A DNA stretch of 64,000 nucleotides, taken from positions 2,170,001 through 2,234,000 of the forward strand of contig CP069419.1 of the NCBI GenBank assembly GCA_017569285.1, read 5' to 3'. The translations under genes and the position numbers were made by a program. Of the stretch, positions 1 through 64,000 are shown piece after piece. The notes beneath the pieces were generated by a model. That model was not told where the DNA came from and did not search any database. It was given only the letters and a program-made list of their open reading frames with translations. How positions within the stretch are numbered: position 1 is the first letter of the stretch; the number at the start of each line of letters is the position of its first letter. The stretch comes from Clostridiales bacterium (GTDB lineage: Bacteria > Bacillota > Clostridia > Christensenellales > Aristaeellaceae).

Positions 1-1082
1 TTATTTGATTTTTCTGAATTTAGCATTTTTTGAGGACGTTTTATCCCAACTCTTATGTCAAATAGAAACGGAAGGAAATGCGTTATAATCGAAACTACAA
101 TACATGCCAGAATGAAAGAAGCAAAGAAACCTAACAACATGTATGGAAGATTCGCTTTGGGAAGGAATTTGGGCATGATTATTGTCAGGGCTTTAGGTAT
201 TGCACCGCAGACAAAATAGAATCCAATCGTGTTCTGGCCAATAGAATTAAGAAGATTTGTTGCTTTATTGCTTTTTCTTATATATTTGCACAAGAATACA
301 AGAATAATAATCCCTATTGTACTGATGATAACACCCAATATGTTTACTCTATTCATTGAGACTAAAACTTTTATGTTGTGATCAAATAAGAATAACGCCA
401 ATAAATATACGAATAATCCACATATGATGATGATTGGTTTAGACAAATATCGGTCTATTTCTTTTTCATATTTCCAATAAATTCCCCCGATTACAAGGAA
501 CAAAATGGAAACTAATCCTGCATCAAAATGCCACGGATTTGATTCAAAAATGTTGACTAAGATAAAATTGTTGTTAAAACAGATCAAACCAATAGAAAAT
601 AATCCTATACCTGAAAAGAAATAGAACCAAATATTCTTAATTTTTGTTAAGAATAAAAGAAATAGTATTATTTCTGCAACTACTAAGGCAGAAATGAACC
701 AATACGTATGTCCCCAAATTGTTTTCTCAACAAACCATTGAATTGTTATATCCCTGGATTGAAATATACTATTTGGAATAAATTCGATGACGGAAAAAAT
801 GAGTGTTGGAATTATAAGCCTAAAAAGGATGTTTTTAAAAAATTGTTTTCCGTGCTCATGAAAATTTGTGCTTCCAATGAGCGGAAGAAACTTTTTGAAT
901 AATAAATAACCGGAAACAAAAAAGAATGCATTAACATAGACGGGAGCGATATATTTTGCTAAGCCGGGAACATAGAATTCAAAGTACTCTTCAGCATGCA
1001 TGTAATAAATCAATATAATGCAGATAGCTCTTGCATAATTAATCCAACGAATATCCTTTTTTGTTGCTTTTGCTTCTTGCAT
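1..1082 (-). CDS. Acyltransferase family 3 membrane protein (C-terminus cut by window edge)
   Basis: This is a multi-spanning membrane protein of the acyltransferase 3 (OafA/NolL/WecH-like) family, which moves acyl groups onto extracytoplasmic sugars or other envelope molecules. The N-terminus reads MQEAKATKKDIRWINYARAI, typical of the family, followed by YYMHAEEY with the conserved early histidine. About ten hydrophobic segments follow. The start is preceded by GGAGGAG on the minus strand. At least 360 codons are visible and the frame is still open at base 1, so the end is missing. The gene is clearly AT-rich compared with the neighbouring kinase, suggesting recent acquisition. The acyl donor and acceptor cannot be told from sequence. 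Confidence 0.85.
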   Translation of the reverse strand, partial: MQEAKATKKDIRWINYARAICIILIYYMHAEEYFEFYVPGLAKYIAPVYVNAFFFVSGYLLFKKFLPLIGSTNFHEHGKQFFKNILFRLIIPTLIFSVIEFIPNSIFQSRDITIQWFVEKTIWGHTYWFISALVVAEIILFLLFLTKIKNIWFYFFSGIGLFSIGLICFNNNFILVNIFESNPWHFDAGLVSILFLVIGGIYWKYEKEIDRYLSKPIIIICGLFVYLLALFLFDHNIKVLVSMNRVNILGVIISTIGIIILVFLCKYIRKSNKATNLLNSIGQNTIGFYFVCGAIPKALTIIMPKFLPKANLPYMLLGFFASFILACIVVSIITHFLPFLFDIRVGIKRPQKMLNSEKSN

Positions 1083-1104
1083 GATATCTCCTCCAGATGT
1101 CTGC

Positions 1105-3747
<2,643 letters not shown>

Positions 3748-3833
3748 GGGGGTACTCCTTTTCCTGCGGGGTGATTCCGTGGATGATATGCGTTATAAAT
3801 CAGATGTCTCCCGTTATTTCGGGCCTGTTTTTT

Positions 3834-3862
3834 ATTATAATCTGAAATGATGGAAAAAACAA
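3834..3862 (-). promoter_or_regulatory. Sigma-70-type promoter for the hybrid histidine kinase
   Basis: On the minus strand TTGTTT (3857-3862) and TATAAT (3834-3839) are separated by 17 bases, a near-consensus vegetative promoter. It lies about 90 bases upstream of the kinase start codon. Confidence 0.7.
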
Positions 3863-3989
3863 TGACTATGCGCAGTTATTGCGCTTCCGTCCGGTTGTCC
3901 GTATTTTTTTCGGCCTGAGTTGTGCGGTTTGTACCGGAATTTTCAGTTTTTGGTCCATAATGTTCATATGCAAACGTACTTTTTTCGGA

Positions 3990-4104
3990 TATGATAATAC
4001 TGAACCAGGGCAGGATTCCGCGGTAGGGCCGCAACAACGCGCACCTCCTGCAGACCCGGACGGCGTTCCCTCACTCCAGGAACGCCGGGCCGGGCCTTTT
4101 TGTT
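3990..4104 (+). ncRNA. Candidate small structured RNA ending in an intrinsic terminator
   Basis: The 452-base gap between 3748 and 4199 holds the kinase promoter, this element and the promoter of the next gene. A TATGATA -10-like box at about 3990 is followed by roughly 100 bases with no convincing coding frame. Possible helices are GGGCAGGA with TCCTGCAGACCC and GCGG-TAGGG-CCGC. The stretch ends in a perfect hairpin, CGGCGTTCC (4061-4069) pairing with GGAACGCCG, and a T-rich tail at 4097-4104. A second promoter then starts the next gene, so this looks like a separate short transcript. No known RNA family was recognised and the -35 is weak. Confidence 0.35.
4061..4104 (+). terminator. Intrinsic terminator of the candidate small RNA
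   Basis: CGGCGTTCC and GGAACGCCG form a nine-pair stem that can be extended by flanking GC pairs. It is followed by CCTTTTTGTTT. It precedes the promoter at 4117-4147. Confidence 0.65.
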
Positions 4105-4116
4105 TATCGTGCTGAT

Positions 4117-4147
4117 GCTTTCCCAAAGCCGCGCGCCATGGTATACT
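4117..4147 (+). promoter_or_regulatory. Promoter with conserved spacer (copy 1 of 2)
   Basis: TTTCCC (4119-4124) and TATACT (4142-4147) are 17 bases apart. The whole 31-base block, including the spacer, recurs at 34028-34058 before the GH20 gene with two mismatches. A small inverted repeat, GCTTT-CCC-AAAGC, overlaps the -35. Conservation of the spacer suggests a regulator site in addition to a promoter. Confidence 0.6.
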
Positions 4148-4199
4148 TCTGCCGAAGGAAGAAAACCAAAGACTGCCGGCTGGCCAGGGAGGGATCCGC

Positions 4200-5585
4200 A
4201 TGCCGATTGCTGCCGCGTATATGGTTCCGCATCCGCCGATGATCGTTCCGGAGGTGGGGCACGGAAGTGAAAAACAGATCGAAAAGACTATTGCCGCGTA
4301 CCGGGCGGTGGCGGCGGAGATCGCCGAAATCCGGCCGGAGACGATTATCGTGACCAGCCCGCATACTGTGCTGTACGCGGATTATTTCCACATTTCCCCC
4401 GGGGAACATGCGTCCGGGGATTTCGGGAGCTTCCGCGCACCGGGAGTGAAATTCCGGAAGGAATATGACACGGAGCTGGTGAGCGCTGTCTGTGCCCTGG
4501 CAAAAGGAAAGGATTTCCCGGCCGGAACGCTGGGTGAGCGAGACCGGCACCTGGACCACGGCACCATGGTGCCGCTGTATTTCGTGGACCAGGCGTATAT
4601 GGATTACCGGCTGGTACGGATCGGCCTGTCCGGACTGCCGCTTCCGGACCACTATGCCCTCGGGCAGATGATTCGGAAAGCTGTGGAGCAGACCGGAAGG
4701 CGAGTCGTGCTGATTGCCAGCGGGGACCTTTCGCACAAGCTGCAGGATTACGGCCCTTACGGCTTCGCGAAGGAAGGCCCGGAATATGACGCGCGCATCA
4801 TGGACGCGGCCGGGCGGGCGGCCTTCGGGGAGATGCTGGAGTTTGACGAAAGCTTCTGCGACAAGGCCGCGGAGTGCGGCCACCGGTCGTTTGTCATCAT
4901 GGCGGGAGCGCTGGACGGGCTGGACGTGGAAGCCAAGGTATATTCCCATGAGGACGTGACCGGGGTGGGATACGGCATCTGCTCCTTCCATCCCGGCGGG
5001 GAGAACCCGGAACGGCGGTTCCTGCTGAAATACCGGGAGACCCAGGCGGAACGCCTGCGGAAACGCCGGGCGGCGGAGGATCCGTACGTCCGCCTGGCCC
5101 GGGAAACGGTGGAAAGCTGGGTGCTGGAGCGGAAGACACCGGACGTGCCGGAATGGGCGGCGGAGGAAATGAAGCGGGACCGCGCCGGGGTGTTTGTTTC
5201 CATCCATGAGGACGGCCGGCTGCGGGGATGCATCGGGACGTTCCTGCCCACGCGGGAGAACATCGCGCGGGAGATTATCTCCAACGCGGTGAGCGCTTCC
5301 ACCCGGGACCCGCGGTTTGACGCGGTGCGCCCGGACGAGCTGGATAAGCTGGAAATCAATGTGGACGTCCTTTCTGCGCCGGAGAAGATTTCCGGCCCGG
5401 AAGAGCTGGACGTAAAACGATACGGGGTCATCGTGAGCAGCGGTTCGAAACGGGGCCTGCTGCTGCCGGATTTGGACGGCGTGGACACGGTGGAGGAACA
5501 GATTGATATCGCCCGGCGCAAGGGCGGAATCCGCGACGGGGAACGCATTGCGCTGGAGCGGTTTGAAGTGGTGCGGCATGTCTGA
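4200..5585 (+). CDS. AmmeMemoRadiSam fusion: MEMO-like domain plus AMMECR1 domain
   Basis: The 461-residue protein joins two domains that are separate genes in many genomes. Residues 1-270 are a MEMO/LigB-like domain with candidate metal ligands in PHPPMI (His12), DHGTMVP and ASGDLSHKL. Residues about 290-461 are an AMMECR1 domain, recognisable by GRLRGCIGTFLP and STRDPRFDAV. The next gene, 20 bases downstream, encodes the radical SAM partner, giving the complete three-domain AmmeMemoRadiSam set in two genes. The biochemical role of this system is not settled, though an RNA- or small-molecule-modification role has been considered. No signal peptide is seen, so it should be cytoplasmic. Confidence 0.92.
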   Translation: MPIAAAYMVPHPPMIVPEVGHGSEKQIEKTIAAYRAVAAEIAEIRPETIIVTSPHTVLYADYFHISPGEHASGDFGSFRAPGVKFRKEYDTELVSAVCALAKGKDFPAGTLGERDRHLDHGTMVPLYFVDQAYMDYRLVRIGLSGLPLPDHYALGQMIRKAVEQTGRRVVLIASGDLSHKLQDYGPYGFAKEGPEYDARIMDAAGRAAFGEMLEFDESFCDKAAECGHRSFVIMAGALDGLDVEAKVYSHEDVTGVGYGICSFHPGGENPERRFLLKYRETQAERLRKRRAAEDPYVRLARETVESWVLERKTPDVPEWAAEEMKRDRAGVFVSIHEDGRLRGCIGTFLPTRENIAREIISNAVSASTRDPRFDAVRPDELDKLEINVDVLSAPEKISGPEELDVKRYGVIVSSGSKRGLLLPDLDGVDTVEEQIDIARRKGGIRDGERIALERFEVVRHV

Positions 5586-5605
5586 CCGGAGGAGGAATAT
5601 GTACA

Positions 5606-6463
5606 ATGGCACGATGTGACGTATGCTTCCGGCACTGCGAGCTGAAGGACGGGCAGACCGGCCCCTGCGGCGCAAGGGCGGCGGAAGGCGGCGAGGTCCG
5701 GCCGGTGTATTACGGGAAGGTATCCGCCCTGGCGCTGGACCCGATTGAGAAAAAGCCCCTCGCAATGTTCCACCCGGGCAGCCGGATCCTGTCCGTGGGC
5801 ATGCTCGGGTGCAACCTGCACTGCCCCTTCTGCCAGAACCATGAAATTGCCCAGCGGGAGGGCGCGGAGTTTCCGGCGGATACGCGGGAACTGTCCCCGG
5901 TTGTGCTGGCGGAGATGGCGGACAACTGCCGGGACATGGGGAACATCGGAGTGGCATTCACGTACAATGAGCCGCTGGTGTGCTGGGAGTATGTACACGA
6001 TACGGCAAAGCTGGTGCACGAAAAGGGCATGCTGAACGTGATGGTCACCAACGGCTGCGCGGACCTCGGCATCCTGGAGAAACTGTCTCCGTATATCGAC
6101 GCGATGAACATCGACCTGAAGGGGTTTACCGACCGGTATTACAGGGACGTCCTCGGCGGTGACCGGAAGATGGTGATGGACTTCATCCGGGAGGCTGTGA
6201 AGCGGTGCCATGTGGAGCTGACCACGCTGGTGGTTCCCGGGGAGAACGACAGCGAGGAAGAGATGCGGGAGCTGAGCGGCTGGGTGGCCGGCCTGCAGGA
6301 CGTGTACGGAGGAAAACCGGGGAGCGAAATCCCGCTGCATATTTCCCGCTTCTTCCCGCGGTACCGGATGACGGGGAAGAAACCGACGGATGTGGGAAAG
6401 GTTTATTCGTTGGTCAGGATAGCAGAGGAAAATCTCCGGTATGTATACCCGGGAAACTGCTGA
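5606..6463 (+). CDS. amrS: AmmeMemoRadiSam system radical SAM enzyme
   Basis: A 285-residue radical SAM protein related to pyruvate formate-lyase activating enzymes. The 4Fe-4S cluster motif is CNLHCPFC (Cys69, Cys73, Cys76). Extra cysteines lie near the N-terminus (MARCDVCFRHC and Cys21), as is usual for this subfamily. The start has GGAGGAGGA upstream. An out-of-frame ATG at 5599 is not the start. It follows the MEMO-AMMECR1 gene closely and is probably co-transcribed from the promoter at 4117. It ends 31 bases before the end of the convergent YesM-like kinase, and no strong terminator is visible between them. Confidence 0.92.
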   Translation: MARCDVCFRHCELKDGQTGPCGARAAEGGEVRPVYYGKVSALALDPIEKKPLAMFHPGSRILSVGMLGCNLHCPFCQNHEIAQREGAEFPADTRELSPVVLAEMADNCRDMGNIGVAFTYNEPLVCWEYVHDTAKLVHEKGMLNVMVTNGCADLGILEKLSPYIDAMNIDLKGFTDRYYRDVLGGDRKMVMDFIREAVKRCHVELTTLVVPGENDSEEEMRELSGWVAGLQDVYGGKPGSEIPLHISRFFPRYRMTGKKPTDVGKVYSLVRIAEENLRYVYPGNC

Positions 6464-6494
6464 GCATGCGTGTGCTGCCGGTCCTGCTCCGGGT

Positions 6495-8306
6495 TTATTT
6501 TTTCCCGTTTCCGGCTGCCGGGAAGGACATGGTGATCACGGCGCCGTCGTCGTTGCAGATGGACATGCGCATGGCACCTTTGCTGTAGTAATACAGGCGC
6601 AGGCAGGTGTTAACCAGGCCGATATGGCCGCCGGTGGATTCGATGGAGACCTTGCCGTCCTCAATCTCCCGGATCCGTTCGCGGAGGCTGTGGAGCATCT
6701 CCTCCGAGAAGCCGGTGCCGTTGTCCCGGATTTCCAGCACCAGGGAATCCCCCCGGACATATCCGGAGACGGAGAGCACGCGCCGGATGTTCGTGCCGTT
6801 GAAGCCGTGGGTCAGCGCGTTTTCCACCAGGGGCTGCAGCGTCAGCTTGGGCACGGTGATCTCGTTCAGGGTTTCAGGCACGTCGATGGTATATTCCAGG
6901 TCGTCCTCATACCGGGCTTTGGCTAGCATCAGGTAATTGCGGACGTTATCGATTTCCTCCGCCAGGGTGGCGGTGCGGGAGCGGGTGTCTGTGGAATATC
7001 GGAGCATGGAGGCAAACCGGTCACAGATTTCGATAACGTCATAGTTGCCGCTTTCCATGGATTTGGCGCTGATGATATTCAGCGTGTTATAGATGAAGTG
7101 CGGGTTGATCTGGGTCTGCAGGGCGCTGAGCTGTGCCTGCAGCGCACCTTCCCGCAGGGACATTTCTGTGCTGGCCTGCTCCCGCAGCTGGTGCATCATC
7201 TGGTTGAATACATTCTCCAGCTCATACGTCTCATAGTCGGCGGGCGAGGTGACGGTTTTCCGGAAGTCTTCCACCTCATCGTCATCGCCCAGCAGGACCC
7301 GGCCTGCCGGAACCTGCTGAACCTTCCGTGTCAGCTTCCGGATGGACCAGGTGAGGCCGATGGCCACCAGGGTAATCAGGACGAGAGCCGGAACCAGGAT
7401 GGACAATGCCCGTGTCAGGATGTTCCGGCGGAGGGTCTCCTGCATTGCCGTTATTGCGGCTGAATCCTGGGCGATGGTCATGCTCAGCCCATACTCTTCC
7501 AGCTGGATATGATAGGCGTTGTACTGCTTGTCGGAATTTTCCGGGGAGATCAGGACAAACTTATCCTGCGGCATATCTTCCGGAAGAACCAGATGGTCCG
7601 GCACACTGGAGTACAGCAGCCGGCCGTCATCCAGGAAAACCTGCAGGAGGATATCTTCTTCATCGGTATATTCCATCAGGTGTTCCAGGCGGGAAAGCTT
7701 CAGGTCCACCTCCAGGCAGCCGATGACCCTGTCTCCCTGGCGTACCGACTGTGCCATGCCGAATACCAAGTCTCTTTCCGCATCGAAAAAGGGAATTCTG
7801 TACGGTAACAGAATATACGGTTCATTGCTTTTCTCCACAATATCCAGCCAGGGGCAGGCGGAAACGATATCCAGCCGGGTGTTCAGGCGGTTTTCCGCTT
7901 TCGCGCCATCATTACCGGTAAGTTCCGGCCAGGTCAGGAATATTCCATCCCGGGTATAAAAGGAAACGCGGTCGCAGGCATTGGCCAGGGGAGAACGGCG
8001 GAACTGGACCATGGCAGTATTTTCAGCACGGATACCGAGCTTATGATCATCCGAATCATCCCGGACGATCTGGTTCAGCGCGGTGATCAGCACGGAGTTT
8101 TCCGAAAGGTCCCGCATGGTCATCCGCATCATGGAGAAATCTTCCTGCAGTTCGTGGGAGATGTTTTCGGCCATGTTGTGGAAGCGGGCCACGGTATATT
8201 CTTTGGATCCTTCCCGGGTGATGTCCATGGCATAGGATGACAATAACAGCATTGCCAGAATCATCATCGCGGAGAATATCAGTACGATTTTAACGCTCAG
8301 CCGCAT
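6495..8306 (-). CDS. YesM-type sensor histidine kinase
   Basis: A two-transmembrane kinase. From the chosen start there is one membrane segment at residues 5-27, an extracytoplasmic sensor of about 270 residues, a second membrane segment (LVPALVLITLVAIGLTW), a HAMP-like linker and a His_kinase domain with QINPHFIYNTLN. The ATPase box contains LVENALTHGFNG and RDNGTGFS. Such kinases pair with AraC-type YesN regulators and control carbohydrate loci; a candidate partner is at 24679-26148. An in-frame ATG at 8336 would add ten residues. A TATGAT -10-like box overlaps that codon, and AGAAGGACGG lies before the ATG at 8306, so the shorter form is preferred. It is divergent from the polysaccharide operon. 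Confidence 0.9.
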   Translation of the reverse strand: MRLSVKIVLIFSAMMILAMLLLSSYAMDITREGSKEYTVARFHNMAENISHELQEDFSMMRMTMRDLSENSVLITALNQIVRDDSDDHKLGIRAENTAMVQFRRSPLANACDRVSFYTRDGIFLTWPELTGNDGAKAENRLNTRLDIVSACPWLDIVEKSNEPYILLPYRIPFFDAERDLVFGMAQSVRQGDRVIGCLEVDLKLSRLEHLMEYTDEEDILLQVFLDDGRLLYSSVPDHLVLPEDMPQDKFVLISPENSDKQYNAYHIQLEEYGLSMTIAQDSAAITAMQETLRRNILTRALSILVPALVLITLVAIGLTWSIRKLTRKVQQVPAGRVLLGDDDEVEDFRKTVTSPADYETYELENVFNQMMHQLREQASTEMSLREGALQAQLSALQTQINPHFIYNTLNIISAKSMESGNYDVIEICDRFASMLRYSTDTRSRTATLAEEIDNVRNYLMLAKARYEDDLEYTIDVPETLNEITVPKLTLQPLVENALTHGFNGTNIRRVLSVSGYVRGDSLVLEIRDNGTGFSEEMLHSLRERIREIEDGKVSIESTGGHIGLVNTCLRLYYYSKGAMRMSICNDDGAVITMSFPAAGNGKK

Positions 8307-8380
8307 GGGATCACCGTCCTTCTGTGCGCCCATCATATCACAGGAGGCGGTTTTCCGAAAGGAAAAGTGCTGTTTGTGCC

Positions 8381-8520
8381 GGATATTCCATTACACCGTG
8401 CCGGATTTTCGCATGAATCAGGCGGATGCTTTCTTTTTTCTCATTCCCGTTTTGTATCTTAACGTGTGGAATATCCGCAGAATCGCTACAATGACGGTAA
8501 CAGAACGGGGAATATCTGCC
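8381..8520. promoter_or_regulatory. GGAATATC repeats between YesM gene and polysaccharide operon
   Basis: The divergent intergenic region carries GGATATTCC at 8381-8389, GGAATATCCGC at 8468-8478 and GGAATATCTGC at 8509-8519. The last two are direct repeats 41 bases apart, close to four helical turns. AraC-type regulators often bind such repeats. No strong -35/-10 pair for the operon was found here, as expected for an activator-dependent promoter. This is inference from motif layout only. Confidence 0.35.
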
Positions 8521-8556
8521 CGTAAGAGTTGATTGAAACAAAGGAGGAATCTGAAC

Positions 8557-9369
8557 ATGAAGAAACTGATTGCCATCCTGATGACGCTGGCCCTGCTGGC
8601 AGGCGTTTCCACCACCGCGCTGGCATATTCTGACAAAAACCTGGAAGCTCCCAAGGCCGGGGAAGTCGTGATTGACGGCGACCTGGGCGAGTGGGATACC
8701 ACGAAGTGCCTGAAGATCAATGCGCAGAACCAGATCATCGACCAGATTGAGCACTGGGACGGCGAGGCGGACTGCTCCATGGAAACCTACGTGATGTGGG
8801 ATGAGGAAAACCTCTACATCGCCATGAAGATCCTGGACGACACTCCCCTGGTCTACCGGGAAGGCTTCCCGCTGGATGAGCTGGACGCCGTGATCTTCTT
8901 CCTCTCCACTGATCCGGAAGCGGATCCCGCCCGCACCGAGTACACCGCCACCGACTGGCGGATCGTGCAGAGCGCGTACGGCTATAAGGGAGAATATGAA
9001 TTCTTCAACTACATCGACCGCGACATGATCGCTGACACCCAGGGCTGGGATACCCAGGGTGAATACGGCGATGAGGTGGTCTTTGACGACTACGAGGCAG
9101 CCATCGCCTCCATCGATGGCGGCATCGTCTGGGAAAGCAAAATCCCGCTGCATAACCTGAGCAACAAGAACATCCCGCAGCTGGTGCCCGAAGCCGGCAA
9201 GACGGTCGGATTCGATGTCTCCATCCTGGACGTGGACCTGCCGTGCCCCGGTATCCACAGCCTGCGGATGCAGTACTCCTCTGAACTGGACGGACGCGAC
9301 CGCAAGCCGGAAATGCATGCGGTGGATACCAATCCGAGCCTGTGGGCCACGCTGACTTTTGTGGATTAA
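8557..9369 (+). CDS. Secreted CBM9-like (DOMON-fold) carbohydrate-binding protein
   Basis: A 270-residue exported protein with signal peptide MKKLIAILMTLALLAGVSTT and a likely cut after ALA. The mature part resembles a family 9 carbohydrate-binding module: VIDGDLGEWD at the start, ENLYIAMKILDDTP, an FFLSTDPEADPARTEY segment and a final ATLTFVD strand. No catalytic domain is attached, so it probably captures glycan outside the cell. AGGAGG precedes the ATG at 8557. It opens the operon that continues with the binding protein at 9413. A paralogue with the same architecture sits at 30527-31327. The exact ligand is unknown; xylan or cellulose fragments are typical of CBM9. Confidence 0.8.
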   Translation: MKKLIAILMTLALLAGVSTTALAYSDKNLEAPKAGEVVIDGDLGEWDTTKCLKINAQNQIIDQIEHWDGEADCSMETYVMWDEENLYIAMKILDDTPLVYREGFPLDELDAVIFFLSTDPEADPARTEYTATDWRIVQSAYGYKGEYEFFNYIDRDMIADTQGWDTQGEYGDEVVFDDYEAAIASIDGGIVWESKIPLHNLSNKNIPQLVPEAGKTVGFDVSILDVDLPCPGIHSLRMQYSSELDGRDRKPEMHAVDTNPSLWATLTFVD

Positions 9370-9412
9370 CCCGGGAAGTGGGAACGGACAAGAGAAGGGG
9401 AGGGACCGGAAC

Positions 9413-10780
9413 ATGAAAAAAATGATTGCCCTGCTGCTGGCTGTGCTCCTTACGGTATCCTGCACCGGCGCGCTGGCAGCCAAGAATCCCAAGATCAACG
9501 CGGATGACCTGAATTTCGAAGCAATCATTGACGATACCGAAGCGGAAGGCACCGTGAATGTCTATCACTGGTGGACCGCCGGCGGCGAGAAGGATGCCAT
9601 CGAGAGCGTTGTTTCGGAATTCAATTCGGTTTACCTGGAAGACGAAGCGGACAAGCCGGCCAAATCCAACGCGATTCCCGGCGGCGCCGGCGGCGCGATG
9701 GTCATGAAGGTGAAGGTGCTGCAGCAGACGGGCAAGAGCCCTGAAGCGTTCCAGGCCCATCCCGGCCAGGAAATCCAGCCCTACCTGGATTCCGACCTGC
9801 TGCTGAACCTGAACCAGGTATGGGAATACGGCGAACTGGAAGACCGGATTATTCCCGGCCTGGCGGAAATGTGCACCGCGGCGGACGGCAACCACTATGT
9901 GGTGCCGATCGGCATCCATAAGACCAACATCATCCTCTACAATATCCACGTATTTGAGAAGTACGGCGTGGCCATCCCGGATCATGAGGACATTACCTGG
10001 GACGAGTTCTGGGCCATCTGCGACGAGCTGGCTGCCAAGATGCCCGAAGGTGAATATCCGCTGGACCTGGGCGACCAGAAAGGCTGGCCAGCCAGCCAGG
10101 TGTTTGAGAATATCCTGCTGGGCACCGATCCGCAGATTTACGAGAATTTCATCAACGGCGAGTACAGCGTGGAAGACCTGACCCGCGTGATGGAGACCTA
10201 TACCAAACTGATGGACTACGTCGCGCCGGACCATAACAGCCGCGACTGGTACCATGCCACCGGCTCCATGGTGAACGGCACCTACGCCATGCAGATCATG
10301 GGCGCCTGGGCGCAGCCGCTGATGACCAACATGGAACAGGTGTACGGCGTGGACTACGGCGTATTCACCTTCCCCGGCACCGAAGGCTGGTTCGGCATGT
10401 GCGTGGACGGATTTGTGGTGAGCAACAATTCCGCCAACGTGGAGGGCGGCGTCCGCTGGGCGTACAGCGTGTGCACCCAGGACGTGCAGGAATATTTCTC
10501 CGCACGGAAGGAATCCATCTCCCCCTACAATGATACGCCGGATGACATATACAACGAACTGACCCTGCATTTCAAGGAGCAGCTGCTGGATCCCGCCACA
10601 AAGGTGTATCCCAGCATCACCCACGGCACGGCGATTCCGTGGAGCGCCTCCACGAGCCTGCAGACCCAGATCCAGGAGTACGCCACCTCCACCGACCATG
10701 ACGCGGAATACTATGCGAACCGTATCGTGAATATCCTCAGGGAAGCCAATGTGAAAGGAGACTGGAACCTTGTTGACTAA
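9413..10780 (+). CDS. Sugar ABC transporter substrate-binding protein
   Basis: A family 1 extracellular solute-binding protein of 455 residues. The signal peptide is MKKMIALLLAVLLTVSCTGA followed by LAAKNPK. The cysteine is poorly placed for a lipobox, so cleavage after ALA is at least as likely as lipidation. The mature protein begins with a strand, GTVNVYHWWTAGGEKDA, that resembles glucose/mannose-type binding proteins. The ATG at 9413 has AGGGGAGGGA upstream. The gene is followed, with an 11-base overlap, by a secreted GH3 and then by two permeases and an ATPase, which form its transporter. The ligand is probably a beta-linked oligosaccharide, judging from the neighbouring GH3 enzymes. Confidence 0.9.
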   Translation: MKKMIALLLAVLLTVSCTGALAAKNPKINADDLNFEAIIDDTEAEGTVNVYHWWTAGGEKDAIESVVSEFNSVYLEDEADKPAKSNAIPGGAGGAMVMKVKVLQQTGKSPEAFQAHPGQEIQPYLDSDLLLNLNQVWEYGELEDRIIPGLAEMCTAADGNHYVVPIGIHKTNIILYNIHVFEKYGVAIPDHEDITWDEFWAICDELAAKMPEGEYPLDLGDQKGWPASQVFENILLGTDPQIYENFINGEYSVEDLTRVMETYTKLMDYVAPDHNSRDWYHATGSMVNGTYAMQIMGAWAQPLMTNMEQVYGVDYGVFTFPGTEGWFGMCVDGFVVSNNSANVEGGVRWAYSVCTQDVQEYFSARKESISPYNDTPDDIYNELTLHFKEQLLDPATKVYPSITHGTAIPWSASTSLQTQIQEYATSTDHDAEYYANRIVNILREANVKGDWNLVD

Positions 10781-12749
10781 GAATCATTTCAGACGGGGCC
10801 TTGCGGTCCTTGCCGCGCTGATGATGGCGTTCAGCCTGGTCAGCGTTTCCGCGGCGGAAGAAACCGCCTATGAACAGCCGGTACTGAATCCCCATGTGAA
10901 AACCATTATTGAAGCCGACGGGTACCGGTTTATCGACCTGAACGGCAACGGCTCCCTGGACGTTTATGAAGACTGGCGCCTGGACGCGGACACCCGCGCC
11001 GACGACCTGGTGGGCCAGATGACTGTGCGGGAAAAGATCGCGCAGATGCAGCACCCGACCTACCTGCCCCGGGCTGACGGCAAGATTGCCCCGTACCTGC
11101 AGAAGTACTGCACGGACTACGGCATCGGGATGCTGCTGATCCGTGAACTGAACAGTGTGCAGACGGCGGCCGAGACCATGAACGTGGTGCAGGAATACGC
11201 CGAAGCGAGCCGCCTGGGCGTTCCGGTCCTGGTATCCATGGACTCCGTGCACGGCCTGAGCTACGTGTCCGGCGCGACCGTTACCGGGCATAACCTGGCC
11301 CTGGCCGCCACCCGCGATGAAGAACTGGTGACGAAGCTGGCTGAAATCGCCCGCGAAGAGCATATCGCCATCGGCGTCCGCATGACGCTGAGCCCCGAAT
11401 CCGACATCGCCTCCGAACCCCGCTGGGGCCGCGTGATGGAGACATTCGGTGAGGATCCCGACCTGGTTACCCGCATGGTCCGGGCACAGATCGTGGCGTT
11501 CCAGAACGGGACCATGGGCGTCAACAAGGACGGCATCGTGGCGTGCATCAAGCACTTCCCCGGCGCCGGCCCGCAGATGGAAGGCAAGGACACCTCTCCC
11601 ATCGTGGCGGATGAGGAAACCCTGCAGATTCACCTGAAGCCCTACTACGCCGCCATCGAAGCGAACGTCGGCTCCGTGATGCCGTATTACTCCGTGCCGC
11701 TGGCCCTGGATATGGAAAACAGCGCGATCGGCTCCAAGGCCGCGCTGCAGGACCTGCTGCGGGACCAGATGGGCTTTGACGGAATCATCCAGACCGACTG
11801 GGGTATGATCTGGGCCATCCAGGAAGCCCTGGGCACCATGACCGGCGAAGAAATCTCCGATGAGGAAGCCATCATCATCGGCGTGACCCAGAGCCGCGTG
11901 GACGGCATCGGCGGTGAATCCATCCGCCTGATCGACCAGATGGAAGAAATGACCGGCGAAGGCAAGATCGACGAAGCGATCCTGACCGCCGCGGCTTACC
12001 GCATTGTCCGCGCGAAGTTCGCGCTGGGCGTGTTTGAGAATCCCTACTGCGACGTGGAATACGCCGTATCCTTCGTGGGCAACGAAGAGCATACCGCGCT
12101 GAACCTGGAAGCCGCGCGGAAGGCCATGACCCTGCTGAAGAACGACGGCGCCCTGCCGCTGACGGCGAACGCCGGCCAGAAGATCCTGGTCTGCGGCCCG
12201 CGTGCCGGCGACATGGACTCCCTGGTGGGCGGCTGGTCCTCCCAGCAGGAAGGCCTGACCATCGCTGCCGCGATTGAGAAGTATGCCGGTGAGAACGACA
12301 CGGTGACCTTCATCGCGGACGACGTGACGGCGATTGCCGAAGCGGCAAAGGATGCCGACGTCGTGATCGTTTCCGTCGGTGAGCCCAGCTACCAGCATGA
12401 CCCGCCATGGGGCTATGACACCCTCGAAATCACCGCCTCCCAGCAGGAGATCCTCGAAGCGGTGAAGGCCAATACCCAGGGAAAGATCATCACGGTGGTA
12501 ACCGGCGGACGGCCCTACATCCTGACCTGGTGCGACGAAAACACCAACGCGATCCTTGAAGCCTACTATCCCGGCCAGCAGGGCGGCATCGCAATTGCCG
12601 AGACGATCTTCGGGGAGAACAACCCGACCGGTAAGACTCCGCTGCAGTTCCCGCGGGATATGGCTTCTGTGAACGACCAGTCCGGCGACGTCTCCTTCGA
12701 CCTGGAGAACCCGCTGTACGATTACGGCTGGGGCCTGAGTTACGAGTAA
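10770..12749 (+). CDS. Secreted glycoside hydrolase family 3 (beta-glycosidase)
   Basis: A 659-residue exported GH3 enzyme. It has a signal peptide (residues 1-29), an EF-hand-like loop DLNGNGSLDVYEDW (56-69), the GH3 barrel with SEPRWGRVMETFGED and IKHFPGAG, and the nucleophile motif QTDWG with Asp343. A C-terminal alpha/beta domain follows (KAMTLLKNDGALPL). Such enzymes release terminal beta-glucose, beta-xylose or related sugars. The start is TTG with AAAGGAG nine bases upstream; a second TTG at 10773 is possible. It overlaps the binding-protein gene by 11 bases, implying translational coupling between binding protein and enzyme. Substrate cannot be fixed from sequence. Confidence 0.92.
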   Translation: MLTKNHFRRGLAVLAALMMAFSLVSVSAAEETAYEQPVLNPHVKTIIEADGYRFIDLNGNGSLDVYEDWRLDADTRADDLVGQMTVREKIAQMQHPTYLPRADGKIAPYLQKYCTDYGIGMLLIRELNSVQTAAETMNVVQEYAEASRLGVPVLVSMDSVHGLSYVSGATVTGHNLALAATRDEELVTKLAEIAREEHIAIGVRMTLSPESDIASEPRWGRVMETFGEDPDLVTRMVRAQIVAFQNGTMGVNKDGIVACIKHFPGAGPQMEGKDTSPIVADEETLQIHLKPYYAAIEANVGSVMPYYSVPLALDMENSAIGSKAALQDLLRDQMGFDGIIQTDWGMIWAIQEALGTMTGEEISDEEAIIIGVTQSRVDGIGGESIRLIDQMEEMTGEGKIDEAILTAAAYRIVRAKFALGVFENPYCDVEYAVSFVGNEEHTALNLEAARKAMTLLKNDGALPLTANAGQKILVCGPRAGDMDSLVGGWSSQQEGLTIAAAIEKYAGENDTVTFIADDVTAIAEAAKDADVVIVSVGEPSYQHDPPWGYDTLEITASQQEILEAVKANTQGKIITVVTGGRPYILTWCDENTNAILEAYYPGQQGGIAIAETIFGENNPTGKTPLQFPRDMASVNDQSGDVSFDLENPLYDYGWGLSYE

Positions 12750-12762
12750 GCACTAAAGACGA

Positions 12763-12797
12763 CCTGCGCAGGCCCGGTTTTCCGGCGCCTGCGCAGG
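12763..12797 (+). terminator. Strong hairpin between GH3 and permease genes
   Basis: CCTGCGCAGGC (12763-12773) pairs with GCCTGCGCAGG (12787-12797), with an inner CCGG-TTTT-CCGG stem. The tail is CTTTCC, a weak T-tract. It may act as a partial terminator or mRNA stabiliser, giving more binding-protein and GH3 message than permease message. Confidence 0.5.
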
Positions 12798-12821
12798 CTT
12801 TCCTGAGAGGAAGCGCTGCTT

Positions 12822-14663
12822 ATGGGAAAGATCCAATTATTCCTGAACAATTTCTACAAGATGACGTTTGAGGGCAAGGGCGCCTTCTGGGGCATCATCC
12901 TGGCAGTCCTGCTCCTTGTCCTGGTCTATCTCTGCGCGGAAAACCTCAGGAACAAGCTGAAGAGAAAGGAATGGTTCCTGCTGGCTGTTCCGGCGCTGCT
13001 GCTGGCTGTGTTCGCGCTGGTGCTGGTCAACTCCTGCAACTACGTTCCGATATCGGAACGGGCGGAAGGCACCCCGGCTTACGCCTGGGAGCAGACGACC
13101 AAGAAATCGGAAAACACCCTGGAGTATGTGTCGGACGTGAAGGATCCCGCCACCGGGGCGGCCTGCACCCAGACATATACCTTCAGCGATATCCTGGGCC
13201 GGCTGACCACCCGCGAGACCTCCGACCATGTGGCGGAGGAATTCACGGTGACCGGATCGGACGAAACCTCCGGAATCACTTTCTACCCGGACGGAACCTA
13301 CAGGTTCAGCACAGCCGACGGCAGTGCTGAGGAGACCGGAAAATATACCTATGCGGACAAGGCGCTGACGCTGGTGAACGACACGGACGGCACCGAGACC
13401 AAGGTGGGCAAAACCAGCTCCAAGCTGCGGTACACCTCCGCGGTGACGGATCCCGCCACCGGCGAGGCGTACAAGGCGGAATACGGCATCAAAGGCCTCA
13501 AGGAAATGTTCGTCATTGAGGAAAGCGCCGAAGCTGTGCAGGAAGCCTATACAGCGGAAAGTACGGACGGAGCCACCTCCATCACGTTCAATCCGGACGG
13601 CACGTACACCTTCGCGGCGGCGGACGGCAGCGTGCAGGAGAACGGACACTACGCCTACCGCGGCGGCGAGCTGGTGATGGCCAACGCCGAAGGCGCGGCC
13701 GCATTCCGGAAGAATTTCAGCGCGCAGTATATCTGGCTGATCTTCGCGGCGGCGGTCGCAGCGGCGATGGTGCTGATCTATGTGTTCCATGACAGGATCA
13801 AGGCATTCCTGAACCGGCACCCGATGATCTGGCTGCTGATTCCCGCGGCCCTGCTGATCTACTTCGTGTATGTGGCCATCGGCTGGAACGTGTGGGTGTC
13901 CGTGTCCGACTGGCCGGACCACAGCCAGACAGCCTCTTACGGCTGGGGCGGTTTCGGGCAGTATGCGAAGATGTTCGCCGACAGCTCCTTCTGGAATTCC
14001 GTGTGGAATACGCTGAAGCTGTTCCTGATCATTCCGGTCTGCCTGCTGCTGGGCCTGGGCCTGGCGCTGGTGATGGACCAGGGCCTGAAAGGAACCCCGG
14101 TATTCCGGACGCTGATCCTGCTGCCATTTGCCCTTTCCTTCGTGGTGACGGGCCTGATCTGGCAGCAGATGTTCAACGGCAACGGCGGTATCCTGGTGGA
14201 ATTCTTCCGGCTGCAGGGAATTAACCTGAATATCAACTGGACCAGCAACGAGATGGTCATGTTCTCGATCATGCTGGTGATGGTATGGCAGTTCTCCGGC
14301 TATGTGGCGGTGATCTTCCTGGCGGCCATCAAGAATGTGCCGACCAATATTGTGAACGCCGCCAAGCTGGACGGTTCCTACATGCCCCGCATCTACCGGA
14401 AGATGATCCTGCCGCAGATGACCGGCGCAATGGGCAGCTGCATCACCATCCTGGCCATGTACGCGCTGCGTTCATTTGACCTGATCTACTCACTGACCAG
14501 CTACACGAATCCGGCATCCGCGACACTGCCGATCATGATGTACAACGAAATGTACGCCCATGACAACTATGCGTACGCCGCGGCTATCAGCTGCTTCCTG
14601 CTGGTGATGGTACTGGTGCTGATTCTGCCGCTGACTTACCTGACGAACAGGAGGAAGAGATAA
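12822..14663 (+). CDS. MalF-type sugar permease with extra N-terminal membrane and duplicated outer domain
   Basis: A 613-residue inner-membrane permease, about twice the usual length. Residues 21-40 and 51-70 are two additional membrane helices. Residues 71-300 form an extracytoplasmic region with two similar repeats (about 101-190 and 203-290), each containing DPATG and an ITFxPDGTYxF...ADGS...GxYxY pattern. Another helix (302-322) leads into the canonical permease from about residue 335. The EAA loop, AAKLDGSYMPRIYRKMILPQ, is normal. It pairs with the permease at 14665. The outer domain could dock the binding protein or glycan, as the periplasmic loop of MalF does, but the position and fold differ. 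No family name was recognised for the repeat. Confidence 0.9.
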   Translation: MGKIQLFLNNFYKMTFEGKGAFWGIILAVLLLVLVYLCAENLRNKLKRKEWFLLAVPALLLAVFALVLVNSCNYVPISERAEGTPAYAWEQTTKKSENTLEYVSDVKDPATGAACTQTYTFSDILGRLTTRETSDHVAEEFTVTGSDETSGITFYPDGTYRFSTADGSAEETGKYTYADKALTLVNDTDGTETKVGKTSSKLRYTSAVTDPATGEAYKAEYGIKGLKEMFVIEESAEAVQEAYTAESTDGATSITFNPDGTYTFAAADGSVQENGHYAYRGGELVMANAEGAAAFRKNFSAQYIWLIFAAAVAAAMVLIYVFHDRIKAFLNRHPMIWLLIPAALLIYFVYVAIGWNVWVSVSDWPDHSQTASYGWGGFGQYAKMFADSSFWNSVWNTLKLFLIIPVCLLLGLGLALVMDQGLKGTPVFRTLILLPFALSFVVTGLIWQQMFNGNGGILVEFFRLQGINLNINWTSNEMVMFSIMLVMVWQFSGYVAVIFLAAIKNVPTNIVNAAKLDGSYMPRIYRKMILPQMTGAMGSCITILAMYALRSFDLIYSLTSYTNPASATLPIMMYNEMYAHDNYAYAAAISCFLLVMVLVLILPLTYLTNRRKR

Positions 14664-14664
14664 T

Positions 14665-15570
14665 ATGCAGGACAACATGATTGCTGAGCGCAGCAAGGCA
14701 GGGCAGGCGGCACAGACGCTGCGGGTCAAGCCGAAATGGCATATGACCGTGCTGCATATTGTCTACTACCTGATCCTGGTCCTTTTCCTGGTATTCTACA
14801 TGCTGCCCTTCTGGGGCGCGCTCGTATCCTCCTTCAAGAGTAATGCCGAGGCGATCAGTACGTCGCCCATCGCGCTGCCGCAGAACTTCTCCATGGAAGG
14901 TTACAGCGGCGCTATGGACCTGCTGGCGGTCTCCCTGCTCAACAGCCTGGTGGTTACGGTATTCGGCGCCGCCGGATCCGTGTTCCTGGGATCGATCTGC
15001 GCGTACGCGCTGGGCAAATGGAAGTTCAGGCTGAACAACGTGTTCTTCATCGCCCTGATCGCGGCCACGTACCTGCCTTTCCAGGCGATCCTGATCCCCC
15101 TGCTGAGGAATATAACCAGTTACGGGCTGTACGACAATATATGGGGTATTGTGCTGGCTCACTCAATTTTCGGAATGCCGATGTGCACCACCATGATGCG
15201 CGGCTACTATGCCGAGGTGCCGGACGCACTGATCCGCCAGGCCATGATCGACGGAAACGGCATGTGGCAGATTTACCGGAAAATTGTGGTGCCCAACACC
15301 AAGCTGGCGACGATTACCACGTTTGTGTTCCAGTGCACATCCATCTGGAATGAGATGCTGTTCGCACTGGTCCTGGCAAACCAGGGCGAGGGCGCGCAGG
15401 CGCCGCTGGCCACGATTGTGCTGAACAGCTTTGTGGGTTCAACGGGTGTGGAAATCAACCAGCTGATGGCCGGCTCCATGATCCTGGCCCTGCCGATGCT
15501 GATCATCTACATCTTCATGGGTAAGTACCTGATCAGCGGCCAGATGAGCGGTGCGGTTACCGCGTCGTAA
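14665..15570 (+). CDS. MalG-type sugar ABC permease
   Basis: A 301-residue permease with six predicted membrane helices and a typical EAA loop (RQAMIDGNGMWQIYRKIVVP). It begins one base after the stop codon of the larger permease and is certainly part of the same transcript. The length is normal for the family, unlike its partner. It imports the sugar delivered by the binding protein at 9413, powered by the ATPase at 17570. Confidence 0.93.
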   Translation: MQDNMIAERSKAGQAAQTLRVKPKWHMTVLHIVYYLILVLFLVFYMLPFWGALVSSFKSNAEAISTSPIALPQNFSMEGYSGAMDLLAVSLLNSLVVTVFGAAGSVFLGSICAYALGKWKFRLNNVFFIALIAATYLPFQAILIPLLRNITSYGLYDNIWGIVLAHSIFGMPMCTTMMRGYYAEVPDALIRQAMIDGNGMWQIYRKIVVPNTKLATITTFVFQCTSIWNEMLFALVLANQGEGAQAPLATIVLNSFVGSTGVEINQLMAGSMILALPMLIIYIFMGKYLISGQMSGAVTAS

Positions 15571-15590
15571 GGCGGAAAGGAGTTAACAAA

Positions 15591-17564
15591 ATGAAAACAT
15601 TCAAAAAGATTGCATCCCTGGTCCTGGCCGCCCTGCTGGCGCTCGGCGTGATGCCCGCCGCGGCAGAAGACGCGCCGGTACAGCCGGAGCTGGGAGCCCG
15701 GGTGAAGGACATCATTGAAGTGGACGGATACCGGTTCAGGGACCTGAATGACAACGGCGAGCTGGATCCCTATGAGGACTGGCGGCTGACCGCCGAAGAG
15801 CGGGCGGACGACCTGCTGGGCAAAATGGATATTGACCAGCAGGCAGCGCAGATGGTGCACCTGACGCTGGTAACGATGAAGGACAGCTGGTTTACCAAAA
15901 ACAACGTGGGGTTTGCCCTGGTTTACGAATACATCTTCGAAACGGAAGAACCCGATGAGGATGAAGAGGAAGACGAAGAGGACGAGGACGAGGATGAGGA
16001 CGAGGACAAGGAGCCTGAAGGACCTGTATCCAACGCCCGGAACGCCGCGCGCCTGACCAATGAGATCCAGGAGCTGAGCGAAGAGTCCGATTTCGGTATC
16101 CCGGTCATCTTCTCCATGGACACGGAAGCCGGCGCGGCCTTCGTGAAGGACGCAACCTACCTGCCGGATGAAATCAACCAGGGCGCTGCGAATGACGCGG
16201 AGCTGGTGGCGAAACTGAACCGGGTGCTGAAGGAAGAACTGATGGCGGTGGGCGTCCGCATGGCGTTGTCCCCGGATGCTGACCTGATTACCGATCCCCG
16301 GTGGGGCCGGAACCAGGAATGCTATTCCGAAGACACCGAAGTGGTGCAGAACCTGATCAAGGCGGCGGTCAAAGCCCTGCAGGGCGAAAACGGGGTAGAT
16401 GAAAACTCTGTGGTCGCGACTGTGAAGCACTTCCCCGGCGCAGGCGCCCAGACGGGCGGCGTGGACGGAACCCCGCTGACGATCTCCGAAGACTCCCTGG
16501 AGCTCCACCTGGCCGGATTCAAAGCCGGTATGGAAGCCGGGGCGGCCGCAGTCATGCCGTACGGCTACTCCACGGTTCCGTACCTGGGCGGCGACGCGGT
16601 GGACAACTCCGCTGACCAGAGCGCTGTGGTCATGACCGACCTGCTGCGCGGACAGCTGGGCTATGAAGGCATCATCCAGACCGACTGGGGCCTGAACTTC
16701 TCCGGTGCGGCAAATGCCGGCGCGGATATCCTGGGCGGCGCGGGCGTACGCTCCACCCGGCAGGTGGTGGATGAGGTGCCGGCGGAAAAGATCACTGAAG
16801 CATGCCGCCGGATCCTGGTGCTGAAGTTTAAGATGGGCCTGTTTGAGAACCCCTACGTGGACGAAGACGCGGCTGAGGAAATCATCGGCAGTGAAGCGCA
16901 CCGCGCGGTCGCGAAGGAAGCCGCGGCGAAGTCCTTCACGCTGGTGAAGTACGAGAACGCCGTATCCCTGGAAGGACAGAAGTTCATCGTGGCCGGCACC
17001 CTGGCGGACGACCTGCGCTGCCTGAGCAGCGGCTGGACCGCCAAGGAGCCGGTGGAACTGAAAGGTACCACCATCCTGCAGGCGCTGAAGAACAAGGCCG
17101 GTGAAGAAAACGTAACGTATATCGCCGATGCCGCGGAAGTTCCCGCGGACCTGAGCGGTGTGACCGCCGTGGTCGTGATGGGCGAGAAGAGCGGCACCCA
17201 TGATCCCGCGTGGGGCGCCTCCACCCTGGAATTCCCGGAGGAACAGGTGAAGCTGATCAACGCGCTGGACAAGGCAGGCGCCAATGTGACAGCCGTCGTG
17301 GTGATGAACCGCGCCTACGTGCTGACCCCAGTTACGGAAGCAGCGGACAGCGTGCTGCTGGTATACCGCCCCGGCGTAACCTGCGGCGCGGAGGCCGTTG
17401 CGGACTGCCTCTTCGGCGAGACCGAGATCACCGGCCGGCTGCCGTTCCAGATTCCCGCCACCATGGAATCAGTGCTCGCGCAGCGGGAGGATATGCCCAA
17501 GGATATCGAAAACCCGCTGTATGAATACGGCTTTGGTATCGACGCTGAAGGCTTCGGGAGGTAA
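15591..17564 (+). CDS. Secreted glycoside hydrolase family 3 with polyacidic insertion
   Basis: A 657-residue exported GH3 paralogue of the gene at 10770. It has a signal peptide ending near PAAAEDA, an EF-hand-like DLNDNGELDPYEDW loop, TDPRWGRNQECYSED, VKHFPGAG and the nucleophile motif QTDWG with Asp365. Between the first barrel strands a run of about 25 residues (bases 15942-16016) is almost entirely Asp and Glu. It sits where the homologue at 10770 has an ordinary short loop (YLPRADGKIAPYLQKY), so it is probably a surface insertion, perhaps calcium-binding. GGAAAGGAG precedes the ATG. It lies between the permease and ATPase genes of the same operon. Confidence 0.92.
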   Translation: MKTFKKIASLVLAALLALGVMPAAAEDAPVQPELGARVKDIIEVDGYRFRDLNDNGELDPYEDWRLTAEERADDLLGKMDIDQQAAQMVHLTLVTMKDSWFTKNNVGFALVYEYIFETEEPDEDEEEDEEDEDEDEDEDKEPEGPVSNARNAARLTNEIQELSEESDFGIPVIFSMDTEAGAAFVKDATYLPDEINQGAANDAELVAKLNRVLKEELMAVGVRMALSPDADLITDPRWGRNQECYSEDTEVVQNLIKAAVKALQGENGVDENSVVATVKHFPGAGAQTGGVDGTPLTISEDSLELHLAGFKAGMEAGAAAVMPYGYSTVPYLGGDAVDNSADQSAVVMTDLLRGQLGYEGIIQTDWGLNFSGAANAGADILGGAGVRSTRQVVDEVPAEKITEACRRILVLKFKMGLFENPYVDEDAAEEIIGSEAHRAVAKEAAAKSFTLVKYENAVSLEGQKFIVAGTLADDLRCLSSGWTAKEPVELKGTTILQALKNKAGEENVTYIADAAEVPADLSGVTAVVVMGEKSGTHDPAWGASTLEFPEEQVKLINALDKAGANVTAVVVMNRAYVLTPVTEAADSVLLVYRPGVTCGAEAVADCLFGETEITGRLPFQIPATMESVLAQREDMPKDIENPLYEYGFGIDAEGFGR

Positions 17565-17569
17565 AAGAC

Positions 17570-18688
17570 ATGGCTTCGATTACGATCAAGGATATGTGCG
17601 TAAGCTACAACAAGGGCAAGACTTACGTACTGGATAAGCTGAACCTGGATATCAAGGACGGCGAGTTCTGCGTGTTCCTGGGGCCCTCCGGCTGCGGCAA
17701 ATCCACGGCCATGTATTCCATCGCCGGCCTCCTGGAACCCTTCTCAGGCCAGATTTATTTCGGCGATACGCTGATGACGGAAACGGAAAACGGCAAAAAG
17801 AAGACCTTCGTTCCGCCGCAGGAGCGCAACATCGCCATGGTGTTCCAGGAATACGCCCTGTACCCGAACATGACCGTGCGGGAAAATATGGGCTTTTCCC
17901 TGAAGACCAAGAAGGTGCCGAAGGATGAGATTGACCGGCTGGTGAACGAGCAGGCGGCCAAGCTGGAACTGACGGACCTGCTGGACCGGCGGATTGCCCA
18001 GCTTTCCGGCGGCCAGCGCCAGCGTGTGGCCCTGGGCCGCGCCCTGGTGCGCAGCCCCCAGGTCTTCCTGCTGGACGAACCGCTGGGCAACCTGGACGCC
18101 AAGCTGCGTGACCAGGTGCGCTACGAGCTGAAGAAGATCCAGAAGGAACTGAATGTGACCACCATCTACGTGACACATGACCAGACGGAAGCCATGACCA
18201 TGGCGGACCACATCGTGCTGCTGAGCGGCGGCCACATCATGCAGGAAGGCACCCCGAACGACCTGTACGACCATCCGGCCAACGAGTTCGTGGCGGGCTT
18301 CCTGGGCACCCCGCAGATCAATATCTTCCCCTGCAGCGTGAAGGAAGAGAACGGCGCATATATCCTGGACGCGGGCACATTCCGGCTGAAAGCGCCGGAC
18401 CATGTGAAGGCATCCCTGGCACCCTATACGGGCAAAAAGGTGGACCTGGGTATCCGGCCGTCCGACTTTGAGATCGCGCAGGAAGGTGTGAATTCCATTC
18501 CGGCAAAGCTGGATTCCATTGAGCCGCTGGGTGACGCGTACCTGCTGTATGTACGGATCGGCGAAAAAGTGGTAGTATTTAAGTACGCCGGAGAAAAAGC
18601 GCCCACAGAGACGGAAATGCTGCTGAAACCGAACATGGAAAAGCTGCATCTTTTCGATCCGGAAACCCAGAAACGCATCAACGCATGA
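17570..18688 (+). CDS. ugpC: Sugar ABC transporter ATPase, MsmX/UgpC type
   Basis: A 372-residue CUT1-family ATPase. Walker A is GPSGCGKST (38-46), the signature is LSGGQRQR, Walker B is VFLLDEP and the switch histidine is in VTHDQTE. The C-terminal third is the regulatory OB-like domain. It follows the second GH3 by five bases with GGGAGG upstream. This is the only sugar ATPase in the window, whereas there are two binding-protein/permease sets (9413-15570 and 59140-62435). In Firmicutes one MsmX-type ATPase often powers several importers, so it may serve both. Confidence 0.93.
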   Translation: MASITIKDMCVSYNKGKTYVLDKLNLDIKDGEFCVFLGPSGCGKSTAMYSIAGLLEPFSGQIYFGDTLMTETENGKKKTFVPPQERNIAMVFQEYALYPNMTVRENMGFSLKTKKVPKDEIDRLVNEQAAKLELTDLLDRRIAQLSGGQRQRVALGRALVRSPQVFLLDEPLGNLDAKLRDQVRYELKKIQKELNVTTIYVTHDQTEAMTMADHIVLLSGGHIMQEGTPNDLYDHPANEFVAGFLGTPQINIFPCSVKEENGAYILDAGTFRLKAPDHVKASLAPYTGKKVDLGIRPSDFEIAQEGVNSIPAKLDSIEPLGDAYLLYVRIGEKVVVFKYAGEKAPTETEMLLKPNMEKLHLFDPETQKRINA

Positions 18689-18702
18689 CAAGCGCACACA
18701 TT

Positions 18703-18774
18703 CCGGGGGAAAGCTTTGTTTCCCCCGGGATGCCTTTCCGGCAGGGACGGCGTGTTCCGCCCCTGCCGGAAGGG
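18703..18774 (+). repeat. Two adjacent strong hairpins between ATPase and carrier-protein genes
   Basis: The 135-base gap holds CCGGGGGAAA (18703-18712) pairing with TTTCCCCCGG (18719-18728). A longer stem follows, CCTTTCCGGCAGGG (18733-18746) with CCCTGCCGGAAGGG (18761-18774) and an inner CGG/CCG. Neither has a T-tract, so factor-independent termination is doubtful. They mark the boundary between the sugar operon and the Dlt-like cluster and may stabilise or process mRNA. Confidence 0.55.
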
Positions 18775-18823
18775 CAGCCGAAGCTGATCGGCGTGCTGCA
18801 CCAAGAACAGGGGGGTATCTGGC

Positions 18824-19060
18824 ATGACCGATATGGAAAAGCTGCTTGCGGCACTGGCGGAGGTCCGCGACGACGTGGACTTCGCCGGCGAGGACGCGCT
18901 GGTGGACGACGGGCTGATCGACTCCTTCGACCTGACCCAGATCATCGCCGCCCTGGACGAAGCCTTTGACATCCATATCATCACCGGCGATATTGAGCCG
19001 GAAAACTTCAACAATGTGCGGTCCATGCTGGAGCTGGTGCACAGGTACCAGGGAAAATGA
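18824..19060 (+). CDS. dltC: DltC-like acyl/aminoacyl carrier protein
   Basis: A 78-residue carrier protein, the normal size for DltC. The phosphopantetheine site is GLIDSFDLTQ with Ser34. In the Dlt pathway the adenylated amino acid is loaded onto this arm and presented to the MBOAT protein. The start has AGGGGGG upstream. It overlaps the next adenylation gene by four bases (ATGA). It is the only carrier protein in the cluster, although there are two adenylation enzymes. The name rests on context and size; other small carrier proteins look similar. Confidence 0.82.
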   Translation: MTDMEKLLAALAEVRDDVDFAGEDALVDDGLIDSFDLTQIIAALDEAFDIHIITGDIEPENFNNVRSMLELVHRYQGK

Positions 19061-20547
19061 GCACGCGGAATATTCTGGACTGGCTGGAAGAGGCAGCGGA
19101 TGCCGCGCCGCAGTCCACGGCCTGTGACGGGCCGGGCGGAAGCTATACCTGGGGTGCCCTGCGGACGAGGGCCCGGGAAACCGGGACCTTTCTTTGCGCG
19201 CTGACGGGGCGGCAGCAGCCGGTGCTGATCCTGATGGAGAAGAGCCCGGACTGCCTGTGCGCGATGTTCGGGGCGGTGTACGCGGGGTGCTTTTACACGC
19301 CGCTGGACTCCTCCATGCCCGAGGCGCGGATGCGGATGATCGCGGAGACGCTGCAGCCGGCGGTCGTGCTGTTTGAGGAAAAGTTCCGGGATATTGCCGG
19401 ACGGATCGCGGGGGACGCAAAAACAGCGTGCTTCGCGGAGATTCCCGGCGGGGAAGACGCGGGAAAGCTTGCGGAACGCCGCGCGGGACATATCGATACG
19501 GACCTGCTGTACGTGCTGTTTACGAGTGGGTCCACCGGCGTGCCCAAGGGTGTATCCATCACACATCGGAGCGTGGTGGACTTCGTCGAGTGGGCCTGCG
19601 GCGCGCTGCGGCTGCCGGAAGGCGTACGCTTCGGAAGCCAGGCGCCGTTCTATTTTGACAATTCCGTGCTGGACATCTACTGCGCGATGAAGATGCGGGG
19701 CAGCCTGCACCTGATCCCGCGTGGTGATTTTATGTTCCCCAAAAGGCTGATGGAACGCATCAATGCCGAGAAGATTGACACGCTGTTCTGGGTGCCGTCG
19801 GCGCTGACGGCGCTGGCGAACGCTGACGTGCTGGCCCCCGGATCGCTGCCGGGCGTGAAGCGCGTGTTCTTCTGCGGGGAGACGATGCCCTGCGCGACGC
19901 TGAACCGCTGGAAGCAGGCCCTGCCGGACGCGGACTATGTGAATATGTACGGGCCGACGGAGATTACGGATGTGTGCGCCTGGTACCGGGTGGACCGGGA
20001 CTTCGCGGACACGGACAGCCTGCCGATCGGGTTCCCGTGCGGCAATACAAGGATTGAGCTGATCGACGGGGAGATCTGCGTGGGGGGCACCTGCCTGTCG
20101 CCGGGCTACTACAACGCGCCGGAAAAGACCGCTGCCGCCTTTGTGCAGAATCCGCTGCGGCCGCAGATCCGGGAAATCCTCTACAAAACCGGCGACCTGG
20201 GCGAGTACAGCGACCGCGGGGAGCTGATGTTCCTGGGCCGGCGGGACAGCCAGATCAAGCGCAGCGGATACCGCATCGAGCTGGGTGAGGTGGAGTGCGC
20301 GCTGAGCGCGGCGGAGGGCGTGGAGCTGGCATGCTGCTGGTATGATGCTCCGAACGAAAAGATTATCGCGGCCTTTACGGGGACCGCGGATGAAAAGGAT
20401 ATCCGGAAGGCGCTGAAGGCGGCGCTGCCCAAGTATATGCTGCCGGACAGCCTGCTGCGCCGGGATACCATGCCCCGGACCGGCAGCGGAAAGATTGACC
20501 GGGCAGCGCTGAAACGGGAGGCGGAACTTGAGCATACTGACCGTTGA
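19057..20547 (+). CDS. dltA: DltA-like amino acid adenylation enzyme
   Basis: A 496-residue AMP-forming enzyme that would activate an amino acid and load it onto the adjacent carrier. Core motifs are LFTSGSTGVPKG (154-165), NMYGPTEIT, YKTGDLGEY and the catalytic lysine in GSGKIDR. The FCGE motif carries Cys273; a cysteine at this position is linked to D-alanine selectivity in characterised DltA enzymes. D-alanine is therefore the best substrate guess. The start overlaps the carrier gene, and the end overlaps the MBOAT gene by 20 bases, so translation is tightly coupled. Confidence 0.88.
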   Translation: MSTRNILDWLEEAADAAPQSTACDGPGGSYTWGALRTRARETGTFLCALTGRQQPVLILMEKSPDCLCAMFGAVYAGCFYTPLDSSMPEARMRMIAETLQPAVVLFEEKFRDIAGRIAGDAKTACFAEIPGGEDAGKLAERRAGHIDTDLLYVLFTSGSTGVPKGVSITHRSVVDFVEWACGALRLPEGVRFGSQAPFYFDNSVLDIYCAMKMRGSLHLIPRGDFMFPKRLMERINAEKIDTLFWVPSALTALANADVLAPGSLPGVKRVFFCGETMPCATLNRWKQALPDADYVNMYGPTEITDVCAWYRVDRDFADTDSLPIGFPCGNTRIELIDGEICVGGTCLSPGYYNAPEKTAAAFVQNPLRPQIREILYKTGDLGEYSDRGELMFLGRRDSQIKRSGYRIELGEVECALSAAEGVELACCWYDAPNEKIIAAFTGTADEKDIRKALKAALPKYMLPDSLLRRDTMPRTGSGKIDRAALKREAELEHTDR

Positions 20548-21976
20548 GTTCCTGGCCTTCGCGGCATGTACGCTGCTGCTGTACTACCTGATGCCGCTGA
20601 AGGTCCGCTGGCTGGTGCTGGTATGCGCCAGCGCGGTTTTTGTATGCCTTTCCGGCTGGTACAGCGCGGCGCACCTGACGGCAGCAGCCCTGGTGATGTG
20701 GGGCGGCGGCCTGCTGCTGCGGAAAAAGAAGAGCCGCCTGCTGCTGGCTGTGCTGTTGGTACTGGACCTGGGCGCCATGGCTTTCCTGAAGTATTATCCC
20801 GCCTTCTCCGGGGCGGACCTGATCCTGCCGCTGGGCCTGAGCTATTTCACGTTCCAGAGCGCGGGATACCTCATTGACGTATACCGCGGCAAGGCGGAGG
20901 CCCGGAAGAACCCGCTGGAGGCGTGGCTGTTCATCGGATACTTCCCCCAGCTGGCACAGGGGCCGATTTCCACCTGGAAGGAGCTGGGCAGCCAGCTGCG
21001 GACCGGGCACCCGCTGGATCCCGACAATTTCGTATCCGGCTTCCAGCTGCTGCTGTGGGGCTACTTCAAAAAGCTGGTGATCGCGGACCGGCTGGCGGCG
21101 GTGACGGATGCCCTGCTGAAGGGCGGGGACCTGCCGGGCTGGTTTGTGCTGGGTGGTGTGACCTTGTACGCCATCCGGCTGTACCTGGATTTTTCCGGCG
21201 GCATGGACGTGGTGCGCGGTTTCTCCCGGATGGCGGGAATTGAGCTGCCGGAGAACTTCCGCCGGCCGTTCTTCAGCCAGAGCGTGGCAGAATACTGGCG
21301 GCGGTGGCACATCACGCTGGGTGCGTGGTTCCGCTCGTATCTGCTGTACCCGCTGACGACCTCGAAGGCAGGCATCGGGCTGGGCAAGGCGGCATCGAAG
21401 GCATTCGGGAAAAAGACGGGGCGCATGGTGCCCAGCGTGCTGGCGACGATGCTGGTGTTCCTGCTGATCGGTATCTGGCATACCGCCAACTGGAACGCGG
21501 TGGTGTTCGGCGCTTACTTCGGCATCGTAATGGCAGCCAGCATGCTGCTGGAACCGGTGTGGAAGAGCATGCGGACCGCGCTGAACCTGCCAAAGGATGG
21601 CTGGATGAAGCCCTTCCGGCTGGTGCGGACGTGGATCCTGATCCTGATCGCGCAGTACTTCGCGTTTACGGCCGGCCCCGGGCAGGGGCTCAGCCTGATG
21701 GCGCAGACGGTGCAGCCGTGGAGCTTTGCCGGCTTCGCCGAAAAGATAACCGGCGTGATGGAAATGACGGAGTGGATGATCATCGTGGCGGGATGCGTGA
21801 TCGTACTGATTGTGGACATCCTGTGCGAGAAGAATATCGACGTGTGCGGCAAGCTCGCGAAAACACATTTCTGGATCCGATGGCCGGTGCTGCTGGCGCT
21901 GATCCTGGCGACTGCGGTACTGGGAATCTACGGTTCGGGTTATGACGGGGCGGCGTTCCTGTATACGCAGTTCTGA
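20528..21976 (+). CDS. dltB: DltB-like MBOAT membrane acyltransferase
   Basis: A 482-residue multi-spanning MBOAT protein. Both hallmark histidines are present: His261 in YWRRWHITLGAWF and His318 in GIWHTANWN. MBOAT proteins of the DltB/AlgI group move activated groups across the membrane onto teichoic acids or polysaccharides. The start is TTG with GGGAGG upstream, inside the end of the adenylation gene. Its neighbours (carrier, adenylation enzyme, SGNH protein) favour a DltB-like role over AlgI-type O-acetylation. Confidence 0.88.
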   Translation: MSILTVEFLAFAACTLLLYYLMPLKVRWLVLVCASAVFVCLSGWYSAAHLTAAALVMWGGGLLLRKKKSRLLLAVLLVLDLGAMAFLKYYPAFSGADLILPLGLSYFTFQSAGYLIDVYRGKAEARKNPLEAWLFIGYFPQLAQGPISTWKELGSQLRTGHPLDPDNFVSGFQLLLWGYFKKLVIADRLAAVTDALLKGGDLPGWFVLGGVTLYAIRLYLDFSGGMDVVRGFSRMAGIELPENFRRPFFSQSVAEYWRRWHITLGAWFRSYLLYPLTTSKAGIGLGKAASKAFGKKTGRMVPSVLATMLVFLLIGIWHTANWNAVVFGAYFGIVMAASMLLEPVWKSMRTALNLPKDGWMKPFRLVRTWILILIAQYFAFTAGPGQGLSLMAQTVQPWSFAGFAEKITGVMEMTEWMIIVAGCVIVLIVDILCEKNIDVCGKLAKTHFWIRWPVLLALILATAVLGIYGSGYDGAAFLYTQF

Positions 21977-21995
21977 GGGCGGAAAGGAAACGAAG

Positions 21996-23108
21996 ATGGC
22001 AAAGGAAGCAACAGGCGGGAAGAAAAAGGCGGGCTTTTTGATCCGGCTCGCCTGCTTTGCGCTGCTCACTGTGCTGATGCTTGCTTTTGCCACCTATGTG
22101 CTGACCCCCAAGCATGACTACGGAATCTGTTCCATGATCAACCTGTACCGCCAGCCGGAGAACAGTGTGGACGTGCTGACGGTCGGGACCTCCCTGGCCT
22201 ATGCCGGGGTGAATACCAATGTGCTGTGGGAGGAATACGGAATCGCCTCCTACAACCTGTGCAGTGCGGAACAGCCCTTCTGGGTAAGCTACTACACGAT
22301 TAAGGAAGCGCTGAAGACGCAGCACCCGAAGGTAATCCTGCTGGATGCCAAGCCGGCTATATATAGCCGGGATTATTCCAAACGCGGACGGACGATCCTG
22401 TCAACCTTCGGTATCCGGGGAATTGAAAACCGGATTGGCGCGATCCTGGCCTGCGTGGAAAAGCCGCAGGATGCGATGGGATATATCCTTGGCCTGCCGG
22501 AGGTCCATAATGGCTATGCGAAACGGACCTGGAATGATTTTGCTTTCCCGCCGGACAACGGGGGACGCGGCGTGTCCTGGAAAGGGTACATTGAAAGCGA
22601 CGTCACGGAACACCATGACCGGCCGTCCCTGGTGTGGAACCGTGTGAAGCGGAACATGAATGACCGGGAAGAGGAATACGCGCGGAAAATTTTTGAGATG
22701 GCCCGGGATGAGGGAATCACGATCATGCTGGTGGGCTTCCCGAATCCCGACTACGCGAACGATCATATGTATTACAACACCCTCTGGGCTGTTGCTGCGG
22801 AATACGGGGTGGAGGGGATCAACTACAACGATCCGTCACTCCGGTTCGGGCTGCGGTATTCCTCTGATTTTGCCGACTGGCAGCACCTGAATGTGAAGGG
22901 GAGCATTACCTTTACCCGGAAGCTCGGGGCAGACCTGAAACAGATGTTTGACCTACCGGACCGCCGGGGGGACGCGCATTATGCCTCCTATGACACATGC
23001 GCACAGCTGTGGGCGGAAAAATACCCGGACTTCGAGTCCTCCGGCGCGGAAGGCCGTCCGCTGGATTGGTTCCCGGAGCCGGCGGAACAGGAACCAATGG
23101 ACTTTTAG
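21996..23108 (+). CDS. Membrane-anchored SGNH-like protein, DltD-like
   Basis: A 370-residue protein with one N-terminal membrane helix (about 15-36) and an extracytoplasmic SGNH-hydrolase-like domain. The nucleophile motif is VGTSLAYAG with Ser66, and a DWQHLNVKG segment near residue 300 supplies the Asp-x-x-His pair. DltD proteins have this layout and act after DltB in transferring D-alanine. Sequence similarity to classical DltD is low, so the assignment rests mainly on topology and position. GGAAAGGAAACGAAG precedes the ATG at 21996. Confidence 0.75.
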   Translation: MAKEATGGKKKAGFLIRLACFALLTVLMLAFATYVLTPKHDYGICSMINLYRQPENSVDVLTVGTSLAYAGVNTNVLWEEYGIASYNLCSAEQPFWVSYYTIKEALKTQHPKVILLDAKPAIYSRDYSKRGRTILSTFGIRGIENRIGAILACVEKPQDAMGYILGLPEVHNGYAKRTWNDFAFPPDNGGRGVSWKGYIESDVTEHHDRPSLVWNRVKRNMNDREEEYARKIFEMARDEGITIMLVGFPNPDYANDHMYYNTLWAVAAEYGVEGINYNDPSLRFGLRYSSDFADWQHLNVKGSITFTRKLGADLKQMFDLPDRRGDAHYASYDTCAQLWAEKYPDFESSGAEGRPLDWFPEPAEQEPMDF

Positions 23109-23126
23109 CCAACAGGAGGTTTAACC

Positions 23127-24632
23127 GTGAAATCCAATATGCTGGAATTCCTGGAGGAAACCGCGCAGCGGCTGCCGCAGAAGGTTTCATTCTACGATGA
23201 CCGCGAAAGCCTGACCTATGCGCAGCTGACGGAAAAAGCACAGCGGATCGGTTCATGCCTGGCGGCAGCGGTTCCCGTGCGCACACCGGTGGCGCTGCTG
23301 CTGGAAAGCCGCAGCATCCGCAACGTATCCGCCATGTACGGTACGCTGTACGCCGGGTGTGCCTACGCGCCGCTGGATATCGCGATGCCGCCGGAACGCC
23401 TGAAGCTGCTGCTGGATCTGATGCAGCCCTCGGCGGTGCTGGCGGATGAAAAAGGCGCGAAGGCTTATGAAACCCTGGGGATGAATATACCGCTGATCCG
23501 GTACGCGGACGCGGAAGCGGCGGATACTAACGCGGGAAAGCTAGCGGCCATCCGCCGGCAGGCCAGCGTGTACGACCCGATGTCCGTGCTGTACACCTCC
23601 GGATCCACGGGCATCCCGAAGGGATCCATCCAGACGCATTTCAGCTATGTGAACTGGACAGACGCAACCAACGAGGTATACAGCTTTACGGAAGATATGG
23701 TATTCGGCAACCAGTCACCGTTCTTCTACGCAAATTCCGTGCTGGACGTAATCTCCCCGGTTTCACTGGGCGCAACGGTGTACCTGCTGCCAGCAGGGGT
23801 GCTGGGATTCCCGAAAAGGCTGCTCTGCTGCCTGAAGGAACAGCATGTGACCTGCCTGTGCATGACGCCGAGCAGTTTCATCAGCATTGTGAATGCAGGC
23901 GTGCTGGCACCCGGCTGCCTGCCGGAACTGAAGTGGGGCATTATGAGCGGCGAATCCATGCCGTGGCCGCCGCTGAAAGTGTGGATGGACGCGACGCCGA
24001 ACGCCGGCTGGTGGCACTACTACGGCAGCACGGAGATGTTCTCCGTGGCGGTAGGCAAGGTACCGCATGAGTATGACGCGGGCAGCCGCCTGCCGGTGGG
24101 CCGGCCGTTCCGGCTGGCGCATATTCTTTTCCTGGATGAGAACGGGAACGAGGCAAAGCCCGGAGAGCCGGGTGAAATGCTGCTTTCCAGTCCCTGGATT
24201 GCCTGGGGGTACCACCGGGATCCGGAACGGACGATGGCCTCCTGGGTGGTGGACCCGCTGGAACGCGGCTGGCAGGAACGTTTCTTCCGCAGCGGGGATA
24301 TTGGTTACCTGCAGGAGGACGGCCAACTGATGGTGCTGGGCCGCCGGGACAACCAGATCAAGCATATGGGCTACCGTATGGAACTGGGCGAGGTGGAAGC
24401 TGTGCTGCGCGGCCTGGAAGGCTGGAAGGAAGGCTGCGTGCTGTACAATCGGGAGAATGATGAAATCTGGTGCTTCTGGTCGGGCACACTGGATGAGAAG
24501 CAGCTTCGGGCCGGGCTGAAGGAAAGCCTGGCGCGGTATATGCTGCCGGACAGATATGTGCACCTGGAAAAAATGCCGCACACCCCATCCGTGAAGGTGG
24601 ACCGCAATACCCTGAGTCAGATGATGAAATAA
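23127..24632 (+). CDS. Second amino acid adenylation enzyme of the Dlt-like cluster
   Basis: A 501-residue adenylation enzyme paralogous to the gene at 19057. Motifs are LYTSGSTGIPKG (155-166), YYGSTEMF, FRSGDIGYL and the catalytic lysine region PSVKVDR. At the position of the DltA cysteine this protein has Ser274 (IMSGES), and the canonical GPTE is GSTE, so a different substrate is plausible. The start is GTG with ACAGGAGGT upstream. No second carrier protein is nearby. It may load another acid onto the shared carrier, or be a variant with partly changed function. It is the last gene before a terminator. Confidence 0.85.
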   Translation: MKSNMLEFLEETAQRLPQKVSFYDDRESLTYAQLTEKAQRIGSCLAAAVPVRTPVALLLESRSIRNVSAMYGTLYAGCAYAPLDIAMPPERLKLLLDLMQPSAVLADEKGAKAYETLGMNIPLIRYADAEAADTNAGKLAAIRRQASVYDPMSVLYTSGSTGIPKGSIQTHFSYVNWTDATNEVYSFTEDMVFGNQSPFFYANSVLDVISPVSLGATVYLLPAGVLGFPKRLLCCLKEQHVTCLCMTPSSFISIVNAGVLAPGCLPELKWGIMSGESMPWPPLKVWMDATPNAGWWHYYGSTEMFSVAVGKVPHEYDAGSRLPVGRPFRLAHILFLDENGNEAKPGEPGEMLLSSPWIAWGYHRDPERTMASWVVDPLERGWQERFFRSGDIGYLQEDGQLMVLGRRDNQIKHMGYRMELGEVEAVLRGLEGWKEGCVLYNRENDEIWCFWSGTLDEKQLRAGLKESLARYMLPDRYVHLEKMPHTPSVKVDRNTLSQMMK

Positions 24633-24665
24633 AAAAGAGTCATCGGGATTTGTTCCCGGTGACTC
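24631..24665. terminator. Bidirectional terminator between convergent genes
   Basis: GAGTCATCGGG (24637-24647) pairs with CCCGGTGACTC (24655-24665). Six A residues to the left give a U-tract for the minus-strand regulator gene. The right side ends in CCTGTTTT for the plus-strand cluster. Confidence 0.8.
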
Positions 24666-24678
24666 ATCCTGTTTTGGG

Positions 24679-26148
24679 TCAGCCGCCCGATGTGAACTGG
24701 GACGGGGTCTGACCGGTGTACTGGTGGAACACTTTGGTGAAATAGCTGGAATCCTCATAGCCGACGCAGGCAGCCACGTCGCGCAGCAGCAGGTCCGGCT
24801 TTTCGGTGAGCAGTTTCTTGGCTGCCTCCATGCGGCAGCGGGTGAGCCAGGCGTTGAAGGTGGTGTCGCTGTACTTACGGAAAAGCCGGCTCAGATATGT
24901 CTGGGAGATGCCGATTTCATCGCAGACGCTCTGCATGCTCAGCGGCTGGGCGTAATTGTCCCTGATGTACTGGGCTGCGTAGTCGTACAATTCCCGCGGG
25001 GAAAGCTTGCGGTCCGACATGCTGCCGCCGTCAAACAGCATGGAATAGGCGGAAGCCATCAGGTCACCGGTGGAGGAGGCACTGCGGATCAGGTCATTGA
25101 ACCCGGTGAGCAGATCCTCCTGCCGGGCGCCGATGGACGGGCTGACGGCGGAGGCATGGTGAATCAGCTGGCGGCCAAGGTGCCACACCTCACGCTGGGG
25201 AAGCTGATCCTTCTCCCAGGAAGATGCCAGGGACATAAAGTAATCCTTGATCATGCGGTACTTGGCGGATGTAATGAAATATGTGTACTGGTTCATCTCG
25301 GAGGTGGGAAGGCGCATATGCTCCTTCGGCATGGCACCGCCGGTAAACTGGATGATCTGGTGACGGCCGATGACTGTTTTCCGATACAGCAGGGTGAGGG
25401 ACCACTCGATGAATGCCGGCAGGAATTCAATTTCCCGCTCTGCCGGGGTATATACCGCGGTCCAGGTGCTCAGCGGGCCCTTGCGGGTCATGTATACGCT
25501 CAGGTCGGTAAGGAATTCCTCCACCGGGCCTTCCGGGGCGATGAGAATCTGTTCATCATCATCCCGCCCGCGCAGGACCTGGAAGCGCTCCTGCTTCGGC
25601 AGTACCAGGGAGGAGGCACTCAGCACCCGGGGCAGCGTCATGTCCTGGTTGCCCCAGCGGATCATCGCAAAGCGGAAGCGCCGGCGGCTGTACATCTGGG
25701 CGGCTGTTTCCACGGAGTAGGGTTGGCCGCAGGCAATAGCCGGGAGGAGGGAAGCTTCAATATCGGTGTTCTGGGATGTCAGCTTTTTCTCAATCGACTG
25801 CAGGATGGCGGACATCTTGCTGATGCTGACCGGCTTGAGCAGGTATTCATCCACTCCCGCCTCGATGGCACCCTGCGCGTATTCGAACTCCCCGTAGCCA
25901 CTGATGATCACGATACGGATATTGGGCTGGAGTGCACGGGCAGACTTGGCCAGCTCGATACCGTTCATGCCGTGCATGCTGATATCGGTAATCAGCAGGT
26001 CCACGTTTTCCCGCTGCAGGAAATCCAGGGCCTGCTCGCCGCTGGAAGCGGTATCGGCCACCTGGAAGGTGGCGGAAAACTGTTCGATAATGCTCCGGAC
26101 AAACCGCTGCGCCGGCAGCTCATCATCCACGATCAACACCCGGTACAT
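24679..26148 (-). CDS. YesN-type response regulator (REC plus AraC-type HTH)
   Basis: A 489-residue regulator. The receiver domain has VDDE (8-10), acceptor Asp55 in LLITDISMHG and Lys105. A long middle region of unknown fold follows. The C-terminal 100 residues are an AraC-type double helix-turn-helix (SMQSVCDEIGISQTYLSRLF, then VAACVGYEDSSYFTKVFHQY). It is the natural partner for the YesM-like kinase at 6495, although 16 kb separates them. Together they flank the polysaccharide operon and the Dlt-like cluster. GGAGG precedes the start. The AT-rich 248-base gap upstream holds promoter-like TATAAT boxes for this gene and leads to the divergent GH3. Confidence 0.92.
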   Translation of the reverse strand: MYRVLIVDDELPAQRFVRSIIEQFSATFQVADTASSGEQALDFLQRENVDLLITDISMHGMNGIELAKSARALQPNIRIVIISGYGEFEYAQGAIEAGVDEYLLKPVSISKMSAILQSIEKKLTSQNTDIEASLLPAIACGQPYSVETAAQMYSRRRFRFAMIRWGNQDMTLPRVLSASSLVLPKQERFQVLRGRDDDEQILIAPEGPVEEFLTDLSVYMTRKGPLSTWTAVYTPAEREIEFLPAFIEWSLTLLYRKTVIGRHQIIQFTGGAMPKEHMRLPTSEMNQYTYFITSAKYRMIKDYFMSLASSWEKDQLPQREVWHLGRQLIHHASAVSPSIGARQEDLLTGFNDLIRSASSTGDLMASAYSMLFDGGSMSDRKLSPRELYDYAAQYIRDNYAQPLSMQSVCDEIGISQTYLSRLFRKYSDTTFNAWLTRCRMEAAKKLLTEKPDLLLRDVAACVGYEDSSYFTKVFHQYTGQTPSQFTSGG

Positions 26149-26396
26149 AGCGAAACCTCCAGATTGTGATTATATATTTGTATGTATTATAACATATCAA
26201 TTTGGAAAATCCAGCACATGACAGATATCTCCATTGATTTGTGCAGGATATTTCCAAAAACGGGGAAGATGCGGTTTTTTTTCGGAAAGAGTTTCAAATC
26301 TTTCGGATATCCGGCCGGCAATTCATACTATATTTGTATCAGAAACGCAGGACAAGTATGGGAAGACTGCGGAATAAAAAAGGAGGATTATTTACC

Positions 26397-28913
26397 ATGA
26401 GGAAACTGGCTTTGCTGACGGCACTTGTTATGCTGCTCACGTCTGTGGGTATCACAGCATTTGCGGAAGATGAAGCAATCGTGGAAAGCGCTTCCGGCTT
26501 CTACTACATTGAAGCAGAAGGCAGCCGCCCCCGCCTGAGCGCAGCGTCCAAGGATGTATTTATCCAGGTGGACGGCGAGTGGTTCAAGGACCTGAACAGA
26601 AACGGTACCCTTGATGTGTACGAAGACTGGCGCCAGGATGTGCCGGCCCGTGTCGCGGACCTGACGGCCCAGATGACGATGGACGAAAAGGGAGGCCTGC
26701 TGCTCTTCGCATGTATCGCCGGCCAGAACGGATCCACCGTGACCAACTTCAACGCTGAAATCGCCGGATTCGGCGGAGGCGGAAGTGATGCGGCAACTGC
26801 GGCTAGCGCGGCGGTAGTTGACCTGGAGAGCCCGGCGATCAATGACCCGGACAATCTGACTGTGGATGTCAACGGTAAGGTTTACCAGTCCACACGGTAC
26901 CAGCTGCAGACGATGCATGTGAACACCTTTATCGCGGCCCTGACCGGTGTTCCGAAGGACCAGCTGGATGTTTTCAACCGCCTGCAGGGCTATGCGGAAG
27001 ATACGCGGCTGGGTATCCCGGCCACCTTCTCCGGCGACCGTACCTACAACACCTGGGGCGGCATGATTGACGCCCCGCACTATGCGTTCGGTGTTGCCAG
27101 GGATCCCGAACTGCTGTACAACCTGATGAGCGAATATGCCAAGGAATCCGTTGCACTCGGATACCACCAGGTATTCCACGGATACGGCAATGAAATCGGA
27201 TCCTGGTACGGCGATGATCCCAATTACATCGCCAAGATGGCGGCTGCCGAAACCAAGGCCTATGAGGACAACGGTTTCCAGTCCCACTCCAAGCACTTTA
27301 TCGCCCGCGGCGGACGGAATTCCTACATGGCGGCAAAGTCCCCCGCCAACCTGATTGACTCCTGGAAGATCGGCTGGAAGGCGGTTGTGGATGCCGGCAC
27401 GCAGTACATCATGACGAACAACAACGAGGGCGTCACCCCCGGTGTGCAGGGCTATATGGACAAGGATACCTACGATATCCTGCGCAACGAACTGGGCTAT
27501 GACGGCGTTGTGTGCCTCGACTGGCCCCTGGGCGACTCCAGCCTGATGACGAAGACCGGTATCCTGGCCGACGGAACGGACATCTCCAAGCTGAGCCTGG
27601 TGGAACGGTACGCCCTGATCCTGAACGCGGGCGTGGATATGTTCTCCTGCTCGGTCGGCGTTCCGGGTACGGATGTGAACGATGAAACCTATGCCAGCAT
27701 CTTCATGCACGCCCGTCCCCAGGTTGTGGTCCAGACGGTAACGGACGGCCTGGTAACCGAGGAAGACCTGAATGTGCATGTGGGCCGCGTGCTGAAGACC
27801 AAGTTCGCGTACGGCCTGTTCGAGAATCCCTACCGTGACTGGGGCGAACTGCTTGAGCTGATCGGAACGGATGCCTATAAGGCGGAACAGACCATCCCGC
27901 TGAGCACCGAGACGATCGATACATACCGCCGCCCGGAAATCATTGCCATGGAAGAAGAACTGATGGTCAAGTCCACCATCGTGTACAAGAACGACGGCGT
28001 CCTGCCCCTGAAGGCGGATGCCAAGGTGTACATCGACTCCAATGCCGGCAGCCGGGAAGCCATCGCGGCGGCTGTCGCTGAGAAGGCAACTGTGGTGGAA
28101 GACCTCGCGGAAGCGACGGCAGCCGTGTTCCATGTGACCAGCTTCAACGATGCCTATGAGGCCATGATTGAGGATGCCCAGGACGAGAAGGTGCCGGTTG
28201 TGCTGATCTATGAGGGAACCAACAGCAATGAACCTGCCCTGCAGCAGTTCATTGATGCCAATGCCCTGGTGATGCAGACCTACCGCAACACGCCGGACCA
28301 TGGCTCCTCTGTCGGATCCTTCTACCGCTATGTGACACCGTCCGTGACTGCGGCGATGCTCTTCGGCGAGAAGGAACCCACCGGCAAGACGCTGTTTGAA
28401 CTGGCGTACAACCCGGATGACAAGGCGCTGTCCTGGGGCGAACTGCAGGATGATATCGGTGTGAGCGATGACGTACGGCTGTACATGGCCATGCTGGCCA
28501 AGCGCAACCCCGCAGTCGAAATGCCCAACAACCTGGGTGATGTGATCGTCACGGACGGCTTCGGCATTGAGCTGAGCAAGCCTGCTGATATCCACCTGAG
28601 CCTGCTGACCGTTCCGCGCACTGTAAAGAATGAAGAAGTGGAAACCTCTTCCGGCATGCAGATGCAGACCACGGTCAATACCAGCATCCTCAAGGCGGGT
28701 GAGCCCTTTACAATCCGCTTTGTGGCTGAGAACACCGGCGCCGGTGACGGCCTGATCACGGTTCCTGTGCTGGACAACGGCGAGGCTGCCGCGGAGAAGG
28801 TTGTGGGCGTGACTGCCGGACAGTTCCGGGTGATCAATGTGGACCTGGTCCTGGAAGCCGGCGAGCATACCATCACTGTGGGTGATCTGTCCGCAACGGT
28901 TACCGTTGAGTAA
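26397..28913 (+). CDS. Secreted divergent glycoside hydrolase family 3 protein
   Basis: An 838-residue exported protein with signal peptide MRKLALLTALVMLLTSVGIT and a cut after AFA. It carries the EF-hand-like DLNRNGTLDVYEDW loop, then a divergent GH3 barrel: KHFIARGG replaces KHFPGAG, GYGNEIGSWYGDDP replaces the PRWGR segment, and the candidate nucleophile is Asp375 in CLDWP. The last 110 residues look like a CARDB-type beta-sandwich. AGGAGGA precedes the ATG at 26397. It is divergent from the YesN regulator. Activity is uncertain because canonical substrate-binding motifs are altered. Confidence 0.85.
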   Translation: MRKLALLTALVMLLTSVGITAFAEDEAIVESASGFYYIEAEGSRPRLSAASKDVFIQVDGEWFKDLNRNGTLDVYEDWRQDVPARVADLTAQMTMDEKGGLLLFACIAGQNGSTVTNFNAEIAGFGGGGSDAATAASAAVVDLESPAINDPDNLTVDVNGKVYQSTRYQLQTMHVNTFIAALTGVPKDQLDVFNRLQGYAEDTRLGIPATFSGDRTYNTWGGMIDAPHYAFGVARDPELLYNLMSEYAKESVALGYHQVFHGYGNEIGSWYGDDPNYIAKMAAAETKAYEDNGFQSHSKHFIARGGRNSYMAAKSPANLIDSWKIGWKAVVDAGTQYIMTNNNEGVTPGVQGYMDKDTYDILRNELGYDGVVCLDWPLGDSSLMTKTGILADGTDISKLSLVERYALILNAGVDMFSCSVGVPGTDVNDETYASIFMHARPQVVVQTVTDGLVTEEDLNVHVGRVLKTKFAYGLFENPYRDWGELLELIGTDAYKAEQTIPLSTETIDTYRRPEIIAMEEELMVKSTIVYKNDGVLPLKADAKVYIDSNAGSREAIAAAVAEKATVVEDLAEATAAVFHVTSFNDAYEAMIEDAQDEKVPVVLIYEGTNSNEPALQQFIDANALVMQTYRNTPDHGSSVGSFYRYVTPSVTAAMLFGEKEPTGKTLFELAYNPDDKALSWGELQDDIGVSDDVRLYMAMLAKRNPAVEMPNNLGDVIVTDGFGIELSKPADIHLSLLTVPRTVKNEEVETSSGMQMQTTVNTSILKAGEPFTIRFVAENTGAGDGLITVPVLDNGEAAAEKVVGVTAGQFRVINVDLVLEAGEHTITVGDLSATVTVE

Positions 28914-28932
28914 TCAAAAGGAAAACCATCCG

Positions 28933-28963
28933 GCCGGGAGGCGCTGCGAAGCCGCCTCCCGGC
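28933..28963 (+). terminator. Hairpin after the divergent GH3
   Basis: GCCGGGAGGCG (28933-28943) pairs with CGCCTCCCGGC (28953-28963), an 11-pair stem with a nine-base loop. The tail TTCTGC is a poor T-tract, so it may only partly terminate before the next gene. Confidence 0.45.
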
Positions 28964-28988
28964 TTCTGCAATGAAAGATGGTGAAGAA

Positions 28989-30446
28989 ATGAAAAGGTTA
29001 CCCTGGCTGATCCTGCTCCTGGCAATCCTGCTGGCAGTTCCTTTCGCAGCACATGCGGATACGCTGTATGCTGCCCCGGGGCAGATGTCACTGACCGAAG
29101 CCCTGGCTGCCTGCAAAGACGGCGATGTGATTGAACTGGCGGAAGGAACATATGCGGAACCGGATGAGGTGTTCCCGCTGACGGTGACGAAGGCAGTGAC
29201 CATCCGGGCGGCGGAAGGCGCCAGCCCGGTCATTGAATCGCCGGCATTCAAGGCAGCGATCCGCGTGGAGGCAGGCGGCGTTACCCTGCAGGGGCTGGAC
29301 ATCCGCTTCCTGCGCACCGGAATCTATGCCATCGGCAGTGACATGACGCTGGAGAACTGCAAAATCATCCTGGCAGATCCTGCCTGGCGGACTTCTTCCT
29401 GCGGCATGTGGTGCGGCGGAATATACCGCATGACTGTGCGCGGATGCGCTTTCACAGGCTGCGGAATTTCCCTGGCCGGCCCGCCGCTCAGCGAACGGAG
29501 TGCAGACCTTCCGAAGCTGACGGGCCTGTTCGAGGTGGGAGAGGATATCGATTACTTTACCACCCACACCATTGAAAACTGCACGGTGAACGGAAAGCCG
29601 CTGTTCTATGCGGCACTGCTGCCGGAAGTGAACGCCCCCGCGGATGCGGGAGAAATCATCTGCTGCGGCTGTGGGAAAGTGACCGCAGAAGGGGCGGATG
29701 TGTCCGACTGCTCTATGGGCATGGTGCTGGCCTATAACGAGGAAGTGCGGCTGACCGACTGCAAAGCGGACCGGTGCGGCGTGTTCGGCATCTATGTGGC
29801 CAAGTGCGGCGGCGGCGAAATGCTGCGCTGCTCTGCCCGGGAAACCAATCACGGCCTGGATATCCGGGCGACGGACCATATGATCCTGCGGGAATGCTCC
29901 GCGGCGGACTGCGACCAGGGGCTGTTCTTCTCCCTGGTGAGGGACGGCGCCATGATCGACTGCACGGTGACCGGCACCGGCCAGGGATACTTCATGGCGG
30001 CCGGAAGCGGGAATGCGCTGCTGAACTGTACCGCATCTGCCTGTGAGAATGGCTTTAACCTGCAGAAGGAAGGCCATGTACTGATGACCGGATGCACGGC
30101 GGAAGCCTGCACCGTATGCGGGGTGCGGCTGGATGCCACGCCCACGGCGTTCTTCGGCAACACGCTGAAGGATAACTGGACCGCGGTGATGGCCTATGGC
30201 GGTACATCCTTTGATATGGCGAAGAACCGGTTTGAGAATTCCGGCTGCTGCGCGCTGTACCTGCGGGATATCGGATACAGCCGGTTCATCGGCAATGTGT
30301 TTACCGGCAGCGCAATCAAGAGCGTGGAGGCTGCGGGCACAATGGGCGGCAGCCTGTGGATCGGGAACGAACCGGACAAGGCGCCGGACATGTCTGCCGC
30401 GTCAGACGGCTTTATACCGAATTTTCCCATTGCCTGTTCGGAATAA
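28989..30446 (+). CDS. Secreted right-handed beta-helix protein
   Basis: A 485-residue exported protein with a signal peptide ending near AAHA. The mature part opens with LTEALAACKDGDVIELAEGTY, typical of parallel beta-helix proteins with a DUF1565/NosD-like start. Many short repeats of the form xxLxxCxAxxC follow. The protein is rich in cysteine, mostly on helix turns. Such folds bind or cleave polysaccharides (pectate lyases, epimerases), but no lyase active site was recognised. An ATG at 28971 is also in frame; the one at 28989 was chosen because it starts directly at the signal peptide. Neither has a strong ribosome binding site. Confidence 0.75.
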   Translation: MKRLPWLILLLAILLAVPFAAHADTLYAAPGQMSLTEALAACKDGDVIELAEGTYAEPDEVFPLTVTKAVTIRAAEGASPVIESPAFKAAIRVEAGGVTLQGLDIRFLRTGIYAIGSDMTLENCKIILADPAWRTSSCGMWCGGIYRMTVRGCAFTGCGISLAGPPLSERSADLPKLTGLFEVGEDIDYFTTHTIENCTVNGKPLFYAALLPEVNAPADAGEIICCGCGKVTAEGADVSDCSMGMVLAYNEEVRLTDCKADRCGVFGIYVAKCGGGEMLRCSARETNHGLDIRATDHMILRECSAADCDQGLFFSLVRDGAMIDCTVTGTGQGYFMAAGSGNALLNCTASACENGFNLQKEGHVLMTGCTAEACTVCGVRLDATPTAFFGNTLKDNWTAVMAYGGTSFDMAKNRFENSGCCALYLRDIGYSRFIGNVFTGSAIKSVEAAGTMGGSLWIGNEPDKAPDMSAASDGFIPNFPIACSE

Positions 30447-30526
30447 TCCTGCTTTCCGGCTTCAGGTGCATGCTATCATATCATTGCAGTCAGATTATTA
30501 TCCGCATGTGAAAGGGGTATGCAGAT

Positions 30527-31327
30527 ATGAAAAAATGGATGAGTATTATCATCGCGGTCCTGATGGTTATGACGCTTGCAGTTTCCGCCGCGGCGGCTGA
30601 GCGCCCCGGAATTGTTGCGCATAAAGCTGATGGAATCGTGATAGACGGAAAATTGGAGGACTGGAACCTCGACTCTCCCGCCGTGGTGGAAGCCCCTGAA
30701 CAGGTTATCCGGGACCTGGTATTCTGGCAGGGTCCGAACGACTGTTCCGTGAAATTCTACCTGGCCTGGAACGAAGAAAACCTCTATGTGGCCGCGGACG
30801 TTACAGAGGATACTCCCCTGGGAGCCATCGAGATGCTGCCAATCGACGGGGAGGACAACCTGAAGCTGTTTATCTCTACCGATCCCGCGGCGGATCCGGA
30901 ACGGACCGAATACGGCTCCAATGATTTCCAGATTTATTTCGTGATGAACGAAGGCTACTGGGATACGGCAATCGACCGTTCCATGGTGCCGAAGGACAGC
31001 CGCCTGCGCTTTGTCAGCCTGGGCATGGACGGCGGCGAGAGCGTGCTGCCCGGCTATGAATGCGCTGTGGAGAAAACGGTAACCGGCTTCACCTGGGAAG
31101 CGGTGATCCCGTGGGCGGACCTGTCCAGTGAGAACACCATGGCCAAGAAAAACAAGATTGAGCTGTATACCCCCAAGGCCGGCGACGTACTCTCCTGCGA
31201 CTTTGCCATTACCGACATCAGCTATCCCTGCCCCGGCACGGAATACATTCCGCAGATGGCATGGTGCGGCAGCCAGAAAATCAACAGCAGCCCGGCCGAG
31301 TGGGGCAGCGTAACCCTGGGCGAATAA
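30527..31327 (+). CDS. Second secreted CBM9-like carbohydrate-binding protein
   Basis: A 266-residue paralogue of the protein at 8557. The signal peptide runs to about AAAA (residue 24). Shared features are VIDGKLEDWN, ENLYVAADVTEDTP, LFISTDPAADPERTEY and the closing WGSVTLGE. No catalytic domain is attached. AAAGGGG lies upstream of the ATG. It sits between the beta-helix protein and another GH3, again in a glycan-use setting, and a terminator follows at once. Confidence 0.8.
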   Translation: MKKWMSIIIAVLMVMTLAVSAAAAERPGIVAHKADGIVIDGKLEDWNLDSPAVVEAPEQVIRDLVFWQGPNDCSVKFYLAWNEENLYVAADVTEDTPLGAIEMLPIDGEDNLKLFISTDPAADPERTEYGSNDFQIYFVMNEGYWDTAIDRSMVPKDSRLRFVSLGMDGGESVLPGYECAVEKTVTGFTWEAVIPWADLSSENTMAKKNKIELYTPKAGDVLSCDFAITDISYPCPGTEYIPQMAWCGSQKINSSPAEWGSVTLGE

Positions 31328-31343
31328 CAAAGCAGAAAAAGCC

Positions 31344-31375
31344 AATCCGGACAGGATATCCATCCTGCCCGGATT
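31344..31375 (+). terminator. Terminator after the CBM9-like gene
   Basis: AATCCGGACAGGAT (31344-31357) pairs with ATCCTGCCCGGATT (31362-31375) with one mismatch. It is followed by TCTTATCC, a moderate T-rich tail. The next GH3 therefore probably has its own promoter. Confidence 0.65.
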
Positions 31376-31536
31376 TCTTATCCTGATTGTCCATACGCAG
31401 TACGGAAGCGTGGATTTTCCCGATGATTGTGCAATTTATTCATGAATACGGGAGGGAAGTTTGTGAGATAATGAATCCAGCAGGTAACCCATAACAATTC
31501 CATGACTGTTTCGACCGGAGAAAGGAGCAAAACCCC

Positions 31537-33924
31537 ATGAAGAAACTGGCACTTTTACTGGCGGTGATTATGGCGTTTTCCGTCTGCACGGTATTCGCCG
31601 AGGAACCTGCCGGCCCCACGGAAGCTGAAATCCTGGCCCAGACCTGTGAGTTCGCCTTGATTGAAGCGGATGAAACCACCGGGCAGCCCCGCCTGACCTA
31701 TATGGAAGGCGTCACCCCGATCCTGGAAGTGGACGGACTCAAGTTCAAGGATATGAACGGAAACGGCGAGCTGGACGTTTATGAAGACTGGCGGCAGGAG
31801 ACTGACGCCCGCGTGAACGACCTGCTGGCCCAGATGAACGACAAGGAAAAGGCCGGTACCCTGTTCTGCGTCAGCGCGAACCTGGAGACCGCGCGCTCCC
31901 TGATCCCGGACTTTGCACTGACCTGTATGCTGTTCAACCTGAACGGCGCGCCGGTCCAGGTGGTCAACACCCTGAACAACCTGCAGGCGACTGCGGAAGC
32001 GGAGCGCCTGAGCATGCCGATGATCTTCACCTCCGACCGCGAATACAACGCGTTCGGCGGCTACATTGACAAGGCGCACATCGCGTACGGCACCGCGAAT
32101 GATCCCGAACTGGCTTACAAGCTGAGCTACTTCTACGGTAAGGCGATGGTCGCCATCGGCGTCCATGTCACATTCGAGCCCTATGCCAATGAAATCGGCG
32201 CCCAGTACGGCGAGAACCCCGAGCACATTGCGGCAATCGTTTCCCAGGAAGTCAAGGGCATGGAAGACGCCGGGTTTGCCAGCTGCGTCAAGCACTGGAT
32301 CGGCCGCGGCGGCGACAGCAACTTCGGCAATGCCCGTTCGGTAGCCCAGAACTTTGACAACTGGATGGTCGGCTGGAAGGCTGCACTGTCCGGCGGAAAT
32401 GAGTGGGTGATGACCAACTGCGGCGGCACCGGCATCACCAACACCACCGACGTCAAGTGGGACAAGGTGACCATGAGCTACCTGCGTGACACCCTCGGTT
32501 TTGACGGCATCGTCGTGACCGACTGGTGGGCCCTGGGCATGGGCGGCCAGGTTTCCGGCGTCACCAACGAAGGAATCGAACTGAGCGAGCAGACCGGCGC
32601 ATGGCTGTACAATGAAGCACTGCTGAACGGCACCGATATGTTCGGCGCGGGCGGCATCGGCCATGGCACCGACATCACCGGCATCGACAACGGCGACGGC
32701 ACCAAGACCGGATCCACCATGTGGAACTGGCCGGACTGCATTATTGAAGGCCTGAAGGACGGCCAGGTGGACCAGGCGAACGTGGACCGCTCCGTGGCCC
32801 GGATCCTCAACTTCAAGTTCCGCAAGGGCCTGTTTGAGAATCCTTACCGCGTGCCGGAAGAGGCGCTGGCTGTTGTGGCGTCTCCCGAATACCAGGCGGA
32901 ACAGTGGCCGCTGGACACCAACGAAGCGCTGCGCAAAGCCCGCACCGCGGAGGAAGTGGAACTGGCCGAAAAGCTGCAGGCCAAGAGCGCTGTCCTGATG
33001 AAGAACGACAACGCTGTGCTGCCGCTGGCCAAGGGCACCAAGGTTTATATCGAATCCTCCTCCAATGAAACCCTGGATCATTACAAGCAGTATATCGCGG
33101 AGTATGGCGAGATCGCGGAAACACTGGAAGACGCGGACGTAGTCATCGGCTATTACGGTGACATCAATGACGCGGGCGAACTGCTGATTGAAGACGCGCA
33201 GGATGCCGGCAAGCCTGTTATCCTGACGCTGACCAACAAGGCGACGGAGTACGCACTGACTAATTCCGACGCGCTCATCTACATGCCTTTCAGCCAGCAG
33301 CCCGACCATGGCTCCGGTGAAGCCGGCTTCATCTACGGCACGGAGCCCTGGGTATACGCGGACCTGCTGTTCGGAGTCCGTGAACCGGAAGGCATCATCC
33401 AGAAGGAACAGGCCCGCAATAACATTGAGGAAGCGCTCCAGTGGAAGGACCTTGCGGGTGACCAGGGCGCGTCCCCCTATGTACGGCTGATCGTCCAGGC
33501 CCTGATGATGGCGGATACGGAAAACCATGCTTCGCCCAACAACTACGGCGATCCGCTGGTCATCTATGATTACAGTATGCGTTACGGCAAGGCGGGAGAC
33601 TTCGCTTACAGCTGCCTGATCCTGCCACAGAGCGTGACCGAAGAGGAAGGCGAGAACAGCTGGGGCAGCAAGACGGTAACCACCACCGTGACCAACACGG
33701 CGAAGGGCGGAGAACCGTTCCATGTATACTGCCTGCTCCACAACAACGGCGCGGATGACATCACGACTGTTGTGGCGAAAGCCAACGGAGAACCTGTTGC
33801 CGAGAAGATCTACACCGTCCAGGGCGGATCCTGGCGCGTGGTGGATATGGAACTGACCCTTGAAGCCGGCGAGTATGATATCGAAGTCGGCACGGTGAAG
33901 GGCCATATGACAGTCGGCGAGTAA
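31537..33924 (+). CDS. Secreted divergent glycoside hydrolase family 3 protein
   Basis: A 795-residue exported protein, closest in design to the gene at 26397. It has a signal peptide (VIMAFSVCTVFAEE), the EF-hand-like DMNGNGELDVYEDW loop, CVKHWIGRGGDSN, a PYANEIGAQYGENP segment in place of PRWGR, and the candidate nucleophile Asp329 in IVVTDWWALG. A CARDB-like C-terminal domain of about 100 residues ends the protein. GAGAAAGGAG lies upstream of the ATG. It is flanked by terminators on both sides (31344 and 33972), so it is probably a single-gene unit. Confidence 0.87.
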   Translation: MKKLALLLAVIMAFSVCTVFAEEPAGPTEAEILAQTCEFALIEADETTGQPRLTYMEGVTPILEVDGLKFKDMNGNGELDVYEDWRQETDARVNDLLAQMNDKEKAGTLFCVSANLETARSLIPDFALTCMLFNLNGAPVQVVNTLNNLQATAEAERLSMPMIFTSDREYNAFGGYIDKAHIAYGTANDPELAYKLSYFYGKAMVAIGVHVTFEPYANEIGAQYGENPEHIAAIVSQEVKGMEDAGFASCVKHWIGRGGDSNFGNARSVAQNFDNWMVGWKAALSGGNEWVMTNCGGTGITNTTDVKWDKVTMSYLRDTLGFDGIVVTDWWALGMGGQVSGVTNEGIELSEQTGAWLYNEALLNGTDMFGAGGIGHGTDITGIDNGDGTKTGSTMWNWPDCIIEGLKDGQVDQANVDRSVARILNFKFRKGLFENPYRVPEEALAVVASPEYQAEQWPLDTNEALRKARTAEEVELAEKLQAKSAVLMKNDNAVLPLAKGTKVYIESSSNETLDHYKQYIAEYGEIAETLEDADVVIGYYGDINDAGELLIEDAQDAGKPVILTLTNKATEYALTNSDALIYMPFSQQPDHGSGEAGFIYGTEPWVYADLLFGVREPEGIIQKEQARNNIEEALQWKDLAGDQGASPYVRLIVQALMMADTENHASPNNYGDPLVIYDYSMRYGKAGDFAYSCLILPQSVTEEEGENSWGSKTVTTTVTNTAKGGEPFHVYCLLHNNGADDITTVVAKANGEPVAEKIYTVQGGSWRVVDMELTLEAGEYDIEVGTVKGHMTVGE

Positions 33925-33971
33925 GAATTTCCCGCTTTCCGGCGAGCTTCCTCCGGAAGGCATACTCCCCG

Positions 33972-34011
33972 CACCCGCCGCGGCATCTGCCGCGGCGGGT
34001 GTTTCGTTTTT
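33972..34011 (+). terminator. Intrinsic terminator after GH3
   Basis: CACCCGCCGCGG (33972-33983) and CCGCGGCGGGTG (33990-34001) form a perfect 12-pair stem with a six-base loop. It is followed by TTTCGTTTTT. Confidence 0.9.
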
Positions 34012-34027
34012 CCCGGGATATACGGAG

Positions 34028-34058
34028 GCTTTCCCAAAGCTTCGCGCCATGGTATACT
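34028..34058 (+). promoter_or_regulatory. Promoter with conserved spacer (copy 2 of 2)
   Basis: TTTCCC (34030-34035) and TATACT (34053-34058) are 17 bases apart. The block matches 4117-4147 at 29 of 31 positions, including GCTTTCCCAAAGC and CGCGCCATGG. It drives the GH20 gene at 34086. Confidence 0.65.
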
Positions 34059-34085
34059 GAACGGCGGAAAAGAAAGGCGGTGCGA

Positions 34086-36080
34086 ATGGAGATGGCAGGA
34101 ACGGAATTCGGATACAGGGGGTTCATGCTGGATGTGTGCCGCCATTATATGCCGGCGGATGAAATCCGGAAGCTGCTGGACGCGGCGAAGATCCTGGGGC
34201 TGAACCGGTTCCACTGGCATCTTTCGGACGACCAGGGCTGGCGGATTGAAATCCGGAAATACCCGAAGCTGACGGAGATTGGCTCCGTGCGCGGGGATTC
34301 GTATTTCGGCGGGACGCCGGAGAAGGAACGCAACTGCGGGTACTATACGCAGCGGGAGATCCGGGACATCGTGGCTTACGCGAAGGCCCTCGGAATCGAG
34401 GTCATTCCGGAGATTGAGATTCCCGGCCATGCCGCGGCGATGCTGGCGGCGTATCCGGAGTTCAGCTGCCGGCGGGGAGAAAACGGCCGGTGGGAGAACC
34501 ATGTGGAGATTTCGGGCGGGATCTTTCCCTCCCTGCTCTGCGCCGGGAATGACGCGGCGCTGGATTTCATCCGGGATATCCTGGACGAGGTGACGGAGCT
34601 GTTCCCGTTCCCGGCGGTGCATATCGGCGGGGACGAGGCACTGAAGCTGCGCTGGCGCCGCTGCCCGGACTGCCAGGCACGGATGAAGCAGCTGGGAATC
34701 CCCTCCGAGGACGCGCTCCAGCGGTGGCTGGTGCTGGAAATCGGGAAATACCTGGCGGGCAAGGGAAGGAATACCATCGTCTGGAATGACGTGCTCGCGG
34801 GCGGCACGCTGCCGGATTACTTTATCGTGCAGCAGTGGGCGGAAGGCAGGGAAACGACCCGCGCTTTCATGGAAGGCGGCGGGCATGTGATCCGCTCCGA
34901 TACGGATTATTTCTACCTGGACTATTCCTATGGCCGGATCGACGTGCGGAAGATCTGGGAAATGCCCCGGATCCCGGCCTATGCCGCGGAATATGAAGGA
35001 CAGTTAATGGGCATCGAGTGCCCGCTGTGGACGGAGCGGATTGCGAGCCTGGACCGGGCGGCGTTCCAGCTGTTCCCCCGTCTGGCGGCAGTCGCGGTGC
35101 GGATGCGGGAGGCGGATATGCCCTGGGAGGCTTTCCGGGACTGCGTGGCGGAACTGACGGCGGAGATTGAACGGAAGACCGGCCTGAAGGGCGCCCCGGA
35201 GGAATTGTGGGATCTTTCCCCGGAGGAAGCGAAACAGGTCCGGATTGCGGAACGGGAACGGATCCGCCTGCCGGAGACAGCTCCGGTACCGGATGAAGGC
35301 ACAATGAACCTGCTGGATGAGGCGGAGCGCCTGGCACTGAAGCTGGGCATCCCGCGGGAGTTTACCCTGAAGGCCGGGGACAGCGTGCTGGCGGAGCTTT
35401 CCGGGCAGGGCGCGCCGGAGAACGACCTGGGCGCCGGCATCCTGATGCACCAGCTGATGGAAGCCATGGAAAGCCGGAAGTGGGGTGCCTGGAAGCGGAT
35501 TCCGGAGGAGATCTGGATCGAAACCATGAAGGCGTTCCCGCGGTTTATCTCCGAGCACCGGCGGTCCTACGGCTATGATGGGTTTGACCGGTATGAATGG
35601 ACGGTGCGCCAGGCCGGCGCGCGGCTGTTCCGCATCGGGGAGCTGGAATATGAGCTGGCGGAGAACGAGCCCGTAAAACGGGAAATCGGCGTGCATATCC
35701 CTTCGGACGCGAAGCTGGAGCCGGACCGGATGAATGAATCCCTCGCCCGGGCGGACGCGTTCCTGCGGGAATACTTCCCGGACTGGGCGGACCTGCCGAA
35801 AACCTGCGAAAGCTGGCTGCTTTCCCCGGTGCTGAAGGAACTGCTGCCGCCGGATTCCCGGATCCTGCGCTTCCGGGAGGCGTTCGACATCCGGGAGGAC
35901 CTCCCGGAGAACGACGCGGCCCTGGAGTGGGTGTTCCATGTGGCGGGCGGCCAGCGGGAAGGCCTGGACCTTTCCGCACTGCCGGAGGAAACCTCCCTGC
36001 AGCGGAAGATGAAAGCCCTGCTGCTTGCCGGCCGGAAGCCCGGCGCCGCGTACGGCGTGCTGGTACGCTCGTTCCGGTAA
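34086..36080 (+). CDS. GH20 beta-N-acetylhexosaminidase fused to an acyltransferase-like domain
   Basis: A 665-residue cytoplasmic protein (no signal peptide). Residues 1-340 form a GH20 barrel: RGFMLDVCRHYMP, FHWHLSDDQGWRIEI, EIEIPGHAAA and the catalytic pair Asp183-Glu184 in HIGGDE. Residues about 400-665 resemble the paired NAT_N/GNAT_C acyltransferase-like domains (DUF5596 type) of Firmicutes, with YGYDGFDRYEW, GVHIPSDAKL, ESWLLSPVLKELLPPDSRIL and a closing WVFHVAGG. The fusion suggests that removal of an N-acetylhexosamine is coupled to acyl transfer or sensing. The ATG at 34086 lies 28 bases after the -10 box, so upstream in-frame codons cannot be translated from this promoter. Confidence 0.85.
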   Translation: MEMAGTEFGYRGFMLDVCRHYMPADEIRKLLDAAKILGLNRFHWHLSDDQGWRIEIRKYPKLTEIGSVRGDSYFGGTPEKERNCGYYTQREIRDIVAYAKALGIEVIPEIEIPGHAAAMLAAYPEFSCRRGENGRWENHVEISGGIFPSLLCAGNDAALDFIRDILDEVTELFPFPAVHIGGDEALKLRWRRCPDCQARMKQLGIPSEDALQRWLVLEIGKYLAGKGRNTIVWNDVLAGGTLPDYFIVQQWAEGRETTRAFMEGGGHVIRSDTDYFYLDYSYGRIDVRKIWEMPRIPAYAAEYEGQLMGIECPLWTERIASLDRAAFQLFPRLAAVAVRMREADMPWEAFRDCVAELTAEIERKTGLKGAPEELWDLSPEEAKQVRIAERERIRLPETAPVPDEGTMNLLDEAERLALKLGIPREFTLKAGDSVLAELSGQGAPENDLGAGILMHQLMEAMESRKWGAWKRIPEEIWIETMKAFPRFISEHRRSYGYDGFDRYEWTVRQAGARLFRIGELEYELAENEPVKREIGVHIPSDAKLEPDRMNESLARADAFLREYFPDWADLPKTCESWLLSPVLKELLPPDSRILRFREAFDIREDLPENDAALEWVFHVAGGQREGLDLSALPEETSLQRKMKALLLAGRKPGAAYGVLVRSFR

Positions 36081-36107
36081 TTCAACTGTGAAATGTGAGG
36101 AAGTCAG

Positions 36108-36719
36108 ATGACTGCATATATCTGGGACCTGGACGGAACCCTGCTGGATTCCTATGCCGTGATCGTGAAGGGCGCGAAGGCTGCCGCGGAGGAAGCCGGG
36201 CTGCATGATACGGAAGACGAAGTGCTGAAGGGCGTGAAGGGGGAATCCGTGACCGCGTACCTGCGAAACGCCAGCGCCCACGCCGGAATTCCCTTTGAGC
36301 AGATGAAGGAGCGGTACCGCTTCTTCGCCCACTCGCTGGATGATAAAATCACGCTGATCGACGGCGCGGCGGAAACCCTGGAACGGCTGCGGTGTGAAGG
36401 CGCGGAGCATTTCGTGTATACCCACCGGGGCGCGTCCTCCCGGCCGATCCTCAGCCGGCTGGGTATCCTGGACTGTTTCCGGGATATCGTGACGGCGGAG
36501 ATGAAGTTCAAACCCAAACCCTCCGGGGAAGGCGTGAAGTACCTGCTGGAGAAGTATGGCCTGGACCCGGCGGACACCTGGTATGTGGGGGACCGGGCGG
36601 TGGATATGTACTGCGCGAAGGACGCGGGGGTCAACGCCCTGCTGTACCTGGAGCCGGATCCCGTGGTGACGCCCACGGGTGTGGAGGACCGGATTGTCCG
36701 TTCCCTCCGGGAAATCTGA
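36108..36719 (+). CDS. HAD-family phosphatase
   Basis: A 203-residue haloacid dehalogenase-like hydrolase, subfamily IA. Motif I is WDLDGTLLDS (nucleophile Asp7, Asp9). Motif II is VYTHRG, and the late lysine and acidic motif are KPKPSGEG and YVGDRAVDM. Members remove phosphate from sugar phosphates, phosphoglycolate or nucleotides. GAGGAAG precedes the ATG. It follows the GH20 fusion by 27 bases and is probably in the same transcript, which points to a sugar-phosphate substrate. Confidence 0.88.
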   Translation: MTAYIWDLDGTLLDSYAVIVKGAKAAAEEAGLHDTEDEVLKGVKGESVTAYLRNASAHAGIPFEQMKERYRFFAHSLDDKITLIDGAAETLERLRCEGAEHFVYTHRGASSRPILSRLGILDCFRDIVTAEMKFKPKPSGEGVKYLLEKYGLDPADTWYVGDRAVDMYCAKDAGVNALLYLEPDPVVTPTGVEDRIVRSLREI

Positions 36720-36778
36720 ACTGTTTCCTGTTAAAACGACATTGAAAATCAGACAGGGACAGGAAAGCTACATGGCTT

Positions 36779-37030
36779 ATGAGAAATGAGGTTGATTCAT
36801 TGAAAATCAGGGTTGAAGGTTATATACCTACCAGAAGCTTTACCACGCGTAAAGTTCATTCGGACCATGATTTATACTATATTTTTGATGATCTTCGATA
36901 TGGACCCATTCATGAAGAGGGTGAATTGAGCAGAGAAGATATGGTTAAAGAGTTCCAGACGCTTTTCCCGAAGTTTCATGATGACGATTGCCGGATTATT
37001 AAAGTTGGAGATGAACGGAAGATCGATTAA
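36779..37030 (+). CDS. Small hypothetical protein in low-GC islet
   Basis: An 83-residue soluble protein, not recognised. It is rich in charged residues (HSDHDLYYIFDD, HEEGELSREDM) and has no membrane segment or signal peptide. Base composition is AT-rich like the adjacent toxin-antitoxin genes and unlike the HAD gene before it. AGGAAAG lies about 15 bases upstream of the ATG. It is convergent with the AbiEii gene, with a 43-base gap and no clear terminator between them. Confidence 0.55.
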   Translation: MRNEVDSLKIRVEGYIPTRSFTTRKVHSDHDLYYIFDDLRYGPIHEEGELSREDMVKEFQTLFPKFHDDDCRIIKVGDERKID

Positions 37031-37073
37031 TACCTATAACCATTGTCAAAAGATTGGCCTGGTATATCGGATA

Positions 37074-37874
37074 TCATAATTTCTGCAGGAACGATCTCAA
37101 TGTGGAAAGAACATCCCGGGGATTCTCAGCCAGCCAGTTATGTCTGCTTGCCGTAAGGTTTTTAACATAGCTCTCATTTTCGAACGTACGCTTTATTCTT
37201 TTATTCACATCTTCCATACTGTTTTCCCGCATTCCCGGATCAGCAAAAATGAATTCGTGTATGCATTCCTTCAGCTTTGAGACATCAACGTATTCCGAAA
37301 GGTAGTACATATCAAAAATATCTTTATAGCGAGTGGAGTTTGGCCCGAATTTCAGCAATGACCGGAGCTTTTCAGCGAACATCTGTTCTTTTGTATTGAT
37401 TAATAAATTGGCGCCGTTGTCATAGCATCCAATATCAAAGCAGTATTCTTCCTGCTCGATCTGCAGATGCTTGTGAACGCCAAGATCTATTTTGCTTTCA
37501 ATGGCATCTCCTGTGTGATCTGAAATCCTGATATGGACCCGCTTTCCATGATAGTCCTGTTGTTTCAGTTCAGTGATTGTGCCTGTCTGGACAATTTGAA
37601 TATCCGGAAGACAATCAAGCGCCATAATGAAAGCACGAATCGAATCATCACTGATGGAATAGCGAATAAAATCAATATCCATATCCTGTGTGGCACGCCT
37701 TGAATCGTGGGTGATGCTGCGCATGACCACACCTCCCTTGATTGTTGCGTTTCTGCAAAGTGAACTTTCTGAGAGTGCCTTCAGAATAATATCCTGGCAT
37801 ACCTTTGATTCGGCATTGTCATCCAGAAAGCCCTGTGCACGAGCCTGTCGTATCATTTCTCTGATTGAAGCCAT
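37074..37874 (-). CDS. AbiEii-type nucleotidyltransferase toxin
   Basis: A 266-residue toxin of the AbiE family (nucleotidyltransferase AbiEii/AbiGii). The nucleotidyltransferase core shows KGGVVMRSITHDSRRATQDM with catalytic aspartates Asp64 and Asp66, and SKIDLGVHKH. AbiE toxins act by nucleotide transfer and can abort phage infection. The start overlaps the antitoxin stop (TAATG). The length is normal and all motifs look intact, so the pair is probably functional. Codon use is AT-rich compared with flanking genes, consistent with horizontal acquisition. Confidence 0.9.
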   Translation of the reverse strand: MASIREMIRQARAQGFLDDNAESKVCQDIILKALSESSLCRNATIKGGVVMRSITHDSRRATQDMDIDFIRYSISDDSIRAFIMALDCLPDIQIVQTGTITELKQQDYHGKRVHIRISDHTGDAIESKIDLGVHKHLQIEQEEYCFDIGCYDNGANLLINTKEQMFAEKLRSLLKFGPNSTRYKDIFDMYYLSEYVDVSKLKECIHEFIFADPGMRENSMEDVNKRIKRTFENESYVKNLTASRHNWLAENPRDVLSTLRSFLQKL

Positions 37875-38416
37875 TAAAACACCTCTGCCGACAAGGCTTC
37901 GCTGATCATTTTATGCTTTGGGAAACTTTCAGCGTAGTCCTGAATCCGTTCAATATCGAGTTCATGAATCTGATTCCGGTAGTTCCCGAGAATCTCTTTA
38001 TAGTAATCGTAGGGAATGCTGTTTTTACGGCTCAGCAACTCAATCAGCATCCGTTCTTTATCATATATTCTGAACATGGCGTCTCTCCGATACATGACGA
38101 TAACGCCCAGGTTCAGGATCTCATCCGGAACAAAAATCTGCTTTATTCTTGAATCACGGAGTTTCCTGGCATGTTTGGAAGTGGCGATATAGTATTCATC
38201 CGGAATCACATCGGTTAATCCATGATAGTAAAATGCAGAATCCAGCGTAATAATCGCTTCCGGATATTTTGTGGAAATAACAGCCAGAGTGGTTACATCC
38301 CTTGTATCCGCATATATGCCTTTTTCGATCTGATACAGCTCGCCGGCCTTTACAGCCTTTTGAACCTGATAGTCGCTTCCTTTTTCTTTCAGGCATTGTT
38401 TGTGGGTGCAGATCAT
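37874..38416 (-). CDS. AbiEi-type antitoxin and autorepressor
   Basis: A 180-residue type IV antitoxin. An N-terminal winged-helix-like part (KGSDYQVQKAVKAGELYQIE, then KGIYAD) is typical, followed by LDSAFYYHGLTD. AbiEi proteins neutralise AbiEii and repress their own operon by binding inverted repeats. Here a perfect promoter (38473-38501) and an inverted repeat (38435-38463) lie directly upstream. AGGAAG precedes the start. It is translationally coupled to the toxin. Confidence 0.88.
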   Translation of the reverse strand: MICTHKQCLKEKGSDYQVQKAVKAGELYQIEKGIYADTRDVTTLAVISTKYPEAIITLDSAFYYHGLTDVIPDEYYIATSKHARKLRDSRIKQIFVPDEILNLGVIVMYRRDAMFRIYDKERMLIELLSRKNSIPYDYYKEILGNYRNQIHELDIERIQDYAESFPKHKMISEALSAEVF

Positions 38417-38434
38417 TATTTATCACTTCCTGAA

Positions 38435-38463
38435 TGTAGGCAGAATTCTATTTTTAGCCTACA
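38435..38463. promoter_or_regulatory. Inverted repeat, candidate AbiEi operator
   Basis: TGTAGGC (38435-38441) and GCCTACA (38457-38463) are perfect inverted arms around a 15-base AT-rich spacer. They lie just downstream of the -10 box of the AbiE promoter, covering the transcription start. AbiEi is known to bind such repeats. Confidence 0.6.
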
Positions 38464-38472
38464 ATCGATTAA

Positions 38473-38501
38473 ATTATAGATAAGGATCACAGCGTTGTCA
38501 A
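38473..38501 (-). promoter_or_regulatory. Consensus promoter of the AbiE operon
   Basis: On the minus strand TTGACA (38496-38501) and TATAAT (38473-38478) are both perfect and separated by 17 bases, giving an exact sigma-70 consensus. Confidence 0.88.
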
Positions 38502-38605
38502 GAGAACATAAAATATGATTTTCCGGAGAAATGCTTTTAGCTTTTCCCGCATGAAGAAAGTATGCTGCAGCGTGGACTACGGCCCGGTTCTGCACTCTCC
38601 CCGGG

Positions 38606-38640
38606 TTGTCAAACTGTAGGAAAAGTGGTTTAATCAAACC
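38606..38640 (+). promoter_or_regulatory. Promoter and overlapping inverted repeat before GH2
   Basis: TTGTCA (38606-38611) and TTTAAT (38629-38634) are 17 bases apart. The inverted repeat GGTTT-AATC-AAACC (38627-38640) overlaps the -10, a good position for a repressor site. Confidence 0.65.
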
Positions 38641-38663
38641 AGAATTCAGGGGGAGGATTCCCG

Positions 38664-40346
38664 ATGCAGAAACTGTATACGACCGCCGGAGAAGCGCTTT
38701 CCGGCATCCCGTGGGACGTATATCCCAGGCCGCAGATGGTCCGGAAGGACTGGCTGTGCCTGAACGGGGAATGGGATTTTGAATACCGGGGCACGAAGAC
38801 GGAAATCCGGGTGCCCTTCTGCCCGGAAAGCCTGCTTTCGGGCGTGGAAACGCAGATGGAATACGGCCGGGAGATGACGTATACCCGGCGCTTTACGCTG
38901 CCGGAAGGCTGGAAGGGAATGCGGATCCTGCTGCACTTCGGCGCGGTGAGCCGCATGGCGGTGGTCCGCGTGAACGGGAACGGCGCGGCGGTTCACGGGG
39001 AAAGCTACCTGCCGTTTACCGCGGACATCACGGAGCTGGTGCACGAGGGGGAGAACGAGCTCTCCGTCACTGCCGTCAACGACCTTTCCCACCGGCATCC
39101 CTGGGGAAAACAGAAAGAAAAGCGCGGCGGCATGTGGTACACGCCGGTGTCCGGCATCTGGCAGACGGTGTGGCTGGAGCCGGTGCCGCTGTGGTATATC
39201 CGCTCCCTCTCGATCCGCACAGAGGGGGACACCGCGGAGATCACCGCGGAAGGCGCGGACGCGGGCACGGTGGAACTGGAAGGTAAGCGGTATCCCCTGG
39301 TCGGGGGAAAGGCGCGCATCCGGGTGGAGAACCCGGAGTACTGGTGCCCGGAGAACCCGCGCCTGTACCGCTTCACCGTGGAGGCCGGGCAGGATCGGGT
39401 GGAGTCCTACTTCGCCCTGCGGACGCTGGAGATTCGCACCGTGGCGGGGAAGCCGCGGCTGTGCCTGAACGGGAAGCCGTACTTCTTCCACGGCCTGCTG
39501 GACCAGGGCTACTGGAGCGACGGGCTGTACACGCCCGCTTCGCCGGAATGCTATGAGGCGGACATCCGGGCCATGAAAGGCCTGGGCTTCAACATGCTGC
39601 GGAAGCATATCAAGATTGAGCCGGAGCAGTTCTACTACGACTGTGACCGCCTGGGCATGGTGGTTTTCCAGGATATGGTCAACTGCGGGGAATACCGCTT
39701 CCTGCGGGATACGATCCTGCCGACCGCGAGGCTGGGGCCGAAGAAGGATACCCGGCTGAACCGGGATCCGGAAGCGCGGGAACACTTCCTGGAGGCGATG
39801 GACGAAACCGTGCGCCTGCTGGGGAACCATCCCTGCATCTGCCTGTGGACGATCTTCAACGAGGGCTGGGGACAGTTCTGCGCGGATGACGCCTACCGCC
39901 GCCTGAAGGCGCTGGACGGGACGCGGTTCATCGACAGCACCTCCGGCTGGTTCAAACAACGGGAGAGCGACGTGGAGAGCCTGCATATCTACTTCAAACC
40001 CCTGCGGATTGGGGAGGAAAACCGCCCGCAGTTCCTGTCGGAATTCGGCGGCTGGTGTCTGAAATACCCGGAGCACAGCTTCAACCTGGAAAAGACATAC
40101 GGGTATAAGAAGTATACGGACCGGGAAACCTTTGTGCAGGACTTGCGGAAGCTGTACCTGGAGCAGGTGCTCCCGCTGATTCCGAAGGGACTTTCCGCGG
40201 CGGTGTATACGCAGGTGTCCGACGTGGAGGACGAAACCAACGGCCTGGTGACCTTTGACCGGAAAGTGCAGAAAATATCCCCGGAGGAATTCCGGGACGT
40301 ATCGGAGCAGCTGCTCGCTGCCGTTCCGGGCGGGAGCGCTGAATGA
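38664..40346 (+). CDS. Glycoside hydrolase family 2 enzyme
   Basis: A 560-residue intracellular GH2 enzyme (beta-galactosidase/beta-glucuronidase group). The N-terminal sugar-binding domain contains LNGEWDFEYRG, and an immunoglobulin-like domain precedes the barrel (LCLNGKPYFFHGLLDQGY). The acid/base is Glu400 in FNEGWGQ and the nucleophile is Glu460 in FLSEFGG. It is shorter than LacZ, matching the small GH2 subgroup. GGGGGAGGA precedes the ATG. It is followed at 26 bases by an MFS transporter, suggesting import and cleavage of one glycoside. The terminal sugar is not deducible. Confidence 0.9.
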   Translation: MQKLYTTAGEALSGIPWDVYPRPQMVRKDWLCLNGEWDFEYRGTKTEIRVPFCPESLLSGVETQMEYGREMTYTRRFTLPEGWKGMRILLHFGAVSRMAVVRVNGNGAAVHGESYLPFTADITELVHEGENELSVTAVNDLSHRHPWGKQKEKRGGMWYTPVSGIWQTVWLEPVPLWYIRSLSIRTEGDTAEITAEGADAGTVELEGKRYPLVGGKARIRVENPEYWCPENPRLYRFTVEAGQDRVESYFALRTLEIRTVAGKPRLCLNGKPYFFHGLLDQGYWSDGLYTPASPECYEADIRAMKGLGFNMLRKHIKIEPEQFYYDCDRLGMVVFQDMVNCGEYRFLRDTILPTARLGPKKDTRLNRDPEAREHFLEAMDETVRLLGNHPCICLWTIFNEGWGQFCADDAYRRLKALDGTRFIDSTSGWFKQRESDVESLHIYFKPLRIGEENRPQFLSEFGGWCLKYPEHSFNLEKTYGYKKYTDRETFVQDLRKLYLEQVLPLIPKGLSAAVYTQVSDVEDETNGLVTFDRKVQKISPEEFRDVSEQLLAAVPGGSAE

Positions 40347-40371
40347 ACCAGACAGAACCGAGGTGCTTTGC

Positions 40372-41724
40372 ATGAAGAAAAACAGGAAATTCTGGATTGC
40401 GCTGATCATCTTCTCCCTCACCGGGCAGGTGGCCTGGGTGGTGGAGAACATGTACTTCAACGTGTTCATCTACAAGATGTTCCGGGCGTCCGCTTCGGAC
40501 ATCGCGCTGATGGTCACCGCCAGCGCGGTGGCGGCCACGCTGACCACCATCCTGATGGGCGCACTGTCCGACCGCATCGGGAAACGGAAGATCTTCATGT
40601 GCGCCGGGTATATCGCCTGGGGCGTCTCGATCATCGCGTTTGCCCTGATCCGGGCGGACGTGATCTCCGCTGTGTTCGGCTCGGCGGTGGCCGCGGCATC
40701 TGTCGGAATCACGCTGGTGATCATCCTGGACTGCGTGATGACCTTCTTCGGCTCCACGGCCAATGACGCGGCGTACAACGCCTGGCTCACCGATTCCACG
40801 GACGCGGGCAACCGCGGCGCGGCGGAGGGCATCAACTCCATGATGCCGCTGATCTCCATCCTGGTGGTGTTCGGCGGGTTCATGGGCTTTGACCTGGACC
40901 AGGCGTCCAGCTGGACCACGATTTACTGCATTATCGGCGGCCTGGTGCTGCTGATCGGCATCCTGGGGTTCTTCCTCGTGGAGGAGGCCCCGGTGAAACA
41001 GCCGGACAGCCTGGGGTATTTCGCCACTATCCTGTACGGCTTCCGGCCGGACGTGATCCGGAAGAACACCACCCTGTACCTGTCCATGATCGCTTTCATG
41101 GTGTTCAATATCTCCATCCAGATCTTCATGCCGTACCTGATCATCTACTATGAGCAGACGCTGGGCATGGCGGACTATGTACTGATTATGGCGCCGGCCA
41201 TCATCCTGGCGGCTGTGGTTACGTTCTGCTTCGGCCGGCTGGTGGACCGCTTCGGTTTCCGGAGGATGGTGCTGCAGGCGATGATGCTGCTGATGACCGG
41301 GTTTATCCTGCTGTGGCTGGTTCCGTCCCGGATCCCGGCGGAAGGCCTGGGGATGAAGATCCCGGTGTTCATCGGATCCCTGCTGATGATGTCCGGTTAC
41401 CTCAGCGGTATGGCGACATTCGGTACCCAGCTGCGCAACTACACGCCGGAGCATATGGCCGGCCGGTTCCAGGGCCTGCGGATTCTCAGCCAGGTGCTGA
41501 TTCCGGGCATCATCGGCCCGCAGATCGGCGCCTGGGTACTCCGGGACGCGCCGGTGATTGCCAACAGCGACGGCACCACCTCCTTCCTGCCCAGCGCGGA
41601 TATCTTCCAGGCGGCGATGATCGTGCTGTCTGTCGTGATCGCGGGACTGGCGGTATGGCTGACGCGCGCCAATTTCCAACCGGAGGTTGGAGAAAATAAT
41701 AAAAATCAACCAACGCGTCATTGA
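40372..41724 (+). CDS. MFS transporter
   Basis: A 451-residue major facilitator with about 12 membrane helices. The loop 2-3 motif is GALSDRIGKRK and the matching second-half motif is GRLVDRFGFRR. The N-terminal helix region resembles sugar/cation symporters of the SLC45 or GPH type. It is downstream of the GH2 gene and so likely imports its substrate. The ATG at 40372 has only a weak AGGTG upstream, and translation may be coupled to GH2. The XRE promoter overlaps its last codons. Confidence 0.87.
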   Translation: MKKNRKFWIALIIFSLTGQVAWVVENMYFNVFIYKMFRASASDIALMVTASAVAATLTTILMGALSDRIGKRKIFMCAGYIAWGVSIIAFALIRADVISAVFGSAVAAASVGITLVIILDCVMTFFGSTANDAAYNAWLTDSTDAGNRGAAEGINSMMPLISILVVFGGFMGFDLDQASSWTTIYCIIGGLVLLIGILGFFLVEEAPVKQPDSLGYFATILYGFRPDVIRKNTTLYLSMIAFMVFNISIQIFMPYLIIYYEQTLGMADYVLIMAPAIILAAVVTFCFGRLVDRFGFRRMVLQAMMLLMTGFILLWLVPSRIPAEGLGMKIPVFIGSLLMMSGYLSGMATFGTQLRNYTPEHMAGRFQGLRILSQVLIPGIIGPQIGAWVLRDAPVIANSDGTTSFLPSADIFQAAMIVLSVVIAGLAVWLTRANFQPEVGENNKNQPTRH

Positions 41725-41749
41725 TTTCAATGCCTGCCATGGATATACT
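41721..41749 (+). promoter_or_regulatory. Promoter of the XRE regulator
   Basis: TTGATT (41721-41726) and TATACT (41744-41749) are 17 bases apart, overlapping the MFS stop codon. The GCCATGG before the -10 is also seen in the promoters at 4117 and 34028. Confidence 0.55.
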
Positions 41750-41787
41750 TCAGATACCGGCCGGAGTTGACGAAGGGAGAGATATCC

Positions 41788-42579
41788 ATGAACGGAATCA
41801 GAATCAATGAACAGATCGCGTTCCTGCGGCGCGAAAAGGGCATCACGCAGGAGACGCTCGCGAAGCACCTGAACGTGACCAACCAGACGGTTTCCAAATG
41901 GGAAAGCGGGCAGTGCTATCCGGATATCCAGCTGCTGCCGGAAATCGCGGATTTCTTCGGGATTTCCGTGGATGAACTGCTGGGTCATGCCGCGAACAGC
42001 GGGCTGGAATCCCTGTGCCTGGCGCTGAAGAACCATTTCACTGCCCTGCCGGCTGAAGAATGCTTCGACCATGCGTACCGCCTGGCGGCGCAGCTGCATG
42101 AGGCTGTGATGACCGGCGGATATAAGCAGAGTGTCCCGTGGGAGGAAAAGGATTACGCGAAGGAACCGGCAGCCCGGTGGGGACTGTCTGCCTGGAACGA
42201 GGCGGAGGGAAGCTCCGTGCGCTGCGGGGATACGGTCCTGTTTACCGGCAGCCGGGCCTGGAGCCGGATGAAGAAATCCGATATCCGGAACGTCGCGAGG
42301 GAGCTGGAAACGCTGTCCGACGAGGACGCGCTGAAGGCGCTGTTTGCCCTGCAGGACCTGACCGTGAACGATCCGGACCGCTATGTATCCGCGGCAGAGA
42401 TTGCGGAAAAGGCCCGGATGACCCCGGAAGCGGTGGAACGGATCCTGGGTGACCTGCCGCTGGCCGTCCGGGAGGACGGAGACGGGGAACAGTTCCGCAT
42501 CAGCGGCGCGGCGGCATGGCTTCCGTCGGTGCTTGCGCTGCTCCGCGGACCGCTGCCGGAGGATATAGAAAACAGTTGA
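41788..42579 (+). CDS. XRE-family transcriptional regulator
   Basis: A 263-residue DNA-binding protein. Residues 4-66 are a Cro/C1-type helix-turn-helix (EKGITQETLAKHLNVTNQTV, then SKWESGQCYPDIQLLPEIAD). The remaining 200 residues are soluble and contain a late winged-helix-like segment (SAAEIAEKARMTPEAVERIL). GGGAGAG precedes the ATG at 41788. A target could be the inverted repeat at 42599-42613 just downstream, or its own promoter. The ligand is unknown. Confidence 0.87.
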   Translation: MNGIRINEQIAFLRREKGITQETLAKHLNVTNQTVSKWESGQCYPDIQLLPEIADFFGISVDELLGHAANSGLESLCLALKNHFTALPAEECFDHAYRLAAQLHEAVMTGGYKQSVPWEEKDYAKEPAARWGLSAWNEAEGSSVRCGDTVLFTGSRAWSRMKKSDIRNVARELETLSDEDALKALFALQDLTVNDPDRYVSAAEIAEKARMTPEAVERILGDLPLAVREDGDGEQFRISGAAAWLPSVLALLRGPLPEDIENS

Positions 42580-42613
42580 CGGTGTACGGAAAATCATAGT
42601 ATACTTGCTATAC
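42576..42613 (+). promoter_or_regulatory. Promoter and inverted repeat for the rsgA leader
   Basis: TTGACG (42576-42581), overlapping the XRE stop codon, and TATACT (42600-42605) are 18 bases apart. GTATA-CTTGC-TATAC (42599-42613) is an inverted repeat over the -10 and may be an operator. Confidence 0.6.
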
Positions 42614-42639
42614 ACTGAACTGAAAGGGGGGCTCTTCGA

Positions 42640-42723
42640 ATGCGGAAGAATGAGATGACGGTTGCTGTTATGAATATCCGCACTGGCTTTGTGTCCGATC
42701 ATCCGAAGGGCCCGCAGGCATAA
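42640..42723 (+). CDS. 27-codon leader peptide upstream of rsgA
   Basis: A short frame encodes MRKNEMTVAVMNIRTGFVSD followed by HPKGPQA, behind AAAGGGGG. It starts about 30 bases after the promoter and ends just before an intrinsic terminator. A small hairpin, GCAGG-CATAA-CCTGC, covers its stop codon. This arrangement is typical of ribosome-mediated attenuation. The peptide itself was not recognised. Confidence 0.5.
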   Translation: MRKNEMTVAVMNIRTGFVSDHPKGPQA

Positions 42724-42748
42724 CCTGCGCATATATTTCGGTTGACCG

Positions 42749-42781
42749 GCCGCTTATCCATGACGGATAGGCGGCTTTTTT
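42749..42781 (+). terminator. Terminator inside the rsgA leader (possible attenuator)
   Basis: GCCGCTTATCC (42749-42759) pairs with GGATAGGCGGC (42765-42775), with one G-T wobble. Six T residues follow. It lies between the leader peptide and rsgA, so transcription must pass it to reach the gene. Confidence 0.85.
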
Positions 42782-42815
42782 GCGCCTTTGCGGACCAGAG
42801 AAAGGGGCGATTGTG

Positions 42816-42977
42816 ATGGAAAAAACGAAATGGGAAAAACTTGCAGGAAACCCGGAATACCCAAACATTTTACCGATACCGCATATTGATGCGGAAAGAA
42901 AAGGGAGGAATACCTATTACAGGGAATATTTATCGTGTTGTACAGGTTCGGAGAGAACGGTATCTGGTACGGAATGA
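42816..42977 (+). CDS. Short frame overlapping the start of rsgA
   Basis: A 53-codon frame starts with MEKTKWEKLAGNPEYPNILP behind AGAAAGGGG. It is the best-initiated frame in this stretch, yet it ends inside rsgA in another frame. It may be an upstream open reading frame coupled to rsgA, or the true N-terminus separated by a frameshift near 42900. The sequence alone does not decide. Confidence 0.35.
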   Translation: MEKTKWEKLAGNPEYPNILPIPHIDAERKGRNTYYREYLSCCTGSERTVSGTE

Positions 42978-43896
42978 AGAAAAGGAACTTTACTGTGTGC
43001 TGACCGGCAGCCTGCGCTTCCGCGGGGATTTCCCGGTGGTCGGGGACTATGTGGAGATTACGGAAAACCCGTATGGCGACAGCCTGATCCGGGAGGTCTG
43101 CCCGCGCAGGAGCGTATTCCGGCGGCCGGACCGCGGCGGGCACGGGGACGCCTTTGTGAAGAACCTGATGATGGAACCGCTGATCGCCAATATGGACTAT
43201 GTGTTTATTATCACATCCCTGAACCGCGACTTCAGCGTCAACCGGATTGCCCGGTACGCGGCCATGGCGGTATCGGGCGGCGCGGTGCCGGTGGCGGTGC
43301 TGACCAAGGCAGACCTGTGCAAAGACCCGCAGGAAAAAGAAGCGGAGGTTGCCGCACTGAGCAGGGACCTGAAGGTGGTCACCATCAGCTCGGTGACCGG
43401 ATACGGCCTGGACCGGCTGCGGGAATACTTCAGGCCGGGCGTGACCATCGCCCTGCTGGGCTCCTCCGGCGCGGGAAAATCCACCCTGGTCAATACCCTG
43501 GCAGGGCGCGAAATCATGGATACCGGCGGGATCCGGGAGGAGGACTCCAAGGGCCGGCATACGACCACCCACCGGGAACTGATTGACCTGGACGGCGTAT
43601 CCATCATTGACACGCCCGGACTGCGGGAGCTGGGTGTGGCGGACGCGGACGAAGGCCTGGCCGGCACCTTCACGGATATCGCGGAACTGATCAGCCTGTG
43701 CCGCTTCTCGGACTGCACCCACGGGAACGAACCGGGCTGCGCGGTCCGCCGGGCACTGGAGGACGGCTCCCTGCCGCCGGACCGCTGGGAGACGTATCGC
43801 CGGCTGGAGGCGGAAAACAACTGGAGCAAGCGGATGAAAAACAAGCAGGAAATGAAGATTGCCATGGCCCGGCAGCGGATGGGACGGGGAAAATAA
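42889..43896 (+). CDS. rsgA: Ribosome small-subunit-dependent GTPase RsgA
   Basis: A circularly permuted GTPase that helps mature the 30S subunit. The order is an OB-fold (GNIYRVVQVRRERYLV to VVGDYVEI), then TKADLC (G4), GSSGAGKST (G1), DTPG (G3), and a zinc finger with CRFSDCTHGNEPGC. The length is about 335 residues. The start is uncertain: the ATG at 42889 lacks a ribosome binding site, the GGGAGG at 42904 has no standard start codon after it, and a well-initiated frame in another phase overlaps. The gene sits behind a leader peptide and terminator, unusual for a housekeeping rsgA. Confidence 0.88.
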   Translation: MRKEKGGIPITGNIYRVVQVRRERYLVRNEEKELYCVLTGSLRFRGDFPVVGDYVEITENPYGDSLIREVCPRRSVFRRPDRGGHGDAFVKNLMMEPLIANMDYVFIITSLNRDFSVNRIARYAAMAVSGGAVPVAVLTKADLCKDPQEKEAEVAALSRDLKVVTISSVTGYGLDRLREYFRPGVTIALLGSSGAGKSTLVNTLAGREIMDTGGIREEDSKGRHTTTHRELIDLDGVSIIDTPGLRELGVADADEGLAGTFTDIAELISLCRFSDCTHGNEPGCAVRRALEDGSLPPDRWETYRRLEAENNWSKRMKNKQEMKIAMARQRMGRGK

Positions 43897-43924
43897 ACCA
43901 CCCGGTAGCCGGAAGCAGGATCCC

Positions 43925-43952
43925 GCGGCGCCCGGAAACGGGCGCCGCTTTT
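43925..43952 (+). terminator. Terminator after rsgA
   Basis: GCGGCGCCCG and CGGGCGCCGC form a perfect 10-pair stem with a GAAA tetraloop (43935-43938). It is followed by TTTT. Confidence 0.9.
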
Positions 43953-43973
43953 CTGTGCCCCGGGGCGGCGACA

Positions 43974-44003
43974 TTGACATTCCGGGCTGTCCGGGCATAC
44001 AAT
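43974..44003 (+). promoter_or_regulatory. Promoter of the MATE-GH31-kinase-GH78 unit
   Basis: TTGACA (43974-43979) and TACAAT (43998-44003) are 18 bases apart, 70 bases before the MATE gene. Confidence 0.75.
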
Positions 44004-44073
44004 AAACAGAAAAGAAAAAACCTCAGAAATACCCATCTGTTTCCGGAAAATATGCCGGGAGGAGTGAAAATAT

Positions 44074-45831
44074 ATGCCGGAATCCGAAGGAAGGAAAGCA
44101 TTCCTGCGAAAACAGTTTTTCCGCCTGCTGCCGGTGCAGATCCTGCTGATCGCCATCGGCTGCCTGAACAGCGTGATCGACGGCGCGGTGGCTTCCTCGC
44201 ACCTGGGCGCGGACGCCATGGCGGTGATCGGGCTGTACTCGCCCCTGGCGAAGCTGGTGGACGCGTCCATCGCCGTTTTCCTCGGCGGCACGCAGATCCT
44301 GTGCGGCCGTTTCCTGGGGAAGAACGAGGTGGAGAATACCCAGCAGGCCTTCTCGCTGGATATCGTGGTGACATCGTGCTTTTCCGGCCTGCTGATGGTG
44401 CTGTGCCTGGCGGCGCCGGGCGCGGTTGCCGGCGCGCTCGGCGGCAGCGGAGAAATCCGGAATGACCTTTCCATGTACCTGCTGGGGATGTCCTTCGGGA
44501 TTCCCTGCCAGATGATCGGATCACAGCTGTCCGCGTTCCTGCAGCTGGAGCGGCAGGAGAAGCGGACGTATACGGGAATTGCGGTGATGGTCGTGCTGAA
44601 CGTCGGCCTGGACCTGCTGCTGGTTCCCGCGCTGGGTTTCCTGGGCCTGGGGCTGGCGACTTCCGCCAGCAACCTGGCGTTCTGCGCCATCCAGATTTAC
44701 TTCTTCCTGACGGATAAGGCAACGATCCGCTTCCGGTTCAGGAGCGCGCGGCTGAAGCACCTGAAGGAGATCCTGCATCTCGGCCTGCCCGGCGCGCTGG
44801 TGCAGGGCTGCCTGATGGTCCGCGGACTGGTGCTGAACCAGATCCTGCTGAACTTCTGCGCACCGTACGGCCTGCCGGCTTTCTCGGCGGTGAACGCTTT
44901 CGGCTGCCTGTACTGCGCCGTATACCTGGGCATGGGCTCCGCCACCCGCCTGCTGAGCAGCGTTTATATTGGGGAGGAAGACCGCGCAAGCCTGGCGGAT
45001 ACGCTGAAGACCGCACTGACGTGGGGCCTGCTGATGGTGACCGCGGAGGCGGCCTTGACCTTTGTGCTGGCCGTTCCGTTCGCTTCGCTGTTCTTTACGC
45101 CCGTGGACGGGGCGTGGGATCCGGCGGTGCTGTTCTTCCGGGTCTTCCCGCTGAGTGTGCCGCTCAGCGCTGTGTTCATCGTGTTCAACAACTATTACCA
45201 GAGCCTGGGCCGGATGAAGATCGTTAACGTCCTTTCGGTGATGGACGGCGCTGCCGGAATGTGCCTGTTCAGTATCCTGCTGGCGCCCTCCCAGGGATCC
45301 ACGGGCGTATGGGCAGCCCAGGTGCTCAACGGGGTTGCGACGCTGCTGCTGATTCCGGTCTGCGTGTGGGTGACCCTGAAGCGCATGCCCCGGAACCTGG
45401 AGGATATGATGCTGCTGCCGGAGGGCTTCGGCGTTCCGGACGGGGACCGGATGGATATCGCGGTCGGGAGCGAGGCGGAAGCGCTGCAGTTCTCCGACCG
45501 GGTGATTGCCTTCTGCCTGGACCACGGAATTGAAAAGAAGCGGGCGTACGCCGCGGGCCTCTGCCTGGAGGAAATGGCGGTGAACGTTATCCGGCACGGG
45601 TTCCGTGGGGAAAAGAACGAAAACGTGATCGTCCGGGTGGTGTACAAGGGCGGGGAGCTGATGATCCGACTGAAGGACAGCTGCCCGCCGTTCAACCCGA
45701 AGGAACGGGCGGAGCTGTTCGATCCGGAGGACAAGGCGCACAACATCGGCATCCGGATGGCCAGCCGCCTGAGCCGGAAAATGGAATACCAGTTTATCCT
45801 GGGACTGAATGTGCTGACGCTGACGCTGTAA
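44074..45831 (+). CDS. MATE-family transporter fused to an RsbW-like ATPase domain
   Basis: A 585-residue protein. Residues 1-445 are a 12-helix MATE/multidrug exporter (SSHLGADAMAVIGLYSPL, FNNYYQSLGRMK). Residues about 460-585 are a HATPase_c_2 domain like anti-sigma kinases: LCLEEMAVNVIRHGF as the N box, MIRLKDSCPPFNP and HNIGIRMASRLS. Such domains bind ATP and usually regulate partners by phosphorylation or binding. The fusion may gate transport or pass a signal to a cytoplasmic partner. It is first in a probable operon with GH31, a sugar kinase and GH78, ending at the terminator at 51387. GGGAGGAG precedes the ATG. Confidence 0.88.
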   Translation: MPESEGRKAFLRKQFFRLLPVQILLIAIGCLNSVIDGAVASSHLGADAMAVIGLYSPLAKLVDASIAVFLGGTQILCGRFLGKNEVENTQQAFSLDIVVTSCFSGLLMVLCLAAPGAVAGALGGSGEIRNDLSMYLLGMSFGIPCQMIGSQLSAFLQLERQEKRTYTGIAVMVVLNVGLDLLLVPALGFLGLGLATSASNLAFCAIQIYFFLTDKATIRFRFRSARLKHLKEILHLGLPGALVQGCLMVRGLVLNQILLNFCAPYGLPAFSAVNAFGCLYCAVYLGMGSATRLLSSVYIGEEDRASLADTLKTALTWGLLMVTAEAALTFVLAVPFASLFFTPVDGAWDPAVLFFRVFPLSVPLSAVFIVFNNYYQSLGRMKIVNVLSVMDGAAGMCLFSILLAPSQGSTGVWAAQVLNGVATLLLIPVCVWVTLKRMPRNLEDMMLLPEGFGVPDGDRMDIAVGSEAEALQFSDRVIAFCLDHGIEKKRAYAAGLCLEEMAVNVIRHGFRGEKNENVIVRVVYKGGELMIRLKDSCPPFNPKERAELFDPEDKAHNIGIRMASRLSRKMEYQFILGLNVLTLTL

Positions 45832-45867
45832 GCAAGGGCAGGCGCAGGACGGAGAGGAAAAAGAAAC

Positions 45868-48234
45868 ATGCGGACAGAATGGACGGGCGTTTTTGGCGGC
45901 ATCCACCTGCGCCTGCGCGCCCGGGAGGACGGAATCCTGCAGGTAACCCGGGACCTGAGCGGACAGTTCCGGGAAAACGAATATTCCCCGGTGACGGAGT
46001 GCCCGGAAGGAGCCTGGATCCGCCGGACGGAAGCCGGCAGCGAGGTGTTTGCGCTGCCCGGACTTTGTGTGCGGGTAAACCGGGGAACCGGCGCCCTTTC
46101 CTTTGAGGACGGAAGCGGGAAGCTGCTCCTGCGGGAACGCCCGGACTGCTCGGCAGAACTGCAGGAAGCGGAAATCCGCCGGAGCGTTTTTTCGGAGGAG
46201 ACCCGGATTACGGAAAAAACCGGGGCGGACGGCGCGCGTTCCTCCGCGGACCCGGCGGCCACGGAAACCGATCGTACCGGCGTGCGGGGCCGGCAGTATT
46301 TCTGCTTCCGGGAAAATGAGGCATTGTACGGCCTCGGCTCCCACGAGGAGGGAATCGGGAACCTGCGCGGGCATATGCGGCTTCTGTACCAGCACAACCT
46401 GAAGGCAGTGGTGCCGGTGCTGGTTTCCACCGCGGGATGGGGCATCCTGTTTGACATGGGCTGCGGGATGGCGTTCCACGATGACGAAGAAGGCTCCTTC
46501 ATGGAGATTGACTGCGCGGATTCGCTGGACTGGTATTTTGTGTACGGAAACGGGACCTATGAATCCCTGATGGAAAAACTCCGCGGGCTGACCGGCCCGG
46601 CGCCGATGCTGCCCCGGTACGCGCTGGGGTTCATCCAGTCGAAGGAACGGTACGTCAACGCGCAGGAACTCGAGGATACCGTGGCGGAATACCGCCGGCG
46701 GAAGATCCCGCTGGATGTGATCGTGCAGGACTGGCAGACCTGGCCGGAGGGACAGTGGGGACTGAAGCAGTATGACCGGAGCCGCTATCCGGAGGGCTTT
46801 GCCGACCGGCTGCACGCAATGAACGCCCGGGTGATGCTGTCCATCTGGCCGCATATGCAGGGCGACCGGAACAGCAATAAGGATGAAATGATCCGGGAAG
46901 GCTGCATGCTGGGCAACCGGTCCACCTACGACGCCTTCAGCCCGAAAGGAAGGGCGATCTACGGACGCCAGATCCGCGAAGGCCTGATGACGGAGAAGAT
47001 CGACGCCTGGTGGTGCGACTGCACGGAACCGTTTGAAGCAGACTGGAATGGCAGCGAGCGGCTGCCGGACGGGGAACGGATGCGGGTGAACACCGGGGAA
47101 GCCCAAAAGTACCTGGACCCGGCATCCATCAGCCTGTACAGCCTGCTGCACTCCCGGGGAATCTGGGAGGAAATGCGCCGGGATTCCGGTGCGCCGCGGG
47201 TGCTGAACCTGACGCGCTCTTCCTGGGCGGGGCAGCGCCGGTACGCGGCGGTCACCTGGAGCGGGGACGTGTGCGCCACGTGGGAAACGCTGCGGCGCCA
47301 TGTGCCGGAAGGCCTGAACTTTATGGCAGCCGGCGAACCGTTCTGGAACTGTGACGTGGGCGGATTCTTTACCAGCTGCCGGGAACCGTGGTTCTGGCGC
47401 GGGGAATTCCCGCGGGGAACGGAGGACCCGGGATACCGGGAGCTGTTTGTGCGCTGGCTGCAGTATGCATGCTTCCTTACGATGATGCGGGCCCATGGGA
47501 CGGATACGCCGCGGGAGATCTGGCAGTTTGGCGGTGAAGGCGGCCGGTATTATGAGGCGATTGCCGCGTGCATCCGCATGCGTTACCGCCTGCTGGCATA
47601 CCAGTATTCGCTGATGGCGGAAACCCGGGAGAAGGGAATTCCCGCCGTCCGCGTTCCGGCGCTGGTGTTCCCGGAGGACTCGTGCCTGCGGAAGACTGAC
47701 AATGAGATGATGCTGGGCGACGGGCTCCTGGTGTGCCCGGTGACCCGGCCGGTGGAATATCTCCCCGGCGGGGAAAAGATCGCGGATCCGGACGAAAACA
47801 CGGAGGTCTACCTCCCGGCGGGATTCCGCTGGTACGAAGCGGATGGAGACGGGGTATACGACGGCGGACAGGCGGCCATGGTGAGGACGCCGCTGGAAAA
47901 GGTGCCGGTGTTTGTGCGGGAGGGAACCATCCTGCCGCTGTCCCCGGCGCGGCAGTATACGGATGAAGAAACCGCGGAACCGACGGAGATCATCATCTTC
48001 TCCGGCCGGGACGGGGCGTTCGCTTTCTACGATGACGACGGCATCTCCTATGACTATGAGCACGGGGAATACCAGCGGATCCCGATGCGGTGGAACGACC
48101 GGGAACGGGCGCTGACCCTGGGCGCGCAGGAAGGGCGCCTGCGGCGGGAACAGCGCTTCGTGGTCCGGCTGCGCGGCGGGAAGGAAACCCGGGAAATCGC
48201 ATATACCGGAGAAGAAATGACCGTCCGGTTCTGA
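45868..48234 (+). CDS. Glycoside hydrolase family 31 (alpha-glycosidase)
   Basis: A 788-residue intracellular GH31 enzyme. The N-terminal beta-sandwich is followed by the barrel with DVIVQDWQTWPEGQWG. The nucleophile is Asp384 in WWCDCTEPFE and the acid/base is Asp467 in WSGDVCATWETL. The WW-D-TEP form is closer to alpha-xylosidase-like and related GH31 branches than to the DMNEP of classic alpha-glucosidases. GGAGAGGAAAAAG precedes the ATG. It follows the MATE-ATPase gene by 36 bases and precedes a sugar kinase by 45. Confidence 0.92.
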   Translation: MRTEWTGVFGGIHLRLRAREDGILQVTRDLSGQFRENEYSPVTECPEGAWIRRTEAGSEVFALPGLCVRVNRGTGALSFEDGSGKLLLRERPDCSAELQEAEIRRSVFSEETRITEKTGADGARSSADPAATETDRTGVRGRQYFCFRENEALYGLGSHEEGIGNLRGHMRLLYQHNLKAVVPVLVSTAGWGILFDMGCGMAFHDDEEGSFMEIDCADSLDWYFVYGNGTYESLMEKLRGLTGPAPMLPRYALGFIQSKERYVNAQELEDTVAEYRRRKIPLDVIVQDWQTWPEGQWGLKQYDRSRYPEGFADRLHAMNARVMLSIWPHMQGDRNSNKDEMIREGCMLGNRSTYDAFSPKGRAIYGRQIREGLMTEKIDAWWCDCTEPFEADWNGSERLPDGERMRVNTGEAQKYLDPASISLYSLLHSRGIWEEMRRDSGAPRVLNLTRSSWAGQRRYAAVTWSGDVCATWETLRRHVPEGLNFMAAGEPFWNCDVGGFFTSCREPWFWRGEFPRGTEDPGYRELFVRWLQYACFLTMMRAHGTDTPREIWQFGGEGGRYYEAIAACIRMRYRLLAYQYSLMAETREKGIPAVRVPALVFPEDSCLRKTDNEMMLGDGLLVCPVTRPVEYLPGGEKIADPDENTEVYLPAGFRWYEADGDGVYDGGQAAMVRTPLEKVPVFVREGTILPLSPARQYTDEETAEPTEIIIFSGRDGAFAFYDDDGISYDYEHGEYQRIPMRWNDRERALTLGAQEGRLRREQRFVVRLRGGKETREIAYTGEEMTVRF

Positions 48235-48279
48235 GATCCCAACCGGCAGGAAACCATTGATCACGGAGGAGAACACCGG

Positions 48280-49182
48280 ATGAAAATCCTGAACTTCGGC
48301 TCGCTGAACCTGGACTATGTATACCGGGTGGACCATTTTGCCGGCCCCGGGGAAACGCTCAGCGCGCTCTCCCGGGAGGTGAAGCCCGGCGGAAAGGGAC
48401 TGAACCAGTCCATCGCGCTGGCGCGGGCCGGCGCACGGGTATTCCACGCAGGCTGCCTGGGGAAAGGCGGCGAAATGCTGCGGGAACTCCTGGAGAAGGA
48501 CGGGGTGGATACCTCCCTGCTGCGGCCGGTGGAGGAGATGCAGGGGCATACGGTGATCCAGGTGGACCCGGAAGGGGAGAACAGCATCCTGCTGTACGGC
48601 GGGTCCAACCGGTGTGTAACGGAAGAACAGGTGGATGAAACGCTGGCAGCCTTCGGACCGGAGGACTGGCTCCTGCTGCAGAATGAGATCAGCATGAACG
48701 GCCGGATTGTGAACCGGGCGTATGAGCGGGGTATGCGGATTGTGCTGAATCCGTCCCCTTATGACGGGCGGCTGGCGGAAGTGGATTTCGCGAAGCTCAG
48801 CTGGGTGCTGGTGAACGAGGTGGAAGCGGAGCAGATGACCGGCACGCAGGATCCCGAACAGGCATGGGAAATCATGCACCGCCGCTGGCCGGACCTTTCC
48901 GCGGTGATCACCCTGGGCAGCCGCGGCAGCGCGGCCTTTGCCCGGGGAGGGAACGGGACCGAGACGGCCCGGCAGGAAGCCGTGAAGGTGCAGGCAGTGG
49001 ATACCACGGCGGCCGGGGATACTTTTACCGGATACTTTATCGCGGGGCTGGCAGCGGGAAAACCGCTCTGCGAATGCATGGCGCAGGCGTCGCTGGCGGC
49101 GGCCATCAGCGTGACCCGGCCCGGGGCCGCGGATTCCATTCCCCGGGCGGAAGAACTGGAGAAGGGAGAGACCGGACGATGA
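48280..49182 (+). CDS. PfkB-family sugar kinase, ribokinase-like
   Basis: A 300-residue carbohydrate kinase. The substrate-binding GGKGLNQSIALARAG motif and the catalytic DTTAAGDTFTGYF motif (Asp near residue 247) are intact. It is similar to ribokinase but the sugar is uncertain. Given the adjacent GH31 and GH78 it may phosphorylate a released monosaccharide. CACGGAGGAG precedes the ATG. It overlaps the GH78 gene by four bases. Confidence 0.87.
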   Translation: MKILNFGSLNLDYVYRVDHFAGPGETLSALSREVKPGGKGLNQSIALARAGARVFHAGCLGKGGEMLRELLEKDGVDTSLLRPVEEMQGHTVIQVDPEGENSILLYGGSNRCVTEEQVDETLAAFGPEDWLLLQNEISMNGRIVNRAYERGMRIVLNPSPYDGRLAEVDFAKLSWVLVNEVEAEQMTGTQDPEQAWEIMHRRWPDLSAVITLGSRGSAAFARGGNGTETARQEAVKVQAVDTTAAGDTFTGYFIAGLAAGKPLCECMAQASLAAAISVTRPGAADSIPRAEELEKGETGR

Positions 49183-51359
49183 TGATTCAGCAGGCATCCT
49201 GGATTGCCATGGACGGCGCTGCCTCCACGGTGGTGCCGGTGTTCCGCAGGAAATTTTCCGGCGCGAAGGGGATATGGTCCGCTGCACTGGAGGTCACCTG
49301 CGACGGCGTGTATGAGGCCCGGCTGAACGGGGAGCGGATCGGAAACTTTATCCTGGCCCCGGGCTGGACGGAATACCGCAAGCGCCTCCAGGTGCAGCGG
49401 TACGATATTTCGGACATGCTGCAGGAAGAGAACGTCCTGGAGATCACCGTTGCCAACGGCTGGTACCGCCGGACGAACGCGCCGTGGACCGGCACGCACA
49501 ATCCGGATGAGTTCCTGCCGGCCATGGTGATCGCCGCCCTGCAGATGCGGGGAAAGGACGGCATCGTGGAGACGATCCTGACGGATGAAAGCTGGGAAGT
49601 CTCCGAAAGCAATGTCACGCTCAGCGGGATCTTCATCGGCGAGGACGTGGATATGACCCGGGAGCCGCGTTTTGTGCCGGCAAAGGTATGCGACTATCCG
49701 AAATCCATGCTGATTCCCCAGGAAGGACCGGAGGTGCACGAGCAGGAAACGGTGTATCCCCGCGCGTCCTTCCGCACCCCGAAGGGGGAATGGGTGATCG
49801 ACTTCGGCCAGAACCTGGCGGGCTATATGGCCTTTGACCTGGATGCGCATGCCGGGGAACGGCTGTCCGTTTCCACGGCGGAGGTGCTGGACCGGGATGG
49901 AAACTTCTACACGGCCAACTACCGCTCCGCCCGCAGCCAGCTGCATTACACCTGCCGGGAAGGGAAGCAGAGCTACCGGCCGCGGTTTACCTTCTTCGGG
50001 TTCCGCTACCTGCGGATTGACGAGGCGCCGGAAGGCTTTACGGCAGACCAGATCCGCGCAGTCGTGCTGCACTCGGAGATGACGCGCACCGGTTGGCTGG
50101 AAAGCAGCGACCCGATGCTGAACCAGCTGTTCAGCAATACGATCTGGAGCCAGAAGAGCAACTACCTGGATATCCCGACAGACTGCCCGCAGCGGGATGA
50201 GCGCTACGGCTGGACCGGCGACGCGCAGATCTTCTGCCGGGCGGCCACTTATCAGTTTGACGTGCGGCAGTTCTTCCGCAAATGGCTGGCGGATATGCGG
50301 GCGGCCCAGCATGATAACGGCTGGGTGCCGGACGTGGTGCCGAGCCTCACGGCCTACCGGCCCGGCGGCGGTGCCTGGTCCGACGCGGTGACGATCATCC
50401 CCTGGCAGCTGTATGAAACCTATGGCGACCTGTCTTTCCTTTCGGACATGTATGAAGTCATGGAAAAATGGATCGCGTATATCCCGACGGTTTCCGCCAC
50501 GGAGGACCTGTGGACCGGCTGCTGGACCTATGGCGACTGGCTGGCGCTGGACTGGCCGGAGGATTATGTGCCCGCGAACATCGAGCTGGCCAAGCGCGGC
50601 GCCAGCAATGACGACCTGCTGTGCAGCGCGTTCTACGCCAACTCAGTGGATATCGTGATCCGCAGCGGAAAACTGCTGGGAAAGGACGTTGGCGAATATG
50701 AGGCACTGCATGCCCGGATCGTTTCCGCGTTCCGCAAACGCTTCGGCGGGCAGCTGAACACCCAGACGGAAAAGGTGCTGGCGCTTCATTTCAACCTTGC
50801 GGAGAACCCGCAGGAGACGGCGGACGCCCTGGCCGCGCAGGTCCGGGACTGCGGTATGCACCTGCAGACCGGCCTCGTCGGTACGCCGTACCTGCTGCAC
50901 GAGCTGACCCGGTACGGGCATACGGATATCGCCTGGTCCCTGCTGCTGCGGAAGGAATACCCGGGCTGGATGTACTCCGTTTCCCGGGGCGCCACCACCA
51001 CCTGGGAGCACTGGGACGGCATCAAGCCGGACGGCACCTTCTGGGATGAAGATATGAACTCCTATAACCATTACGCCTACGCCTCCGTGGCGGATTGGGT
51101 GTTCGGGGAAGCCTGCGGCATCCGACCGGCGGAGCCCGGCTTTGCCCGCGCGCGGATCGCTCCGCAACCGGATGACCGCCTGGACAGCCTGTGCGGAGTG
51201 TTCGATACCGTGCACGGGCGGATCCGCTCCGCGTGGAAGCACACGGAGGGCGGAATCCGCTATGAGATCGATACGCCGGTGCCGGCGGAGATCGTAATCG
51301 GCGGAAAGACATACCATGTGGAAAAGGGAAGCTACCTCTTCGGGGAAACAGGCGCCTGA
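49179..51359 (+). CDS. Glycoside hydrolase family 78 (alpha-L-rhamnosidase)
   Basis: A 726-residue intracellular GH78 enzyme. The N-terminal beta-domains contain VYEARLNGERIGNFILAPGW and WVIDFGQNLAGYMAF. The catalytic (alpha/alpha)6 barrel has YLDIPTDCPQRDERYGWTGD, the conserved acid region, and TTTWEHWDGI. It releases terminal L-rhamnose from plant glycans or glycosides. The first ATG at 49179 overlaps the kinase stop, with GAAGGGAGAG upstream; a second ATG follows directly. A strong terminator comes 28 bases after the stop, closing the operon. Confidence 0.93.
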   Translation: MMIQQASWIAMDGAASTVVPVFRRKFSGAKGIWSAALEVTCDGVYEARLNGERIGNFILAPGWTEYRKRLQVQRYDISDMLQEENVLEITVANGWYRRTNAPWTGTHNPDEFLPAMVIAALQMRGKDGIVETILTDESWEVSESNVTLSGIFIGEDVDMTREPRFVPAKVCDYPKSMLIPQEGPEVHEQETVYPRASFRTPKGEWVIDFGQNLAGYMAFDLDAHAGERLSVSTAEVLDRDGNFYTANYRSARSQLHYTCREGKQSYRPRFTFFGFRYLRIDEAPEGFTADQIRAVVLHSEMTRTGWLESSDPMLNQLFSNTIWSQKSNYLDIPTDCPQRDERYGWTGDAQIFCRAATYQFDVRQFFRKWLADMRAAQHDNGWVPDVVPSLTAYRPGGGAWSDAVTIIPWQLYETYGDLSFLSDMYEVMEKWIAYIPTVSATEDLWTGCWTYGDWLALDWPEDYVPANIELAKRGASNDDLLCSAFYANSVDIVIRSGKLLGKDVGEYEALHARIVSAFRKRFGGQLNTQTEKVLALHFNLAENPQETADALAAQVRDCGMHLQTGLVGTPYLLHELTRYGHTDIAWSLLLRKEYPGWMYSVSRGATTTWEHWDGIKPDGTFWDEDMNSYNHYAYASVADWVFGEACGIRPAEPGFARARIAPQPDDRLDSLCGVFDTVHGRIRSAWKHTEGGIRYEIDTPVPAEIVIGGKTYHVEKGSYLFGETGA

Positions 51360-51386
51360 CGCCGGCCCCCGGGGACAAAAAGAAGG

Positions 51387-51414
51387 AAGCTGCCGGGGAA
51401 ACCCGGCAGCTTTT
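51387..51414 (+). terminator. Terminator of the MATE-GH31-GH78 unit
   Basis: AAGCTGCCGGG (51387-51397) and CCCGGCAGCTT (51402-51412) form a perfect stem with a GAAA loop. The tail is TTTT. Confidence 0.88.
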
Positions 51415-51459
51415 GCCTGCCATAGCCGGAATGTACATAAAAACAGCCGAAGAAAGCGA

Positions 51460-51488
51460 TTGCGCGCCCGGCGGAAAAGTGGTATAAC
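51460..51488 (+). promoter_or_regulatory. Promoter of the second MATE gene
   Basis: TTGCGC (51460-51465) and TATAAC (51483-51488) are 17 bases apart, 44 bases before the ATG. Confidence 0.65.
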
Positions 51489-51532
51489 TTCGCAGGCGAA
51501 CCAGGCGGTTCGCGGAAGGAGTACCAGTTCGG

Positions 51533-52939
51533 ATGTCACGCACCATGACCCGCGATTTAACGGAAGGGAAGCCGCTGAAGCTGATCCTTTCCTTTGCAGC
51601 CCCGCTTCTGTTCGGGATGCTTTTCCAGCAGTTATACAGCTTTGTCGATACCGCGATTGTCGGCCGGTACCTGGGAACTGAAAAACTGGCGGCGGTGGGC
51701 GCCACCGGTTCGGTGAACTTCCTGGTGATCGGCCTGTGCCTGGGCTTCTGCTCCGGCTTTTCCATCCCGATTGCCCAGGCCTTCGGCGCGAAGGATGAGC
51801 ATGAAGTGCGCCGCAGCGTGTGGCACGCGGCAGTGCTCAGCGCGGGCCTGGCCATCATATTTGGCCTGGCGGCCACGCTGCTGTGCAAACCGCTGCTGCG
51901 GCTGATGAACACGCCGGAGGAGATCCTCGATTCCTCGGCCAGCTATATCCGCATCATCTTCGCGGCCATCCCGTGCTGCGTACTGTACAACATGGCCAGC
52001 GGCATCCTGCGGTCCCTGGGGGACAGCAAAACGCCGGTGCTTTTCCTGGTGCTGGCCTCGCTGGTGAACATCGTGCTGGACCTGTTCCTGATCATCGTCT
52101 GCAAAATGGACGTGGCCGGGGCGGCGGTGGCGACGGCGGTGAGCCAGCTGATCGCCGGCATCGGCTGCCTGGTGGTGATGATCCGGCGGTTCCCGATCCT
52201 GAAGCTGACGGCGGCGGACCGGCGGTTCTCCGTGAAGCGGTCCTGGAACATGCTGGGCATTGGCCTGCCGATGGGCCTGCAGTTTTCCATCACGGCCATC
52301 GGCTCGGTGGTGGTGCAGTGGTCCGTGAACGGCCTGGGCGTGGACGCGGTGGCCGCGGTCAGCGCCGCCCAGAAGCTGAGCATGTTCTTTGCCTGTGTGT
52401 TTGACGCGCTGGCTTCCACCATGGCGACATACGCCGGGCAGAACACCGGCGCGCGGAAGCTGGACCGGGTGGGCCAGGGCCTGCGGTGCGCCTCGGTGGT
52501 CGGCACCGTCTACTGCGTGCTGGCGCTGGGTGTGGTGATGCTCTTCGGCGACAAAATGCTGGGACTGTTCATCGACGGCGGATCGGCGGAGGTGCTGGAG
52601 CTGGGCTTCCGGTACCTGAAGATCAACGCGTCGTTCTACATCCCGCTGCTGTTTGTAAACATCGTGCGGCTGAGCATCCAGGGTATGGGCTTTACCCGGG
52701 TGGCGATGTTCGCCGGCCTGTGCGAAATGGTCGCCCGGACGGCGGTGGCACTGCTGATTGTGCCTGCGGCCGGGTTTGCCGGAGCCTGCTTCGCGAACCC
52801 CGCGGCCTGGGTGCTGGCGGACCTGTTCCTCTTCCCCTGCTACTTCCGGGTAATCCGGTCCCTGCACGGGCGGTTGATGCCCGGCACGGAGCCCTCGGAA
52901 GAAAACCCCAAAATCAAAAAAATCCGGAGAGCCGCATGA
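51533..52939 (+). CDS. MATE-family efflux transporter
   Basis: A 468-residue exporter of the multidrug and toxin extrusion family with about 12 membrane helices (LLFGMLFQQLYSFVDTAIVG, NIVRLSIQGMGFTRVAMFAG). It lacks the ATPase tail of the MATE at 44074. The last 20 codons, and the hairpin that follows, are duplicated about 1.1 kb downstream beyond the KilA-N gene. GGAAGGAG precedes the ATG. It has its own promoter. The exported compound is unknown. Confidence 0.92.
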   Translation: MSRTMTRDLTEGKPLKLILSFAAPLLFGMLFQQLYSFVDTAIVGRYLGTEKLAAVGATGSVNFLVIGLCLGFCSGFSIPIAQAFGAKDEHEVRRSVWHAAVLSAGLAIIFGLAATLLCKPLLRLMNTPEEILDSSASYIRIIFAAIPCCVLYNMASGILRSLGDSKTPVLFLVLASLVNIVLDLFLIIVCKMDVAGAAVATAVSQLIAGIGCLVVMIRRFPILKLTAADRRFSVKRSWNMLGIGLPMGLQFSITAIGSVVVQWSVNGLGVDAVAAVSAAQKLSMFFACVFDALASTMATYAGQNTGARKLDRVGQGLRCASVVGTVYCVLALGVVMLFGDKMLGLFIDGGSAEVLELGFRYLKINASFYIPLLFVNIVRLSIQGMGFTRVAMFAGLCEMVARTAVALLIVPAAGFAGACFANPAAWVLADLFLFPCYFRVIRSLHGRLMPGTEPSEENPKIKKIRRAA

Positions 52940-52945
52940 TGCGGC
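52878..52945 (+). repeat. Direct repeat copy 1: MATE 3' end with terminator
   Basis: This 68-base segment encodes the last residues of the MATE protein (PGTEPSEENPKIKKIRRAA) and the hairpin GAGAGCCGCATGATGCGGCC, followed by CTCTTTT outside the repeat, which terminates the gene. It matches 53960-54027 with three mismatches. Confidence 0.9.
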
Positions 52946-53009
52946 CCTCTTTTCATATGGAAACAGGCTGGAACGGGATTTTCTGAGAAAGGAAATTCGT
53001 TTGTTCGTC

Positions 53010-53038
53010 TTTTCTTCCGGAAACCGGAATGATAAAAT
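53010..53038 (+). promoter_or_regulatory. Candidate promoter and operator of the KilA-N gene
   Basis: TTTTCT (53010-53015) and TAAAAT (53033-53038) are 17 bases apart. The perfect inverted repeat TTCCGG-AAA-CCGGAA (53015-53029) fills the spacer, suggesting repression. Confidence 0.45.
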
Positions 53039-53089
53039 GAAGACAGAGTATGAAATGCCTGATTTATCATATATGAAGGGAGGAGCCTT

Positions 53090-53941
53090 ATGCCTGCAGC
53101 AGTCAAAAGGGGCACAATTCATGCCGGCGGACTGGATATCGGCATCTATACAACGGATTACAGGAATGAATATATCTCCCTGACAGATATTGCAAAATAC
53201 AGGAGTATTCAACCTGCCATTACAGTTCATAACTGGCTGCGCGGAAGGGATATTGTTGAGTTCCTCGGTTTATGGGAGGTTTTGCATAATCCGGGTTTTA
53301 AAGTTATCGAATTCGATAACTTTAAAGAGAATGCCGGTACAAATGCTTTTGTGTTTTCCATTAAGGACTGGACAGAGAAACTGGGCGCTGTCGGACTGCT
53401 GACAAAAGCAGGACGGTACGGCGGCGGAATCTATGCACATACAGATATAGCGTTTGAATTTGCTTCCTGGATCTCACCGGAATTCAAACTGTATATTATC
53501 AAGGATTATCAGCGCCTGAAATATGATGAGAACAGCCGGCTTTCCTTATCCTGGAACCTCAACCGGGAAATTGCGAAACTGAATTATCGGATTCATACAG
53601 ATGCAATCAAAGAGAATCTCCTTCCACCGGATCTGACACCGGAACAGATATCCTGCACCTATGCCAATGAGGCGGACCTGATCAATGTGGCCCTGTTCGG
53701 AATGACAGCAAAACAATGGCGGGAAGCCAATTCCGGCGTAAAGGGCAACATGCGTGATTATGCCAGTCTGAACCAACTGCTGGTGCTGGCCAATATGGAA
53801 AGCTACAACGCATTGCTGATCGAACAGAAAAAGGAACAGGCCGAACGGCTGACGCTGCTGCGGGAGCTTGCCGTGCGTCAGATGAAGACCCTTTCAGGCA
53901 TCAGCCTGGAAAAACTGCCACGATTAACAGAAGAAATGTAA
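53090..53941 (+). CDS. KilA-N domain protein (phage/plasmid-type), low-GC islet
   Basis: A 283-residue protein with an N-terminal KilA-N domain (EYISLTDIAKYRSIQPAITV, HNWLRGRDIVEFLG, GGGIYAHTDIAFEFASWISP). KilA-N domains are common in phage and mobile-element DNA-binding proteins. The C-terminal half contains repeated LNREIAKLNYRIHTDAIKEN and a charged helix (EQKKEQAERLTLLRELAVRQ). The gene is much more AT-rich than its neighbours. GGGAGGAG precedes the ATG. It lies exactly between two copies of the MATE 3' end, so the whole unit looks inserted. No integrase or transposase is present. Confidence 0.87.
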   Translation: MPAAVKRGTIHAGGLDIGIYTTDYRNEYISLTDIAKYRSIQPAITVHNWLRGRDIVEFLGLWEVLHNPGFKVIEFDNFKENAGTNAFVFSIKDWTEKLGAVGLLTKAGRYGGGIYAHTDIAFEFASWISPEFKLYIIKDYQRLKYDENSRLSLSWNLNREIAKLNYRIHTDAIKENLLPPDLTPEQISCTYANEADLINVALFGMTAKQWREANSGVKGNMRDYASLNQLLVLANMESYNALLIEQKKEQAERLTLLRELAVRQMKTLSGISLEKLPRLTEEM

Positions 53942-53959
53942 TATTGGATGGACAGATCC

Positions 53960-54027
53960 TGCCCGGCACGGAGCCGTCGGAAGCAAACCCCAAAATCAAA
54001 AAAAACCGGAGAGCCGCATGATGCGGC
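53960..54027 (+). repeat. Direct repeat copy 2: orphan MATE-like 3' end
   Basis: This matches 52878-52945 with three mismatches. In the same frame it encodes PGTEPSEANPKIKKNRRAA and a stop. Upstream, bases 53944-53959 still read LDGQIL against GRLM in the intact gene, so the homology continues at lower identity. It is the stump of a MATE-type gene, disconnected from any start codon. Confidence 0.85.
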
Positions 54028-54034
54028 TCTCCGG
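53998..54034 (-). terminator. Terminator of the secreted-protein/sigma operon
   Basis: CCGGAGAGCCGCAT (54006-54019) and ATGCGGCTCTCCGG (54021-54034) are perfect arms. Eight A residues at 53998-54005 give a U-tract on the minus strand, directly after the stop of the gene at 54041. Confidence 0.85.
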
Positions 54035-54040
54035 ATTTGA

Positions 54041-55129
54041 TCAGTCGTAATCGCCTGTGATTCCGTACTCGAGTCCGGGAGCCCCGTTCTCGGCGGAGAC
54101 ATAGATGTAACTCATGCTTCCCTGGAAATGATCCTGAATGACCTGCCCATCCGCAATGACCTGCATTGTTTCATGGAATTCCCAGGCGGGGATCAGTTCC
54201 CATTTGCTGGTCATGAACATCACCAGGCGTCCGGTATCCTCCTCCAGCACGGTTTCAGCATGGGTGGACGACCGGCCCAGTTCCTTCAGCAGGGCGTCAT
54301 AGACACCGGGTTCGCCGACATAAGCCCCCCAGTCGTACCCGTAAGCGGTCGGCTTATCCGTTTTCTCCTTCGCAAACTGGTCCCGGGCAATGCGGAGCGC
54401 ATCCTCCTTTGAAACGGTGATTTCAGTACCCTTTACGGGTTCCACGGTGAAACCGCCGCCCATGTCGGCGTATATGATGCGGTTGTTCCCGTCAAAGACA
54501 AAGGTGGTTACGCAGCCGTAATTGTTACAGTACCGTTCACCGGGCCAGATGTATATGCTGACGGGCAAGCCGCCGACGGGAGCCGGATGGTAATGCAGGA
54601 TGATCCAGGAGGGATCTGTCTGTTCGGCCTTATCCCGCTGGTATGCCTGAAGCAGACCGGCTGCCTTCAGGGCGCCTTCCATCCCATGGGTGATCGGCGA
54701 ACCCAGGTAGTACCACTGACCGTCTTTCAGCTCCATATTGCTGGTTTCCGCCAGTTCACGGAGGCAGTAATCCCGGTAAGACATGGCGGAAAGCAGTTCC
54801 GGTTCGCAGCCGGGATAGACAGCCCGGTACAGCTTTTCCGCGGTTTCACGGCAGACCCGGATCCTGTCATTGTCTTCAATTTCCTGGTAAAAGGGGTAGG
54901 AGGCTTCTCCGCTCATGATCAGGTCCGGGCACCAGGCGCGTCCTGTGTCATAGTCAACCTTGTAACCCGGCGCCATGTATTCGGTGAACAGTTTCTTCAT
55001 GGTCTTTTCCGGGATTTCATTGAACATACTGGCTTTATACCGGTTCGATGCGGTTGGGGTTCCTTCCGCCAGGCAGGCGGAGACAGCCATCACCAGGCAC
55101 AGCGCGCAAAGAATCAGTCGTTTCATCAT
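54041..55129 (-). CDS. Secreted or lipid-anchored protein of the ECF operon
   Basis: A 362-residue exported protein, not recognised. The signal peptide MMKRLILCALCLVMAVSACL includes VSAC, an acceptable lipobox, so it may be a lipoprotein with the lipid on Cys19; SPI cleavage nearby is also possible. The mature part has an alpha/beta pattern, with WIILHYHPAPVGGLPVSIYI and a PepSY-like segment (VSKEDALRIARDQFAKEK). It is co-transcribed behind a sigma factor and an anti-sigma-like protein, so it may be a sensor or effector of that envelope stress unit. GGAAGGAGGG precedes the start. Confidence 0.75.
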   Translation of the reverse strand: MMKRLILCALCLVMAVSACLAEGTPTASNRYKASMFNEIPEKTMKKLFTEYMAPGYKVDYDTGRAWCPDLIMSGEASYPFYQEIEDNDRIRVCRETAEKLYRAVYPGCEPELLSAMSYRDYCLRELAETSNMELKDGQWYYLGSPITHGMEGALKAAGLLQAYQRDKAEQTDPSWIILHYHPAPVGGLPVSIYIWPGERYCNNYGCVTTFVFDGNNRIIYADMGGGFTVEPVKGTEITVSKEDALRIARDQFAKEKTDKPTAYGYDWGAYVGEPGVYDALLKELGRSSTHAETVLEEDTGRLVMFMTSKWELIPAWEFHETMQVIADGQVIQDHFQGSMSYIYVSAENGAPGLEYGITGDYD

Positions 55130-55130
55130 G

Positions 55131-56093
55131 TCAGTTCCCTCCTTCCGTGAGGCGGACGGCGAATTCCACCTGCCCGGTTGTTCCGCCGGTATACAGGACT
55201 TCGTCATCCATGCCTTCCGTATACTCCACAAGCCGGTACTGCAGGACACAGGGGATTCCTTCGGCCAGCTTTTCACGGGCAGCCTGCGCTTCCGCGATCT
55301 TTCCGTCCGTATATTCCTTCATATTCGGATATTCTTTGCCGAAGGCTTCCTGCTGCCGGTCGTATTCCGTGCTGATCCATTCCGGCGTGTATTCCAGCAC
55401 ATAGACGACTTCGCCTTCCGGCGTGCGGAACTCATCCAGGGAAGGATAACCGAGTACGTGCACTCCTTCCGGTGAGGTGACGCCGGTGCACTCGATGAGC
55501 AGCAGGCGCTTTGTATTGTCATCCATCACCTGCAGGACCGGCCCGCGGCGGGATTCTCCTTCACCGGTCGGATCGCTCACCCACATCCAATGGACGCCGC
55601 GGTCTTCCCCGTCCTCCTCCGGGTCGGGATCGCCGCCCGGCCCCATATAGGAGCCGTCCACATCCAGCGCGTAGGCACTGTGGAGTTCATCGTGCTCCGG
55701 ATCCTTCACGGATGCCTGGATCAGGACGTCCAGCGTTCCGGATTCGGGTACCAGGGAAATCTCCCGGATGGATACGTTCACCAGGCTGTCTTCCGCCTGC
55801 TGCTGTTCCGGGTTTTCCACCCGATGGTCCATCATGGCCTGGACCGCGGCCGGATCCACTTCACCGTTGCGCTCCGTATACCACCATTCCAGGTTATAGC
55901 CGATTCCCGCAGCGATGGCAGCCACCGCGAGCAGAACCAGGACCAGCGCGAAGACCAGTCCGGCCGATATCTTTTTCTTCATGACTTTTGCTTCCTTTCC
56001 CGGAGAGGCCGCCGAAAGGAAGGCACGGTGCGTTTCCGCCGGGATTTCACCCGCCAGGTTTTCCAGCCGGCTGCGAAGCTCCTGCTCTGTCAT
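55131..56093 (-). CDS. Membrane anti-sigma-like protein
   Basis: A 320-residue protein with a short cytoplasmic N-terminus (MTEQELRSRLENLAGEIPAE), one membrane helix (about residues 45-65, GLVFALVLVLLAVAAIAAG) and a 250-residue outer domain. It overlaps the sigma factor gene by four bases (ATGA), the usual arrangement for an anti-sigma factor that holds its sigma at the membrane. No zinc-binding motif is visible in the short N-terminus. The outer domain (rich in Asp and Glu, with VLQVMDDNTKRLLLIECTG) would sense the signal. GGAAAGGAGG precedes the ATG at 56093. Confidence 0.75.
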   Translation of the reverse strand: MTEQELRSRLENLAGEIPAETHRAFLSAASPGKEAKVMKKKISAGLVFALVLVLLAVAAIAAGIGYNLEWWYTERNGEVDPAAVQAMMDHRVENPEQQQAEDSLVNVSIREISLVPESGTLDVLIQASVKDPEHDELHSAYALDVDGSYMGPGGDPDPEEDGEDRGVHWMWVSDPTGEGESRRGPVLQVMDDNTKRLLLIECTGVTSPEGVHVLGYPSLDEFRTPEGEVVYVLEYTPEWISTEYDRQQEAFGKEYPNMKEYTDGKIAEAQAAREKLAEGIPCVLQYRLVEYTEGMDDEVLYTGGTTGQVEFAVRLTEGGN

Positions 56094-56566
56094 TTCGACT
56101 CCTCCTTTCCGTTCCATTCCACACGAAGCGCTTTACGGGCCTGGTGCATCCGGTATTTTACCAGGGCCAGGGAAATGTGCTGCACCCGGGCAATCTCCTC
56201 CAGTGAGAACCCTTCCAGGTAGTGAAGCACCAGCGGAACGCGCTGCTTCTCCGGCAGGCTTTCCAGCATCAGCCGCGTCTCCTGCTCGCCGGAATCCGGT
56301 GCGGGCCGGTCCGGCAGTTCCTCTGCGGAGACGTATCGGCTGTTTTTCCGGTGCAGGTTATGGCACTCATTCACCATGATCCGGGAAATCCAGGTTCTGA
56401 AATACTGTTCCTCCCGCAGGGAAGCCCGGTTTTTCCAGGCCTTCAGTGCGGTTTCCTGCATGGCGTCCTGCCGGTCGGCTTCCGACCGGAGGAGCGCGCA
56501 GGCGATGCGGTACAGCATCGGCTCGCTCTCCAGCAGCTTCTGTGTAAACGGACGTTCTTCCATCAT
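56090..56566 (-). CDS. ECF-type RNA polymerase sigma factor
   Basis: A 158-residue sigma factor with regions 2 and 4 only. Region 2 contains LYRIACALLRSEADRQDAMQ and RTWISRIMVNECHNLHRK. Region 4 contains LPEKQRVPLVLHYLEGFSLE and ALVKYRMHQARKAL. It directs polymerase to AAC/CGTC-type promoters, and one is found just upstream at 56609-56641, so it likely activates itself. The downstream genes are an anti-sigma-like membrane protein and a secreted protein, forming a three-gene stress unit. The start at 56566 lies about 40 bases after the -10. Confidence 0.92.
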   Translation of the reverse strand: MMEERPFTQKLLESEPMLYRIACALLRSEADRQDAMQETALKAWKNRASLREEQYFRTWISRIMVNECHNLHRKNSRYVSAEELPDRPAPDSGEQETRLMLESLPEKQRVPLVLHYLEGFSLEEIARVQHISLALVKYRMHQARKALRVEWNGKEESK

Positions 56567-56608
56567 TTCATCGGTACCTCTTCGAAGGGGTTTTGTCTGT
56601 CATGACAT

Positions 56609-56641
56609 CTATTAGACGGCCGGGGAAGGGAAAAAGTTAGG
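56609..56641 (-). promoter_or_regulatory. ECF-type autoregulatory promoter
   Basis: On the minus strand, TAACTTTTT (TAAC at 56636-56639) and CGTCTAATAG (56609-56618) are separated by 17 bases, matching the AAC...CGTC pattern of ECF promoters. It is placed to drive the sigma gene itself. Confidence 0.7.
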
Positions 56642-56690
56642 ATGATCCAGAATACTGTTTTCCCGCCGGGAGTGTCAACGGGCATAAGGA

Positions 56691-56717
56691 AAACGGACAG
56701 GAAATTCCTGTCCGTTT
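56691..56717 (-). terminator. Terminator after the Hpt gene
   Basis: AAACGGACAGGAA (56691-56703) and TTCCTGTCCGTTT (56705-56717) are perfect inverted arms. On the minus strand the stem is followed by TCC, so the arm itself supplies most of the U-run. Confidence 0.65.
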
Positions 56718-56748
56718 GCTGTGCGTCTGCGACGCGGGCCTGCCCGGT

Positions 56749-57090
56749 TTACCGGAGGAGCGCGATCAGTTTGTCCCTTTGGGCGATGATTTCGGAAAGC
56801 AGGGGCGCATAATCCGCCTGCGCGCGGGCCCGGAGCAGCTCCGTGATTTCCTGCACCGGCGTGCAGATCGGGGTCAGGGCCAGGTTGCCCATGGTGCCCT
56901 TGAGGGCGTGGGCCAGTTCAAAGCCGCGCTCCAGGTCCCCGGCTTCCACGGCCTCCTTCAGCTTCCCGATGGAATCGTCCTGCATGGCGCGGGAGACCAG
57001 GCCCAGGTAAAAAGCCTCGTTGTTCATGCAGCGCCGGAGCGCCTCTTCCGTGTTCGCGCCCCAGGCGCGCAGGTTTTCAATGGTCAGCAT
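56749..57090 (-). CDS. Stand-alone Hpt phosphotransfer protein
   Basis: A 113-residue helical protein with FELAHALKGTMGNLAL, the phospho-acceptor histidine motif of Hpt domains. It relays phosphate between a hybrid kinase and a receiver. It overlaps the REC-GGDEF-EAL gene by 14 bases, with AAGGAGGG inside that gene, so the two are co-translated and probably partners. A kinase for it could be the hybrid kinase at 1105, but that already has its own Hpt. Confidence 0.87.
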   Translation of the reverse strand: MLTIENLRAWGANTEEALRRCMNNEAFYLGLVSRAMQDDSIGKLKEAVEAGDLERGFELAHALKGTMGNLALTPICTPVQEITELLRARAQADYAPLLSEIIAQRDKLIALLR

Positions 57091-58798
57091 GCCATTCCCT
57101 CCTTACCAGATACGGTTCAAATTCCCCCGCGGGCATGGGGCGCGCGAAGCAGTAGCCCTGAACCACGTCGCACCCCATCTGTTTCAGGACGTTCATCTGC
57201 TCCATGGTTTCCACGCCCTCCGCAACCATGGGCACATTCAGCAGCCGGGCGATGTCCAGCACGATTTCCAGCATGCGGGTACTGCCGTTTTCGCTGAAGG
57301 CGGTGCGGATAAACTGCATATCCAGCTTCAGCACGTCGACCGGCAGCGTGGAGATCATGTTCAGGGAGGAATACCCGCTGCCGAAGTCATCCATTTCAAT
57401 CACAAAGCCCATATCGCGCAGGGTGTTGACGGTGCTGATGATCTGGGCGGTGTCCCGGGCATAGGCGGATTCCGTTACCTCCAGGTGCAGGTCGGAGTAT
57501 TCCAGCCCGCTGCCTGCGACCAGGCCGCGAAGCGTTTCGGGAAGCTTCGGGTCCAGGATATCCACCCGGGACATATTCACGGATACGGGGACCGTGAACC
57601 CGAGGCGGCGCTTCCATTCGCCCAGCTGCGCCGCGACCTCGCGCCAGACGTAGTTGTCCAGCTCCCGGATGAGCCCGTTGCCCTCAAACAGCGGGATGAA
57701 GACGCCCGGGCTGACCATTCCCAGCTCCGGATGCTTCCAGCGCACCAGCGCCTCGGCACCGCACAGCACCGGGGTATCCGGGCGGATACTGTACTTCGGC
57801 TGGAAATAAACGACGAACTGCTTCTGCTCCAGGGCGGCCTGGAAGCTGTCCAGCAGGTGTTCGGCAAAGATTTCTTTTTCATGCAGCGTGTCGTCATAGA
57901 AGGCGACAGCGCTCTGGAAGCTCCCGCGGATCTGGTCCGCGGCGTTCTTGGCATGGTCGAAACGCTGGGAGATATCCATGGCCTTGTCCACACAGGAGTA
58001 TACGCCGATCCGGACGCGGATGCGGTTCCCGCCATCCCCGCCGGCCGCCGCGGACACGCTGTCCGCGATCGCGTCATAGTCCTCCCGGTGCGGGCAGTAC
58101 ACCTGGAAGGTATCCGCCTCCCGGCGGCAGACAATCCCGCCGGAGGGAGCGACCAGGCGGCGGAGCTCCCGGCCGATCCGCCGGAGGACCTCGTCCGCGT
58201 AGGCTTTCCCGTAGCGTTCGTTGATCATATGGAAGTGATATACGTCCACAATCAGCGCGTCCGTCGGCTCATCCTTATGGAAGACGTCGTACCGGCCGGC
58301 GTAGCGGTAGAAGTAATCCCGGTTGTACAGGCCGGTGAGCTGGTCGCGCTCCGTCCAGCGGATCAGGTCCCGGTTTTCGGAAAGCTCGATGGTACGGCGG
58401 ATCCGGGCGCGGATGATTTCGTTCATCGGGTAGGGCTTGGAGATGAAATCGCTGGCGCCGGAGTTGAGGCTTTCCACCTCGGCCTCCTTGTCGGAGGTGA
58501 GCACGATGACCGGGAGCCGGGAGGTGAGTTCATCCTCCTTCATTTTCCGCAGGATATCCAGGCCGTGGCCGTCCGGCAGGTTCAGGTCCAGCAGGACCAG
58601 GCTGAGCGTCTCCCGGTTTTCCCGGATGAACGCCATGGCTTCCGCGCCGGTTTCCGCGACCGCGGTTTCATAGTCCTGCTCCAGGATCATCCGGAGGATC
58701 TCCCGGTTGACAAACTCATCCTCCACGATCAGGATCAGGCGCCTCCGGTCGGCGGAGGGAAGATCCGGCATGGTACTGATGAATTCCCGTTCAGTCAT
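57077..58798 (-). CDS. Cyclic-di-GMP phosphodiesterase with receiver and degenerate GGDEF
   Basis: A 573-residue protein. The receiver domain (20-140) has Asp71 in LVLLDLNLPDG. The GGDEF domain (about 155-310) is degenerate: the signature is RREADTF, so it should not make cyclic-di-GMP. The EAL domain (about 325-565) keeps EALVRW, MDDFGSGYSS and VAEGVET, so it should hydrolyse cyclic-di-GMP. Output is likely controlled by phosphorylation through the Hpt protein encoded next to it. AAAGGAG precedes the start. An extended -10 box lies upstream at 58915-58920. Confidence 0.9.
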   Translation of the reverse strand: MTEREFISTMPDLPSADRRRLILIVEDEFVNREILRMILEQDYETAVAETGAEAMAFIRENRETLSLVLLDLNLPDGHGLDILRKMKEDELTSRLPVIVLTSDKEAEVESLNSGASDFISKPYPMNEIIRARIRRTIELSENRDLIRWTERDQLTGLYNRDYFYRYAGRYDVFHKDEPTDALIVDVYHFHMINERYGKAYADEVLRRIGRELRRLVAPSGGIVCRREADTFQVYCPHREDYDAIADSVSAAAGGDGGNRIRVRIGVYSCVDKAMDISQRFDHAKNAADQIRGSFQSAVAFYDDTLHEKEIFAEHLLDSFQAALEQKQFVVYFQPKYSIRPDTPVLCGAEALVRWKHPELGMVSPGVFIPLFEGNGLIRELDNYVWREVAAQLGEWKRRLGFTVPVSVNMSRVDILDPKLPETLRGLVAGSGLEYSDLHLEVTESAYARDTAQIISTVNTLRDMGFVIEMDDFGSGYSSLNMISTLPVDVLKLDMQFIRTAFSENGSTRMLEIVLDIARLLNVPMVAEGVETMEQMNVLKQMGCDVVQGYCFARPMPAGEFEPYLVRREWHADH

Positions 58799-58914
58799 GC
58801 ACAGTTTCTCCTTTGTTGGTTGGGTCGGAAAGAAACAGGCAGGCGGCGGACGGCACCGCCGTGAACTGCCGCTGATATGCTGCGCTGTTTCGCATTGTGC
58901 TATATTGATAAGAA

Positions 58915-58920
58915 ATTATA
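58915..58920 (-). promoter_or_regulatory. Extended -10 box of the REC-GGDEF-EAL gene
   Basis: TGATATAAT on the minus strand gives a TG-n-TATAAT extended -10; no good -35 was seen. The 341-base gap 58799-59139 holds this box, the promoter at 59044 and the operator at 59083, and nothing else recognised. Confidence 0.5.
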
Positions 58921-59043
58921 TCATAAAAGAAGTACAAATAAAAGCACCGGTTTCATCAAACTGCCGGAAGGCCGCTTTTGCAATGTCTGGTACCGTTTCT
59001 GCCCTTTTTTGACAGAAATTTGAAAAAAGTTTTGAAATGGGCA

Positions 59044-59073
59044 TTGACAACTGACTTGCCGTGAGGCTATAAT
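59044..59073 (+). promoter_or_regulatory. Consensus promoter of the second sugar ABC operon
   Basis: TTGACA (59044-59049) and TATAAT (59068-59073) are both perfect, with an 18-base spacer. Confidence 0.88.
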
Positions 59074-59082
59074 ATACACGAA

Positions 59083-59096
59083 GTTTAGCGTTAAAC
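59083..59096. promoter_or_regulatory. LacI-type operator candidate
   Basis: GTTTAGCGTTAAAC is a 14-base near-palindrome with a central CG, the usual shape of LacI/GalR operators. It lies about ten bases after the -10, where a bound repressor would block transcription. No LacI gene is in the window. Confidence 0.6.
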
Positions 59097-59139
59097 CAAC
59101 TGCATAAATATGACCCATAAAGATCAGGAGGCGGAAGAG

Positions 59140-60567
59140 ATGAACCGGATATTCAGGATGGTATCGCTGCTGCTGGTTTTGTGCGTTCTCTGCGGAATGA
59201 CGATGGCCGCCGGGGCGGAAGAAGTGATCGACGCGGACCTCACCTGCACGATCACCCTGGGCAACTGGCCCGCGGACACCGCGCCGGAAGCGGAGAAGGC
59301 CCTGTTTGAAGGCTACAAGGCTACGATGGCAAAACAGTATCCAAACGTGACGCTGGTGCCGGACTACTACTCCTACACGCTGAGCAACTACGTTCCCATG
59401 GCGAAGGGCGGCACGGCCCCGAGCATCTTCCAGCCCCCGTTCACCGATCCGCAGCTGCTGATCAGCCAGCACCTGGTGGGCGACGTGACGGACGCGCTGG
59501 AGCAGTTCGGCGTGCTGGAGCAGTTCAGCCCCTCCTATGTGGAGATGCTGGCGGATGAGAACGGCCGCATCTACGGCCTGCCCCGCGACGGCTACGTGCT
59601 GGGCATGCACATCAACATCGCGCTGTTCCGCGAAGCCGGGCTGATCGATGACGAAGGCCTGCCGATCTATCCGAAGACGCTGCAGGAGCTGGCGGAATAC
59701 GGCCAGATCATCCGCGAAAAGACCGGGAAAGCCGGCCTGGTGTTCCCGGCCAGCGAAACCTACGGCGGATGGCTGTTCACCAACATCGCGTGGAACTTCG
59801 GCTGCGTCGGCGACAGCGCCCTGGAATACCAGGACGAGGACGGCCGCTGGATTTGCAACTTCACCTCGCCGGAGTGTATCGCCGCGATGGAATACATGCG
59901 GGACCTGAAGTGGAAGTATGACATCCTCAACGCGGACGCCACCACCACAGACTGGGCGGGCGCCCACTCCCTGCTGGGCACGGGCGAGGCGGCCATGAAC
60001 TTCGCGGCGGACGACTCCGTGGACCAGCCGACGGCCAACAAGGGCCTGCCGGTGGAAGACTTCGCGCTGATCCCGTTCCCGGCGGGGGACGCGGGCCGCT
60101 ACGCGCTGGCCGGCGGTACCTGCTACATGTTCGCCCCGAACATCACCAACGACCAGGCGGTCGCCCTGATGGCCTACCTGAAGATCCTGGGCAAGCTGCC
60201 CTTCCTGGATGACGCGATCATCGAGGGCATGCGCGCGGACTACGCGGCCAAGCGGGACCGCGGCGCCCCGGTTATCCCCGCGATCAGCGCGTGGACGGAC
60301 GAAGCGTACAACAATGCCAAACAGGCCATCGTGGACGAGTTCAGCAATGTGGATATGCGCCTGTACGCGGACTTCTTCGACTCCCTGAGCGAAGGCACGA
60401 TTACCCTCAAGTCCGAGGAGCCGGTGTTCGCCCAGCAGCTTTACCGGGAACTGACTGCCGTGGTACAGCGGATGATCACCCGGGAAGGCGCGGATGTGGA
60501 AAAGGCGCTGCGGAAGGCGGAAGAATCCTTCCAGGAATACCTGGACGATGAAATCAACGATTATTGA
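59140..60567 (+). CDS. Sugar ABC transporter substrate-binding protein (second system)
   Basis: A 475-residue family 1 solute-binding protein. The signal peptide (MNRIFRMVSLLLVLCVLCGM) ends near AAGAEE without a clear lipobox. The mature part has ALFEGYKATMAKQYPNVTLV, GKLPFLDDAIIEGMRADYAA and other CUT1 features. AGGAGGCGGAAGAG precedes the ATG at 59140. It is separated from its permeases by a terminator-like hairpin. With a GH65 phosphorylase at the operon end, the ligand may be an alpha-linked disaccharide or short oligosaccharide. Confidence 0.9.
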   Translation: MNRIFRMVSLLLVLCVLCGMTMAAGAEEVIDADLTCTITLGNWPADTAPEAEKALFEGYKATMAKQYPNVTLVPDYYSYTLSNYVPMAKGGTAPSIFQPPFTDPQLLISQHLVGDVTDALEQFGVLEQFSPSYVEMLADENGRIYGLPRDGYVLGMHINIALFREAGLIDDEGLPIYPKTLQELAEYGQIIREKTGKAGLVFPASETYGGWLFTNIAWNFGCVGDSALEYQDEDGRWICNFTSPECIAAMEYMRDLKWKYDILNADATTTDWAGAHSLLGTGEAAMNFAADDSVDQPTANKGLPVEDFALIPFPAGDAGRYALAGGTCYMFAPNITNDQAVALMAYLKILGKLPFLDDAIIEGMRADYAAKRDRGAPVIPAISAWTDEAYNNAKQAIVDEFSNVDMRLYADFFDSLSEGTITLKSEEPVFAQQLYRELTAVVQRMITREGADVEKALRKAEESFQEYLDDEINDY

Positions 60568-60586
60568 CTGAATGAGCACTGAAGTC

Positions 60587-60619
60587 ATGCCGGCCGGCGG
60601 TCCGGCCGGCATGTTTTTT
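60587..60619 (+). terminator. Strong terminator between binding protein and permease
   Basis: ATGCCGGCCGG (60587-60597) and CCGGCCGGCAT (60602-60612) form a perfect 11-pair stem with a CGGT loop and a T6 tract at 60614-60619. Partial read-through would give high binding-protein and low permease expression. Confidence 0.88.
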
Positions 60620-60640
60620 GACAAGGCAGGAGATGATTCC

Positions 60641-61549
60641 ATGAACGGACAAGAGACCCGGATCCGGACCCACGCGAAGCTGCGGGGCACCATCCAGTCC
60701 TGGCTGATTATGCTGCCCGGACTGCTGCTGATGACCTTCTTCGTATGGGAGCCGCTGTTTGAGAGCATCCGGATGAGCCTGTACAAGACCCGGAACGTGG
60801 AGCTGGTCCGGTTCATCGGGCTGGACAACTTCATCAGCGTGACCGGGAAGGACGATTTCCTGCAGGCGCTGCAGAACACCTTCTCCTATACGTTCTGGTC
60901 CCTGCTGATCGGCTTTGTGCTGCCGATCCTGCTGGCGATGCTGATCGGGGAGACCACACGGGGAAAGGGCTTTTTCCGCACCGCGGTGTACCTGCCCAAC
61001 ATGCTGCCGGGCCTGGCGGTGATTATCCTGTGGTCCGCGTTTTTCAGCGGCGAAAAGTCCGGCGTGATGAACATCCTGCTGAGCCGGCTCGGCGTGCCGC
61101 AGCAGTCCTACCTGACGAAGGCAGAGCTGGTGATCCCGATCATCATCGTGATTGCCACCTGGAAGGGTGCAGGCGCCACCGCGCTGATCTATATGGCGGG
61201 CATGTCGAGCATCAGCCCGGAGCTGTACGAGGCGGCGGCGATTGACGGCGCGTCCGTATGGAAGCGGATCTTCCATATCATGCTTCCGGCAGTCCGGAAG
61301 CTGGCGGGCACGCTGCTGATCCTGCAGATCATTTCCGTGTTCCAGATTATGTACGAGCCGATGGTGCTGACCAAGGGCGGGCCGGATAACGCGTCCCTGT
61401 CCCTGATGCAGCTGATGTGGCAGTATGCCTTCGGCGGATCCATGAACTACGGCAAGGCCTCCGCGGTGGCGGTGATCGTGACGCTGATCCTGCTGGTGAT
61501 GACCGCAATTTACTCATACTTCAACCGCAAGGAATCCGACTGGGACTGA
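60641..61549 (+). CDS. Sugar ABC permease (MalF/LacF type)
   Basis: A 302-residue permease with six membrane helices and the EAA loop YEAAAIDGASVWKRIFHIML. It is ordinary in length, in contrast to the enlarged permease at 12822. AGGAGATGATTCC precedes the ATG at 60641. It depends on read-through of the hairpin at 60587. Confidence 0.93.
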   Translation: MNGQETRIRTHAKLRGTIQSWLIMLPGLLLMTFFVWEPLFESIRMSLYKTRNVELVRFIGLDNFISVTGKDDFLQALQNTFSYTFWSLLIGFVLPILLAMLIGETTRGKGFFRTAVYLPNMLPGLAVIILWSAFFSGEKSGVMNILLSRLGVPQQSYLTKAELVIPIIIVIATWKGAGATALIYMAGMSSISPELYEAAAIDGASVWKRIFHIMLPAVRKLAGTLLILQIISVFQIMYEPMVLTKGGPDNASLSLMQLMWQYAFGGSMNYGKASAVAVIVTLILLVMTAIYSYFNRKESDWD

Positions 61550-61559
61550 AAGGAGGGGA

Positions 61560-62435
61560 ATGAAAATGAAAAAGCCGCTGCATACCGGCGTGATCCGGGA
61601 ATACGACCTGCATTCCCCCTCCGTGAAGGCGGGGTACGGATTCATTATCTTCCTGTGCTGCCTGGTGGTCCTGCTGGCGGTATTCCCGCTGGTGTGGGTG
61701 ATCCTGGCGGGCTTCAAAAACCTGAAGGAATTTGTTTCCAGCACGACCATCATTCCGGAATCCTTCAACCCGGAACCGTTTGTGACTACCTGGAACCAGC
61801 TGGGAATCGCGCGGAATTACCTGAATTCCCTGATCTCTGTGTTGGGCAGCGTGGCCTGCGCGCTGATCTTCAACGGCCTGCTGGGCTACGGCATCGGCAT
61901 CCTGAAGCCGAAGGGGCACGGGGCGGTCCGGAAACTGGTGATGATCTCCCTGCTGATGCCGCCGACAATCAGCATCGTGCCGCTGTTCATGAACATCCAG
62001 AAGCTGCAGATGGGCAACTCCTTCCTGCCGCTGTGGCTGTCCTTCGGCGCCAACGCGATGTACGTGATCCTGTTCGCGCAGTTCTTTGAATCCCTGCCGT
62101 CCTCCATTATCGAGGCCAGCCGGATCGACGGCTGCAACCAGCTGCAGACCTTCTTCCGCATCGTGCTGCCCCTGTCCAAACCGATCTGCGCGGTGATTTC
62201 GATCTTCGCGGTCAACGCGGCGTGGTCGGACTTCCTGCTGCCGTACCTGGTGCTGCGCGGCGCGGACAAGCAGACGGTGATGGTCCGCCTGTTCGTGTTC
62301 AGCACGGAGCAGACGGTGAATGCGGACGCCATGATGCGCTCCGTCGTATTCGCGATGGTTCCCCCCATTATCCTGTTCTTCATCTTCCAGAAGCAGCTGA
62401 CGGAGAACGCTGTTTCCGTGGGTATCAAGGGCTGA
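61560..62435 (+). CDS. Sugar ABC permease (MalG type)
   Basis: A 291-residue permease with six membrane helices and the EAA loop EASRIDGCNQLQTFFRIVLP. GAAAGGAGGGG lies directly before the ATG at 61560, and a second ATG at 61566 is also possible. It forms a heterodimer with the previous protein. No ATPase follows before the GH65 gene, so the ATPase at 17570 or another genomic copy is needed. Confidence 0.93.
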   Translation: MKMKKPLHTGVIREYDLHSPSVKAGYGFIIFLCCLVVLLAVFPLVWVILAGFKNLKEFVSSTTIIPESFNPEPFVTTWNQLGIARNYLNSLISVLGSVACALIFNGLLGYGIGILKPKGHGAVRKLVMISLLMPPTISIVPLFMNIQKLQMGNSFLPLWLSFGANAMYVILFAQFFESLPSSIIEASRIDGCNQLQTFFRIVLPLSKPICAVISIFAVNAAWSDFLLPYLVLRGADKQTVMVRLFVFSTEQTVNADAMMRSVVFAMVPPIILFFIFQKQLTENAVSVGIKG

Positions 62436-62460
62436 GCAGGGCAGAAAGAGGTTTTCAGGC

Positions 62461-64000
62461 ATGGCAAAGACAGCAGACCGGTATTTTGCGGTGGACCCGT
62501 GGAAGATTATTGAGGAGGGATTTGATCCCGCCTATTCCCGGGTGAGCGAATCCGTTTTCTCCCTGGCGAACGAGACCATGGGCGTGCGCGGATGTTTTGA
62601 CGAGGGCGGCAGCGTGGACAGCCTGCGCGGCGCCTACGTCAACGGAATTTATGATATTGAAGAGCTCCGGCGGTCCTACCGGGGGATTATCGACCATACC
62701 CATTTCATGATCCCCGCGGCGGACTGGCTGATGACGGATATCACGGTGGACGGCGAGAAGCTGGACCTGGGGAAGGTACGCTTCCGCGATTTCCGGCGGG
62801 TGCTGGACATGCGCGCCGGCACGCTGGAGCGGAGCTTCGTATGGGAAACCAAAGGTGGGAAGGAACTGAAGCTTTCATTCCTGCGCTTTACGGATATGAC
62901 GCGCCGGGAACGGGCGTACCAGCGGATTACCCTGGAGGCGCTGAACTTCTCCGGGAAGGCCGAGGTATCCTGCGGCCTGAGCTTTGACGTGATCCACGAG
63001 GGATACAAAAAATGCTTCTGGCAGGAAACGCGGGCGGAAGCGGAGGCGGATAAGCTGATGCTGCAGTCCCGCACGACGCTTTCCGGGCAGGAGGCGTTTG
63101 CCGGCGCGATCCTGGACATCCCCGGCGGATTCACCGCGGAAACCGGCGGAAAGACCGCCCGCGGAACCGGCACGGCGGCACTGGCGCAGGGCGTACCCTG
63201 CGTGATTGAAAAGCGGGTGGTGATCCTGTTTGACGGAAGTTCAGGGGAAGAACTGTGGGCCCGGGGCTTGAAAGCCCTGAAGTCCTGCGCCCGGACCTCC
63301 CTCAGCGGGGCACTGGCTGAGCAGAAGAAATACTGGGCCGCATACTGGAAGATCTCCGATATCCGGATCGAGGCGTCCGGCGCGGATACGCGGGACGCGG
63401 TGGAGGCGGAAACCCAGGGCATCCATTTCTGCAGCTTCCAGCTGGCCCAGACCTACAACGGCGGCAGCATGCGCCACAACATCGGCGCGAAGGGAATGAC
63501 GGGCGAGGCGTACAACGGGCATGCCTTCTGGGATACCGAAGCCTGCTGCCTGCCGTTCTACCTGTTCACAAATCCGGAAGCGGCCAGGGACCTGCTCCTG
63601 TTCCGCTACAACACGCTGCCGATGGCGCTGGAGCGCGCGAAGATGCTGGACTGCAAAGGCGCGTGCTACCCGATCGCCACACTGAACGGCGACGAGGCCT
63701 GTTCGCTCTGGCAGCATGCCAGCCTGCAGCTGCAGCCGAGCACGGCGGTGGCCTACGGCATCTGGCACTACGTGCACCTGACGGCGGACGAAGGCTTCCT
63801 GTGGGAATACGGCGCGGAGATGCTGCTGCAGATCGCCCGGTTCCTGGCCAGCCGGGCGGCCCCGGGCGGCATGAGCGGGAAATACGGCTTTTACGGCGTG
63901 ATGGGACCGGATGAGTTCCACATGATGGTGAACAACAACGCGTATACCAACTACATGGGCAAGCGCACGCTGGAGTATGCCGCGCAGGTTGTGGGACGGA
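62461..64000 (+). CDS. GH65 glycoside phosphorylase (cut by window edge)
   Basis: The first 513 residues of a GH65 enzyme, which cleave alpha-glucosides with phosphate to release beta-glucose 1-phosphate. The N-terminal beta-sandwich has ANETMGVRGCFDEG. The barrel begins near GIHFCSFQLAQTYNGG and contains GEAYNGHAFWDTEACCLPFY. The catalytic acid is Glu485 in MGPDEFH. The gene runs off the right edge; GH65 proteins are usually about 750-800 residues. AGAAAGAGG precedes the ATG. Substrate (maltose, kojibiose, nigerose or trehalose type) is not decided. Its place after the ABC permeases fits uptake then phosphorolysis. Confidence 0.92.
   Translation, partial: MAKTADRYFAVDPWKIIEEGFDPAYSRVSESVFSLANETMGVRGCFDEGGSVDSLRGAYVNGIYDIEELRRSYRGIIDHTHFMIPAADWLMTDITVDGEKLDLGKVRFRDFRRVLDMRAGTLERSFVWETKGGKELKLSFLRFTDMTRRERAYQRITLEALNFSGKAEVSCGLSFDVIHEGYKKCFWQETRAEAEADKLMLQSRTTLSGQEAFAGAILDIPGGFTAETGGKTARGTGTAALAQGVPCVIEKRVVILFDGSSGEELWARGLKALKSCARTSLSGALAEQKKYWAAYWKISDIRIEASGADTRDAVEAETQGIHFCSFQLAQTYNGGSMRHNIGAKGMTGEAYNGHAFWDTEACCLPFYLFTNPEAARDLLLFRYNTLPMALERAKMLDCKGACYPIATLNGDEACSLWQHASLQLQPSTAVAYGIWHYVHLTADEGFLWEYGAEMLLQIARFLASRAAPGGMSGKYGFYGVMGPDEFHMMVNNNAYTNYMGKRTLEYAAQVVGR

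Follow-up and report, generated by a model that had tools for sequence, protein, structure and literature searches.

A conserved Dlt-like gene module with two adenylation enzymes of different pocket type in a GH3 and sugar-importer locus of clostridia

INTRODUCTION

Dlt, the textbook case of one acid placed on one polymer, brings together an adenylation enzyme, a small carrier, a transmembrane acyltransferase of the MBOAT type and an SGNH protein (DltA, DltB, DltC, DltD and DltX), with the acyl-shuttle motif on the separate peptide DltX. The AlmE/AlmF/AlmG system glycylates lipid A; it too handles one acid, by a different transferase and in a different envelope from that of the module described here. 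In excerpts of PMC12148441, the FxYxxF motif carries the acyl-Tyr in both DltX and PatA, and PatA/PatB and other acyl-CoA-fed pairs, whose pathways are described there as carrier-free, combine an MBOAT ending in FxYxxF with an SGNH partner.

Here we analyse a five-gene module within a 64,000-nucleotide stretch of a Clostridiales genome (the window). It resembles Dlt in the families that it assembles, but has two adenylation enzymes, a shuttle motif fused to the MBOAT and a setting of GH3 and importer genes; with PatA/PatB it shares the fused motif and the SGNH partner, but it adds a carrier and two loading enzymes. The same four families also occur in single-adenylation Dlt-like clusters (adenylation-carrier-MBOAT-SGNH; mostly in Lachnospiraceae and Oscillospiraceae), most of which, unlike the module, have one adenylation enzyme, with a pocket mostly of the DAK type. 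A literature search over titles and the starts of abstracts found no two-loader system and no link of acylation to a GH3 and sugar-importer locus.

EXPERIMENTAL PROCEDURES

Relatives were gathered with two peptide patterns, one of which (NQSPFFYA) includes the A2 Ala of interest, and 80 of 107 were kept. Some handles denote one and the same genome (L051 and G009, L058 and G015, L072 and G013, L062 and G189, L069 and G350), and L055, a Murimonas intestini record, is flagged UNVERIFIED_CONTAM. Membership of the first A1 and A2 sets was decided by the leading pocket-code letters (plus the Lys for A2), which makes counts of those letters circular; the counts were repeated with sequences chosen by identity to the window proteins and not by pocket. 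This identity grouping gave 24 A1 sequences, reduced to 20 by leaving out four of DAK type at 42.5 to 43.4% identity, and 30 A2 sequences, reduced to 28 by leaving out two that are pieces of the split L078 gene. The tree included 13 of the 52 DAK-type sequences and excluded L076 as too short. For the correlation of distances, one of the two L064 A2 copies was used and the window, of which L058 is a near copy, was left out.

RESULTS

ORFs, family matches and motifs place five genes on the plus strand between 18824 and 24632 in the order carrier, adenylation enzyme (A1), MBOAT, SGNH protein, adenylation enzyme (A2), as the original prediction had it (Table 1; gene starts are those of a mechanical ORF list). 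Neighbouring genes either overlap or are separated by 18 bases. Of the 17 complete relatives besides the window, which come from several clostridial families, 16 share the order, and this is more than a chance occurrence; L056, L060, L070 and L076, which are cut by contig ends, do not count among the 17. No acid-making gene was seen within the module, and a search of 6000-37000 for riboswitches and known RNAs returned none at gathering score.

Table 1. Positions of the module genes, pocket codons and surrounding features in the window
Feature	Position	Strand	Basis or remark
Extracellular solute-binding protein	9359..10780	+	family match
GH3 protein GH3a	10770..12749	+	family match
ABC permease PermF, long N-terminal part	12822..14663	+	family match
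ABC permease PermG, conserved neighbour	14665..15570	+	named from sequence and place
GH3 protein GH3b, conserved neighbour	15591..17564	+	family match, flank survey
Sugar ABC importer ATPase (UgpC/MalK type), conserved neighbour	17570..18688	+	family match
Intergenic stretch with strong hairpins, ABC ATPase gene to carrier gene	18689..18823	+	-78.4 kcal/mol, z -5.6
DltC-like carrier	18824..19060	+	78 aa; attachment Ser34 in DSFD
A1, DltA-like adenylation enzyme	19057..20547	+	496 aa; AMP-binding family
A1 codon 201, Asp, alpha-amino anchor (GrsA 235, DltA 197)	19657..19659	+	pocket alignment, codon
MBOAT transmembrane acyltransferase	20528..21976	+	482 aa; MBOAT family match
SGNH protein, DltD position	21942..23108	+	388 aa; motifs and position
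A2, second adenylation enzyme	23127..24632	+	501 aa, GTG start; AMP-binding family
A2 codon 202, Ala replacing the alpha-amino anchor Asp	23730..23732	+	pocket alignment, codon
Terminator-like hairpin 3' of A2, module end	24637..24665	+	12 pairs, T-rich tail
Response regulator, AraC-type DNA-binding domain	24679..26148	-	family match
GH3-type protein GH3c	26241..28913	+	family match
Beta-helix protein	28971..30446	+	family match
CBM9-like protein	30527..31327	+	family match
GH3-type protein GH3d	31537..33924	+	family match

The named Dlt families are matched far below their cut-offs. A1 and A2 score 275 and 217 bits against the DltA equivalog (cut-off 559.85), the MBOAT scores 153 against the DltB equivalog (375), and the carrier is a weak DltC match (27, cut-off 68). 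No protein of the whole genome exceeds the DltA cut-off, which is strict for this class, since none of 99 genomes from it passes. Teichoic acid, with an exported polysaccharide, was an acceptor suggested by the original prediction; bearing on it only indirectly, a weak TarF-like and a weak LtaS-like protein are encoded elsewhere in the genome, the latter being the single sulfatase-family protein that turned up there, with 45 bits where the cut-off for lipoteichoic acid synthase is 970. A carrier profile search of this genome (E up to 10) found only the window gene, so that no second DltC-like carrier dedicated to one of the two enzymes turned up at a distance. A PF00550 search of the genome returned the fatty-acid AcpP, adjoined by a gene that we take to be PlsX-like, and a fused AMP-binding/PP-binding/aminotransferase protein.

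The window MBOAT has both the MBOAT histidine (in WRRWHITL) and the acyl-shuttle tyrosine (in a C-terminal FLYTQF), and would be a carrier-fed enzyme with its shuttle built in. An FxYxxF end is present in 19 of 19 MBOATs of at least 350 aa from two-adenylation loci (the split MBOAT of L052 left out), and in 46 of 51 of the same minimum length from single-adenylation clusters. No other ORF of at least 20 aa in 17000-27000 ends in FxYxxF, as a separate DltX-like peptide would. A structure search with the MBOAT matched DltB as the only solved structures. The SGNH protein, which has GTSLAYA ... DWQHLN and one N-terminal hydrophobic stretch as read from its sequence, matched nothing in Pfam or NCBIfam and is assigned by motifs and position; its Ser and Asp/His motifs are present in 17 of 17 complete relatives.

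The pocket code of A1 is DNLFFCMDVK, with Asp201, Cys273 (in FCGE) and the GPTE motif, and A1 thus agrees with DltA in its Asp and Cys. The Cys that the original prediction had linked to D-alanine selectivity is indeed encoded (TGC); as a sign of D-alanine it is weakened by Asn202 and Asp305 (Leu and Val in the DltA-like reference L042) and by AlmE. The latter, a stand-alone adenylation enzyme with a pocket Cys like A1, serves envelope modification, is specific for glycine and has C316 as a key pocket residue (PMC11253843); we take C316 to be the same position as Cys273, and the Cys alone is thus no proof of D-alanine. All 24 sequences nearest A1 have Asp at GrsA position 235, and the 20 that are A1-type all have Asp235, Cys301, Asp330 and YGPTE. 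Among 396 genomes of the order, with up to three candidates scored in each, an A1-type code occurs in three, own genome included, and all three have A2 within the module.

The code of A2, ANLCISYSVK, contains Ala202, Ser274 (in MSGE) and GSTE, and the predicted Ser274 and GSTE are both confirmed at the codon level (AGC and AGC). A2 therefore lacks both the Asp at GrsA position 235 (Ala202) and the Pro of GPTE (Ser301), and A1 retains both. All 28 whole A2 sequences have Ala at 235, YGSTE and the C-terminal Lys; the pairing of Ala235 with Ser in place of the GPTE Pro is found in every one of these 28 but in 0 of 20 A1-type sequences, the Ala235 count being partly a product of the search, as the scan pattern NQSPFFYA holds that Ala. 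Evidence for Ala235 independent of the pattern comes from the window, three orthologs from a whole-genome search and the extra A2 copy in L064. The catalytic motifs are kept: the P-loop is TSGSTG or TSGTTG in 28 of 28 and is followed by PKG in 27, with one sequence having PKC at the end of the motif. Structure prediction gave confident models of both enzymes (pLDDT 90.1 for A1; a complete fold, pLDDT 91.5, for A2), and structure searches with them matched DltA, PltF, VinM and NRPS domains with no clear hint of an A2 substrate. A named acid could not be read off either code.

Changes of the A2 kind have been described in excerpts of PMC11253843, where two hydroxy-acid adenylation examples have Ala or Gly at 235, and StsA, which takes a keto acid, has Ile at this position and Met in place of the conserved Pro, LgrA P483. 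This Pro (483 in chain 9be3_A, 485 in 6mfy_A) maps to that of GPTE. StsA, EnSynA1 and engineered TycA all share with A2 a small or aliphatic residue at 235, and StsA also the replaced Pro (PMC11253843, same excerpts), but they are parts of peptide synthetases and not of an envelope acylation module. Because keto-acid domains are reported to be altered at both of these sites, and hydroxy-acid domains at the first, the two codes may well be read as standing for two different acids, the second of them probably not an amino acid.

In an unrooted tree, A1 (20 sequences) and A2 (27 sequences) each form one clade (100/100), joined at 98/83, each being the nearest group of the other; their pockets differ and each is strongly kept. 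The stem branch of A2 is longer (1.0 versus 0.52 for A1). A1 and A2 distances correlate with r 0.61 over 17 loci and 0.90 without L072, a set that the permutations do not cover. Two adenylation enzymes with separately conserved, different pockets beside one carrier, and a departure from a standard dlt operon, are thus borne out by pocket codes, sequence counts, Dlt scores and tree.

Of the polysaccharide operon predicted next door, a glycan locus does adjoin the module, but it is one of uptake and breakdown (solute-binding protein, ABC importer, GH3) and not of synthesis. Most two-adenylation modules lie in this conserved GH3 and sugar-ABC-importer locus, and the flanks of 58 single-adenylation loci contain no GH3 match. 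The conservation of this locus, the shuttle motif fused to the MBOAT and the loss of the A2 anchor Asp go beyond the original prediction.

DISCUSSION

From gene order, residues, conservation and kinship we infer catalytic steps, acids, carrier sharing and an acceptor, and we tentatively favour, with somewhat less than even confidence, a Dlt-like transmembrane acylation module that loads two different acids by way of a shared carrier, MBOAT and SGNH protein onto a glycan. A1 would activate a small alpha-amino acid and load the carrier; A2, as a diverged relative of A1, would activate a different acid and load it onto the carrier that A1 also uses, the most likely candidates being alpha-hydroxy and alpha-keto acids (lactate or pyruvate, for example). 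The MBOAT would then transfer both kinds of acyl group from the carrier to the tyrosine in its C-terminal motif; there the SGNH protein would pick them up and esterify a glycan outside the cell, probably one that the surrounding GH3 and sugar-importer locus handles.

It is less likely that A2 serves another partner, making an acyl-CoA or loading AcpP or the fused carrier protein, both candidate partners in this genome, with A1 alone feeding the MBOAT. The GSTE motif is frequent in acyl-CoA ligases, and an A2 subclade lies away from the module, with no DltC-like carrier in the fetched flanks of five of its six loci (L066, L067, L068, L073 and L076, the last being only 4.2 kb long) and an AT3 acyltransferase-family gene next to A2 in four (L066, L067, L072 and L076; Pfam Acyl_transf_3 confirmed for L066 and L072), so that A2-type enzymes may not need the module carrier. 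In the window, by contrast, A2 closes a compact series of genes and is followed by a terminator-like hairpin, its nearest relatives in the tree are the A1 enzymes, and over 16 loci its distances go along with those of A1. We regard as improbable a module that loads two amino acids, with A2 binding an alpha-amino acid despite the missing Asp: the paired replacement at 235 and in GPTE separates the 28 whole A2 from the 20 A1-type sequences, although both tandem adenylation genes of a distant cluster (L131, G108) keep the Asp, and an enzyme that lacks Asp235 may nonetheless use an amino acid, as McyG does in activating Phe despite Val at 235 (excerpts of PMC11253843).

The overall gene set, Cys273 and the exclusive match of the MBOAT to DltB would also suit a conventional Dlt system that puts D-alanine on teichoic acid, its second DltA being a spare, but this is very unlikely given the low Dlt scores, the differing pockets, the fused shuttle motif, the GH3 surroundings and a genome in which no clear lipoteichoic acid synthase was found. 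Least probable of all is the view of A2 as a dead or regulatory duplicate of A1, for which the longer A2 stem, the single PKC and the splitting of the L078 A2 gene into two ORFs might speak; the conserved P-loop, PKG, YGSTE and C-terminal Lys, with the complete and confident model, argue against it.

Under the favoured two-acid reading, envelope acylation could be mixed and switched, as a conserved two-loader module with different pocket chemistry beside one carrier would show. The module joins classes that PMC12148441 keeps apart in the excerpts concerned, Dlt, fed by a carrier and with DltX as a peptide of its own, and MBOATs that have the shuttle fused and use no carrier, and it ties acylation to a GH3 and sugar-importer locus. 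Its conservation suggests a novel decoration of an outer glycan with two kinds of acid. More speculatively, and we hold this to be doubtful, it could represent a two-colour envelope acylation, in which one carrier, one MBOAT with its tyrosine shuttle built in and one SGNH protein attach acids of both kinds to an outer glycan, one an amino acid, the other a hydroxy or keto acid, and in which this machinery belongs as a fixed component to a glycan acquisition locus that gut Clostridia share. If that were true, acylation in these bacteria would serve glycan handling, such as the tagging, protecting or retaining of oligosaccharides, and not cell-wall charge.

Gene content and family assignment

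The five-gene arrangement described in the original prediction was confirmed and is larger than first reported. Its genes overlap by 4, 20 and 35 bases at mechanically called starts, with an 18-base gap between the SGNH and A2 genes.

Features of the acylation module, its surroundings and related loci (L, locus of a relative)
Locus	Feature	Coordinates	Strand	Remarks
Window	Acylation module: carrier, A1, MBOAT, SGNH, A2	18824-24632	+	ORF calling
Window	Carrier protein, 78 aa		+	ORF calling
Window	A1, first adenylation enzyme	19057-20547	+	
Window	A2, second adenylation enzyme	23127-24632	+	
Window	Terminator-like hairpin	24637-24665		Directly 3' of A2
Window	Intergenic stretch, ABC ATPase to carrier gene	18689-18823		Two long hairpins, z -5.6
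Window	ABC permease, long N-terminal part	12822-14663		Lipocalin_4 22.7 bits (cut-off 22.4), no single stretch passing alone
Window	GH20 catalytic domain joined to N-acyltransferase-like region	33999-36080		NAT_N + GNAT_C
Window	MatE transporter and HATPase_c_2 domains	44074-45831		Single 585-aa ORF
L064	Module with three adenylation genes, A1 and two A2-type	1858-9503		A2-type pockets ANTCVSFGVK, ANITISFSVK
L066	A2-type gene convergent with or beside AT3 (Acyl_transf_3) gene	7980-10727		Flanks without DltC-like carrier
L072	A2-type gene convergent with or beside AT3 (Acyl_transf_3) gene	7980-10774		
L131 (G108)	Distant cluster, two tandem adenylation genes	6611-12234		Codes DNFFVCLDVK, DNFFLAMDIK

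Pfam assigns A1 and A2 to AMP-binding and the third gene to MBOAT, and its scan gave no match for the carrier or the SGNH protein. NCBIfam Dlt models rank high for the carrier, A1, A2 and the MBOAT, all with scores far under the cut-offs, the DltA cut-off being strict enough that the best match in each of 99 class genomes also falls below it. AlphaFold2 models of A1 (pLDDT 90.1) and A2 (pLDDT 91.5) are confident. Among the top-ranking Foldseek hits are PltF and DltA for A1 and VinM, Txo2, DltA, LgrA and PltF for A2. The structure prediction proposed earlier as a check thus confirms, at the level of models, the adenylation family of both enzymes and identifies no acid for either.

The stretch preceding the carrier gene also folds better than its shuffles in the five relatives tried of 17 with complete loci (z -2.25 to -6.33), despite differing sequences; the hairpins are perhaps an element for mRNA stability or expression balance.

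The two adenylation pockets

Adenylation enzymes of the fetched loci were aligned and ten pocket positions, assigned by motif, were read in GrsA numbering. With the ten-position list excerpted from PMC11253843, the code is DNLFFCMDVK for A1, ANLCISYSVK for A2 and DLMVLCTVCK for a DltA-like reference (L042). Cys273, Ser274, GPTE and GSTE stand exactly as first read. Asp235 contacts the substrate alpha-amino group (excerpt of PMC11355689), as does Asp197 in DltA (excerpt of PMC8972799). In rows picked by identity to the window proteins rather than by pocket, Asp235, Cys301, Asp330 and YGPTE occur in 20/20 A1-type enzymes. The 28 whole A2 enzymes all carry Ala235, the motif YGSTE and a Lys near the C-terminal end, a count inflated at position 235 because one of the two peptide patterns of the named scan includes Ala; GSTE lies outside both. 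Independently of the patterns, Ala was found in 4/4 A2 proteins (the window and three orthologs from a whole-genome protein search), and the extra A2-type gene of L064, seen only as a neighbour, is likewise pattern-independent.

In the excerpt of PMC11253843, position 235 is Ala or Gly in the two hydroxy-acid adenylation examples and Ile in the keto-acid domain StsA, in which Met also replaces a conserved proline, LgrA P483, by numbering the proline of GPTE; McyG, with Val at 235, has a Phe substrate. From the likeness of Ala235 and GSTE to these hydroxy- and keto-acid domains, the A2 substrate is probably an acid that lacks an alpha-amino group, with a hydroxy or keto acid as the simplest candidate. 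The A1 Cys would fit a small or D-configured amino acid, D-alanine being one option only, since glycine-specific AlmE also has a pocket Cys (same excerpt).

Transfer machinery

The window MBOAT, for which DltB was the sole match in a sequence search of solved structures, ends in FLYTQF. Among MBOATs of at least 350 aa, an FxYxxF end occurs in 19/19 from two-adenylation loci and 46/51 from others, and no other ORF of at least 20 aa in 17000-27000 of the window ends in this motif. As excerpted from PMC12148441, Dlt has the motif on a separate peptide, DltX, PatA has it at its own C-terminus, where acyl-Tyr is formed, and non-Dlt MBOAT-SGNH pathways are carrier-free. The window system shares the carrier with Dlt but has the shuttle motif fused to the MBOAT, and shares the fused motif with PatA-type pathways but has a carrier; with both together, the system as predicted is intermediate between the carrier-fed Dlt and carrier-free fused-motif classes. 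The SGNH protein has its Ser and Asp/His motifs in all 17 complete loci. The L131 cluster has a carrier, a shorter MBOAT, an SGNH-like gene and a 72-aa ORF whose end, GTFIYEAF, resembles a separate DltX.

Conservation of the module and its glycan locus

All five families occur together in 17 loci besides the window, and the gene order, whose conservation had been proposed as a check, is kept in 16/17; L064 has the standard order plus a further A2-type gene, and L072 has A2 on the opposite strand. By record title the relatives include Blautia, Murimonas, other Lachnospiraceae, Oscillospiraceae and Candidatus Limiplasma. In a tree of 71 rows, A1 (20) and A2 (27) each form one clade (100/100), and the two join at 98/83, separate from the single-adenylation and the DltA-like groups. 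The tree is rooted at its midpoint for drawing only, and calling A1 and A2 sisters presumes a root outside both. A1 and A2 distances correlate over 17 loci (r 0.61; 3/2000 permutations as high), rising to r 0.90 when L072, with an A2 from a different subclade of the tree, is left out. When A1 was searched against 396 genomes of the order, scoring at most three candidates per genome, six matched at E 1e-120 or better. Of the five genes read for their code, three, that of the own genome included, are A1-type, all with A2 in the module, and two have DAKCAGLGMK and DIQYIGVVNK; the sixth gene is split by a stop.

Four single-adenylation Dlt-like loci (L024-L027) have an additional gene between the adenylation and carrier genes, PLP decarboxylase-like in L027 and a GNAT acetyltransferase in the other three. 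Their pocket codes have Lys at position 239, and L026 carries one more AMP-binding gene, a very distant one.

The neighbouring polysaccharide operon does not read as a synthesis locus: its gene content is that of glycan uptake and breakdown, in the order binding protein, GH3, two permeases, GH3, ATPase, module, regulator, then more GH3, beta-helix and CBM9-like genes. Across 21 two-adenylation loci, whole or cut, matches were found to the ABC ATPase in 17 (16 good ones, that of L072 being just 26-29% identical), GH3b in 15, the response regulator in 14, the permease in 13, GH3d in 12, GH3c in 11, the CBM9-like gene in 10 and the beta-helix gene in 8; L052, L059 and L072 have no GH3 locus within the fetched flanks. 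In the 58 single-adenylation loci the ABC ATPase matched in three and the GH3, regulator, permease, CBM9-like and beta-helix genes in none. This comparison indicates that the two-adenylation module is part of a glycan locus in most genomes seen.

A possible single carrier for two loaders

The proposed genome search for other small carriers returned a single gene with a profile of nine carriers. The PF00550 search also picked up AcpP and a protein in which a carrier is fused to AMP-binding and aminotransferase parts. On the profile result, and at this search sensitivity, one DltC-like carrier would serve a genome with two loaders. It is conceivable that A2 loads AcpP, which this genome encodes. 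The strongest counter-evidence to a shared carrier comes from an A2 subclade that may work without the module carrier: L066, L067, L068 and L073 have no carrier, MBOAT or SGNH gene within the fetched flanks, nor does L076, where these are short, and in L066, L067, L072 and L076 the A2-type gene adjoins one gene family, Acyl_transf_3 by Pfam in both members scanned. For the module itself, the sequences favour the reading that it loads two acids, the second predicted to be a non-amino acid.
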